A DNA stretch of 64,000 nt from Gymnorhina tibicen (taxonomy: Eukaryota; Chordata; Aves; Passeriformes; Artamidae): NCBI GenBank assembly GCA_013399875.1, contig VXAZ01001725.1, positions 333,575 through 397,574 on the forward strand, read 5' to 3'. Shown piece by piece: positions 1 through 64,000 of this stretch (position 1 is the first letter of the stretch; every line of letters begins with the position of its first letter). Under the pieces are notes generated by a model. The model saw only the letters and a program-made list of their open reading frames with translations. It was not told the DNA's origin and did no database searches. Made by a program: the position numbers and the translations under genes.

Positions 1-566
1 GATAAAGTTAGAGATAAAAATATCTGCTGCTCTCCTCTTGCCTGCTGAGCCAGTCATTCCATCGTGGAAGGCTGCTGTTACCTTGATATCTTCTTCTGAT
101 TTGGAGGTGATGATGGCATTTGTGTAACTGCTCACGTTAAAATCCATGGTTTGCTGAAGTTTCTCTTGAAAAAATATGGGAGGAACTGGATTAATACAGA
201 ACTGGATTTTGTGAGATTCACTGAGAGTAGTAAAATACTTTTGTCCTGAAAATTTCTACAATGGTTCTCTAAAGAGCCTTCAGTGAGATTGTGGAAGTAG
301 TATACCTGAGCTTGCAGTCTGTCTCCCAAGGTTTTAGACATTTACTGCTGAAAGGTAAGTTGTATCCAGTTTTTGTTTGAAGAGCATTATGGAGAGAAAT
401 GGATATTTTTCAGCAATGACCTGTAAATAACTATACCCATAAACCCCTGGCACTTGTACATATACTACATTGTTGTGTGTAAGGGAGGAAAATGTAATAT
501 ATTTAACTGTTAACTTGTATATTTAACTGGGAACTTATAAAGTAAACTTTTTCTGACTTGTTGCAG
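1..566 (+). other. LMBR1 intron 4 (3' part)
   Basis: AT-rich intronic sequence ending in the exon 5 acceptor. No exon 4 coding sequence and no repeat were recognised. Confidence 0.8.
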
Positions 567-670
567 GTTTGTGGAATCTTGCCTCTCTTTTTTCAAATCT
601 GTGCTTGTTTGTGTTGATGCCCTTTGCGTTTTTCTTCCTGGAATCAGAAGGATTTGCTGGCTTAAAAAAG
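567..670 (+). CDS. LMBR1: LMBR1 exon 5
   Basis: The exon follows a TTGCAG acceptor and precedes a GTAGGA donor. It begins in phase 1 (two bases complete a Gly codon) and encodes LWNLASLFSNLCLFVLMPFA followed by a stretch ending GFAGLKK. This is a hydrophobic membrane segment that is nearly identical to the human protein. It is the exon immediately before the ZRS-bearing intron. Confidence 0.97.
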
Positions 671-3600
671 GTAGGAAAACACTATTAAATACAGAGTAAT
701 TGCAGTGTATATTTTATTTTCAGCCCTTGTTTCTGATGAAACTGAAATTACAGGTTGAGGAGGATTTGGTGCTGGGATGTGTGTGCTTCTGTGAAGGTGG
801 ATATACAGCTGCACACTCTGGCACAGGCCAGGTATACAGGGAAAAAGGACTCCTTAAAAGCCACGTGTACTGAGATCAAGAAAATTATTTAACTCTTTTT
901 TAAATTAAATGATTCAATCAAGATTTCATTTTTTGGGAGATAATTTTATTGGGATGTTAAAAGGAGAGAAGGTTCAAAAAATGGGTAAGAAATAAAATAA
1001 CAAGGAAGAGAAGCACAGGTTTCTTGCTGATGGGAAGGGTGATTAAATAACAGATGACTCTGAGAAAACAAGCTTGATTTGTGAATTTTAAAGATTACAA
1101 ATGTCCCAAAAAAGTTTCAAATGTGGTCAGTATTAACAATAATATGTTAAGAAAACTGTCTTAAATGGGCAAAGAATACCCTAAAATATTCAACTTAGAT
1201 GAATATATTCAGGTTGAGAGGGCCGAGTATTTCAGTGAAGCAGGGAATTTGGGAAAGCAGTTTTTGAACAGTAAGATGATAACAATTGTATTAATACGTG
1301 AACGTAAAGAAACACAGAAAAATTACTATAATGGGAGGCACATCAAAATTAATTTCAAATCATAAATATCAAATAGATTAAACTGGAATGACTGCCTGGG
1401 GACCAATTGTAGCATGCTTTCATTAATCTTTATCATCCAAATGATTACACTTTTGTTTTTAATGATACTACCCTTGAGGGAATTCTGCTCCCTTTGGATG
1501 ACAGTTGTTGGAAAGCAAAGGGTCTTGGAAAGTGATCTTGAAATCTGGAGAATGAAATGAATTAAAGATGGATGCAAAAGACTGAGTCATTGAAGCACGG
1601 CATGTAATGTAGGGGGCACCAGGGGATAATTGTATTTGGAAGGAAAACGTCATTCTTGGTTGCATTGATAGGAACTGGCATGAAGGCAGTGAAGTTGCCA
1701 TTTTGGTTCTTGGTGGGATTAGGGAAAACTAAACTGAAGTGCTGCATTCAAGTTGGGATTTTTGGGTTCACTTGAGAAAAAACAGAGGACAGCAAAACAG
1801 ACAAACAACTTAGAAACTACTGTGTGAAGGAAAATTTTAATTCAGAGAAAACAATGTGGAGAAACAGAGACTTCATTCCATAGAAGAAGGTACTGGGGGA
1901 TAACAGCAATGCAGCTGTGTCAGAAAACACCTGCAGGGCCCAGCCCAGGTGGTGTGTAAGTGTTGTCTGGTGTCACCTGTGCTGAGCAGATGCTGCTGCG
2001 GCGCTGCTGTGCATTGACCAAACTGCAGAAGTATCCAGGTCCCTTCAGTTACAAGTTTGGGTGACCAAACTAATGCATTCAGCTTCCAAGGAGTTTGGTG
2101 ATGGACTGCTGTGTTTAACTCTACTTGTCTATTTTGGCTGGAAAACACTCTCCTTTCTTATTCCTTCACTTCAGGTATATACAGGGCTGAAAGCTTTTAG
2201 CAACTCCGTTAGTCCTTCCAGTTTTCGTGTGGAGGCCACTCCATTTTCCTTTTGACGCTTAAGTATCTACCCACAGCTAACATTTATCTTTTCTGCTAAA
2301 AAATATCTTAACTGATTATAGTGTGGTTTGTGTCTCCTGCAATTCAACAAAACCAAGGATTCTCTCCATTAACATACTGGATAAGGTCCTTCTGCTTGTA
2401 GAGTTCTGTTGGCTCCAACTGATGCTTTATGTATCCCAGCTACATGAAACTTGCACTTTATATGAAACTTTTAATAGTTAAAGTGTAACTTTCTTATAGT
2501 TATCCATAAATCCCATTCAAGATAAATCAGATCACCATTGCATGTTTATGCTTGAAAGCATTTGTGAGATGAGATGGATAAGACAGAACCAAAATCTGCA
2601 GATGCCAGGGAAAAGATGGTTGTTGGTGCTTTAGAGTTTTTTTTCTTCATGGGGGCAGATGAGATCAGATTTTGGTATCAAAACCCACCTATTGGAGGGG
2701 AGGAAATTCCATTTTGGAATTTTTTTTTTACTTTGAGTTCTGGATGTTTTTGGAACATCCCAGAAGCCAAGTGTGATTCTTGGTACAAATACTCCATACC
2801 TTTATGTAATGTCTGTTCTACCTCACTGCTCTGTTTAAAAGTATCCAAAATGGATGGAATTGTTTTGCTTGTTTTGAGTGAGCCTTAAAGCTGCTGGTCA
2901 AGATTGAGGAATTGTGATCTGTTGTAATATGAACATACCTTGTCTTTGATTGCTTTTCTTGGAAAAACAAGTGGCAGATGGCACTTCTGATCAAAGGTCA
3001 TAGTTAAAATTAAATATGCTGTTCTTTTCAGATGCTGATGTAGATAAACGATTCTACTTGCATAGAAATAATTGCTATATATATTTTAAAGAATTACATC
3101 ACATAATTGGGTGATTAGAATCTGGGAAAATTCATGATTAATCAAACTCAGGATTACATGTAAGGTTTTCAGTTCTAGCGTCTATGAAGGAAAGGTATTT
3201 CCCATCGTTTTTTACTTTCTGTAGATTTTTGTCATGTTTTGTACCTCTTTTCCGAGAATTCCTTTGTAGAATTTTGGTATTTGAACAAATTATTTTGTAT
3301 AATTTAAAAAAAAAAAAATTTTGTCATTCATCACATCAAACCAATGGACCAGAGAGATGAAACATTGTTCAAATGCTATTACTGTTCACTGGAAAAATCA
3401 GATTTTAGTGATCTCAATTTAAAAGTACATTTCATACATTTGGCAAAACTTGTAGCATTTAAGAGAAGAATGATCTCCTGTAAATGGGATGACATTCAGT
3501 AAAGAGGTTTGGCATGGATCTTTAATCCTTCAGTTGGGAGTTGGGAAAGCAGTTGATTCTAGATGCCCAGCTCAGATCAAAATTTGGATAAAATGACTGT

Positions 3601-6600
3601 TCCAGTGGAAGCTTTTATGCAGGTCATCTTGTCACTGAATTATCTTCATCATAATGACTAAATAGGTCGCTTGGGATATAGGTGTGTGCAGTGAGGATGT
3701 CTATTTGAAGGTGTTCATATATGAATTACTTGTTGGACTTTTATTGAACTTCTGAAAATGTATAATTAAGAGTTTCATTCCTGAAACTGAAATGATTTTT
3801 TTTCATTTTTAATGGATGTCGTTGTTCAGTTTGAATAGCAACAGTAATTTTAGTCATTATCGTGTATGGGTCTGACTCCTGAAGATTTTAGCCATCTGTT
3901 TATCACAGACTGTGCTATAAAAGTTGATTTTATGTATTGACTGTAATGTGTTGTGGTTTTTTTTTTTCAAACTCTGATATTTCAGATAGCTCATAGGTTA
4001 CTGTTGTGAGCTTTGTATAACTTTTCTTTCCGTGTTCCGGAATGGTAGCATTTCTCCCTTAACTGTTCAGAATCAGAATGGGTTTGATTAACCATCTTCC
4101 AATTTCCTATGGCTCTTTTCCCTGGCTGCTTTCTAAATGGCACATGGCCCCTCTTAGAGACTCGCTTGGATTCCCCAGGGCAGCAGTTTAAAACAAGCAA
4201 GGACTTGCATATTGTGCAGAGGAGAGAAACAGGGAAATGAGGCGCTGGCCACGGATGGATGCAGTGCTGCACTGGAATTCAGACTGATTCTCTGCTAGTT
4301 TTTCATAAAATCCACTGTATGAAATCAGAAAGGCTGTTTTGGGCCTAAGGGGGTTGACCATGCCCTTCTAAAGAGCTTAAGTGCTGCTCTTTGCTTTTGT
4401 TCATTTCCATTTAATGGCACTTGAAGAATTCTGATGTCAGGACAATAACAATAATCCAGCCAATCCTGGAGGTGTATAACATACATATGTATATGTGTGT
4501 ATGTCCTTGTGTATCTGCCATGTGTGTATGGATGCACACACGTATTTTTGTGCACACATGAATTGGATTTTTTAAAACTCTGAATGTTGATACGTTGCAC
4601 CTCAGCCAGTGCTATTAACTGAGCTGTTGGATTACCTGATATCACTTTAATCTCTTGCACCAGTATAAAAAACTGTTTTACATTTTTCACTGTTCTTCTT
4701 GTCCTCCTTTGTAGAGTCTGTGCATAAAGTTATGTTGCTTGTTTAGATAATCTTTTAGTTCTTTGTCACTGATGTGCTCAGATTCTATAGTAATGAAACA
4801 AAGTTATCAAGAGTGTTTCTTAATGTCACAATTAACCTCATTCTTTATCATTCTCTCCAAAAAAGAAAAATTGTGCTATTTGCAGTTGAATATCTGTAGG
4901 TCACAGTGCTGATGTTTCCATGTGTGGTAACAGACTGCACAGAAAATTACATGTGTGCTGCTGTGTGAAGGAGGCAAACATTTTTGAGGAGATAATTGCT
5001 ATACATTTTCTTGACCTTTAAAATACGCTTTCTCTTGATGTAACTTCAATGGAAATTTGTATTTATTTGAAGTTGACAAAGAGAAAGACGTTTAGGAGTA
5101 ATTTCCTTGTAAGAAAATACAAATAGTGCAATTTACCACTGCGAGAAACTGGAAAAACTAGGTATTGCATAATCACAAGTGTAGAGTTTTAAAAAGGCTT
5201 TATGAAGTATATTACCTTAATACTGATCTTTGAACTTGTAGTCATAGCATAAAGTTTAACATGAGCGACAGCAACATCCTGACCAATTATCCAAATTATC
5301 CAGACATCCCAAAATGTTCAGAACACAACACACAGAGTCTGTGGATTAAGAGGTTAACTCCTGGAACATCAAAAGAAGTGCATGATAATAAAAACAAATA
5401 GTACAAAATTTTGAGGTAACTTCCTTGCTTAATTAATTAGGTAGACCAGGTGGAAGCGAAGAGGCCAGAGCTGGTGCTCAGAATGTCTATAAAGCTGAGC
5501 AACATGACAGCACAATGGAGGAGGAACAAAGATTTTTTTAATATACTTCTATCCTGTGTCACAGTTTGAAATTGTCCTGGTTTATGTCCCTTTTGGCAAA
5601 CTTACATAAAAGTGACCCTGTACTGTATTTTATGACCAGATGACTTTTTTCCCAGTGGCTAATTTGTATCAGACCCCCATCTTAAAGAGACACAGAAATG
5701 AGTAGGAAGTCCAAGCCGGTTTGTCTCAATGAGCTTTCATTGCATGCTTTCATTATTTTTGCTCGTTTTTGCCACTGATCATCCATAAATTGTTGGAAAT
5801 GAGTGATTAAGGAAGTGCTGCTTAGTGTTAGTGGCACATGCACATTCTTGTTATGTTTTTTGTGGGTGAGAGGAAATCGCGTACTGCACAAACAAAAAGG
5901 AAAACTCCTGCTGGGAACCTTTCAAGGAAATTTAACTTGCGTAATGTTTTGATCTTGGTGTTTATTACAGAAAATAAGAGTAATATTTCACCAGCTATTG
6001 TTATGTGTCAGCTAGTCCCTCCATCTGCTTGCCTTTCCTTGATGGCTCTTCCCAAATTCTCAGTTTATTTTAATAAAAACACCACTTAAAAATATAGCAG
6101 TTTATTCATATGCTGAAGGCAGGTGAGCTGGGCCAGCGTTCAGAACATTTATTGTGTTGTGCTTGCTACTGTATAAAGATTTGGCTGTTCTGGCTGCAAA
6201 GCCCTGCCTGTGTTAGCAGCTGCAGCTTAACCTGTGCAAGTAAAACGTGGGGTGTAGTTCCTTTCCAGATAGTGAAATGCAGGGGTTTCTGCTCTTAAAG
6301 GCAGATTTCTTCCCTTCATCTCTTTTACTGAAGCATGGCTTTTAAAAATGTTTTGTAAGTAAAATTACTTATTTGGGGAGAAGGTGAAAAGTTGAAGCTT
6401 TGCAAAAATACTATCATTAACATTTTTTGAAACAGCTTCTTTTTTGCTATAATGTGTTGTTAGCTTGCTAAACAATCACAGTGTGTATGTCTCCCATCTC
6501 CTCAGTATTTGATTTGATCCACTTTATATTTATCAATAGCAATGATTTTTCCTAGTCATGTCACTATGAAATAGGACTGAACTAAGCTTAAGTTTGTGAT

Positions 6601-9600
6601 GTATTGTGTTGCAATGCACTGTGTTTGCAAACTCCAAGTTAAAAAAACACAGTAATAAATATAGTGAAAAGTGAACCTGCTGCTTTTTTATTTCTTGGTA
6701 GGTATGGAAATTATAATTTCTGTATTTTTCCATGTAGAAAATCTGTACTCCCAGCTTTGCTGTTTGTAGCAGTAGAACTCTGGTACAACTGTAGGTGTAG
6801 ACTACTATAAAGGACATTTCAGTGTGTGATGACAATGTAGGAAGTATGTTCAAAGTTAGCTTTAGTATTTACTTTTAGAAACTTTTTTGCTTATCTCAAG
6901 CAGATTTTCATGGAAAGAAATTTGTTCCTATATTGCAAAATACTGGCATATAATCCTTTCCAATATGAAATAATTTCTAATTAAAATCAGTCAGTTTTTA
7001 AAATTTGCCTTGATTTTTCTGCAAAAGGGATTTGGAGAGTTCAAGAATCTTGAGCCTTGTTTGCAAGCAGCATTTGACTGTGCTTTATGCTTTTTGATTG
7101 TACCTCTGACTGCAATACCCACAGGCCACTCTGTGTCATGGCTCACCAAATAGTCTTGAGGTGCCCTGCTAACAGTGGATGTTTATTTGGCATTTAAGCT
7201 CATATTTATTTGTCTATAAAATCATTCTGCATGAACTGAGACTTCAGTGCTCTGATGTCTATGAAATGTTTACTAGTATGTAGCTGAATTATTGTACATT
7301 ATATTACAACCCATTTACTCATTCCATTAGTAATACCAGAGACAAAAGTTGTTTAATCAGTCACATCAAAGGCAGCTGTTTGGGTTTGTATTTTTGACAT
7401 AAGCTAACATGTTAAATTCAGATATGAAGTCCAGTTTTTAAACTGGAGTCCTTTAAAATGACACCACCTAAAATTTATTAGAGTTTGTTGTTGTTCGGAA
7501 GCAGATCCTGATTATTCTGGGATTTTGATTTGGCAAGAAGCTTGATCATGGTTTTTCCTTCTCCCTATTAAAATAACGGGCATACCTAGCTGGCATTTGT
7601 ACAAACCCATAACTTAATCTGTAGGATGTAAGGTGCAGAGTTAAGGACTGTATTTAACTGTAAATCTTGCATTAAGGATAATGCCTATCTGGAAGCTTTG
7701 TGGGGTTCCTGATTCCGCTGAAGTCTCAGAAACAGCTTGTACGCAGCTAAATGTAGAGTGTATTTGGAATTTGTAATATAGAGGACAGCCCCATCTAATA
7801 TTAAGTATGAGAAGAGCTTATGAAATGGTTGGAAAGGGAAGATGAGAAGGTTTAGTATAACTTGTTAGCATGTCACATTGACAAGTGTTACGATTCTGAA
7901 AACATATTAAAATTACAGCTTTACACTACCAAGTCCTTTATTTGCACTTCTGCAGAGGAAAGAAAAATATTCTTACCTTACAGGTATATATATTAGCAAA
8001 TTAGTGTGTAAAGAGTTTGGTGATTGTTTGGCCTACTTTTGTGAATCTGTGACTGGAATCTGTAACTCTACTGTAGATTAGTGTGAAATGAAAATACCTT
8101 TGTAAAAGTAACGTCTGTTTGCAGTGATGTCTGTTTGCTGTCCTTTCACAATGACGTAAGAGCATGAAAATTACTACAGGTAAGTCAAAAGAGGCTGGGA
8201 ATCCTGGTTGTATTACTATTTTTTTGTATTTCAAAACCTTGATTTCAGCACACATAATTTTTTTTTTTTGCCTAAATGTCTGTATGTAGACGTTTAGGAT
8301 CAAAGGCTCTGCAGGACAGGTAAATAACATCCATGTATTTGACAGCTTAAGGTCACATCATATTTCACTGAGAGTGAGATAAAAAACTTCAAGAATCAGT
8401 GGCCAGGAGAGAGAAACTTGTCATATGAGGAATAATGGCTTAATATGAATCTGGTTTTGTAGATATATAAAATATCTTATCAGGTTTTTGTAAGACTTCT
8501 TGCTTAAGTCAGTTGGGGACATTATATGTAAAAATCTGCCTTTTTTATACTAGCATAAGGAGATCTGCAGTTTGTTGAACATAAGTAACAGTTCTGTATC
8601 TGGGGACAGCTGAGGGGGAAATAAGGGAATGTTGGTTGTTGCACACATTGGATCAAGATGTGATGAGATGTGATCTGTGCTCCGTTTCATTGAAGTAGTT
8701 AAATGTCAGTTGGTTGCTTCCATAAATTAGATGGTACTTCGTTTAAAGAGGCCTCAGTGTAAGGTACAAAAAAATAGGCTACCAGGAGATAAGCTGATGG
8801 TGGAGTTTATTTGGTACAGCTTTTCTGCACTGGTTGCCTCCCTGCTACTTTGTTATCTGAGCAGGAGTTCAGCCTTTCTGCAGCAGTGTGTGGAGTTGAG
8901 GTTATAATAACTTTTTCTGAACAACTCTATAATGCAGATAGAAAATCAAAATGTGTCAGGTTAGTTTGTGTTCTTGCAGCATTTTAATATATTTGAGCTA
9001 TGGAAATTTGTAGAGTAACAAGATGAACCAAGTGTTGTTAGTAATATTGGGGTAAAAATACTGCACAAAGGAAATGGTGTTACTCTGAAATGTGGTTTTT
9101 CTCATTGTGGCTTCTCTAGCATACTGTGAGAATCTGCATTAGGTGACGCATTATGAGTAGGTAGAGGCATCTGTAAAACTACTCAGTTTTGGAAGCTAGC
9201 ACTGGAGCATTAGTTATTCCACCTCACCCCAGCCAGGAATGGGCTGCATTGCTGAACTTTTGTGCTTTCCCCACGCCTACGTCGCCCTGAACTTGCACAT
9301 TTGTGCTGTATGTAGCATGCTTATGCTTTGTAGACTTTCCACGGTTTCTGCTAAAAGCCTTAACACGTAGCTGGAAGCCTGCAAATGGAATAAGAGCAGA
9401 ATATTTTCCTCTGCTGCTCTCTTAGTGGATAAATGGAGTTGTTTTTTTAAATTGGTTTTAGGATAACTTACGGAGTTCTGCATGAGCAAAAATAAACATG
9501 TTAAATACTTCTACTACTTGTAAAGTGTGCAGATGGTACAGCTACCAATGCTAAGCTTGAATCTCTTAGTTTATCTCTGTTGTAAACTGAAGCACTGGCT

Positions 9601-12600
9601 TCTAAAATATTTTTTCTTTCTAAGACACTTATCTTTAGGCATAAATAAGTAGCTTTTAAATTTTGTTTGTATGGAGTATTCTTAATGCCCTCTATAGACC
9701 CTTCTGTTTGTGGTAGATGTGTATCTAAAAACCCTGAGATGTAATTTTTTTCTTTTCTTTTTTATTGTCAGTTAATAATAAAATTTATGTAAGAATTTAA
9801 TTTAAAACTGAAGTGTTTCATGGAAAAATTTGCCATCCTTTGGGAAGGAAATAGTCACACATGCAGGATCCCTGAAATGGCTGTGATTCAGAGCCCATTT
9901 TTAGTCAATGGAAAAAGGCAGATGCCTCTAAGAATTTGGCATGTTTGAGTTAGAGGCCTCAAGAAGCAATGTGAGCATCTTCTCATCTCAGTGTGTTTGG
10001 ATTTATTTCATTAAATGGTCAGAAGCATTAAACTGATTTGTTGTTAGTTTTATTTGAAGTATGTGATTTGTTTTATAAAAATGGCTGGTTTATGCATGAG
10101 GAATATCTTAGTAAGTTTTGAATATTTAAATATTTTCACATTAGTCAGTGTCTTCATTTGCATCTCCATTGACATCAAGTAGTGACCGTTCAGAACAAGC
10201 AAAACTTTCTCTATTTGAAATCTATTTATGTGCTTTTGTTACTTTATATTAAAATTGAAAAATACTTACAGATTTACCATATCTGTAATTTTAATTCACA
10301 GAGAAGAAAATTTCCATAGGATTTTATATTGATTGTGGAAAGGTTTAATATAATTGTCTTAACCATAGAAAGGCAATAAGCATTTTTCTAATGAGTTTTC
10401 ACTTATTAAATGAAACTTTACTAGGCAGACACCACTTTTCATTCCTTCTCTAAAAGGAATGGTGTTTTGGTACTGATAACCATGTGATATTTAGATCTGT
10501 AGTCTATATTACTTATTTAGTATTACTAGAATTACTTCACATTAAGGATTGCTCTATATTAAGAATCACTTATTCTGAGCTGACATCTCAAGGAAGGAGC
10601 TTACACATCTGTAGTCAGAATTTGTGAGGCAGACAACAACTTCATTTACAAAGGAGGGGAGGAGGGAGAACCAAAGACTTTCTCCCATCCCTGTCCTTTT
10701 TTTTGGGTAGCTTTTTCAAGAGTTTCCCAGCTTATTAGTAGGAACTTCCAGCATTCTGTTGCTTTGACCAGTTCCTAGAAGCGTGCTTTCTTCTTGGGCG
10801 TATTCACTCTATCATGACTTCAGGGGATGTACTTTTGTTTTCTTTACTTATTTTAGAACTTTAAAAGTGACCTGTGTGCTTGTACATGTCATTTACTTTT
10901 GGTAACTGTCTTCAGGGTTTCTTTCTGCCAGAAGCACAATCACAAATTCCAAGTCTTTCTTTATACTTTGCGTTACTTGTCTTTATGCTCTGCCAAGCTA
11001 CAAAGAGGTTGGAAAACATCTATTTATCTTCCTATAGGCCAGTCTAGCAGGAAAGATTCTTTCTGATCCAAAAGTAAATGATTAGAGGGAGACTCATAGT
11101 GTCAGAAATCCCACAGCTCCCATGTTGTTGTTGCAGGTGGCTTTGGAAAGTCTGGGAAACTTGGTAGGTGGAGGGAGTGGAGCATCTGAGAGCTAATTAG
11201 TGAGGGCTGGGCTAGTGAATGGAACAACAGAGCAAACTTGTGGGGGAAAGGGGTAACACTGGGACACTTAAAATTTTACTGCAATTGTCCTTTCAGTTCT
11301 CATTTCCCTTCTCCCTGGAAGGTTTGGGTTGTACGTCCATAGATCTGCATAGGACAAGCTGCAGCAGGGTGGTCATGTACATCTTGACAGCTGTAGGCTG
11401 TATTATTTTGTTCCAGTGTGCTTGCATTTTGTCTGCTATTCTGTCTAGCTTTTCCTCATTTTAAGAAATTGGTATGTATTCTGGTATGTATTCTGTTACA
11501 AAATCTGGAAGGAATAATATTTCTAATGTACTATTTCTATGTTAAATCTACAAGAATGATACCTGATGTGGAAGAGCCATGGGTCTGCTCTTTGCTTGAG
11601 TAATTTGAATCCATGTATTTGAAACAGTGCCTTGACTGCTAGGCAATAAATGAATCTCACATTATTATTCTCACTGGAGTCCATCTTACATTGGATAATG
11701 AAATAGATCCTAGGGAAAAAAGTGAGAAAGAACTGTTTTTTATCCCAGTCATGGGGACTCAAGTCTGCAAGGAGTCCACGTTGGTTCTTAGGTTATTTTG
11801 CTGAGTTATTTGTGTGCAGTGGTGTCAAGAGGAATGTTTGATGGGTATGGACCCCAAACTATGCTATAACATTTTGGTTGGGATACTCCTCTGGGACACT
11901 GAAGAAGGGAGCGTAAGTTTTCTTCGGCAGAGGAGTCACTGCAGTGGGTGTACGGCATCCTCAATAGATGGCCTCCTCACCAGGCATCTTTTTCTTGAGC
12001 TCTGATTGAGGGATTTTGGTCCTTCACTTCCAACTTGGCAGGCATAACTGTAATGCTTATTTTTATATGTCTTTAGCCAGTACCCAAAGAAATAATTTTG
12101 GTTTTTTTCAACAAAACTTTCATTTTTTTCTCTGTCCAGTTCTTGGCTTCTCTTTGAATTTTCTGGATTTTTTTACTTATTCTCTGCAGCTGTTAAGTTT
12201 GATACAGTTCAGTATTCTGGCTGCCTACTCTTCCTCTGTTGACAGCATAGTAACAACTGTGAAACCGCTTGAGAAAAGACACTAACAGAAGAATCAGCTG
12301 AAAGTTGCTGGGAATATTTTATGACTGAATTTTTCATGTTTGTATTGTGTGGAAAATAAATATAAACTTTAAAATATACTTGTGTTGTGATGAAAAGTGC
12401 TTATTTTAATCTTAAAATCCCCACAGGCTGGGAAGATTCTGTGAGGGAAGAGGTGGTGTAGGAGAAGCTGCAGTCAGTGCTTGTTACAGTCTGAAGTATT
12501 TGGTTCTTGTATGGGCAAGGAAATGTTGTTTTTTTGGTTTTTTTTTTTACTTGAATGTGATGCCTGAATATATTACTTCTTGATTAAAATCTTCTTAGCT

Positions 12601-15600
12601 TGCTCCATGTGGGTTCTGAGTCATTAGCAGCTGCATTTTTAAAATGAACTGAGTTTTCCTAAAACTACAGCATCTGTTTTTGACTGAGCAATTTGTGTAG
12701 TCTCATAAGGTAATGACCCTTGACTAAATATCAGTGTGCTAAATGTAGTATGTGTTTAATGTTGCCTGATGCAAAATGCTTCTCCTTTTCGTATTAAAAA
12801 TTTGTTTGTGGACTGCCTTGAATAGGTCACAGCAAAGATTGCTCTAAGTCTGCTGTCAAACCATAGAAGTGGGTGAAATGCTTGACCCTCATCACTAATG
12901 CTCACAAATTGAGAAAGGGGGTGTTACATGCTAAAAAATGTAATTGGGGTTAATATATAACATCCCCAACCTCATACCCAGTGTAATTCTCCCTTTTTTA
13001 GTGCCTCCACTTTTCCTGCAGATGTTATCATGTGTGTTTGTTGCTGTCAGCCCCTCACTGAACAAATCTTGAGGTTACTAAGACTCCTTTCTGTCACGTG
13101 AAAACAATGGGTGTCATGTGTACTTTAAGTGTGCCATGATTGCAGAAATGTTTCCCAGGCTTTCCCCATGGCTTAGGGCGTAGTGTAAAAAGTGATGTTT
13201 ACCTACCTTGCAAGAGGTCAAGATGTCCAAGCAGAACTGTGTTCAAATATTCAGCACCATAGAAACTTAGTTAGCACTCTCTGATTTTGTGTGTAACATG
13301 TAATTTTTATTTCATTGATGATAGGGTGTTTTATTATTTTTCTTCTTCTGCACAATTTCAACCAAATTAAAATGCGGAATTAACAAAAGCCATTCCATGT
13401 CCCATATTGGCAGCGTAGCTCCAGATATGTCCATCTTATAGGTCCTAATAATATGTTCATCAAAATCTCTATAGCCAGGTAATGTTACAACAAAGAAATG
13501 CTTTTTCTTAAGGTGAGGATGGGGCTGTAGTTCTTTGACTTTACCAGGAATTTTGCCTCTTGCAAAAAGAGAAGATAACATATTGAAAGGTTTTCTAATC
13601 ATTCATCAGCATTAAAACAAAAGAACTCTTGGTAAGTATCTCTACATATATGTTAAAATCCATAAAGCATTAGACAGCATTAAAAACTATGCTTAGATTT
13701 CTGAAGAATAATATTTGTGTTTCTAATCATAACTGGCAGAGCATAAATTGGCAAAAAATGGCTTGATTGCTTGCATTTATGTAATAATTCTTTCCCAAAA
13801 AATAACAGCTTGTGAGTTCCTGGCACAGGCTTGTGCCACTGCTCGGAAGATAATGTTATCTTCCCCAGTGTCTTTCCTGGAATATGGTGCATGTCTTACC
13901 TTAGCATTGCTAGAATGGCAGTTGTCAGAGATTTCCTTTTAAACTTTCCAGAGTTTACGTGTGGCTCTTAATGGAGAGAGGAGCAGGCAGGAGGTTTCTT
14001 GCCTGTGCAGTGCCCTTGTGAGTCAGGAGAGATCCCTGTTATATGAGAGGCCTGAAACTTGGTGGACAACCAGTGTGCAAGGCAAGGTCTTCACTTGTAA
14101 CTGGTGCCAGATTAATGGCAAAGCATTCTGTATTGTTACATTTGAGTAGTTCAAAGTAGTTACAGAATTTTAAATGGGGAAAAAAGCCCCCAACACTTTT
14201 GTCTCCATTATCAAGAAATTTTCCTTTTCCTTATTGAAGAGCTGTAAGAACCAATCACCACACGTTATCTTCTAAAGTAAAACCAGTCTCTAGGTGTTAT
14301 GTGTGAACACACATAGCAGGAAAAGTCTTAATGTGTTATAAGTGGCATAATAGTCATCCCTCAACACAAATGTACTGCAGGGGAGAGGTGGTTTCCTTGG
14401 TAATTATGCTTTCTGAGTTGCTTGTATGACAGCTGTTATCCCTTCAGGACTGTTGTTACCATTTGTACTTCGTTGGGTTTTTCAGATAAAGAATTGCCTT
14501 TTTTGGCCATGTGCTGTTTTTTAATATCTTTTGGCTATTTGTCATCCAGGATGACTTATCTGTGTTAATCATAATAGAAAAGAAACATGGTAAGATTTTG
14601 ATGATGCCTTCCAGAGCAGCAATTAAAAATTTGTCAGAACACTTCTAAAATAATTAAAACCTTTCCTGCTAAAATTAGACTTTTCTGGAAACATGAACCC
14701 TTAGGCCTGGTGCTCCAGGCAGCATAAGTAGCTCAGGATTAAACTATAAAAACTTCTGAATGTCTTGACAATTCAATTTTAAAGAATTAGAAGTCTGAGA
14801 GTCAGATATCTCTAAGGCTATACAAGCCACAATATCCTTAGAATGTGAGTGTGGGACAGCTTTTATTTGTAGGCAGGCCTTGAGAGCTTCAAATGCTCTT
14901 TTTTTTTCACTCTCCCCATTAGTGCACAGAGAGGATGACAGATATTACTGGGCTTCTGGCAAGTTGCAGTCTGCTGGGATTGATGTGTTAAATATCTTTC
15001 CTTTAATAAAATACTTCACTTGGTTAAGTGCTCATGTTAAAGAACTAGGTGGATTTTGAAAATACACTGTGAGTGAAAGTGTGGGTGAGCTGTGGACTCG
15101 TAAGCTGTGAAACTTTGAAGTTTAAAAAAAAAGAAGGTGGGGGATTTGAGGGTATAATATGTCAGTCCTTTTCCTCAGTTTTCTTGATAAACAGTTAAAT
15201 TACAATTTCTATTGGATTATAGTAATTTGCTTCCAAAAGTTTTTATCATATTTTTTTTTCATCTTCCACAAGAGACTCCTTTAATGTGTCAGTCAGCCTG
15301 TAAGATGTCAGACTTCTGCTTAGAGACAGTAGGGAACCACACAGGGAATTGACTTTCAGGAGTGGCTTTTGCTTTATGGATAATCTGAAACTCAGCTGGA
15401 GGAATTTGTAAGGTGTTGGGTGTGTTTTGTTTTCCTGTTCAGCAGTTACCAAAGATGTTGTTATATGCTTGTAGTGCATTGACAGTTGATGCTTTGTTCT
15501 GGATACCTTCATGGAAAAACACTTTAAAGTGGAGTTACTGAAACCAAAGCCACTGTTTAGAAAGAGAAGTACCACCTTCCTTCAAAATGGAGGGTGTTCG

Positions 15601-18600
15601 TGCTTCCTAAACAATGATCCTGAGTCCATTTTGGGAACACGTCCCTCTCATTTATTGGCATGCAGAGAAGTTTATGTATGAATTGAAGACCAAAGATCAG
15701 ACTCTTTTCGACACTCCTGGCCTTTCTTTTTAGCTTGCATTAGTTCTATCCTGTTGCTCTTTGTGTTCCACTTCCAGTTCATCTCCTTCTCCTTAGTGTT
15801 TACAGCCCTCTCCCTTCTCTGCCCATCCCTGGAGAAACAACCCAAGTGTGTACAAAAGTGAGGGTGCTTTCTGAGCCCCTTCTCTTTAATAAAAAAATCT
15901 GTTTGTGTAATTCTGGGTTTTTTTTTTTTTTCCTCTGGTATCTTCAGAGAGTGTCTGGAGAACTAACCATGCTTTATATTGCTTCATCTGTTTCCATTGA
16001 TGAGAATATGTCCTGGTTACAGATTCAAATTTTCTAATCTTTGAGTGGCAAATAGTCTTTCTAATTGTAGGCTTTGTCCTAGACAAGTTTTTTTTTTTTT
16101 AAAAGGAATATATTTTTCCAGGTCCTCCTGCTTCCCTTATTTCTTTCCCATCCCTTTCTCCTCATGCACACAAATGTAACCTGAAGTTACAGCAGTGTTC
16201 TTAGTGTATAGCAGTGAGTGTATGAAAGCCCACTACCTTAATATGTATTTCAATTGTCCACTTAATTTTATAATGTCAAACTTAATCACATTTTGTGAAA
16301 ATGAAGCCAGTGTATTTTTACATTTTTAATTATTTCTAAAGGCTGTGGTTGTGTTAATCTCTTAAATTTACAGCACAGGAGTGTTATTTAAGGCTGTGTA
16401 CTTAATGCTGGACTAAAATCTATGTTTGATGTTTTAATTGATTGTAATGGTTTAGGCCAAATTCAGGGAAACGTCCAAAAGGAACGTCTTCTCAAAGGAA
16501 GGCAGGTTACAACCACCCGTCCCCCCAGCTGGGTTTGGGAAAAAACAAATTTTCCTCAGAGGAAAGTGAAGGAGAAAATAAAACTATTTATTTAACAAAC
16601 ACACAGGAAAACAATACTAATAATGCTAAATAATAAAATCTCTCGCTCTGGAGAGAAAACCTGAAAGATTTTAGAGTCCTTCTGTGGGTGTNNNNNNNNN
16701 NNNNNNNNNNNNNNNNNNNNNNNNNNNNNNNNNNNNNNNNNNNNNNNNNNNNNNNNNNNNNNNNNNNNNNNCAGGAATCATGTCTGGGCATAGAGCAATG
16801 GTAGGGGATACAACAGCACAGTCACCCCAAGACATTGATAATGGTGTTGAGGTTGTTCTCCTTATGCCCACCTTTAATAAGCCATATAGATATTTTTAGT
16901 CTGTATCAGTCTGCATATTGTGTTTGAATTCTTCTTGAAGTACTAGAACACAGGATAGCTACAAATCAGCCTTTTTCCTCACTGGAGGCATCCTGGTGCT
17001 TTGCTGTGCAATCCATGCTTGGTTTGGAGGGTGTGTTAATGGTGAAATAGTGTTTGTGTAACCAATTGCAGTTTTGAAAGCTGAGATACAGAACCACCTT
17101 CTGAAAAACCTGATGCAGTCTAGTTGGTTGTATAGTGCCGAATAAGCTGTTTGTCCTTGTTTAGAATGCTGATTGGAAATAGTCTTGTGTACCTACGCTT
17201 TGTGTTTTCTCATACTGCACTGATGTTCTGTGCTCAAGGCAGATCCACTGAGAAATAAATGTACTCTACAAGCTGATTTCAGATCTCCAGTTTTAGATGG
17301 GATTGTTGATGGTTTTGAAGATGTCAGGCTCTACTGCTCTTTTTCACATACAGGGGAAAAAATGTGAGGAGTAAATGGATTCAAAAAGTGCAACAGGTAT
17401 CATGTGAAATAGAAGTGGCAGTGTCTTCAGTGCCGGGACATTTGGTTCATCTAAGAAATTTGAGTAATATAATGAAACTGTAGGAGAGAAGTGAAATGAC
17501 TCAAAGAAGAAATGTTAAGTCAAAACCAAAATGTCAGGGAAGACGTTTTTGCTCAGGAAAAAAAGAAAAGAAATAAAGCACTGAACTTCAAGTTTTATTT
17601 GGATAGTTTTGCTTTACTGAAATAAAATGAAACATTTCTTACATGTACCTGTATCTTTCTCAAAGTCAGGAGTACAGATTCTTGCCCAGCTCTTTAATTA
17701 CTGATGTTACTAATAATAGTATTCAAGCTTTGTATTTTTCAACCTGGATAAGCAACACTACCCTCATTAAAAAGAAGAGGTAAATAAGGGTGTCTAAGGT
17801 TCATTTCTTACTACTTTTTTACTGTGAGGGTGCCTGAGTACTGGCAGAGGTTGTCCAGAGAGGTTTTGGAATCTCCGAGCTTGGAGATACTCAAAAGATG
17901 CTTGGACATGGTCCCGGCAACCAGATCTAGGTGTCCCTGCTTGAGCAGGGAGTGGACCAGGTGACCTCTGGAGGTCCTTGCCAACCTCAATCATTCTGTG
18001 ATTCTCCAGAGGTTTTCTCTGTGTGCACGGAGTGGGGTGGAAATTCTGTACCTTTCGTTGCTTTCAAATAGCAGCTATTTGGCAGGTACTCTAATGTATG
18101 TATGTAAGTATGAACTAAAGTGCCTGGAACATTAATGTTTTCATAGGGCACAGTCTTATGGGTGCCTAATTGAGATTAAGTATTTACCTATGTACTTTAA
18201 GTGTCATAATTTCTTTTTTATCCTGGACCATTATCAAGTATTCATTAGTGCCTAGGACAGACTATTTCTATCTAGTCACTTCACCAAAGTTCTTAAAAAT
18301 ATTACTATTTCACTATTTTTAAATTATCATCAGAGTGTGAATCCTAGTGTGTGTGCTGTGCAATAAAAAAATTGTTCTGCCCTCAGCAGAATGGAGGGAG
18401 TTGTCAGTGGTAACCTTACTGTTGTGCAGAGGACTGGTGGAGGAGAGGAACTGGTGTGCTACAAGGGATCAGTGCTCATGTTAGGATGCCTGAGGTCCTC
18501 GTTCATGGTTGGATGCAGTAATTATGTAGAGAGCATAATTTTCAGGGTAAATGCCATATAAAGATTACCCTTAAGTAATCCATAGTTAAGCAGTGAGGGA

Positions 18601-21600
18601 AGAGGTTATAAAAATAGAAAATATAATGAAGTAAACCACAATTTCTGCTTTTAACTATCGAGTAGTCCTTGCAGTGGAATATCCCCAAGCCGGGGTGAAC
18701 CTGTGTGAGAAACAAGTTGGGTTTGCTTGTGGAGATGTATACTGGCAAACAAAGAAAAATAAAAGTAAAGTTGTTATTTGAGTGTCAATCTGATGGTTCC
18801 TTAATGGCCTGGATGCCTGAAGAAAGCATCCTAATCACTCTATTGCTCAAAATTAATTACATTAGTGATAACACCAGTCAAAAGTAAATCTGATTTTGTG
18901 TGTTACTTGGTATATTTTCGAATCTAGTACTCAGCTGTTGTAGCGTTGTTACATTTTCAGACTCGAGCAGATGCCGTGGTCTGTGTGTGATCTGTGTGTG
19001 CTCGGTGGGGCCGGGGCAGGGTGGGAGCTGTGCCTGAGCGGGAGCCGGGAGCAGCAGTTCCGCAGCCGAGCGCTGGAGGGCTCCGCAGACTGACGGCTGC
19101 GGGAGGGATTTTAAGGAAATTGCTGCATTGTACCTGCGCAGGGTTTAATGCTTGCCGGGCCATTTGGCTATTTGCCATAATTGGCTTTCCATTCCCTTGA
19201 TTGGAATCATAGATAAAAATTTGCTAATCCACTTTCTTTGCTGAAAGTATTAGAAAAGTAATCCATCTTTTAAAAATGCTCGAACAAAATCATGTGGTAT
19301 AAAGAGTACTTTATGGAATAATGAGATTAATGAGAACTGTAAGGCATATGCAATTTAAAACGTTTTTCTATGGGTTTAAGGGGAAAAATGCAATCTGGGC
19401 ACTATAAAGCCATAAGTACTTCCTTTTTTTATGCACTACCTTTTAAATGTGCATTACATGTTATGCTTTTGTCTACATGATAAAATGTGAGTATATATTT
19501 AGAAAGAAGGATCTGCTATTTGTTTGTAATTTCAAAAATGTTTGAAAATACCTGATTAAAACTTCTTGTCTGTGTTTTTTCCTCTGTCTCACCTCTTCTG
19601 CCCACAGGGCATCAGAGCACGGATTTTGGAAACCCTTGTAATGCTCATTCTTCTTGCACTGCTTATCCTTGGAATTGTATGGGTGGCTTCAGCACTCATA
19701 GACAATGATGCTGCCAGTATGGAGTCTTTATATGGTATGGAATGCAAAAGAACCTTCGCACCAGTTTCATTGTAAATACAGAAATGCAAGTTTCCAGTTA
19801 AATGTATTTCTAGTATGTGCTATGTGAGTATTGCACCGGTTGTGAAAAAGGTGTATTAATTCAGCCAGCACCATTTTTTTATGTTAAATTCTGTGACATA
19901 AGCAGCCTGTTTGTAATAAGCTAAAGCTGTGCTCAATGTGTTCTTTACAGACCTCTGGGAATTCTACCTCCCATATTTATATTCCTGTATATCACTGATG
20001 GGATGCTTGTTACTTCTCTGTAAGTATTTTCCTCATTACTCCAAAAGATGAATGATTTTGTGGTGGGGTTTTTTTTTTGTGTATTGTGTTTAATTTTTTT
20101 TATGGTTAAAGGGAACTTTTTGATTGTGAAAGTTTGTTGAAAGAAAGTTGTTTCTGAGTAAATTTAAATTTAGATGTGAATTTGTTAGGTTTGGGTTCTG
20201 AAGTTTAAATAAATGGTACCTTACATTTTGGAGAAACTTTACACCTCACCCAAAACAATTCCAACTTCAAACTTGTTAAAACAGGTAGTTGAAAAATAGT
20301 TGAATTTCTCCATTCTGCAAAGAAAAGCACAATTTTTAAAAGAAATGTCTGCAGGAAGTCGGTCGTATGGTGAGAAAATTATTTTGGAACATTTTGTCCT
20401 ATATTCAGTAAACTGCCATGCTTCCTTTTGTAATTTAAAATGTTGCTGTATAGGCAGGAGTTGGAAGACAGTGCCGTCAGCTTTCATAATCACACAGCTG
20501 GTCTCTGGCCAGTCTGCAGGTCAGTTACACAACTGCATTTGGAACAAATGCAGTAAAAAACCAACCTTACACCGACTGCTCCTAACCAGAGTTCAGTCAC
20601 CTATGTTTAGGGGAATAAGAAACATGATGGAAGGCTCCAAATCCCATTTATAATCTCAGCCCCCTCCTTGAATAATTTCTAGAAAATTGCTGAGAGGGAC
20701 AGAATGTCTCCCTTTCTAGACTATTACGGTTTCATCTCTTCTCCAAGCTTGACAGGTTCAAAGCTTACATGGGGCTGTCACTGTGGAGGAAGAGTGGGGA
20801 ATGATAATTTGTAATATCCTTTAAACAGATCTGTCTGTGAAAGAGACCTCGGTGAGTCTCCTTAGGTTCTTTGTATGTGCAGATTCTCAAATCCACTTTG
20901 GTGGAAGGTGGGAGAATTAAACAATGTGCTTTTCAAAGTCTTCTGCAGGCTGTTCCAGAGTGGGATTGACAGAGGTGTTGAACACTTTAATGGGAATTTG
21001 GTTTACAAAACTTCAAACCTGCCCTGCAGTTTGCTTCAGCTGAAAACGCAGCCTCTGTTCTGGGGCTGTTGTAAAGCAGGTCACCAAAATTACTGCAACT
21101 AAATGCCAGGTTTCGGAAATGTGTAACTTAAAAAAGCAAATCACTGAGGTGAAGGCCCTCCTAGCTGTTAGGTCTGTGTAGCTGAAAGGGCAGTATACAG
21201 CAGTGGGGCAGCTGCTGGGGTAGAGCTTCTTTAGATCTTCAGTTGGTTTAATTGCTGAAGCAGTGTTTGAGTAAAGCCTATTGCGGTGGTGATTTGGAGC
21301 ATCACTTCCTTTCTCTTTTGTCCTTTTCCTGCAGGATTCTTCTGCAGTAAAGGCAGACTAGTTTAACTTAGATTTTTGAATACTCTTGTATTTCTCCTGT
21401 AATACGTAGTAGCTACAGTAAAATGCTAGTTAATAAAAATAAATGCAATCTTTGCAATAAAATCTTGTCTCCTCTTTTTGGCAACAATGCTTTATTATAA
21501 TGGAAACTATAAATGTACATCCTCATCCATGTAGTTATAAATTCCTTCATCTCCTACACATTTCAGTATTTGAAGGCTGCTTTCCCTAAAGTGTTGTTTT

Positions 21601-24600
21601 CTACTAATAATTTTCTATTATCACGGTTGAGCCTTTCTACCAAGAAGCATACATGCATCATTCCTGAAAACCATCACAGGCTAGGATCAGAAAGGGCCTG
21701 TTATTTCATAGAAAATAACCGAAGGTCTGCTAGCTGAGCCTACTATCAATGGAAGTTGAAGGATGACTTTCAGAGCAAAGCAGCTTCAGGATCTCTTGGC
21801 CTTGTACCTGTGCTAAAAGATGAGACATGCCTGAGATGTTCTCCAGTGCTGTGGCCAGCCAGTGTCATTCCATCCAGGATATTGCAGTTGGCAGGTGTCT
21901 GTGCACTTTGTCTCATGATAATGGTCCCTGGGCTGCCTGAACTCCAGAACTGCACTGAGAATTGTTTGGGAAAATGTTAACTGGCCCAGGGCAAATCATG
22001 CCAGGAATAGGTCTAACAATTACTGATGTAGGCAATCCAATCTTAAAGCCCAGAAATGTATCCTGGCACTGCTGAATTTACTAGTGAAAACATAGCCTCT
22101 GGTACCACATGCTTTGAATAAATAATTAATTAGTTGAGCAAGTTTAAGATCTCTGATTATATGGTGTTCTTTGTTGACAAAAAAAAATAATCACAGTTAA
22201 GCTCTTGGGCGGGAGAGATGCTTGTCTTGTTCAAAATCTGTGTGATTGCAATGTACTTAAAAGTTCACTCTGGAGCTTTAAGCTCTTGCAGTTCTTTTCA
22301 AAACCAAAAAATGGTTATATGTGGACAAGCACATTGAGCATCCAAATAAAAAACTGGTCTTTGACTTAAAAATGACTGTTTTGCATGCTCTTCCTTCCCT
22401 TGCAGTGTGCACGCCAGTGGGGCTCTCACGGATGTTTACAGTAATGGGTCAGTTGCTGGTGAAGCCGACAGTAAGTGCTGCACAATTCTGTCCTCCCGTG
22501 CTACCTGTGAAAAGGTAGAATGGTATTTGGGTACTTTCTTCTAGAATGCTTACACTTCTACAGAACTCTTCAGTTCAACAGAGTTTCTATAACCATTATT
22601 TATGTACTTGTTTCACATTTTTCATATAGCACAAAAGCCTGTTTTTTTTCCAAAGTTTTTCTTATAATAATACAGACTTCCTCTGATTTTTCAGTTTATG
22701 TCAATGCTACTAGTATTATTTATTGCCACTATTTCCTGCTGTGTTTTACCAGTGCCTGAAAAGTGTGGGCATATTCTGAGTTCAGGAGCAAAGAATACAA
22801 GAGCAAACAAAGTCTGGATAACAAGAAGGGTACCTGGGGGTACACATAAATACGTGAAATGTTAGTTGCCATCTTTAAGAGCTTATTGTATACAGATGCT
22901 CTTTGGTTCATGCTCTGAATGCTGTGAGGGAAGGGAGAAGTTTGTACCACGTGCAAGTGCTCTAGTGACTTGGGTGTCGCACCTCTTAGTTTGTATTTAC
23001 TGAAATTTGGGAGCACTCAGACCTTGCATTCCTTTTCATTAGTCATTTCCACCCTGGAAATACAAAGAAAATATGTACTACTTTACTTGTCTGTCAGCTT
23101 TAGTCTCAAAGCACCTGATAGCTGAGGTAGACAGACTTAATTTATTTGGTTTTAGCTTCCAATAGCAATTTATATTTGCATGAAATACTGCCTTATGTGA
23201 AAAGTTGTTTTTTAATATAATTTTTCAAAATCTGTGGTTATTTTTGTTTAAATTGAGTGTGAAGGTTGACATGATTTGAATGTAGGTCAGAGATACTGTT
23301 CTGTCTTTTTAGATTGAAACTGAACATAAAAGCCTGAACTTGAAATAAAAACTTAACAGTAACTTTGCTTACAATACAAATACAGCTGTGTTACAGAATG
23401 GAATAACCTTCTGCGAAGTTCTTAGTTGTGTCCATATTGTAAAGTTGTGACTGTATATTTAAAGTACAGCTCACTGGAGCAAAGTGAACCTGATTATGTA
23501 AGTGCAGTCAGGAAAACAATTGTCTCTGATACTCAGTTAATGTTTCTGTTTCCAAATACAGATCCTGGAAGACCTAGATGAGCAGATGTATATCATCACT
23601 TTAGAGGAAGAAGCAATTCAGAGGAAGCTTAATGGTATGTATGTTATACCTGTAATGATAGTGCTCTGGATTAAGTATGTAGAATAGAGTGGTTCTGGTC
23701 AGGAGTATTGGTCTCACTGTTGTGCAACCTCCTCTCTCAAAACAGAAAATTTCAACATCGTAGCCTGTAACAAATGTTAAAGGTGCACATTTCCTCGCTG
23801 GGTTTTCCAAGATTGGCTCTTGTGTGTGTGTGGTTTGCTTTGGTTTTGTTTTTAAATTGTTCATCAGCTCTCTGATGTGGGAACGTTCTGAGCCTGAGAG
23901 ATCAATTGAGTAGTTGTTCAGACCCACCACCCTTACTGCAAAATAGCTTGGAGTGGTAAATGATTCTATTTCAGCCTTGTTTGAAGGACAATGAACAGTT
24001 AGCAAGAGGCTTGACTTCCTGCAATATGAGTTTTGTTTTTAATTTGGAGGATTTTTTGTGTTTCAGTTGATTGTTATTTAAAATCTTAGGTAGTAATCCA
24101 TTAAAAATCAGAGCACTCCTTTATATTCTAGGAGTTATTTGGTGAATTTAATAATTTAAAAAATTCTATTAATAAGTAATGAAAGTTAATAATTACAAAA
24201 ATGTTTTTAGACTTACAGTATTTAATCTTACGGTTTTGCATTTCTTGATAAGGTGTTTCTGTTACAAAGTATTTAAAAAACAGTATGAAGCTTTGGCTTA
24301 GAATAGAAAGGAGTGTTGCAACATGGCAGGCACCAATTATGGAAAATGTATTGGTTCTATAAACCTGGAAAGCATGTTGTACAAATCTCCTGACTTGCTT
24401 TTAACTGCATGGATAAGCCATCCATCCACAATTTGTACAATTACTGCAGTTTCGAAAACCGAGGAATGTTCACGTCGTGACACATCCGTTGTTGTGCTGT
24501 CTTACAACTTATTTTAGCCTTAAGATTTTAAATTTCCTGCTTTTTCTCTCCTACTTTTCAGCCTTCTGTGATATATTTCAATCTTTCCTTCTCTGAGGTC

Positions 24601-27600
24601 TCATTATGTCTCCTTTCGAAGTTGCTTGGTTGGGGGAAGTACCTTTGATAGTGGAGATCATGGTGGTCATCTTTATTCCAGCGTTTAAAATTTGTGGAGG
24701 AGTAGGGACTAATTTGTGGAGGAGTAGGGACTTCTTTGTGCTGAAATCAGCCATAATTTCAGTTTAAAAGTAATATTCAGCTTTTTAGTGTTGAAGGCTC
24801 AGGTGTTTATAGTGACACACGTATGTATGTGCATTCACACACAGGCACACAAAAAGGTGCATGCAGTGAGTGTCTTTGAAGCTGTGATGGGGTAATTATA
24901 ATCATTCTGTGTGTTTGATGTTAGCTGGGAACTGTAAAATACTTGTTACCGAATGTGTTATGTTGTCATGGTGATTCTGCTTGTGTACCACACAGAAAAA
25001 TGACCCCATAGTTATTCAGGAATCTACTGGAAGCAGTGCACAGAGGGGTCTGCTACTCACATGGGGAATGTGATTATTTACGTGCTACTTGGCTGCTCTT
25101 TTTCTTGCAGAAATCTCTTCAACAGTTGCTTATGTTACAGTTTAGTATCACTTGTGGTGTGGACCTAGGCTGTTTCTAAGTGTCTGCTAACTGGATATGG
25201 ATTTAGGATGTGTGCAGGGGGCTCCCCTAACCCCCAGCCAAGATACTGGATTTTCTTTCAGCACATGGCTTGGTATGAAAAGTGGAACTGCAGCCCACCC
25301 ATATTCCATGGAGCACTCACCAGCCTGCTCTTGAGCAGTGAAAGACATGGGGCTTAAATGTCCTGAGGCAGGAGAGGATCTGAATTCCCTCTGTTTTCAA
25401 TGCTGAGGGAATGGCATTGACACCCCCATCTAGAGGAATGCTTGAAAACCTCTAGTTTGGCATACAGAGAAAATTAATGGACTTAAGCTGAAAAGTAAAT
25501 GAAAATCTAAACTTGCATATAACATGTAGTTGGGGCAAGATGTTATATGTGCAAGAGGATACTTTGCAGGATTTTTGTGAGTAGTTACTTAAGTGAATTT
25601 AAGCATGGTTCTCAATATGACAAGCACAGAAAGCTTCATTTTCTCTTCCAGAACAGTCTTTCTAATACATACAAATTATGCCAGAAAAATAGACATCATT
25701 ATTGCCAGAATCATGAAGAGTCATTCTTACCATGTTTATTGCATTTTAAAAAAATGTATGTAAATGGGGGTGGTGCTAATTACAACAGTAAATGTCGTGC
25801 TGCGATGTTAGAGGCCATAATCTGTGTTTTAGCACACAGATTGTGTCTCTTTGCTGCTGTGTCACAGCAGATACATTCACCTACACGCTTCCTCTGCCAT
25901 GGCCATTGCAACTCTTCTGCAGTGTTGGTGATGGAAATCCATGTGTTTAAGTAACCCCGCTGGGCAGGTTTGCAGGAAGGTGCTCTGAAATACATACTTC
26001 ATTTATATATGTAACTGAAGAGTTGAATTTTTATTAAAATGAAGGAGGACCAGAGCAGAGACTTAAGTGATACTTGATGATTGTAAAGCTTTTCATATTT
26101 GAAAATAAATCTATCTGTGAAACTGTAGATCTTCTTTGTGGAAACTAATTTTCTTCCTCCTCAGGTGTCTGCAGTGTCTAACTGAAAATTGGAGGAGGAG
26201 AGAGGGGAAAATTTGATTGTGTTATCTACCCTAGTATTTTTATCTATTGAAGAGTTACTGGGTTTGGGAAAATGTTTGTTTCCAGTGTATTATATTTCAG
26301 TACCCACATCACTCCTACAGTCGAAGAATAAAGCTGGGACTTTTTTATATTAAAAGAGAAAAGTTGCCTTCAGCTATTAGTTTTCCTGAATCCAAAGAGA
26401 CGGGTGGGGTAGGATCAAAAATACTTACTTGATCAAAGTTATTGGCTCTGAAGGTATCCTTACCTATGTAAGAAAGATGAAAGGTGTTGTTTTTATTGCA
26501 CACTAGTAACAGTGTAATTTTGAACTAATTGGTGGTGAACTGCCAATCACCTTGGGGGAATGCAAATAGATACTCTTACAATTTCCTTTGAGGTACTGAA
26601 ATCTTATGTCGGGGCTGGAAGAAAAACAGAATAATACCGTTAAATTGACCTTAAATGAGCTGCTTTGTGGCTTTCTTGGAGAATCCCTTCTAACTTTTCA
26701 TTGCTAGTCCAAACAAGTCTCGTCTACCAATTTGATTTATTGGCTAGACAGCGCTGACATTGAACTTTGTGCGTGTTTGAAATAAAGCTAATGTTAGAGA
26801 GCTTTTAAGAATTTAGCTGCATCCTTTTCAAATACTCTTTTGAGTGATCTGAGACTTTGCCTCTCTCATAAAATATCCTTTTGTATAGCAACCTGTTGTT
26901 TGTAACTATTTTTAAGGAGGAACTACAACAGCACTTAGATATGATTCAGAATTTCTACTGAGCTGTCTCTTAGGGACCTACTGTGATGACGCTGATTTAT
27001 TGGATAGACTCCCAAGAAATCAGTGTTTTGAGCTCTGTGTTTTTATATTGAGGGAAGAAAATAACATATATATATATATATTGAATTGAACTTTTCCTCA
27101 GAGACCCCTAAATCAGTTACAGAGAAGAAGAAAATGTCAGATGCTGACTCGAGTTTTCCTTCTTGTTCAACTGCTTCCATGGAAGTTCTTTTCCCACTGA
27201 GCTCTATAGCTATCCTTTTTCCCACTTCTGTTTTATGGAATGACAGTAATTAGTCATTCCATAAAACAGATGTTTTAGGCTTTTTTGGGGGGAGAATGCG
27301 TAATCATAAAAGCTTATTTTTATGGTGATAATTAGCTTGGGTTTTTTTAAAGATGTTTTCTGAAAACCTGTGTATTATGATTAATTTTTTAAAAAACACG
27401 AGAAATTAAACTGACATTTGTATTTCAGGCACTTCAAGTGATAAGATGTTGTAATGGAACAGTGTCTATAGATCTTACTGGATAGTCCTGAGATTAGAGA
27501 TCTATAAATATTCGAAGCCCTGTAAATATTATCCCATACTTATTATGTCACTGGTGTCCAAGATAAATGTTTAGACATAGCACAGAAGTTACGTGTTATA

Positions 27601-30600
27601 TGCAAAAATGTGTGTGAAAGAAACATTCAGTTAATTCGATTAAACATTTAAAATTTTAAACAGTTGGATGTTTCACTGATGATTTGACTGCATTGAACAA
27701 ATCAGTATTTAATAGTCTGCAATAAAAACAGTCACCTTTATTCTTGTATTGAGATTACTGAATGGATGAGTAGACAACAGAAAATAAGGAAATAATGAGA
27801 CTGGACTACAAAGTAGTGTTGCTGTGCCAGCAGCCTAAGTGCTGTTTAGATTTTGTAGGCAAGTGATCAAGATATGAGATGAAAGCCTGGACAAGAATAT
27901 TAATCTCATATAAATGTATTAGAGGGTGTTTAAAAAAAGTACGTGGAGCATGGTGCTCTTACAGGTTAGCCCACAGCCAAAGGTGGGGCTGAGCGTAGGG
28001 GATGGCCAACAGGTGAAGGGTGTGAATGTAAATCAGCAGAACAATAACAGAGAGGACTTTGGGTTTAAGCCCTTGAACTGTCACTGCCACAGTGTGTTAT
28101 TGCAGAGTGAAATTGGCCGGGAATAGACAGGGAAGATATGAGCCCTTAACTTATTTTCAGGTGACATTGCCCCACTTTTATCTCTTTTATTTCTGAACAA
28201 AGGTGAGTGGAGAGTGTTTTTAACTTATCCCAGGCAGTATATTTCCAGGTTGTGATTGCAGAGGGTGAAAGCTAAAGCAGAAATAATGGGATGGGAACTG
28301 AAACAGAAGATCTCTAGTCCGCATTGCAGAGCTGTGCCTGAACACTGTGTAGGGTTTGTAGAGGAACTGGCATCAAGGAGGGAAACCACAGTGTGCTTGC
28401 ACTGGGAAAGAGGAGTGGTTGGAAGAGAATGGAAGGTTGCAGAGAAAAAGGATGGAGAGAGAAAATGGATTGGGTTTCCTGAAGGCTGTGTAAGGATAGG
28501 AAGAAAAGTTGCTGAGCAACTTGTAGGCAGAAAAGTAGTAGGAAGAAAGGAATTAATATTATGGTTGTCAGGGTTCAGCTGGTGTAGAGGAGAAAGTATG
28601 AGGAGTTGCACAACAGTGACACGTGTATGTTGTAAACTGGAAAGGAAAGTGGAAGAGGATGGTCTCGTGGGTGGTTGGGGGACTATCTGATGGTGGCATG
28701 GAGAGACAGAGCAGGCAAACTGGTATGAGCAGAAGATGTATCAGCAAGCAAGTCTGCAGCATGGAAACTGAGCTTGCTGAGGAAAGGGAGGGAGGGAGGG
28801 GCAGAAGCTGAATCTGGAGCTCTGGCCAGTTTGGAGGCAAAGGTCCACTTTGCCTTTGAGTTGCTAAATAATAATGCTCCTGAAGGATATCCAGGGATTC
28901 TTTACATCTTGGTGCAAGAATCATACAGGGATACAAGAATGAGGCATTTGAGACATGCTGTCTGTCACACTATGGTCACTGGACTTGTGTTAAGGCATCA
29001 GCAGAACAGGCTGGGATCACAGGAGATGACACTGAAACCTCTGTGCTGAACTCTTCTGGTTAGATGATTCTGTTTTTGAACAGTAGTTGAAGAGTCTCAA
29101 AGAAACACCTGCAGTTTAAAGTCACGAGTGCTAATGTGATGCTTCTTAAATCTGAATTGTCACTGTGTGCCTCACAGTACTATAGTCAGTCACACCCAAA
29201 AGAAAATCATGTCTTTTGTTTTAAAAGGTGTATCTTCCACAGTGGAATACCAGACAGTAGAGTTGGAACGTGAGCTTGAAAAAGTGAAAAGCAAGAAAAC
29301 AAATCTAGGTAATGAACTTTCTAGTGTTTAATGTAGATTGTAGTTTACTAAATGACCTTGAAGGTGCTGTGTTTAGTTTGGAGCAGTCACTTGATTGATT
29401 CCAGTTTGTTCTTGACCAAATTTGTGCATTTGCAAATAAATACATTACATGGAATCATTGCACCCCTCCGACAAAAAAATTTAAGTAGGGAGTTGGATTT
29501 GGTTCTTATTTTCAGCATTCTTTTAGAGAAATTGTAACACTTGACTTCTTTGGAGCTTTTCATGTATGATATGCTTATGAATATTTGGGCATCACTTTCT
29601 TTTTTGTGTTTGAATTATTTCTATAAAATTCAGATTGTGGTTGTTTTTTTTTTTCCCCTAAAAACATCATCTGCTAATGATGTCCAGTGAAGTTAGTTTT
29701 GTCTTTCTTGCTTTACAAGAGGAAAATACTATTTAAATATCTGAATTTCTGTTCTGTCCCTTTAGGTCATGCTAAAACATACATGTAAACAACATATTTC
29801 TAAACTCAGCACATTTTAAACTTTGTGGAACTGCTGTGTGCTAGGGGAAGAAAAAAGTTATGGTGAAACATGCCTCTAAGTAAAATCTGCTTGTCTCTGT
29901 CTCCCCAGCCTTTCTCTAGAGAGGTTTCATGTTTTTGCCATTGCTTTGTACAGCTGTACAGGGTGGATGTTCTTATGAGCTGGTTAATGTTTGTTCCAGA
30001 TCAGGTTACTGTTACTTATATTTATAATGAGCTTATAGATAGCTGAATGATTCTTACTTGTTTTATTCTAAGGTGATCTATGGTATTAAGCTTCTGTTTT
30101 TTCTCTTCTGAACAGAACGGAGGAAAAAAGCTTCTGCTTGGGAAAGGAATTTAGTCTATCCAGCTGTCATGATACTGCTACTGACTGAGACAGTAAGAAT
30201 TTTCTTTTTTTTCCCCAACAGAAAGTGTGAAGAGTTCTTTGGTCATTTGAGGGAATAGTTTTAAATTTTTTGAGGGATGTGTGTTTAAGCAACAATCTTG
30301 ATATTCTTTTCTTGACCATTTTAAAAAAATGTGACATTATGGAGTCTGTTGAGTACAAATGAGTAGATTTTAAAAGTCTTTTATTCTTTTGGAATACTTT
30401 TCAATAACAAGACTGTTTCTCCTTTTTATAGGCTATTTCAGTTCTCTTAGTTGCTCTCAACATTCTTTACCTGTTGGTTGATGAGACTGCAATGCCAAAG
30501 GGATCAGGGGTAACGTAAACTTCTCTTAGGATTTTTATAACTTTAGTAAAGCTTTGGGGGCCTTGCAGAAGTGCAAGTGTGAACTTTTGCTTTAATAACA

Positions 30601-33600
30601 TGGAAACTAATGAGCCTTGACCTTGACTTTGCTTCTAGGTTTCATTCCTGTGCCCACACAAACATTTATTACATGTCATGTTGTAGCGAGTTCTTACTAA
30701 AAGAGTGCAGAAGCTTTATGTAGATACAGTGATGCAGTAAAGCAGATCAGTAACCTGGAGTTTGCCGTTCTGTCTTAGCAATACATTTCACTGCAGTTTG
30801 GAAGCTGCTGATGCCATTGTGTGGGGGTGGGGGGACTTGGAGGGTAGGACATCAGAACCCCCTTGAAACACTGAATTGAGAAAAGGCTGTATTTTATGTA
30901 AGGCGTTACATGTTTTGTTCTTGGTAGAAGTTAACTTTATGAACTGTTGCATGTATCTTATTTAATTATGCAAAGTATCTTTTTCCTTGTAGGGGCCTGG
31001 AATAGGAAATGCCTCCTTATCCACCTTTGGCTTTGTGGGAGCAGCACTTGAGATCATTTTGATTTTGTATCCTTTCTGTAAGAATTCTGTCTGTTAACAA
31101 GTATTCTGTCCAGTTTTCTGGGACACTGGTAATACACTAAGGTATTTGCCTGGAAAGAAGAAAGAGATAGGTCAGTCCTTCTCAAACACTCGAAGTGTTT
31201 TTGTTTCTTTTTTCTTTAGTTCTTAAGACTGCTAGGAGACTGCTGAGAACTTGAGTGAAACTTGCATTCCTTGGAGGTTCCTTTTTCCTTGATTCTCACA
31301 GCTATCTTATGGTATCTTCTGTCGTCGGCTTCTACAGCCTTCGTTTTTTTGAGAATTTCACTCCCAGGAAGGATGACACAACTATGACAAAGGTAAGGTG
31401 CAGTCTGGGATGGGGGTGGCCCCCTCCTGTCTCTCTAGCCACCCAAGACAAACTGACTCTCTCAGTAATTGCCCTGAATGGCTCATTTGCAGTGATCAGT
31501 ATTTGTTTGTAAGCTGCGTAAACACAAACTGGAAGATTTTCAAAATGCTGAATGAGTGGGAAAAAGGATGTGCTCTGTTTAGTTTGGATGGCATCCATTC
31601 ACTTGTAAAAAGCCAGGAATGGCAGAGCTTGTTAACTGGCTATAGAAAAGCAAGTGAAAGAACTTTCTTCAAAGGAAACTTATTGCTAATGAGTAACTTT
31701 GATTGTGTTAACTGTACTTCAGGGAGCTTGTTTGAGATCTGAACAACGTGGTTGCTAGAAGTAATACAGACAAAGTAATTCAAATTTGAATAATGAAACT
31801 AAGACTGAGGAGGGCTATTCAGCAACATTTTGCAATCTGAAGCTAATTTGACTTTCTACAATTTAGCACTGGCTTTAGAATAACCGATTCCGTTACCTAA
31901 TTCAGAGGAACATGCCTAGGTTTTTGGCAAAATATTCCCACAGCTGACAAGGGGAAGTGATCAGTAACCAAGGAACTGATGTTGAATTTAATTATTTTTT
32001 CAGTATGTTTCATTGTTTCTGGTTTGTTTTGGTTTTTTTTTGAGTAATGGATGAAGATATATTTACTACAAATTGTTGGAAGCGAGAAAGTGGGTATGCA
32101 CACAGAATGATTAGAGTAACAAGTACTAGAGAGTTGGAATGTTCTTAATATTTCCTATTGACTGTTTGCAGTACACCAGGAATAGCGTAGAAATAAATAG
32201 TGAATATACAAATGTCTAACTACTTTCAAGTTTTCTTTTTTTTTTCTTTTGGCTTCTGATAGAACTAGACCTGAAGAAAATGATCCCTTGTGAAAGAAAG
32301 TTTTAATTACTCTTTTTAAAGGCTTTAGAAGAACAAGAGTAAAATCTAACAGCTGTGAATTTTTTCATACTATTTAAAGTAGACAACAGGCATTGAATTG
32401 AAAGGAAGCTCTTTGTTGTAATTTTTTAAATAATGCTAATCCTGCAAGCAGTTACATCCAAGGCTTAAGCTGATGTATCAGTCATCTATTCTAAGCCCAT
32501 GGAATTGTTCTTCTATAAAACATTCACAGGAAGTAAGTAAACGATGCTTCGCAACGTGGTAGTTTTGAATTATTTTGAATCTGAGCATACATAACACTTT
32601 GATTAAAAGCACATGAATACATATTTGATTTTTTTTTTCTTGGATTGTCTTCGTCTTGTTTAACACCATGTGGAGAAAGTGACAGAAGTCAGCAAGACTA
32701 ACAATGTTACTGTAAATTGCTTTAGGTTCAATTTGAAGAATGTGCCTTTTAAGAATTCTTCTTTTTCATCTTGACCACTGTTTATCTTTGTGTTCCCTTC
32801 AGCAATCCCATTTATCATTTTAATGCTGTTTGTCATTTTCAAACAGATAATTGGAAACTGTGTCTCAATCTTGGTGCTGAGCTCTGCTTTGCCAGTGATG
32901 TCACGGACACTGGGTAAGTGAAATGGAAGTAACATCATAGTAAAGGATGTTTAATTGAATTAAAAAAAAAAAAACAACAAAAAAGAACCTGTAGCTGTAT
33001 TTTCCATAGTATGTATTTAATTTGCCATCACTTCTAGTGGAAAGAGCATGTATCCATGGCCTTCATTTCTTCACCAACATGAGCTGTTGAACATACATCT
33101 GTGTACATGAACTGCAGAGCATACTTTCTAAAAAGAAAAAGATGCTAAGCATTTTTTAGAGAATATATTATTTTAAGAGGGTCAGATTTGAAACTTCTTA
33201 AAACAGGAGACTATGACATGAAAAGGTAGGAAAACTGATTGTCCAGAGGAGTATGACATAGTTTCTTGTTCACCGTGAAATTAATTCTTAGTTCCTGTGA
33301 AAAATTTGGGATTTGGTGTCAGAAATTTGAGGTAACACTGAGTGCAAGAGTTAATGACTCTTCATTTATTAAGTTTTTTAATCAGCAGTGATACCAGGCT
33401 ACTTTCATTTTCCCTACAATAATATGTTTGTATTTTTTGTTACTTCATTTTTCAAATTTAACAATTTGGAGTCTACTGTAGCAGAACTGAAGAACTTCTG
33501 ATTTCATTGTGAAGGACTGGCAGTAGCAATTGAAGTAGTTAAGCTGTTTTAACCAGTTGGAAAGTCGTGTTGTATCTTCACTTTAATTAGGTAATCTTCA

Positions 33601-36600
33601 GCTTGAATTCTTGAAGTTAAATTACAAGGCTATTACATGTTAAAGTAGTGCAGAATCCTTGTAGCTAATGTGAATTTCATTGGGAACATTAAATAGAACA
33701 AAACAAAAATCTTCACCTCAGGCTGTACAAGTCTTAAGTACAAGCTTAGAAGTTTGAGCTCAGGCCCACAGACCAGCAGTGTGTGCTCTGTAGTTCTGTA
33801 GCTGGTTTTCTTTTCTGTGAGAATATCCTTGAATTAAGAATACTTCATGTTTTGCAGTAAATTATACTGTATATTCTCATGCTATGTATATCTACAGATG
33901 AGGAGTTTTAATAAACTATAGATATTTCTGTAGCAAATGAAAAACCTTCTGTAATGCATTTTGGAGTGTTCAATCTTAAAATACGCATTCTAGAACTCAC
34001 TTTAAAAAAATATGTAGTAAAACTTCATGAAAATGCAAAGGAGTAATTCACATATTTAAAGCAGTGCAGTTTTAAAATATAACCAGTATGATAAAGGTGT
34101 AAGAAGTAAAATGGTTCTAGCCTGTGAAGCCAGATGTTACATCTGTCCTGTTTTAGAAAAACCACTGTTTTAGAACAGAATTGTAACATAAGTTTGTGTC
34201 CACTAAGTTACTGCATGCAAGACTTGTTTAAAAGAAAATGAAATTAATTGTTAATGATCTATGAGATTAACAGTTGATAATAACCAGATTCTGTGGCAGT
34301 AAGTGTACATGCTGGGCCCATTGTTGTCTCATAGGAAACAGATTAATGGTAAAACTCACTTAAAAACCAGACTAACAAGTGAAATTCCTGAATAGTTTGC
34401 CATAGAGATAAATAAAAGAAGAAAAAAGATGGAACAATTAACACACAGCTAACAAATGCACAGTCACAGCTGTCCAAACAGGATTAATAGAGTGTATTAG
34501 AGTACAGTGAGTCATGTGGTGCTTTGCAGAAATATCAATGTGTGTTGCACTACATGCCACTGCCCTGTGGCACTGAATAGATGAAAAGAAATAAATATGT
34601 TAAGCAGATTCATAGTCTTTCCACTTTATTAAAAAAGCGAGTTCCTAGACTATACAGAAAAGACTAGACTTTATCCTTATGGGAAAGGTGAAAAAGCAGA
34701 ACTTATCTAATACATGTACTGCCCTTTTTCAACTTTTAAAAATGGAAATAGAGTTTCTTACATGTTTCATAGCATTCTAATTAGATATGTAAGTGGTGGA
34801 TGTGTCTAATCTGTCATTCTTCTAGAACTCCAGGAAAGCTTTTAACTAAAATAAGTTACTTTACTTATTTAAGTTAACTCATATTTTCCCAGAACTTTTC
34901 AGCCTTTTATTAGGCCTTCAAAAATCTTTCCCACCAGCACCATATTGCCAATCACAGAGAAACAAATTGGGAACAAGGCACTTAATAGTCAAGAATACAA
35001 AACCAAAGAATTGCAGAGAAAATTGAACTTTCTAGTATACAGAAGTTTTCCTGGAATTCTACACTTGAGTATTACATGCAAGTAAATGAAGATTTGAAAT
35101 TTATTTGTGTGTGCTGTCTGAAACCTACTATTTGTTTTTAACCTGAAGAATTCTTTAATAGTTAATTTGGTAAAATTTCATCAGCTTTTGTGTGTATATA
35201 TTTGTACCACTAGATAAGCAAGTTTTTGTTCAATTACTGAAAAGTTATTAAAATTATTGGTTTTTTTCTCTGTGGGCTAAGTAGGTACTACTTCTGTAAG
35301 GCAGTCATCAAAACCTTTTTAACCTTTTTCTCCCATGAGTTTACAGACTGTCACTGTGTCAGGTCTTTTCTGATGAGCAGTGACTTCTTCTGTTTGTAAG
35401 AAGAAATTGAATGTAATTTATGGACAATAATTTTCCCACCTACTCTAACAGAAGTGTCAGGGTTCATTTCTGTTTGTCCTTGTAACACTGCTCCATGGAT
35501 CACTGTTCTCCTGGACCTCTGTGTGTTGAGGAATGTTACTCCTTTTCCAGAGAATTCCAGTGCTCTGCCTCTTTTGTTCCTTTTCCTTTAAAGTTCTGGA
35601 AGCCTGTATGTTCAAACCTGATTTTCTTAATTTTCATGTGGCTCCACAGTCTGACTAAAACACTGCTGCTTTGGAAATGTTAAGGCCACTGTTTGCCTTC
35701 AAGTGGGAAAGCAGCTCAGTGTTTATTGTCCTTCTTCTCTTTAACAGTTAATTTAGACAGCTGCTTTCTTCTTTCTGTGCTAAGACTTTCTGTGCTTTTT
35801 CAGTATTTCTCCCTGCCTCTTTTGCTATTTTCATCAGTGATTGTTTTGTTTCATCCTTTGAAACTTCTTCTTTTCATTTCAGTACGTTTTCCTCAGATAC
35901 CAATTCAGTAATGCTTTAATTTAAATGACTGATGCTGAGTACAAGCAGTGTGTGTATCTTTTAACATTGTGATAGCTGCCTTGCAAGTCTTGGGTATCCA
36001 GGTACCTAAGTGTCAGGTTTACCCTTGGAAGAAGTGTAACTGACCCTTAATTCTGTCTCTTCATTTATTATCACTTTTGAAGTCAGTTTTTAAAAGCCCC
36101 AAAACCCTTTGAAAATAAATTGATAGAAAATCAGGAGCTTCCAGGAGCTTCAGAACCGAGGCTATTTTGTGATTGCCTTGTTTGCTGCTGCCATTTTAGT
36201 TCTGGGACAGGGTTGTTGCCTTTCCCTGGGCTTAGAATTAAAAGCCAAACATGGTTAGAAGGGAAAAAAGGGTTTTACCTCGGTATTTATTTAAGGATCC
36301 TCAGATGCACCACATCCAGGTAGAATGCACCCCCAAAAGCACACGGAAAATGCACCCTGAGGATGCACCCCTGAAAAATGCACCCCCCCGATGATTTGCA
36401 TATACAGTTACAGACCTTGCAAATTAGCAGATCTATCAAAGATTCCCCAATGAGAGGCTCAAGAGAAGCCCCTGTCCTGAGGAACCTTCCCCCAGGCGAG
36501 GCCTATCTTGTTTACAGAATGTGTTCTGGAGAGGACCTTGGTGTCTGGGGCTTTCTGACCCAACTGCGAGGTTTCCAAGATGTTTGGTCTCTTGGCTTAA

Positions 36601-39600
36601 TGGAACTTTGGGTCTAAGCGAGTTATCAGACCTGGGGAATTACAAGTATGTGGGCTAAAAGCACTAAGGATACATAAAAGCTGCATAAAAGGGTATATGA
36701 AAGGGTATATGAGAGGGGTATGTAAAAAAGCAAAAAATCATCATGGCATCAGGGTCAGCTTCCTTCTTTTGTGCTGTTGTGAGGACACACTACACTCTGA
36801 CATAATCTGTGCAGGAGGTTTTTGGGAATACAACAGCTTTTGAATCCTAGACAGTGGTCATGTGGCTGTCATCTCGATGTTCTGCCATGTATTCAGTGCA
36901 GTACTCCATGACACCTTACAAAGGAGCAACCTGTAGTTCTTCCTCCTCTGCATTCTGGGATGGGCCCTACACCTTGTAGACGTTTCCATGTTTCAGAAAA
37001 ATGTTGTTCCCTTAACTAGTGATTGACATGCCTTTGATCAGCACAAAGCCAAGTGTCAGGGTTGGAGGTGCACTGTGAAGAAGACCTGTCAGCACTATCT
37101 TTCAGCCTAACTCTTTTCCTTCTGTGCAAATGCTCCATGGCTGTAGTGGTGGGCAGATACAGGAGAAAAACTGCAGTTGGAAAGATGTCTTTAAACTTTG
37201 ATTTCAAAAGCAGTGCTCTGGAAAAAACACTTAAAAGGCTTCGTGTTTACCATAAGATGTTGTGGCTTTCATAGAAAGGCTGTTTGCTACCTGTATTTTT
37301 TAATAAAAAAAGCTCATGGTGCATTTCATTCTTTTTTGGAATCATTAAAGATTTCATAGAAAGTGAGGTTTTAAGCAGTTTTCATACAAAAGCTGATTTT
37401 TTCCTAGTTACATTTATTAAAATTATAAAAAGATATTTATATTTTAAGATTCTTATCTATTCTAGATAAGAATTATCTAGAATAGACAATTCACTTCAAC
37501 TCCCATTATTCAAGCACTTTACTATGATATTTTAAAAAAATTTTGGTAAAGGTGTCTTACAGTTTTATAGTGACCAACAAACATTGTCTGTGTGTTTAAC
37601 CATGTGTCTTCTGGTGTGTTGTCTGTAAGAATTTTGCATACAAATGTAAACGTAATAGAATGAAATTTTTGCGCTTCCTAAATGAATGTCATGACTATTT
37701 TGATCTAAGTCTTGCATGCAATTTAACAGGAATCACCAGATTTGATCTGCTTGGAGACTTTGGAAGGTTCAACTGGCTGGGGAACTTCTATATTGTGTTA
37801 TCGTACAACTTGCTCTTTGCTATCATGACAACGTTGTGTCTGGTCAGAAAGTTCACTTCTGCTGTGCGAGAAGAGCTCCTGAAGGCATTAGGTAACACAG
37901 CCCTGAAAATTCACTGTGTGCTTGAACATTCCCTTTCTCCACCACTGACACCTTGACGTGCTACTTGTAAAGTTCTGTCACAGCTCACAGAATACTTTTT
38001 TTTGATGGGAATTTCTCTAAGTTAAGGTGAGAGGATGAATAACGTTGTGTTGTTTTTTGAAGAGTCCAGAGCTAAGGTGCAGGTGTTGACTTTAATGATA
38101 TGCCTGTGGTACTTACTGATCTGCATTTTCAGTCTTTGGAGAGCACAGAAACGTTCTCATTGCTATGAGCAATTATTCCAAATTAAAACTTCAGCTTGTG
38201 TATGGGTTGGCTTTTTTCTTTATTGTTTAAAGGAACTTAAGAGTTCCCTAAAAATAGTTAGCAGAGATCTTAACTGCTTTGTTATGCTTTTTCTTGAGCA
38301 TCTATTCAGAAAATCTTTGTACAGAATGTACAGAACCTTAGTAACTGGCTGAGTAAAACCTGTACTTGATATAATCAAAAATTTGATCAAATTTTGCACT
38401 GTTTCTTGACCTTGGAAGAAAGGATTGAAACACATTTGATACTAAGAGGATAAAATGTTTTTTTTTTTAATTGTTGTTGCCTCATCTTAACTTTACTAAT
38501 TAGCGAAGCTCCTATCTCTTTAGATCCCTAAAGTATTATTTGCTTAAATTGAGAGGACTAATGGTGAAACTTTAGTGTTTCTTTGTATCTGAGGATTCAG
38601 TTTGCATCATCTAGAAGTTACTCATGTTAGTTTTCACTGCTTTCAGAGTTGTGATGCTGAAACAAAATCCAAGCACTGCCCAGAGTGCACCTCTGCTGGT
38701 GGTAAATTAGGTTACAATTATTGTAAAATAATTAGAAATATAGTGTTGAATAAAGAATTATATATGTTGAAGGCAGATTAACAAATTTCAAAACGCAGGC
38801 GTAGTAGGGTGATGGTCACTGGATTTGACACAAGTAGGGAGTTACAAACCCTGAAGTGTGCAGGTACCCGACACAAACTGGGTTTGTTTTCAGCGCTGTA
38901 CATAACAAATGGTGTCTGTTAAAAACTGTCCCATGGAATTCAAAGAATGAGAACCGAAATTGGCCTATGACCTAAAAATTCACGTATTAGGACTACAAAT
39001 AAGACAATACTAAGGAGATTTTTGGTTTTTGGTAGCGCAATAAATTTTGGAATTCCAGTTCCAACAGTGCAAGAAATTAAACTTTGTACATCATGGCACT
39101 TGAATAAAATATTCAGTGTAGTCTACATGAAATGAATAAGAAACTCTTTCCAGTTTTGATCCTTAATTTTAGAGACTTGATAGAAGACTTCAGAGAGGAA
39201 CTGTAGCAAGCAAGGAAGGACTGACATTATGCCTCTTTGAATAAAATATGGCTAAATTTTCTGTCTTTCCTCGTCTCACCCCCTCCCCCTCACAAAAAAA
39301 AAAAAAGTAATTTAACTGCTTGCCTGGGGCAGGATGTGAGATTTGAATTAGCACTCACAATAGAGAATTGTGCAATAAGAACAAATGGTTGGAAACAGAG
39401 ATAAATCAGTAATAGTGTAGTCCTGAAAATGTAATTAGACATATAAATAGTCACCCCAAGACACCTGGTCATCACCAATGACATTAAGATCAGCAATGGA
39501 TGATTTACAAAAAGATGATATAGTTTAAAAGAAATATTTTAGGTAATTAGTTAGGTCTTTGTAGGCAACAGGGTAAATTATTGCAAGTCTTTCTTGGTTC

Positions 39601-39955
39601 TTAACATCTGAGTCTGTGATTTAAGCAATGGGAAGTTAGGATTCTCTGGCTTCCATGCTTATTCACTGTAATGGGCTTTTCTCACTTAAACAACACTGAG
39701 GGTATTTCCCAGAAGCAATTCTTACAGGAGTTAGAACATCAGTTCTGGTCTTCAGCAAATCTGAAGTCCACAGTCCCAAAGTAGAATTTGGATTGTCTGT
39801 GTTCTTTTGAATACCTGTGTGCATGAAACAAGGGGGAGTCTTAGTTTTTTCTTATTCTGTAATGTTTTGCAGGATTAGATAAACTTCATCTATCAAACAA
39901 TCCAAGAGACTCGGAGACAAAGCCTTCTGCAAATGGCCATCAGAAAACACTGTGA
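567..39955 (+). CDS. LMBR1: LMBR1, 3' part (exons 5-17), limb region 1 membrane protein
   Basis: Thirteen exons join in frame to about 382 C-terminal residues that match vertebrate LMBR1 closely from memory of the human protein; exons 1-4 are outside the window. Exons: 567-670, 19608-19734, 19951-20019, 22406-22470, 23562-23634, 29228-29308, 30116-30192, 30432-30509, 30993-31066, 31302-31392, 32847-32913, 37730-37891, 39873-39955. LMBR1 belongs to the LIMR (lipocalin-1 interacting membrane receptor-like) family of multi-pass membrane proteins; its own biochemical role is poorly defined. The translation shows alternating hydrophobic segments, a charged cytoplasmic-type loop rich in Glu/Lys (exons 9-11) and a hydrophilic C-terminus ending HQKTL. 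All introns are GT-AG, and phases agree across each junction. No frameshift or premature stop was seen, so the gene looks functional. Its intron 5 houses the SHH limb enhancer, which is regulatory for SHH rather than for LMBR1. Confidence 0.97.
671..5044 (+). other. LMBR1 intron 5, segment before the ZRS
   Basis: AT-rich intronic DNA with short poly(T)/poly(A) runs and a degenerate TG/TA-rich stretch near 4480-4560. Short ORFs here lack splice signals and resemble chance. I recognised no mobile element. Confidence 0.7.
4479..4558. repeat. Degenerate TG/CA and TA dinucleotide-rich tract
   Basis: Interleaved ACATAC, ATGTATATGTGTGTATG and CACACACG stretches show a decayed purine-pyrimidine alternating repeat within intron 5, about 0.5 kb before the ZRS. 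Confidence 0.6.
5103..5109. promoter_or_regulatory. ETS-like site at ZRS 5' part
   Basis: The sequence TTTCCTTG contains an ETS core (GGAA on the other strand) inside the conserved 5' part of the ZRS. Multiple ETS1/GABPA and ETV4/ETV5 sites tune the position of SHH expression in mammals. Assignment of this particular core as a functional site is inference. Confidence 0.4.
5416..5440. promoter_or_regulatory. ZRS ETS plus HOX motif block
   Basis: GTAACTTCCTT (ETS core TTCC at 5421-5424) is followed directly by CTTAATTAATTAG, an overlapping pair of homeodomain TAAT sites. In mouse the corresponding stretch contains an ETS1 site needed for activity, and a small deletion around such a site is shared by snakes. 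The block is uninterrupted here. HOXD proteins are known ZRS activators. Confidence 0.75.
5447..5456. promoter_or_regulatory. E-box overlapping ETS-like core in ZRS
   Basis: CAGGTG (5447-5452) is an E-box that overlaps a GGAAG ETS-like core (5452-5456). It lies a few bases after the ETS/HOX block within sequence that is conserved among tetrapods from memory. bHLH or SNAIL/ZEB-type factors could bind; this is a motif-level call only. Confidence 0.4.
5637..5642. promoter_or_regulatory. HAND2-type E-box in ZRS
   Basis: CAGATG occurs in the context ATGACCAGATGACTT, which is strongly conserved in the ZRS. HAND2 is known to act on the ZRS through an E-box of this type. The flanking bases match the mammalian enhancer as I remember it. 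Confidence 0.6.
5701..5712. promoter_or_regulatory. ETS site in ZRS 3' part
   Basis: AGTAGGAAGTCC has a consensus ETS core (GGAAGT at 5705-5710) and lies in the conserved 3' module between the AAAGAGACACAG and TTTCATTGCATGC blocks. It matches an ETS site of mammalian ZRS from memory. Confidence 0.6.
5807..5817. promoter_or_regulatory. ETS site near the ZRS 3' end
   Basis: TTAAGGAAGTG contains an ETS core GGAAGT (5811-5816) next to a TGATTAA homeodomain-like sequence. It lies in the last well conserved block of the enhancer. Confidence 0.5.
5861..16442 (+). other. LMBR1 intron 5, segment after the ZRS
   Basis: About 10.6 kb of AT-rich single-copy-looking intron. I see only short homopolymers and a 12-base tandem duplication at 11471-11494. 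ORFs of 60-109 codons occur on both strands but none shows recognisable domains or paired splice sites. Confidence 0.65.
11471..11494 (+). repeat. 12-base perfect tandem duplication
   Basis: GGTATGTATTCT occurs twice in immediate succession. It is a small slippage-type duplication within intron 5. Confidence 0.85.
16443..16900. mobile_element. Probable avian ERV LTR fragment interrupted by assembly gap
   Basis: From TGTAATGGTTTAGGCC onward the composition changes abruptly to sequence resembling avian endogenous retrovirus LTRs from memory, with AATAAAACTATTTATTTAAC and CTCTCGCTCTGGAGAG segments. No retroviral coding sequence is visible. The 80-base N gap lies inside, which is common where assemblers collapse repeats. 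The right boundary and strand are uncertain, and the family name cannot be given without a repeat library. Confidence 0.5.
16692..16771. other. Assembly gap of 80 N
   Basis: Undetermined bases. Open frames that span this interval are artefacts of translating N and carry no information. Confidence 0.99.
16901..17822 (+). other. LMBR1 intron 5, unremarkable segment
   Basis: AT-rich intronic sequence between the LTR-like segment and a CR1 fragment. Nothing recognised. Confidence 0.6.
17823..18005 (+). mobile_element. CR1 LINE 3' end fragment
   Basis: The stretch reads like the end of CR1 on the + strand: CTGGCAGAGGTTGTCCAGAG, GGTGACCTCTGGAGGTCCTT and the terminal CAATCATTCTGTGATTCT, which carries the CR1 octamer-type 3' repeat. 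It is a 5'-truncated copy of about 180 bases with no usable reading frame. It lies in LMBR1 intron 5. Confidence 0.9.
18006..18963 (+). other. LMBR1 intron 5, segment between CR1 and CpG-rich island
   Basis: AT-rich intronic sequence with a short ATGTATGTATGTAAG run near 18095. Nothing else recognised. Confidence 0.6.
18964..19160. promoter_or_regulatory. Small CpG-rich island in intron 5, just before exon 6
   Basis: By eye there are 14 CpG dinucleotides in about 195 bases and the segment is clearly GC-rich, whereas the flanks are AT-rich and nearly CpG-free. It ends about 450 bases before exon 6. It might be an alternative promoter, an enhancer or an insertion of foreign GC-rich DNA. ORFs of 68-73 codons on both strands are a by-product of few stop codons in GC-rich DNA. 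No TATA box or known gene was recognised. Confidence 0.5.
19161..19607 (+). other. LMBR1 intron 5, 3' end
   Basis: AT-rich sequence leading to a good pyrimidine tract and CCCACAG acceptor of exon 6. Nothing else recognised. Confidence 0.7.
19608..19734 (+). CDS. LMBR1: LMBR1 exon 6
   Basis: A pyrimidine-rich acceptor (CCCACAG) leads into codons for GIRARILETLVMLILLALLI, a strongly hydrophobic membrane helix, and the exon ends in the SMESLY region. The donor is GTATGG. The exon starts in phase 0 and ends in phase 1. An ORF that reads through the donor gives a spurious extension that should not be annotated. Confidence 0.97.
19951..20019 (+). CDS. LMBR1: LMBR1 exon 7
   Basis: The exon lies between a TTCTTTACAG acceptor and a GTAAGT donor. 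It encodes DLWEFYLPYLYSCISLMGCL plus leucines, another membrane segment conserved with human LMBR1. Phase 1 in, phase 1 out. The preceding intron is only 216 bases. Confidence 0.97.
20020..22405 (+). other. LMBR1 intron 7
   Basis: Intronic sequence of about 2.4 kb. ORFs of 74-117 codons are present on both strands but show no domain or splice evidence. No recognised repeat. Confidence 0.7.
22406..22470 (+). CDS. LMBR1: LMBR1 exon 8
   Basis: The acceptor is TTGCAG and the donor GTAAGT. The exon completes a split Leu codon and encodes CTPVGLSRMFTVMGQLLVKP then T, identical to the human protein as I recall it. It ends in phase 0. Confidence 0.97.
22471..23561 (+). other. LMBR1 intron 8
   Basis: About 1.1 kb of AT-rich intron with no recognised element. 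Confidence 0.7.
23562..23634 (+). CDS. LMBR1: LMBR1 exon 9
   Basis: The acceptor is AAATACAG and the donor GTATGT. The exon encodes ILEDLDEQMYIITLEEEAIQ then RKLN, the start of the charged, probably cytoplasmic loop. It ends in phase 1. Confidence 0.97.
24691..24732 (+). repeat. Tandem duplication of about 22 bases
   Basis: TTTGTGGAGGAGTAGGGACT occurs twice, 22 bases apart, with identical sequence. This suggests a recent slippage or duplication event in intron 9. Confidence 0.85.
27066..27081. repeat. (TA)n microsatellite
   Basis: An uninterrupted alternating A/T dinucleotide run in intron 9. Confidence 0.9.
27227..27270. repeat. Perfect 18-bp inverted repeat with 8-base loop
   Basis: TCTGTTTTATGGAATGAC (27227-27244) is followed after AGTAATTA by its exact reverse complement GTCATTCCATAAAACAGA (27253-27270). 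The RNA would form a clean hairpin. Function unknown; it is short for a typical pre-miRNA stem but perfect pairing is notable. Confidence 0.9.
28240..28830 (+). other. Purine-rich tract in intron 9
   Basis: The + strand is strongly biased to A and G for several hundred bases, with many GGAAAG, GGAAG and GAGAGA words and a short GGGAGGGAGGGAGGGG run near 28785. The bias suppresses stop codons, which accounts for overlapping ORFs of 144 (+) and 128 and 122 (-) codons. No protein family is recognisable. Confidence 0.6.
29228..29308 (+). CDS. LMBR1: LMBR1 exon 10
   Basis: The acceptor is TTTTAAAAG, with a relatively weak pyrimidine tract, and the donor is GTAATG. The exon encodes VSSTVEYQTVELERELEKVK then SKKTNL. 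This Glu/Lys-rich region has coiled-coil character and is one of the more diverged parts of the protein compared with human (human has Asn-Ile-Met where this has Gln-Thr-Val). Phase 1 in, phase 1 out. Confidence 0.96.
29309..30115 (+). other. LMBR1 intron 10
   Basis: About 0.8 kb of AT-rich intron with nothing recognised. Confidence 0.7.
30116..30192 (+). CDS. LMBR1: LMBR1 exon 11
   Basis: The acceptor is CTGAACAG and the donor GTAAGA. The exon encodes ERRKKASAWERNLVYPAVMI then LLLTET. It leads from the charged loop back into a membrane helix. Ends in phase 0. Confidence 0.97.
30432..30509 (+). CDS. LMBR1: LMBR1 exon 12
   Basis: The acceptor is TTTTTATAG and the donor is GTAACG, a slightly atypical U2 donor. 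The exon encodes AISVLLVALNILYLLVDETA then MPKGSG. Phase 0 in and out. Human LMBR1 has Thr-Arg where this sequence has Ser-Gly next to the junction. Confidence 0.96.
30510..30992 (+). other. LMBR1 intron 12
   Basis: Short AT-rich intron with a G-run near 30820. No other feature recognised. Confidence 0.7.
30993..31066 (+). CDS. LMBR1: LMBR1 exon 13
   Basis: The acceptor is CCTTGTAG. The exon encodes GPGIGNASLSTFGFVGAALE then IILI and two bases of a Phe codon. Its donor is GTATCCTTT, the U12-type consensus, so the downstream intron is probably removed by the minor spliceosome. Confidence 0.97.
31067..31301 (+). other. LMBR1: U12-type (minor spliceosome) GT-AG intron 13 of LMBR1
   Basis: The 5' splice site is GTATCCTTT, a full match to the U12 donor consensus RTATCCTTT. 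The sequence TTCCTTGAT at 31285-31293 matches the U12 branch-site consensus TTCCTTRAY, and its presumed branch A (31292) is 10 bases before the exon, within the short distance typical of U12 introns. The acceptor is CACAG. The intron is 235 bases and splits a Phe codon after its second base. All other introns in this gene have ordinary U2 signals. Confidence 0.93.
31302..31392 (+). CDS. LMBR1: LMBR1 exon 14
   Basis: The exon completes the split Phe codon and encodes YLMVSSVVGFYSLRFFENFT then PRKDDTTMTK. The acceptor is TCTCACAG and the donor GTAAGG. A longer ORF running through the donor is an intronic read-through and is not real coding. Confidence 0.97.
31393..32846 (+). other. LMBR1 intron 14
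   Basis: About 1.45 kb of AT-rich intron with poly(T) stretches. A chance ORF of 114 codons overlaps the exon 14 donor. No repeat recognised. Confidence 0.7.
32847..32913 (+). CDS. LMBR1: LMBR1 exon 15
   Basis: The acceptor is TTCAAACAG and the donor GTAAGT. The exon encodes IIGNCVSILVLSSALPVMSR then TL, which is identical to the human sequence as I recall it. Ends in phase 1. Confidence 0.97.
32914..36202 (+). other. LMBR1 intron 15, 5' part
   Basis: About 3.3 kb of intron. The final part (about 35500-35900) is pyrimidine-rich on the + strand, which explains the open frames there. No recognised element. Confidence 0.65.
36203..36802 (-). mobile_element. Probable solo LTR of an avian endogenous retrovirus
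   Basis: A 600-base segment of different composition runs from TGGGACAGGG to CTCTGACA, so it starts with TG and ends with CA as LTRs do. On the minus strand it begins TGTCAGAGTG and has an AATAAA signal (complement at 36286-36291) about 80 bases before its end, the layout of an LTR with R and U5. It has the repeated words GGATGCACCC and GGGTATATGA. No internal retroviral genes are nearby, so it is probably solo. A target-site duplication was not evident, so boundaries could be off by some bases. Confidence 0.6.
36803..37729 (+). other. LMBR1 intron 15, 3' part
   Basis: AT-rich intron leading to the exon 16 acceptor. It contains a nested inverted repeat near 37456 (listed separately). Confidence 0.7.
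37456..37486. repeat. Perfect 14-bp inverted repeat with 3-base loop
   Basis: TCTATTCTAGATAA (37456-37469) and TTATCTAGAATAGA (37473-37486) are exact reverse complements separated by GAA. A second hairpin (ATTCTTATCT with AGATAAGAAT) overlaps the left arm, so alternative foldings compete. Confidence 0.9.
37730..37891 (+). CDS. LMBR1: LMBR1 exon 16
   Basis: The acceptor is TTTAACAG and the donor GTAACA. The 162-base exon encodes ITRFDLLGDFGRFNWLGNFY followed by the last membrane segment and KFTSAVREELLKAL. It is the longest coding exon of the window. The ORF that continues past the donor is intronic. Confidence 0.97.
37892..39872 (+). other. LMBR1 intron 16
   Basis: About 2 kb of AT-rich intron. 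No recognised repeat or exon. Confidence 0.7.
39873..39955 (+). CDS. LMBR1: LMBR1 exon 17, coding part with stop codon
   Basis: The acceptor is GTTTTGCAG. The exon encodes LDKLHLSNNPRDSETKPSAN then GHQKTL and a TGA stop at 39953-39955. Human LMBR1 ends similarly (GHQKAL) but has an extra Ala in the SETAKP stretch. The region is a short hydrophilic tail. Confidence 0.97.
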
Positions 39956-42114
39956 TAACAATCACCTGCAGTCAACAGAGCTGGAAACATCAACCTCGTG
40001 GCATTCCTGTCATCTCATCAGCATTTTTATATTGCTTTTAGTTATTAGTTTGGGTCGAGCCTTGTCTCATTTTGATGCTGTGTGCTTCTGAGGAAGTTAC
40101 GTGTGTCAGATTCTTCTCTTTCCAGTGAACTTTTGGTCTGCTTGTTTATTTCCCAGTAAGTTAATGCAGGAGGTGCCTTGAAGACTGGAAGCTGAAGAGA
40201 ATAATGCATTCCTTTTTCTTTGTTGAAAGTCTCACATCTTTATTTTTAAAATTGCTACCATTTGAATGCACAGTACCTCCTGTGTTATACAAACACAGCT
40301 ATAAAGAATAACTTTGGGACTTGATTAAAAAAAAAAAAAGAAGAAAACATACACTTGAAGGCCAATATGACCCTTACTGGAAGTGTAAAGTACCTGGAGT
40401 AGGTATCCTTGACAGAAGACAAACAGTTCCACTGAGAGTGAGTTAAAAATGACAGTAGAGATCACAGTTCCCTTGGTGCTGGATGCAGTAGGCTGTGTCA
40501 CAGAGCTGTCTTGGAAGGCAGCGTTTTCATCTCTCTGTCCTTAGCTCTAAATGCCAGGTTGCTTTACTGGTGGTCAAACAATGTCTTATGAAAGTCCAAG
40601 ATGAAGATTAACTTCAGTGTTAAATCTGAGCCTAGTATGCTTTGTAAAAAGCTGTGTAGACCCCCTGTCACAGCTCTTACAGTTCTGTGAGCTGTTGTGC
40701 CATGGAGGTCCCTTACCCTACCCAGTTCCCTCTGTAAATTCTTGATGAACTACTTACTGTGTGTAAGCAGTACCTGGAATCAATGCAAGGAGCACAGGCC
40801 TAGGAGGCTGCAGTTGCAGTTTTCTACAATCTTTAATTTGAAGTAAATGTCTCTGAATTTATACTTCAGTTACCAGGATTTCTGTTCGGTGGCATAATCC
40901 GGTTATCTGTCACTAGCCTTTTTTTTAATGTACACGTGAACATGTATATAGGCCTATATGTGTAGATATTATAAATTAAATTCTAAAGGTTTAGAGATGA
41001 TGTAGGTGGTTTGCTAAGTAAAACTTGTGTGTTCAGTCTTGGTAGTTTGAATTTCTGCAGTGTTGCAGTTTAACTGCTCAGAGGCCTTAGATTCAGGATG
41101 GCATCAGTGGGTGGTAATGTCCTTTCTTGTAGCGTTTCCTGCAGCCTTAGGAATCCTTTCAGCAGTTTATAGTAAAGAAAAATACCAAGTAAGTGTTCAG
41201 AATCTGGTTGCACTTTTGTACTGCTTGGCCACAAGTAATCTTCAAACAGACTGGGATGGGGACACCTTCAGTGAGTGCCTGTCATGTAGGGAGCCAGAAA
41301 ATGTTCCTGCGTATCTCTCATTTCTGTAAAACAAGTCTGCCTGTCTGTAGTTTGAGATCTTTATATTAGTTGGTGACAACTTGCTCTCCGGTGTGGTTCC
41401 AAAATAAGGTAAACCTTGTGTCAGAAACTCTTCAGCTGTTCTCCTGAGATGACTGCTCTGGGCTGTAGACCTTATTGCTGTGTGTGTGAATGTCTGCTTG
41501 GTTTTTTCCCCTAAAGTGCTTCAAAAATCAAGCTCCAGTACACATGAGGATTTCTGTTTTTTGCAGCTGCCTTTTCTGTCTTGAACTGGGGCATAATGTA
41601 AATATTTCTGTAGTAAATATGATGCTAGAGAGTTACTTTTGTGTGTGTGTGATTAGTATAAATTCAAGGTTTATTGAACTGACTATTGATGTGTTGTATC
41701 AAGTCTTGGAAGAAAAAGTAAAACTGCTTGATTTCACTAAGATTTACAAGCATCTTTTCTCCTGTTTAATGCTGACACTTTAGTGAGAAATCTTTATCTG
41801 AGTCAAAGTTCTGCAACTGATAACAGGGAGCTATAATTAAAAGTTGTTCTAAAATGAACTTATATTTAAAATATTGGGAGATATTAGGGGCATCATTCAG
41901 GTATTCTCAGAGCTTGTAGCCTTATCTATTGGCATCATAGTTAAAAAACAGTGAAATGTGTCCACTTTTTCATGCAAGTCATTGTATGACCAAAATTGTC
42001 CTCATGTCTTAATGGGGCTGGTGAGTTGTGGTGTGTGAGGCCAGTTAGCTTTATAGAAATATTTCTCTTACAATGCTAAGACAGTTAATACACTCAGAAG
42101 AAATTAGTATTAGG

Positions 42115-42120
42115 AATAAA
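42115..42120 (+). terminator. LMBR1: Candidate proximal poly(A) signal of LMBR1
   Basis: Canonical AATAAA about 2.2 kb after the stop codon. There is no obvious strong GU-rich element immediately downstream, so it is a weaker candidate than the distal one. Confidence 0.3.
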
Positions 42121-45100
42121 CCTAGGAGTGTGAACCAGCATAGGTCTTGCTTTTCGTGCCTTTGGAGAGATGTTTGTCCTGGCATCAGTGACCCAAGAAC
42201 ACAGAAAAAGGTGGATTGTAGTGCGTGTGTGGCTTCTGCAAGTGGGTTGGGCAATTACTTCAACTGAGCAGGGGCAGTTCCTGCCAAGAAGCACCCAAGC
42301 TTTAGGCAAGACCTTAGAACTCTTTTTCAAAACAAATGTTACAGCCTCGACTGTCCCCACCCCTTCTGCTGGATTCTGCAGGCAGATGTATGAGTTATGG
42401 CTACGTTAGGGAAGACTTTACACTGGACTCTGTGGGATGGTTGAGGTGCTGTGTGGTTTCCAAGGTGGGTGAGAAATTCAGAACTATCCTGTGCAACTAC
42501 TGACAGTGTTTTGTTTTAAAATCAACTGCTGATACTGTGACACTGTCCACATTGAAATAAGCCTTTGGCCTTGAAAATGACATGCTTATGCAAAGCTTTG
42601 TTACTGCATGCAAGATACAGGTCACTGTATACTTTTCACAGAAGCATATGGTCACTTAAGTACAAGCAACTGGTAATTCATTAATGGATATTGACAATAC
42701 ATTCCTAGTATTTTGACTCATGTAGAGTCAGGTGGTCTATACCTTCAAGGTATATACAGCTGATCTTAGTAACATTAACATCTGCCTCACTTCTTACGAG
42801 GCAAAAAGCACATCAATGCTTCCATCTTCGACTAGATACCACACAAGACCAAAAAATAGATGTAAACTGAGTGTTTTAAGTTAGCCGTTTTTTGGCTTTT
42901 TTCCGTGTTGGTAGCACAATATTAAATGCAATGGCAGAACTACAATATTTGTGGGGTTTCTAAGCATAAAGCACACATGCTTATCACTTTAAGCTAAAAA
43001 GTAATAGTATTGGTTACTGTACAATAACAGTTTTGCATTCATAGGAAGCTTTGTTTACTGTCTGTAATGTGATGTTTATCTTTGGCCCTGTTCCTCTGAT
43101 ACCTTTGACCCTGTTGACTGTTTTAGTGTCGTAGATATTAAAAGATTTGACAAGTTGTTTTCCTTGACTGGTTCCCAAGTACCACGTGGAGCACCAGTGG
43201 AGAGGAGCTCCTGCAGCAGGTGCTTGGCAGGATGGACATGGGAGCAGATCCTGGGGGACACGTCCTCCCCCGTGTCACCAGGAGTAATGAGTGCCAAGGG
43301 GCTGCAGCCCCTGTCCATCCCTCCACGTCTCTGCCACTCACCCGTGAGTCTGTGCAGCACCTGATGCTACTTGAGGTGCTCACATGTGCCCAGTGCTGTG
43401 TAGTGAAGACATGATGGCCCTTTTCTTAAAGAATTTACAGTCTTAAATTAGAAAGGAATAAGGTAGAAACAGAAAGCAAATGGCCTCTTCCTGCATGTGG
43501 CTTTCCTTGAATTCTTGAAGCGTGCTCTAGGTTATTTTGCATCTCTTCTTCCTCTTCCAGAAGTGGGGTGGTGATGCATGTACAGCAGCTGAGCCTTACC
43601 CTTAGCAGAGTAGCATCTAAAATACAAGAAAACACGCTAAATCCTATTTTAACATATTCTCCGATCTTGAAAATAGCATTTTTTTAATTCAAGGTGAAAT
43701 AATCTATAAACAGAGACAGAACACTAAGGCCACATAAAACTCTTCAAAAAGAAATGTGCTTAGTTTTGTTTAAAAAATGTTGTGAACTGTGAAGCTTTAA
43801 TTGCTTTAATGAAATAAGATTCCCTACCTCCTAGTATTAGGATTTTTGTTGTTATTTTAGTGCTGAGTTGAGACAATATTGCCTACATTGACTTCCCAAC
43901 CCATGAACACTGAATTTGCTATTGGTGAGCTGGCAGGTTTTTTCAGTCACGATGTCAGGATTTGAACTTTACAAAAATGCTGCTTTTGAATTCATCGCGG
44001 TCAGTGAGAACCAACTAAGCCTACAGCCACCACCCACATGGTGATACAACTTCTGCCCCCTTTTCTACCTTGCCCCCTGCCCTTACCTTAGGCAAGATAC
44101 ATGCATTCTCTGTTGTATGAAGTTGTGATGCTCTTCCTGTGATCAAGGTGTGAGATGAGCCTGTGGTGTGTCCCTCTGCCATGCACAGTTCAGGTGCTGA
44201 GCTGGAATTGGTGGGAATTGCAGACTCTTGGGGTTTCCAGGTGATAGCTGAGGTGTTCTGGAACTGGAGCTTGGCACTTAACAGCTGTTTTGTTGGGGCT
44301 TGAAGTTGTTCAGGATCTTCTGTCTGTACATGACTGTGTGGCCATTCTATGTTTAATTGGCTTCTTGCTGTCTCAAGAGCTGCATGGTTCTGAGAGGAAC
44401 TATGCTCCTCCACACCACAGCCAGCGAGGGTCTCCTGCAAGCTGCACTTGAACACTTAAAGCCTGACAATATTGGTCAGAATCCTGGGATCCTTCCACAA
44501 CTCATGGGGAATCAACAACAGATGTGACTTCAGAGTCCCCACTCTGCCCAATAATTGGGTAAGGGTGGTGGCTGAGGGGAATGACATGGAGCTCACCTGT
44601 GTGGATCCTTTTCAGTTATTTTTCTAGTCAGTCTTTAAAATTCCAGATTACTAAAAATATATTACATGAAATCCGGGGGCTGATGAAACTTTTTTTCTAA
44701 ATCAGGCCTTAGTTTTTGGAGATATTCAGCATCTCAGTTTGCTTCCCTTTTTAGTGTTTTCAGGTCATTCACTGTTATACTTAGTGGCCTTTGTGTTAAG
44801 AACAGATACTCTTCGTGAGATAGGCAAAACATGAAATAGCAGAAGAATCCACATAGATTTGATTTATGCGCTGTAAGAAAACATACCAGAAGGCAACTTC
44901 AGTGGAAGGCTTTTGAAATATTTCACAAGTGAAGCACCTAAACGTGTTCTTTCAAAGAGAAAGAAGAAATGTGTATCATTAGTATACAAATGTCAGTTGT
45001 ATGTTCTCTAAATAAGCCAGTAATTTACTGACACTGAAAAAAAATCTGTCAGTTCTTAAAATCTCTTTTGTGATTCACAGTGAAACAGTATCTTGGACTT

Positions 45101-47370
45101 TATAGAACCCTGTGAACTTCTGAAGGTACCTTTGTCTTGGCAACAGAAACCTGAGGATGCTTGCTAGTTTTGTGTTAATTACCGTATTTTATCAATAACT
45201 TCTTACTTTCATTTATTGCTCATAAATTTTTTTAAAAGATAGAAAGCATTAAATATTTTAACAGATATAGAAGGTGACTCCAAACAGTCAAAGAGATAGT
45301 GTGAGAAATATCCTGTAAATGCTGATATTCTTTACATACTGAATTCCAAGCTGTTTAAAAGCTGTATCTGTATGAAGGCCTTACATCAACATAGAAATTA
45401 GGAAATCCTAATTCTTAAAGGCTTTTAGGTGTCTGAATGTTGATATATACCTACTTGAGCACTTTGGGATGCTGCTTCTAAATGTTTGTTGGTCACTAAC
45501 CCTGAGTGTTGCTGTTGCTTTTTTCCTTGCCCCCCATCACATTAAGTTTTATAGTCGGCATCACTGGATGAAGCTCCTTTCCTGAACAAGGCTTTATTTT
45601 GCATTCCTCATCTATTCCCTGCTTCCATAGATACCAGCTATTGAAGTACTGGGGCACTTGCTTTGATTTTAATGTATTTCTTTTCCCACATAGCCTGTAC
45701 AGAGATGCTCCCTAGTTAGAACTGTTCTTCCACTACAAAAATGTTCACTTTTACTAATTAATTTGTTTTTTTACTGCTAGATTCTATTTAAGCACTCCTG
45801 TCACTAGAGGGTCCTCTAACAAATTACCAAGAGCTCAAGTAATTTTGAATTAGGAGTGAGAGGGTTTAGTCATTGCATATATTTGTGCTTTTAGCTTCCA
45901 GTGGTGTGAAGGTACAGCTCCACTTCCCAGTGAGGGGAATGAGCTGGTGTGGCCTCTGGGAGCCCATGGGGTGGTTGTCACTGCAGGGTGGCTCCTGTTG
46001 TGGAACTGCTCTGCTGCTCATCTGCTGTGGGATGTACAAAGAGAGACCTCAGCTCTCGCTGCCTCCCTCAGTGGGAGGTGGACACGCATCGGGGCAGCAG
46101 TGTGTAGCTCTCATGTTCTCATCAGGGTCAGGCTTTGTGAGGTGCTGAGGTGAGGCTCTTCACTTGTTCTCTGGATTTTTGTATTTCACATGTATTTTGG
46201 GCCTTCTCTCCCTGTGTGAATTGATCATTCAGAGAAGTGGCATGATGGTGATACCTGTGCAGTGGATTCAGTGGGTGTGTTTAAATGCTTAAGAAGAAAA
46301 TTAGCTGGTGCATGATTTCCCTTTTCTCTCTAACCATGAGTTTTTCCAGTCTGGACCAAAATTGTTAGAGTCACAAAACCTCTGTGAGTACTTTCTCCTC
46401 CTTGGCTTTATATAACAAAACAAGTTGAGTCACTTTTACTTTCTTAAAGGTAGATTTTGAAGTATTTTTGCCTACTTTGGTGTGACTTCTGTTGCTTTAG
46501 AAAGAAGTGCATAGAAAAAGAAGATACATGTGGGTCATGGGATTTGAAATCTTGGTGTGTGTGTATGAAACACACGTACACAAAAAAAGGGTGCATTTCC
46601 TTTCCTATCGAGTTTGGGACCCAGCCCTGCATTACCTAAATAGAAATCACGTGTTGCTCTTGTCTCCATTAAATTTTGTCTTTAAAATCCCCAGTGAGGA
46701 GACTGATGATGTTCTCAGGGTGCTGTTGGCACCCTGTCACATGGAATTAGCTTCATGTGGGCTTGGGGTGCTTGACCATAAAAACACAATTCTGAGCTGG
46801 CGTTTCTGTGGCTGTTGGTGCTGCTGGCTGGGCTGTGATGATGGCCAGCAGGTACCTTCACTCTGCACATCCAGGGTTTTCACTGCAGTGTTACTGGTTA
46901 ATATCACAGTTTACAAAAAAATTATAAATTACGCACAATCTAAACTGTGTGAGGCTGGGAGGTGCCGAATGGAGCTGGTGGTCCCCTCTTGGTCTGCCCT
47001 GTGCTTTAGGCTTTGTAAACTCCACACTCTTGAGCAACTGACTTTTCTTTCACAGGGATGTATGTGACCAAGGTATAACACAGCTGAAAAATTGTGCTTT
47101 TAGTGTTACTTTAATCACAACAATTTTCAGTGTAGATACCTTCTCCCCACCAAACCCTTCCTGGTTCATTTTAGGTCATCCAGAAATACAATTTATAATG
47201 TTCTCTGTTGTGGATATTTTGTTGTGTTACAAAAATAAATTAAAATATCTGCTGCCTTAGCTAGGCTGATTTTTTTGTTTTGTGGAAAGCAGTGGTAATA
47301 TGTTTTTTTCCTTTGTTTGAAATGTTACACTGAATGTTTTGTAGGAAAATTTTTTTTTTACTGTGTTTTC

Positions 47371-47376
47371 AATAAA
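47371..47376 (+). terminator. LMBR1: Candidate distal poly(A) signal of LMBR1
   Basis: Canonical AATAAA preceded by a T-rich stretch and followed within 30 bases by GTAAAGTGTGATTT, resembling a downstream GU-rich element. Confidence 0.45.
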
Positions 47377-47395
47377 GGTAAAGTGTGATTTATAG

Positions 47396-47867
47396 CAGAA
47401 TTTTGTGCCTTTTTTGATTCTAAACAATGAAAAAATAAGAATGTGTCATTCTGAATTATCCTGTCAGTAGTTGGTATGAATAGTTGTGTCCTCTTCTTCC
47501 TCTCTCTTCTTCCTTCCTCCTCCCAATTTAACCTGCTTTTGAGGTTCTCAAATGGCTGCATTTTTAAAATAGCTGAGGTAGGGAATGTGATGGAGATTCC
47601 TGTACATTCAGAGGCATCACAGCTCTGTGCTTTAAGACAGGTGTGCAATTAATTTGAACCCTCTGCTTTAGGCCAGTGGGGATTGTTTATAGCAAAGCAT
47701 GCTCATTATGTAATTTGTAAGGCATTTTCAATTGCTTAATAGTTTGACTGAAGGGCAATTTTTATATCTTAAACCCCTGACCACCATGTTTCCTAAGGTG
47801 TCTGAAACTTAAACAGCTTCAGACTTTAATTTCCATTTCACAGGAGAGTTTAGGCTGTTTTTAAAGT
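47396..47867. other. Downstream flank of LMBR1
   Basis: AT-rich sequence with no recognised feature. A 96-codon minus-strand ORF has no domain evidence. Confidence 0.5.
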
Positions 47868-47869
47868 TC

Positions 47870-48315
47870 AGGAATCACGTGGCTGGAAGGGACTTGGAGA
47901 TGCCTGATCCATCTGGCTGCACAGGATCAAACATAGCTGCGTTATTCCTGGTATTTAACCAGCCTGGCAGGGGCTATCTGTGATGTGATTGCTGTTCTGT
48001 CTCTAGGCAGTCCAACTCCTCTTTAAATGTCCAAGATTTCATAAATGTCAAATGTGAAGGGCCCTTGCCATGCTTTAAGCTTTAATTTTGTTCTCAAACG
48101 TCCATAGTAAAACAAGCCTTTCTGCTTGCACCAGCTTTTTCCACACCTGAAAGGTTACATTTCCCTTTATTTTCTATATGAGAAATGATCCCTAATTCCC
48201 TCAACTGTTTCATGGAGGCCTCTCATCATCCTTTTTGCTGTCTGTGGGGATGCTCATGAATTTTTGGAAATGCAGAGCTCAAGTGGACACAGAAACGTCC
48301 AAACTTGAGCTCTGG
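47870..48315 (-). mobile_element. Old CR1-like LINE fragment
   Basis: The stretch resembles diverged CR1 in reverse orientation: GGCTGGAAGGGACTTGGAGA, GGCAGTCCAACTCCTC, CACACCTGAAAGGTTACATT and GGCCTCTCATCATCC are words with the layout of CR1 ORF2 3' sequence. It is heavily mutated and has no open frame, so the call is moderate. Confidence 0.5.
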
Positions 48316-50400
48316 CACTAAATCATGTCTTTAGTACTTCTTTCTTCGCATTTTTTGGGGGTTGGTTGGTTTGGGTTGATTTTTTTGACAGACAGTGACA
48401 GAAGAGGCGTCTCAGGTGTTTTCCTCTGTATAGATTTTTATGCCTTTTTACTGCCTTAAATATGTTTCTGCATATTGCATATAGGCCTGGGCAATCTCGT
48501 CTTCATATCTGAAGATGCTCCCACACGGGCTCAGCAAAATAAATACCTAAAACAATTGCTTTTCTTGAATTTAATCATCTTGAATGCAATTCCAGCTCAC
48601 TGTGGCCACTTCCTCCCGATGCACCGTGGTGTCTGAAAGCTCTGCAGGGACTTGCACAAGTCTGAGACTTGTCAAAAGAAGTTACAATATAAATGCTTGC
48701 AGCACTTTTAAGGGGCGTTTTGACAGCTGTACCGTGACCAGGCAATGTGAGCCTTTCTCTCCATGCATTTCCTGTGAGTGAAAATCTGATAGGAAAAGAA
48801 GCAGCCATTTTTTCAGGGAGTGTGGCTTGGGAAGTAGGAGGTGAGGTGGCAGAAGGGTTGAGCTCGAGGTCAGACGGCCTCATGGCACCTGAACACTTTC
48901 TTATTGTTTTATTTTGCTTCTTTTGGTAGCTTTTCTCTACCAACACGTGTTCTCCCTTCCAGCTGCAAAAGTGACCCTTCATAGCATATATCAGAATATT
49001 TAAAATTAACTTTTCTAGACCCAAAGAAATCAAGAGCCCAAATCCCACAAAAATCCCATAGAAATTATGTGGAAAACTGACTAAAAATTCATATAAACTT
49101 TGAATTTCCTAAATTTGCTGCTAACAAGATCTCATGTATTCTTTTTATTCTATGGTCTGATTCAGTGCTAACTGAGAACTGTTATGACTTACTGTGTTCC
49201 CAAATGATCCCTAGCACAAGAGAATATTGAAAGGATGTATCCATTTGTCAGTAGAAACTGGATTAATTTCCTTGTTAGTAAATGCTGATTCAGCAATTTA
49301 ACATAACAGAAAGAAGTTCTGTGAGAGCCCTTGTATTGTGGATCTATTTAAATCCCAAAGTGATGGGAAAACAGCAGCCCCTCCTGTACTCTGTGAGAGA
49401 ATTCTGTGTAGCAAAGAGCAGGTGGGGAACCTGTTGCTTCCCCTCACGGCTGATCACTGTCAGGAAAGAAACATCCCAGTCTCCCATGCAGGCGTTCACA
49501 CTGACCTTCAGTGGTATGTGTAAAACAAAAAACAAATAAACAAGAGTCCCACCACAGGCCTCCTCCAATATTTACACTTTGTGGTCTCCAAGCAATCCCA
49601 ACTGGTGACACCGTGTGCTCTCTGGATGACTTGTGAAATGCTTATGTCCTTAATATTTTAATGTGATTATGTATTTAATCAATAACAACCCCAGTAAGTT
49701 GTACCTGACTGTTGTTAGCTGGGCTCTAAACCTGAATCTCTACATTGCAATTTTAACTGCCCTTACTGATTTCATATTAAAAGCTGGCTTCAGGAAGAAC
49801 AAGGTAAGGTGACACCCAACCCTTCCATAATTTGTGGTTTCTGTTCACCATCAAGTACATGTTGCTCCATTTGCAAACACTTCTGGCCCTGAGTTGTGCT
49901 TGGTCTTCGTTTATAGTGGTATCAGGCTTGACCGGATCTGACCTGGTTTTGTAAGCAAGTGAGCCTCCTTCAGCTGGAACTGTAAAATTAAAGAGGAAAA
50001 TTTCTCCTGCATAAGACAGGATCTATGAAGTTCCTCTGCTGCTAAGATACTATCTGCTTTGAGCTACTCCTGGATTTTCTGTAGAATGACCTGACCCAAC
50101 TCGTATCCATCAATCAGTAAATAAAGTCTAAGGCTGGGAAGACAAAAAAGCCTAACTGAAATTTAACCCAGAATTTTTGCTAAGTGGTAAATCAGTGTAA
50201 ACTATCAATGTGAACAGAAAGGAAATCACCATTTTCTGTAATTTGTTATTGTTGGCACATTCTAGGATTTAAATATGAAATCCTGCTCTGCTTTAGTGCA
50301 TAATACTGAATAACCTTTTTTATCCTAGAACAAGTGAAACAGAGCAATAGAATTTATTTCTGAAACCACCCTGCCCTGTATGTTTCATGTCTGTGACTTC
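48316..50400. other. Intergenic or intronic sequence, nothing recognised
   Basis: About 2 kb without a recognised repeat. A 157-codon minus-strand ORF (48575-49048) occurs in a locally GC-richer patch but has no recognisable domain. Confidence 0.5.
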
Positions 50401-51100
50401 CTAAAGCTTGAACAGAGTGGCATGAAGTGACTCTGTGAAATCCCCCATCGGTATGCAAAGCTGCATCAGTCATCTGTACAGCAGCACAAGACTATGATAA
50501 AATGAAACGACGAAACAAAGCGCCGAGGTGAACTTTGTCCACGGGGAAGCCTTTTTAAGTGATCCAGTGTCAGCAAATTGCTTACTAATGTGTTGACTTA
50601 TGGCAACCCTCAAAAGTAAAATGAAAAGGCTGGAATTTACAGCATATCAATGAATCAGTTGATAAGCTTTTACTGGTTTAATATCCTCCTAGTTTTGCTG
50701 CTTGGAGCCACTTCAGGTTAGCAACAGAATGTTTACCATCTCTGTGTGATAAAGGAAGTCAAACGACTAAACAAATTCCAGGACCATTATACTGTTTGGT
50801 GAGATTTAAATTAAAATCGTTGGGAGAAATCATGTGGAGGGGGGAGGAAGAAACTAAAGTCAACTGCATCATTTCACAGTGACTTACCTCGCTTCCTAAA
50901 CAATGGTAGGATTTTTAGCAGAGCTGGAGATAATGTAATGCATTAGAAAAGATTTAATTGCACCAATAAAAGGCTATACCACAATTAAATGACATACAGA
51001 GTGACATTTATAGGTAGGATCAAAGAAATTCACTACCTAACATGCTGAAGCAACACACTGCTCTCTGTGTATAGGAGTGCTAAAAAGCAGCCTACTTTGG
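50400..51100. promoter_or_regulatory. Candidate conserved non-coding element
   Basis: A repeat-free block rich in homeodomain-like words (TTTAATTGCACC, CAATTAAATGAC, TTTAAATTAAAATC) and balanced composition has the look of vertebrate developmental non-coding elements. No conserved ORF is present. The LMBR1-RNF32-SHH interval is known to hold several SHH enhancers besides the ZRS. Conservation cannot be confirmed from sequence alone, so this is a weak call. Confidence 0.25.
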
Positions 51101-54100
51101 TTTCAGTGACCTTTCTTATCTCCTTTGATCTCGATTATTAAAAATTTTAATGCCGGGTGTAATAAGGGCTACTGTAGCACCCTGAAACAAGCAATATGTG
51201 TCTTTCCGAGTGCTAATATTTCAGACCTTGTTTTTTATTTTGTGATATTTATTTAAGCATATGAAACTTGACATTTAACCTTTGTGATCCTTCCAGAGGT
51301 GGCAGGGTTATTAAAAAATAGTTGGGTTTTTTTGCTATTGTGATGCCATTTGATTATGCTAATGTTTAGGGACTGACATTTTAAAAGCACAGTTCAATTT
51401 TGAGAAGCAAATTTTATTTTAGAAAAGCTTTTTAGTGTCTGGATAGCTCCTTGTGAAAACTTTCTTTACTGTTTTCATTAACCAACACTTAAAAGTATAA
51501 GAGCAAACAGCAGGAAAGCTCATCTACAGTTCCCACTTGAAAGCCACTAAGAAAAATAAGTGCATATCCTTTAATCACGACTTGTACTGAATTTATTCGA
51601 ACCCGGCTAATCGTTAGGAGAAGACTTTATAAATTTATTCTTAATAGAAGGTGGAAAAGCGGTGCCCATATTGTTCCCTGTAAAACCCTGAAGTGTTACA
51701 TGTGAGAATGAGTTCCTGCTAGTGAGGCCTCTATGTGGGCACTGTGTTGAATGAAGACCTTCCCATGGCTTTTATAACTATGGGGTGAAATGTGGGCAGT
51801 CAGGTACCAAAGACAGAGACCCTAAAGCTGGCCCAGGGGAGGTAGCTTGGTGGCTTGTTGCTGTAGCCATCTGAAGTTCAGTGAGAGAAATTTTAACCAA
51901 TGACATTCAGCTGCAGCTTTCAGCATATTTAGGAGCCTTCTTCAACCTCCTGTTGCTGAGACCCTGTTTCATCGCTTAGCATGGTATCTTGGGCCTGTGA
52001 GAAGCTGACAGCCTTCCTGGAAAGGAGCATCCATCTTCTTCCCCAGACTTCCAAACAGCAGAAAAATCTAAGTGTTGCTGTTGTCTGGTCCAGTCATGCT
52101 TCTTGAGAAAGAAGTTACAATCCACCAACGGATTCGTTTATTCCAAACTTAAGGGCTTGAGCACTTTTGAATGTAACATCAGCATTCTTCAGTCCCGTTC
52201 TTCAGTCCCCCTGTCTTTTTCTCTGCTACAGGGAAGGATTTTGCTTTGATTTCAAAGGCAGCAAAGCAACCAGCAATCTGTCTCAGTGCTACAGCTGAGA
52301 AGAGGATTTCCTCTCCATTCTGCCACTGAACAGCAATGCCAGTTTCGTGTCACCAGTCTGCCAGGTAGGGTACAATGTCACAATCATACAGAAATGCAGA
52401 ATATAGCAAGAGTGGGTTCATGCCTCCAGAGCTCTCCAATAGGATACAACTGTGTAAGTGTGAGAAATGATGTCACAACAGTAACAAGCCTTTTTCTGCA
52501 GGCACTCTTCTGTTTGACCAAAGCAATGATTTAAAAAACCAAAACCAAACAACTGATTTAAGTATTGGTCTAAACCAAGCACTGTTTTAGCTTGCAGCTT
52601 GGGTGAGAGGATATTCCTGGCTGCACATACCAGCAGCACTTACACACTTACACTGTTGATGTGGCTCTGCTCTCTGAACCAGGCTCTTGGTGACCCTGGG
52701 CTGGACCTTGTCTCCTCTCACTCCCCGAGGAACAGTTTGGTTATTGCTGAGCAGTTTTTGTTCCTGCAGAGCTGAGCTGGGCTGGCTGTGACTAAACTGC
52801 CAGGGAAGACTGGAAGCTGGCAAAGGAGAACTTGAGGTTTGCCCAGGACTCTGCAGCAGCAGCTGCGTGCTGGAAGGCAAAGCAGGGTCGCTGCAGAATG
52901 CTTGATTTGGCTTCATTTGTATGGGGTAACCCTAATTTATTACAGTCTGATTTGCATCTGAGCAGAAGTTAGAGAGGGGCAAAGCCGTGGAATGGAAGTG
53001 CCCAGTTCAGTGAGAGAACAACAACAAAAGAAGTTATAATTGTTCATGGATTTATTTATTTCTCCCCTTACTGTACCCCCTTCATTTAATTCTATAGGAA
53101 AATAGATCACTTTGATTTATCAAAATAAAAAAAGGAAACAGAGCCTCACAAGAAGTCCAGTATTGTTGGTCTAGGCAAAACGCAGGTCGTAAAATTAAAT
53201 ATTTTAATTATTTTCCTTACTTTTAGATTCTAAAGAAGATGGAATGAACAGACTGACAAAACAACTGAGTGGCTCCAGTGCTGCCTGTTTCCTATGAATA
53301 AGAAGGAATAAATGAGGAGCTGATATTCAGGAATTCTGGTTTAAGGAAGTTGAATCACACCAAGGAAACAGACCAAGGAAGCAAATACAACATAACTTTT
53401 TGTCAAATAATTGCTTTCTTAATTTTCTATCCTTAGGAGGCACTGCTTCTCTCAAGCCTTTATACTCTTTTCTAACAATATATCCCCTTCAGAAAACTTG
53501 AATTCTCTAAGACACAATTCTGCTCAAGAAGAGGAAACTCAAATTTATAAGAAACAATAATTTAATGCATTTTCTTAAACTTTAACTTTTGTAGTGCATT
53601 AATTTTGTCTAGTTTCTTACTAAAAGTCTAATGCATTTGGAATATTATTAAGAAATATTGTCCAGTGACACACCTGGTGTGTCACACCTAGCAGAAGTAA
53701 GGCTTACCTAATTCATTCATTTTAACCAAGCATGCCCCATCATGTATTCCTCTGGTCTGATACTGCTCTTTTCTACACATAGGACAACTTTTTACCTGTA
53801 AATTTTTCAAAGGTTTTCAGGCATGACCAAAAAAAAAATTGTAATTAAAATTACTTACAATATATTTCATTTTGTTGGTACAGATGAAACAGACTAGATT
53901 ACCGAATGTAAAAATACTTAATCCATCAATCCATGAACACTCCACAAGATGCATATTTTTAAAATTAAAGCGTTCAGAGAATTTTGTAAATCTCCACATA
54001 TTCACATGAAATTTCATGGATTAAATTATTCCAGGTTACTATAGCCCTGTAGAGCTCAGTTAAAAACTATGTTTTCCCTTATGCTTCTAAAAAAGGTTAT

Positions 54101-54606
54101 AAAAAAGAATAAAGTGCTTCATCATAAAATAGCTTTAAATTATATTTCCTACCATAAAAATCTGGAATCAAAATTACTTTTCAAGATGATTACATTTAAT
54201 TCATTAAGATATTCACTTAGGTAGTTTAATTACAAGACTCATGTATTATGTGCTTGAATAGTTATATAAAAATGTACTCACTTAATGGACTACATGGGAA
54301 CATGAATGCAGCACCTGTTTTTTCAAAGGCAAAAAAACAACCCCAAGAACCAAACCTGACTTTAAAGCATTCTAACAGCTGAAAAGGAAAAAAAAATGCT
54401 GACAAGAAAAATTCTGACTGCCTGAAAGGTCATCAGTTTCCTTCTGTGATTACTGCGATCTTTCAAGTGAAAATAAAATTAGTTTATGAATCTGTGAATT
54501 TTGTGTAAACAGCACATGGGGTGGCAGAAAGCAAGAAATGGCAACTGCTACTGGCTGGAGGAAAAGATTATAGAAGAAACATTTAAAATGAAATTCGATT
54601 TATTTT
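51101..54606. other. Intergenic or intronic sequence, nothing firm
   Basis: About 3.5 kb without a recognised mobile element. At 53227-53297 (+) a TTTTAG acceptor precedes a short open frame (SKEDGMNRLTKQLSGSSAAC then FL and stop) that could be a terminal exon but is too short to support. At about 53860 (-) a GTAAGT donor follows a 53-codon frame. Confidence 0.4.
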
Positions 54607-54852
54607 TCTCCCCTTTCCCAACAGAGACATTACATTTCAAGAAGTGATACACATCAAATGCAGCGTTTCTCACATACAATAAAACAAAAGAGAAAGTATG
54701 TTGACAGGCTGCAAGAAAACTTCACCTTTATCTGGCCTAAATTCCCACCAAATGCTGATGATCTCCATCCTGACAAAAGATACAGAGTTGGACAAAAAAG
54801 CAATTGGCTCTCAGAGGAAGGGAAAACTGGGAAAGGAGTGAAACCCAGAACG
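54607..54852 (+). CDS. Candidate unidentified internal exon
   Basis: An excellent pyrimidine tract (TTTTTCTCCCCTTTCCCAACAG region ending about 54623) precedes an open frame that runs to a GTGAGC donor at about 54857. The frame contains the hydrophilic peptide KQKRKYVDRLQENFTFIWPK and FPPNADDLHPDKRYRVGQKS, which is unlike low-complexity chance translation. I do not recognise the protein and found no partner exons. The alternative is coincidental splice motifs around a chance ORF; exact ends are approximate. Confidence 0.25.
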
Positions 54853-54859
54853 AGCGGTG

Positions 54860-56290
54860 AGCACTCTTGAGCTGGCAAACACAAGAGGATTAATGGCCAG
54901 CAGCCAGCTGGAGGGAAAGCTTTCAGATACGGTGCCTTTTTCCCTTCAGGGAGGAAAGCTAACGAAACACCGAGGACAAAAAGAATTCCAGAGGCATTTG
55001 CCTTTTTGTGCCAAATCTAAAGTAACCTTTTTAATGAGTGCTGTCTTTTGCTCTCTCTTGTCAAGTTTCAGACTTTCAGGGTAGCCAGAAATTGGCAGAT
55101 TTTTCCAGAGCTATCCCACCTGTCTGTGGACAGTTCAACTCCAGCTAGTGTTGATGTAAAAATAAGCAAAAGCCCAGCATCTAAGGTTATTAAAAGACTT
55201 TGATTCACAACAGACTTGGCTGTGAAAAGTCTTCTAAAAAAATTTAAAGGGAGAACAGGCAGCAAAACTGCCCTAACATGGACTGTGGAAAGAAACTTCC
55301 TAGCAGTTGGGACAATCTTCTAGTTACCATCATCACCTCTCTGAAGCAGCTCTCACTTCCATCAGTCACTTGTCTCTTTTGCTTAATATTTTCAAGGTGA
55401 TAGATGAGAGAATGTAATAAAGCAGGATGTATTTATGCCCATGCTACACACATGCACTGAGCAAAGGCATCAAGGTAAAATCCAGGCATTTCATCAGATA
55501 ACCTGAGGAAGTGACTGACTGGCACTGGGTGTACACCTACTTCATTTTCCAAATAGAAATAACTGCTGTACTAAACTGCAATTAACAAAACTTGTGAGAA
55601 GACAAAAAATATCTTGAATTGTACAAACAGCAAATGTTTACCTGATGAATGGAGGCCAGAATCATATCTAACAGGAGTTTATTTGAAGCAGAAAATAGCC
55701 TATGCCTGCTTTGCAAGAACAGATAAAAAGGCTTCTTTTCTGTCATAACTTCAGAAGTGAACAAATACTACCAATCTTCCTCTACCATGTCATGTTCAAA
55801 ATAATATCAGAGTTGGCCACTGAGTTGGTCCACTTATTAAAAGCTAAATGGTGTCTAAAAGTAGAATCTTTCCTTCATTTCTTCCTCCAGCTGATGACTT
55901 TCAGCAGTAACTCAGGAAAATAAAATAAGTAAATACAGTTGTGTAGTCCACACAATTATTCAGTTACACATGTACCGTGGGTGGAATTGCAAATTCTTCC
56001 CTGTATTGCACAAGGCTATATGGATTCTCCATGCTGTGTGGATCTTTGCTTTCTTTTGACCTGTTCTTCAGTGGGAAGTGTCAAGGAAGGATGCTCAACT
56101 ACTCCTGATTTCTGAGCTGTGGACAATAACAACAAATCAGTGAATAAAACCCATTGGCTTTTACAGACAATGGATTTTCTTCATATGAAATTCATTAATA
56201 ATGCACTTGCTTAGGAATACTTTATACAGGTACTTCATATAAATTTATCATTGGACAAACCACCATCAGGCAACCTATTTCTTATGGTTA
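54860..56290. other. Intergenic or intronic sequence, nothing recognised
   Basis: AT-rich sequence with short ORFs only. No recognised repeat. Confidence 0.5.
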
Positions 56291-56610
56291 AGTACCTAAA
56301 GGGACTACAAGAGAGCTGGAAAGGGGCTTCTGACAAGGACATGGAGAGATAGGACAAGGGGGAATGGCTTCAAACTGGAAGAGGGTAGGTTTGGATTAGA
56401 TATTGGGAAAAATTCTTCCCTGGGAGGGTGGTGAGGCCTGGCACAGATTGCTCAGAGAAGCTGTGGATGCCGCATCCCTGGCCAGGTTGGCCAGGTGTTC
56501 AAGGCCAGGTTGGACGGGGCTTGGAGCAACCTGGTTTGGTGGAAGGTGTCCCTGCCCATGGCAGGGATTTGGAACAAGATGATCTTTAACTTCCAACCCA
56601 AGCCATTAAT
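56291..56610 (+). mobile_element. CR1 LINE 3' fragment
   Basis: The stretch closely follows the avian CR1 3' region on the + strand: AGATAGGACAAGGGGGAATG, TTGGATTAGATATTGGGAAA, GGGAGGGTGGTGAGGCCTGG, CCTGCCCATGGCAGGGATTT and GATGATCTTTAACTTCCAAC. It is only moderately diverged. An internal GGCCAGGTTGG repeat suggests a small duplication. The final ATTCTATG repeats are degraded. Confidence 0.92.
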
Positions 56611-57211
56611 GGATTAGCTATTCAGTAATTATCAGATTATCATTATTTATCAGATTTATCAGAATTATCAGTAATTATCCTCTTTTACATACAGGATTTA
56701 TACAGGATTTTTTAAATGTACATTTTTATTTGCTGAGTAATTTGAATTTATTTTGATACATTTTCAGAGCCCTTAAAATGGGATTGACTAAAGAATGTAG
56801 CAACAACATAATTTCAAATAATCAGTAAATATATAGACAGATAGAATCTCAGAATTGTGAAGTTTTCCTCAGCATTGCATTTATGCATTCTTAAAAATAA
56901 AAATTAATCAAGTAGTATAATAAAAAACCGTGGCTGCTGCTGCAAAATATTGACGTTTAACAAGGCTGTGACATAAGAAAGAGAAATAAAGAGCATGAAG
57001 AGACAAAGAGATGGTCACAAGAGACCAGTGATAGTGTCACTGTTAGAGCTGAGCTTGTCCAACTCCAGTAATGACTGTGAGGTGCCTTTCTGCATATACG
57101 TGTGAAATCTGCTTTGTTAAAGAAGGAATCAGTGAAAATACTTAGAGTATTCCTGCCTGCCCCCACAAGTGGCAGATAAAGTCCAGTGTCAGTATCTCAG
57201 CAGTAAAAAAC
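56611..57211. other. AT-rich sequence with short ATTATCAG repeats
   Basis: Near 56630-56690 the words ATTATCAG and TTTATCAG recur several times as an irregular short tandem repeat. Nothing else recognised. Confidence 0.5.
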
Positions 57212-57322
57212 TTACGCTAATATGTACAGCACGGAATAGATCTCTGTCATCTTTGAAGACCAGAAGAAGCTGCTTTTCTGGATTGACCAAAATCCATGGA
57301 GAAATACCCAGTGTTTGTGTAA
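57212..57322 (-). CDS. Candidate unidentified exon on the minus strand
   Basis: On the minus strand an open frame ends at a consensus donor (AGC then GTAAGT, the complement at 57206-57211). Its translation includes GISPWILVNPEKQLLLVFKD then DRDLFRAVHI, which has globular-protein character. The upstream TTATTAG acceptor has a poor pyrimidine tract. I do not recognise the family, and the opposite strand is also open, so chance is a real alternative. Confidence 0.2.
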   Translation of the reverse strand, partial: LHKHWVFLHGFWSIQKSSFFWSSKMTEIYSVLYILA

Positions 57323-58012
57323 TAAGCTAATAACTCGAGTTCATGATGAGGCCTTAGTGGTATTTGACAAAACAAGAAAGGAAGAGGGACAAAAATACAA
57401 TACAATGATTACAATAATTACAATGCAAACTGATGACCCCTAGATGAGAGTTCCAGTCCTAGATGGGAAGGAAAGGGTAAACTCTTTCATTCGTACCAGA
57501 ATCTTTGCATAAATCTCACATTGCTATGCAGCACATATTTGTTCTGTGTAAGCCTTCAAAACTCCCATCAGGCAGCTTGTGCATCCAAACCCATTTCTCA
57601 CAAAGAAAAAAGGAATTCTAGCAAATCATGGGGTTTTGGTGATCCCCTTGCTCAAGTATCTCATTATTCTAGGGCAGGATTTGTTAATTTTTGAGGCAAA
57701 AATTCTCCTCCTGAGCTCATCCATCTACAGATGTGTATCATTAATCATCTGAAATTTGCACAAACTGCCTTTGATCTTTTAAAAGAACTTTTGAGAGGTA
57801 CTAAAGGATCTATCAGGAATACTGTCTTCCCTTTAGTTGAACTGTCTGCCTAACCTACTTCCTTGTGAGGTCATGACATCCTTCAAACATAAATCAATCT
57901 GAATCCATATTTTACAACAACAGGATGGCTTTGAGGTTTCAAGCTGGGTCAGTTTATGCTTTTGGAACAATGTGGGGAGTGATTTCCCTACATGTTTGGT
58001 TCACATAGACCC
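57323..58012. other. Intergenic or intronic sequence, nothing recognised
   Basis: AT-rich sequence between two exon-like segments. No recognised repeat. Confidence 0.5.
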
Positions 58013-58297
58013 CACCTTGTTACTTTTGTTATCCCATTTTGATAGCCCAATATATCGAGGGATGGCCTCTGTGCTGAGAAAATCTGGGTACAGGGGGACT
58101 GAACAAGAAAGCAAAGCAGTGATAACATGAAAGACAGTATCACAACCTAAAAAATGCCTACTCTTGATTTCTTTCCAAGCACTGTGGTCAGAGACTGTTT
58201 TAAGGAAGAAAACGAGATGGCTTTGTGGAAAGCCTTCTGTATACCCCCAGGGTAAGAGAAAACGCTTATTTAAAGCTTTCACAAGTGGATTATTTAA
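58013..58297 (-). CDS. Candidate unidentified exon on the minus strand
   Basis: On the minus strand a good pyrimidine tract and acceptor (TCTTCTTGTTTGGTAG) opens a frame of about 95 codons that reaches an AAG-GTGGGG donor-like site. The translation has mixed composition, including SHLVFFLKTVSDHSAWKEIK and LSTEAIPRYIGLSKWD. It lies about 0.7 kb upstream, in minus-strand order, of the other candidate exon. I recognise no domain, and the call is speculative. Confidence 0.2.
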
Positions 58298-61200
58298 ACT
58301 ACCAAACAAGAAGAGATTGGCAGCAAAATTGAACTTCTAAATAATACAAACCAGATGGGACACTTATGAGAGACAGGTTATACAGGTGTTTAGAAGGAAA
58401 GATTTTATACAACAGAGTTTCTGAAGGAAAACTGGCAGGAGGACACACAAGGAGGGATGTGTGGTCAAAGCAAAAAGCTCTCTGGAGATATTCTCAAAGC
58501 AGCACTTTGAAAAAATACAAGCGATGAAAACCTACATTTATCACAGCTCAAGACATCCAAGAATTTCATCCTTATGCATCAAGTTTAAAAGCCCAACCCA
58601 TTTACTGACACACCCATTTACAACCAAGTTATTTATCCTAAAATGAACCTTATTGAAGTGTTTACATGCATTAACCTTTAAATTATTACTGCTGGATTTT
58701 AGGAATCAAGCCCCTATTGAAAAAAATGAATGATAGAGACCTGTGAAACTTTGTTTGATTACCCGTAAACTCAAGAAGAAAATGTTGCATTAAATTACAT
58801 TTTTAAAATTGTTTTACAGTTTTAATGCTTAAACCACACAATCATTATTAAGGAAGAGAAAGTTTGACACATGCATTTTGAAATAATATGAGAATATCGG
58901 TGAAAATGCTACAAAGTAAAACCCAGGAACAACTGAAATTTCAAAAATATTTCAGCACAGTCTTTTGAATCACTTGCATAAACGTTTAGGTGGGACAATT
59001 TAGTCAGTGTTGTGATTTAAAGAGAAAATACTTACTCTTTCTAATAATAGCAGAAAACATGCTCACACTTGGGCTGCATTTTTTCACCTTAGCATTTAGC
59101 TTCCATAATCACTCTTTATTGATGTTCCTGTTAATCTCAATACCTCTCTTCTGTTTTTCCCCCTGCTATCCTCTCTCCAAAATAAACTGAAGAAAAAACC
59201 CTCCCATCTTTAGAACTAGAACCATGTAAATATAGTGCTAATTACCTCATCTTATTACCTTTGTCCTATCAATGGTTACAGTCATTTGTTGTGCATTATC
59301 TGAAGTTTCCCTCTGAACCTTGAACTGATTCCAAAGGCAGAGGTGCTCGGATGGAGCGTCCCAGGTTTAACAGGTTCCCTCTGGAGCTGGGACTACTGTG
59401 ACAGCTCCTGTGGCAAAGGCAGCCTGGTCTTCAGGGAGGCCTAAGGGCATTTCTAAGAAAAAGAATAAATGAAACAGTTACTGACAATGATGAAAGTTCA
59501 TTATGCTCAAACCTGCAAATTTTGGAGCCAGAAGGTTCTTTAAGTAACGCCTGATCAAGGCAACAGAAAGGATGGACACAAGAAGATGTTCATGGCAAAA
59601 ATACTGTTGAAATCTTTAGAAAAGGGAAATACGGGGCTGAAACTGAGAGGCAGGAAGCACATTTGGTCTCCTGGTCTGTTCAGATGCTCCCTGGCTTTGT
59701 TTTTCTAAGCAATATCATCTGTCGCTGCTCCACAACTGTATTATTACAACACTATTTGAAAGCGAGTTTTCTCACCAGGCATCATTCCAAGCCCTCACAT
59801 CTGTGACTTTTATCTTGCTGCATGTTTGCTTCTAAATTTGAAAAAGGTATTTAGCTACAGGTGTTAATTCTTCCCTGGTTTAGCCCCAGGACCATTGTAA
59901 AAACAAACCTTTTTAACTTTGAGAAAAGCTGGGTATATATTAACAAAGAATACATTTCATGCAGCATTAGTAATGTCTTTTTACAAAATAAGGAATAAAC
60001 CAGACCATTTCAAACAGACTTTAAAAAAATCTTAATGCTAGAACCTTCCCCCAACTAAATACAGTATCAAAATCACTGTTTTCTTGAGAATAAAATGTAA
60101 AGAAAGCTCTGACAGTCAATAGACATTAAAAGTACTTCTTGCTTATAATGAAGAATTTGTCTTCATCAAGATGCACTAGTTTCACCTTTTTACCTTCATT
60201 GTCACAAGAATAATATTTAAATGTGTTTCAGATATGAAAAGACATTTAAGCCACAGATAGCACTTCCATTTTTTACCTAATAGCATAAACTTCTGAATTT
60301 TGACAAATTTTAAAACAAGGTATTATGCTGTTTAGCATTAAATCATCTTACTGAACAGAAAGCTTAGCTTCCACATTTTAGTTTATTTTAAATAGAAACA
60401 AAAATTACAAATCAGAATGGTTTGCCTAATGTCAGCTGTGGAAGACTGGGGTCAAGAAGATACTCTTTTTCTGCATCTTCCTTGCATTTGTGCTCTTTTT
60501 TCTTAGTCCAGTATCTACTATTATTCTGACTGTTTCTTTTATTCATGGGATTTGTATAAGTTCTTGGTATTCCTTGTCCTTGACTTGGAAGAACCTGTTA
60601 ATAAAAGATCCTGCAGCTGATGACTGTGTATTATATACTGTAGAGCAACTGCAGAAACTGGTTTTGTCTCTTGTTTTGAGGAGCAGCCCTAAAAAGCAAA
60701 AAAACCCCAACCAATCTTGAATAATTATTATTATAAATCATTTTAAACCATACATATTATAGTAAATTAAAAGAAACTCTGCACTTAGGCAATATTTTTG
60801 AATTGTTAAATGCTTTTATACACATACAACTCCAGTAGCTGAAGTCTAACATGCAATTACTGTAATATGAAATTTAAGATTGATGTTTCTGACACATCCT
60901 AGTTTTAACTTATAAAAAGTCAAATGAAATCTTTGATTTATCATTTATATTAAATAAAATAGCAGTAATTATTAAGTTTTAATTACTGAGCCCATAATTA
61001 TTATATTCAATAAACTCATTATGAACTATAGAAGTTTGGCATGCCCAAACACATTTTAATTTCATATAATTAAAAACAATCCCAAAGGCTAATTTTGCCT
61101 TTCAGAAGACTGAATATAAATAAGAATGTATAATTTTTATACAGGGAATGGGCTTATCTACCTGTTCTTCCATGTCTCTCCACGCTTATCCTTTATTTTA

Positions 61201-61827
61201 AGAGATGTGAAATAGTACCATGTAAAGTCATGGTGTTGCATTGATAATCTTTAGCTGCTTTGACAAGAATAGTGTTCCTTTACAAACAGACATGTAAAAA
61301 GGACTTGAATAATATTTCTCAGGAGAAGCAGCCTCATCAATAGCAGACAAGAAACCTACAATTTCTGTTGTTTTCTCCTTGGGATCCCATGGGAAAGAGC
61401 TTAACATCTGTTCCAGGCACAGAAGTTAGCTTTGGATCCATAAATCACGAAGTCTGCTCCTCTCCTGCTGACCTCATTTCACCCTCAGTGGGCTGCCTGC
61501 AATGTACAGGGAACAGATTCAAAACAAGTGGCAAGAATCACAAATTTCAGGCGGAACTGAGAAGATGTGGCTGTAGCAATAAACCCCACAGAACCGTTCT
61601 GCAAGATTAGTGTGCTGTTGACAGGGAAGCTTGGGATACACAGAGCAGGGATGATGTTGGCAGCCCCTTTGGGGCTGAAGCTGCTCCACTGTGATCCCAA
61701 CATCCTCACTGGCACAGCAGGAGAACGTGACTTGGTACCAGAGTGGAGGCTGCAGGGGATGGAGTGAGACCCCTCAGCTGTGACAAACAGGAGCCACTGC
61801 TTACAGAGCTGTTCTGCTTCACAGTCA
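58298..61827. other. Intergenic or intronic sequence, nothing firm
   Basis: AT-rich, with the most extreme AT content around 60700-61130. At about 61160-61240 a minus-strand frame containing HDFTWYYFTSLKIKDKRGET precedes a GTAGAT donor-like site, but its upstream boundary is unclear. A GC-richer patch occurs at about 61640-61800. No mobile element recognised. Confidence 0.4.
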
Positions 61828-62308
61828 CAGCAAGGTTTAGGTTGGAAGGGGCCATAAAGATCACTTTGTTCTACCCCTCTGCCATGGCCAGGGACACATT
61901 CCACTATCCCAGGTTGCTCAGAGCCCCATCCAGCCTGTCCTTGAACACTTCCAGGGATGGCGCATCCACAGCTTCTCTGGACAACCCGTGCCAGGGCCTC
62001 ACCACCCTCCTAATAAAGAATTTCTTCCTAATATCTAAAAGAAATCTAGCTTTTTTCAGATTGAAGCCATTCCTCCTTGTCCTATCACTCCATTTCCCTG
62101 TAAATTGTCCCTCTCCAGCTGTCCCTTAAGGCACTTGAAGGCCCTCTAAGATATCTCTGGAGCCTTCCCTTCTCTAGGCTGAACAGCTCCAACCCTCAGC
62201 CTGTCTCCATAGCAGGTGCTCCAGCCTCCTGATCATCTCTGTGGCATCCTCTGGACTCACTCCTGCAGGTCCATGTCCTTCCCATACTTGGGACCCCAGA
62301 TCTGGACG
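61828..62308 (-). mobile_element. CR1 LINE 3' fragment (reverse orientation)
   Basis: Reverse-complement CR1 words are clear: GGTTTAGGTTGGAAGGGGCC, CCATCCAGCCTGTCCTTGAA, CACTTCCAGGGATGG, AGCTTCTCTGGACAACC, CTCCTTGTCCTATCACTCCA and AGGCTGAACAGCTCC. This is a fairly well preserved, 5'-truncated copy; the plus-strand ORF through it is an antisense artefact. Confidence 0.93.
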
Positions 62309-62401
62309 TTTCAGTGTGTGGTTGTTTCTCTGCTACCACAGCCAGCCCTGTGCTCCTCCAGTCACAGCTCAAGAGGAGATGACCAGAGGGGCTGTGTCCG
62401 T

Positions 62402-62522
62402 GCTGCAAAGAAACTGTGGATGTGGCACTTGGGGACGTGGTCTTGTGGTGGACCCGGCAGTGCTGGATTAATAGTTGGACTCATTGGTCTTACAGGTCTT
62501 TCCCAACCATGATGATTGTTTT
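62402..62522 (+). mobile_element. Short CR1 LINE 3' fragment
   Basis: CTGTGGATGTGGCACTTGGG, CAGTGCTGGATTAATAGTTG, GACTCATTGGTCTTACAGGT and CTTTCCCAACCATGATGATT follow the extreme 3' end of another CR1 subfamily on the + strand. It lies less than 100 bases after an oppositely oriented CR1. Confidence 0.85.
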
Positions 62523-62925
62523 TAACGTCTGGTCCCTTTTCTCCACACAGCCCCAGCCCCAGAGCCCCACACAGGCTCTGAGGGAAGGGTGGCAGTGGGA
62601 GGTGTTGCTCCCTTCTCCTCAGAGGGTGGAATGGAGCCTCTCCTGGCTTGATCCCAGTCACTGCCCATGTGGAAGCCCCTGGGAATGGTTCCTTCCTGGT
62701 TTTCCCTACCACTGAAGCTGTATGCTTCCTGTATGCTGCTGTCCCTAGGCACTGTTTTCCCCTTTAGCTCCGTGTCTGTGTCGCACCGTGGGGGTTGGTG
62801 AGCATTAGTTGTGTCCCTCCATGTGCATTTGGATTTGAAGGCTATTTTTTGCTGTGTTTTTCAATTTTGAATGCATATTTTTAACCTGGCAGGTGGTAAG
62901 ATGGGAGGTAGGCCCTGTGATTACC
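62523..62925. other. Spacer between CR1 copies
   Basis: GC-richer sequence of about 400 bases without a recognised repeat or gene. ORFs of 76-116 codons are on both strands, consistent with base composition. Confidence 0.5.
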
Positions 62926-63366
62926 AGATTTATAGAATTGTTTAGGTTTGAAAAGACTTGGAAAGTCCAACCATTAACCCAGCACTGCCAATCCACCACT
63001 AAATTGTGTCTCTAAGTGCCACATCTACACATTTTTTTAAACACTTCCAGGGATGGTGATTTTACCACTTCCCTCGGCAGCCTGTTCCAGTGCTTGACAA
63101 CCCTTTCAGCAAAGGAGTTTCTCCTCATATCCAATCTAAACTTCCCTTGACCCAACTTGAGGCCATTTCCTCTCATCTTTATTGCTTCTTACCTGGGCAA
63201 GAAGGGACTGACCCTCACCTGGCTACAACCTCCTTTCAGGTACTTGTGGAGAGCAGTAAGGTCCTCCCTGAGCCTCCTTTTCTCCAGGCTCTTCATCCCC
63301 AGCTTCCTTAGCTGCTCCCCACAGGACTTGTGCTCCAGAGCCTTCACCAGCTTCCTCACTGCCATT
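62926..63366 (-). mobile_element. CR1 LINE 3' fragment (reverse orientation)
   Basis: ATAGAATTGTTTAGGTTTGA, ACACTTCCAGGGATGGTGAT, CAGCCTGTTCCAGTGCTTGA, TTTCTCCTCATATCCAATCT and CTTCATCCCCAGCTTCCTTA are reverse-complement CR1 words of a different subfamily from the copy at 61828. The fragment is truncated and not coding. Confidence 0.92.
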
Positions 63367-64000
63367 TTGGGTGACCTGTGTCTTTGGCAACTCTATAATA
63401 GAGTCACCACTAAAAGAAAAAATCTTTATAAAGAGGACAGATGAACGATATCCATATGGATCAAACAAAGATCTTTGTCACCTAGTGTGCCATTTTTGTC
63501 CAAGGCAAGAAAGAAAATGGCTCAGGGAGACGATAAGAACACATTTAGTTCAGCATCAGCTCCTTCAGGGACTTCCCACATTTTGAAGTGCAGCTTCCTG
63601 AGCCAGAAGCACTGCCCATGTCTTTGGGCACTGATGCGTTTCTTTCAGATCCAGAATTGTGTGAAAATCCTTCTAATAGGAGTGTAAGCTTCCTCTGGCC
63701 ATTTTCCTGGTTATTCTCACTTGGTGGCCCTTTATTTTTCATGAGGAGGACAGGCACAGATGGTTCCTTAAATCCAGGTGTACCATTTCTTTAATTTTTT
63801 TGGGTTTAAATACTTGTCAGAGTCCTTCTCAGCTGCTGCTGACTGGAGAGATTTGTTTTCCTGTGGAAGTGACATTTTCTGAGCAAAAGCAGTGAGGCTG
63901 TCCTGAGAGTAATCTTTTGAGCAGCATATAAATGGAGTGATTAATCCACTGGATGCACTTCTCTGTAATTACAAGTAATTACTTTAAAGTCAAATCTGCA
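63367..64000. other. Right-end flank, nothing firm
   Basis: No recognised mobile element. A minus-strand frame at 63545-63757 contains MKNKGPPSENNQENGQRKLT, vaguely like the start of RNF32, but the resemblance covers only a few residues. Confidence 0.35.

Follow-up and report, generated by a model that had tools for sequence, protein, structure and literature searches.

LMBR1 and neighbouring genes

The window analysed here, a stretch of 64,000 nucleotides from contig VXAZ01001725.1 of the Gymnorhina tibicen assembly, carries exons 5 to 17 of LMBR1 and, within intron 5 of that gene, a conserved non-coding element. A tblastn search with a human LMBR1 query returned 17 exon matches, in order and all on the forward strand. 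Four of these, exons 1 to 4, precede the window (at about -22.8, -8.9, -6.6 and -4.7 kb). Exon 5 was placed at 567-670 with its splice ends set by eye (match 557-670, amino acids 104-141, 95%) and is bounded by an ag at 565-566 and a gt at 671. Exon 6 occupies 19608-19739, the 3' end being approximate (match 19605-19739, amino acids 141-185, 91%), and 11 ordered matches between 19950 and 39952 account for exons 7 to 17. Since the gt donor is at 671 and exon 6 starts after the ag at 19606-19607, intron 5, the host of the element, extends from approximately 671 to 19607 on the forward strand. The Pfam LMBR1 family (PF04791) scored just below its cut-off of 31.9 bits on exon 5 (E 2.1e-07, 30.7 bits) and below it on exon 16 (37648-37893; E 1.3e-05, 24.7 bits), while two of the four LMBR1 exons given to Pfam had no LMBR1 match, namely exon 6 and 30993-31070, which matched no family. 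Chicken LMBR1 is described as having 16 introns (PMC4747547).

Upstream of the window, at approximately 69 kb, an MNX1 homeobox was found, and downstream of LMBR1 lies RNF32, on the opposite strand; in chicken MNX1 and RNF32 are reported on those same sides of LMBR1 (PMC4747547). RNF32 looks degraded here (53396-60688, reverse strand), with in-frame stops in two of the four stretches that match a human RNF32 query, which follow one another at 60688-60421, 56126-56004, 53835-53718 and 53506-53396. The exon limits are rough. With the same query no convincing match to the C-terminal part of RNF32 (about amino acids 229-362) was found at the locus, which divergence could explain; the chicken gene is annotated with 8 exons (PMC4747547). 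Two other features of the window stand apart from these genes. The segment 28001-29000 has an unusual G-over-C skew (0.376) and a GC content of 0.455, above its neighbours, and open frames overlap there on both strands. On the reverse strand, short open frames at 63012-63188 and 61904-62125, and also near 56400-56600, have a peptide style that may resemble the 3' ends of avian CR1-type LINE fragments.

SHH is 328 kb from its limb enhancer, the ZRS, in chicken (PMC4111902). No tblastn match to an SHH query was obtained in the readable parts of C405:645001-741000 and C405:213575-477574. A genome-wide search for hedgehog domains, again in the readable parts, found only one gene, on another contig (C662:119947-125876 of G000; L032, L033), which we take to be IHH: against reference proteins, its exon 1 is 97% identical to IHH and 87% to SHH, and its exon 2 98% and 96%, respectively. 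Because parts of the genome read as N and the contig was searched in part, this non-detection does not amount to absence, and a gap or an unreadable stretch is the most likely reason for it.

Identity and limits of the intronic element

We compared the window with the 821-bp axolotl ZRS as printed in PMC12176643, where it served in a transgenic reporter. A blastn search of the whole window aligned bases 1-821 of this reference end to end with positions 5214-6007, in an alignment of 832 columns of which 658 are identical (79%) and 49 contain gaps, scoring 702 bits. The second-best match in the window, a word of 17 bases, reached 31.9 bits, and no match of the axolotl sequence in reverse exceeded 25.6 bits. 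In a global alignment of the axolotl ZRS with 5214-6007, 664 of 782 aligned columns were identical (85%) for a score of 809, compared with a maximum of -424 among 50 pieces of 794 bp drawn at random from window positions 7000-63800. Seven exact blocks (53, 48, 31, 29, 27, 21 and 21 bp) are common to the two sequences, and the element has the same orientation as LMBR1, on the forward strand. Judged on its sequence, the 794-bp core at 5214-6007 is almost certainly an orthologous copy of the ZPA regulatory sequence (ZRS, also known as MFCS1), the limb enhancer that lies in LMBR1 intron 5 and acts on SHH at long range. A ZRS had been proposed for this place in the initial annotation, and the end-to-end axolotl alignment, the random-piece control and the site words described below all bear this out, as does the position of the element between exons 5 and 6 for the proposed location in LMBR1 intron 5. 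With the axolotl ZRS aligned, neither of the outcomes named beforehand as counting against the proposal, no alignment to a ZRS or a match to another locus, occurred.

Published oligonucleotides gave a further comparison. Among seven wild-type chicken ZRS oligos from PMC5633194 and PMC4747547, four occur exactly in the element and two with one mismatch, while ZRS-FWD has no good ungapped match and, when inspected by eye, departs from the locus in a single T within a run. An amplicon of 389 bp in chicken (PMC4747547) has a counterpart of 388 bp in the window (5493-5880). With three of the seven oligos slightly different, this ZRS is therefore close to, and not identical with, the chicken reference allele. 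PMC5138840 supplies six human oligos, of which two fall in the element, with 0 mismatches in 18 bases and 1 in 25, and the other four do not place in it. Three of five oligos from mouse (three oligos, PMC10830414) and newt (two oligos, PMC11591917) match best inside the element, with 5 mismatches each, and the remaining two do not place there. An Rfam scan of the window gave no match, as would be expected of an enhancer. A search of the bird's own genome (1.02 Gb) for the ZRS placed it at one site, from a partial query match in an assembly that is N in parts, and the element is likely to be single-copy.

The interval first assigned to the enhancer, 5045-5860, overlaps 647 of the 794 bp of the element and to that extent holds; the limits defined by alignment are 5214-6007, so that the earlier interval includes 169 bp of additional 5' flank and misses the last 147 bp. 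The flank (5045-5213, forward strand) is on the pre-ZRS side and beyond the reach of the axolotl reference; a pre-ZRS has been described as lying some 500 bp 5' of the ZRS itself (PMC6232527). We rejected a 3' limit at 5860, as the axolotl alignment continues to 6007. Likewise, it is the locus, and not 5045-5860, that fits the description of a full-length copy having all main motif blocks, because ETS words 4 and 5 (starting at 5871 and 5925) fall in the omitted 147 bp. In chick limb reporter tests, activity requires the 3' part of the ZRS (PMC12263586), and losing these 147 bp thus matters to anyone using the coordinates; the corrected limits keep the 3' part in the annotation. The case also illustrates that a non-coding regulatory element can be recognisable to a reader from raw sequence.

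Binding sites within the element

The element keeps the published order of its five ETS words, its four Hox words of the form CATAAA and its three E-boxes; the numbers used for them here were given by order along it. The ZRS is described as having five ETS sites of the form AGGAA(G/A)T, with AGGAAAT in the last two towards the 3' end and AGGAAGT in the rest (PMC3314984), and the core shows this pattern, with three AGGAAGT words followed by two AGGAAAT words. ETS word 1 (5419-5425, reverse strand) lies inside AAGGAAGT, and the others are all on the forward strand: word 2 at 5704-5710, word 3 at 5810-5816, and words 4 and 5 at 5871-5877 and 5925-5931, both beyond 5860. AGGAA(G/A)T occurs six times in 5045-6010, five of these in the core, against an intron 5 mean of 0.77, and AAGGAAGT occurs twice against a mean of 0.15, the element being counted in both means. 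The sixth ETS word, AGGAAAT at 5101-5107 on the reverse strand, lies in the 5' flank, some 107 bp before the core begins.

Four CATAAA Hox sites have been described in the ZRS, with sites 1 to 3 around the WMS position (PMC5561167). The same arrangement is found here, with Hoxsite 1 at 5581-5586 (reverse strand), Hoxsite 2 at 5605-5610 (forward), Hoxsite 3 at 5629-5634 (reverse), which adjoins the WMS position, and Hoxsite 4 at 5784-5789 (forward). Extra CATAAA words at 5199 (reverse strand) and 5248 bring the count in 5045-6010 to 6, compared with an intron 5 mean of 1.53 that again includes the element. PMC12263586 words two Hoxd13 sites of the ZRS as [CT]AATAAAA, of which the element has one literal match, TAATAAAA at 5386-5393 on the forward strand, compared with two in the axolotl ZRS; the second Hoxd13 site may be the CATAAA adjoining the WMS position.

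All three E-boxes are present, on the forward strand. E-box 1 (CAGGTG, 5447-5452) was assigned by position, being 'near ETS1' in PMC12263586, and E-box 2 (CAGATG, 5637-5642) is the consensus HAND2 site of the same source. E-box 3 (CACATG, 5835-5840), also assigned by position, begins 18 bases past ETS word 3, a spacing that agrees with the report of an ETS site less than 20 bp from E-box3 (PMC12263586). Taken together, E-boxes show no enrichment in 5045-6010 (8 found, 10.4 expected), and we dropped their number as evidence for a ZRS. A lone CAGATG is near chance as well, with 0.92 expected in 5045-6010, and E-box words are weak evidence alone because they are short and near chance frequency.

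Two positions known from limb phenotypes could be located. The human reference letters 402C, 404G, 406A and 417A (PMC5832050) all agree at a single offset of 5221, which puts the putative equivalent of human ZRS position 404, the Werner mesomelic hotspot, at 5625 (forward strand) with the reference G kept. Across the window, 238 of 63,583 offsets would give the same four-letter agreement, so this one serves only to align the human numbering. The Silkie polydactyly SNP (rs80659072), located with probes published in PMC5633194, falls at 5738 (forward strand), where the wild-type letter stands: the wild-type probe matches 15 of 15 bases at 5731-5745, as against a single mismatch for the mutant probe.

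Integrity and proposed function

On sequence grounds this is an ordinary ZRS, of a known kind, in its expected location and apparently intact. The output of the ZRS can be altered by single-base changes (PMC5633194, PMC10830414), and the three chicken oligos that differ slightly here could be read in that light, as traces of an orthologue whose limb function has been lost or changed, a decaying copy of the sort known from snakes. In snakes, an ETS site and HOXD13 sites are reported to be missing (PMC5561167), the ETS loss being given as ETS0 and ETS1 in PMC12263586, whereas in the copy of this bird ETS word 1 is present, as is one word of the HOXD13 type. It also keeps all five ETS words, all four CATAAA words and the three E-boxes, has the wild-type letter at the Silkie position and has the seven exact blocks of 21-53 bp in common with axolotl, all of which argues against decay and leaves a loss or change of limb function very improbable. 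Introns near developmental genes may carry several conserved elements, and the sequence might in principle be a different conserved non-coding element of LMBR1 intron 5 or a chance resemblance, but this has a negligible probability given the end-to-end match to a reporter-tested ZRS, the matches to chicken ZRS oligos and the far lower control scores, and the alignment already contradicts it.

For the intact ZRS orthologue that we favour, the behaviour of its orthologues suggests that 5214-6007 would act as a limb enhancer. HAND2 and 5' HOXD proteins, together with ETS1/GABPA, would be expected to bind the ZRS in the posterior mesenchyme of the limb bud, and the bound element would then activate SHH over several hundred kilobases, with ETV4/ETV5 predicted to restrict its activity elsewhere. 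Lineage-specific substitutions outside the known sites might in addition tune the level or timing of SHH in the wing or leg bud. We consider this improbable, and nothing seen in this copy indicates such tuning. The sequence does not look like a new kind of element and adds no new enhancer biology.

Comparison with other vertebrate ZRS sequences

Human, mouse and chicken were compared through oligos and reference letters taken from the literature. For human and mouse (MFCS1), the described sets of ETS and CATAAA sites are also present in the copy studied here, while the mouse oligos match it poorly. The chicken ZRS is a 794-bp element in LMBR1 intron 5 (PMC4111902); the two birds thus have the intron in common, as well as the wild-type letter at the Silkie SNP, and the equal length of 794 bp is suggestive only. 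The axolotl ZRS is collinear with the copy here over its whole length at the 79% identity given above, with 20 extra bases near its 3' end. Within this shared framework, axolotl has CAGACG in place of the CAGATG E-box, CAATAAAA at the aligned place of Hoxsite 2, where CATAAA is found here, and no AGGAA(G/A)T at the aligned place of ETS word 2, which is AGGAAGT here. As Hoxsite 2 and CAGATG show, some of the described sites are thus not the same in all limbed vertebrates.
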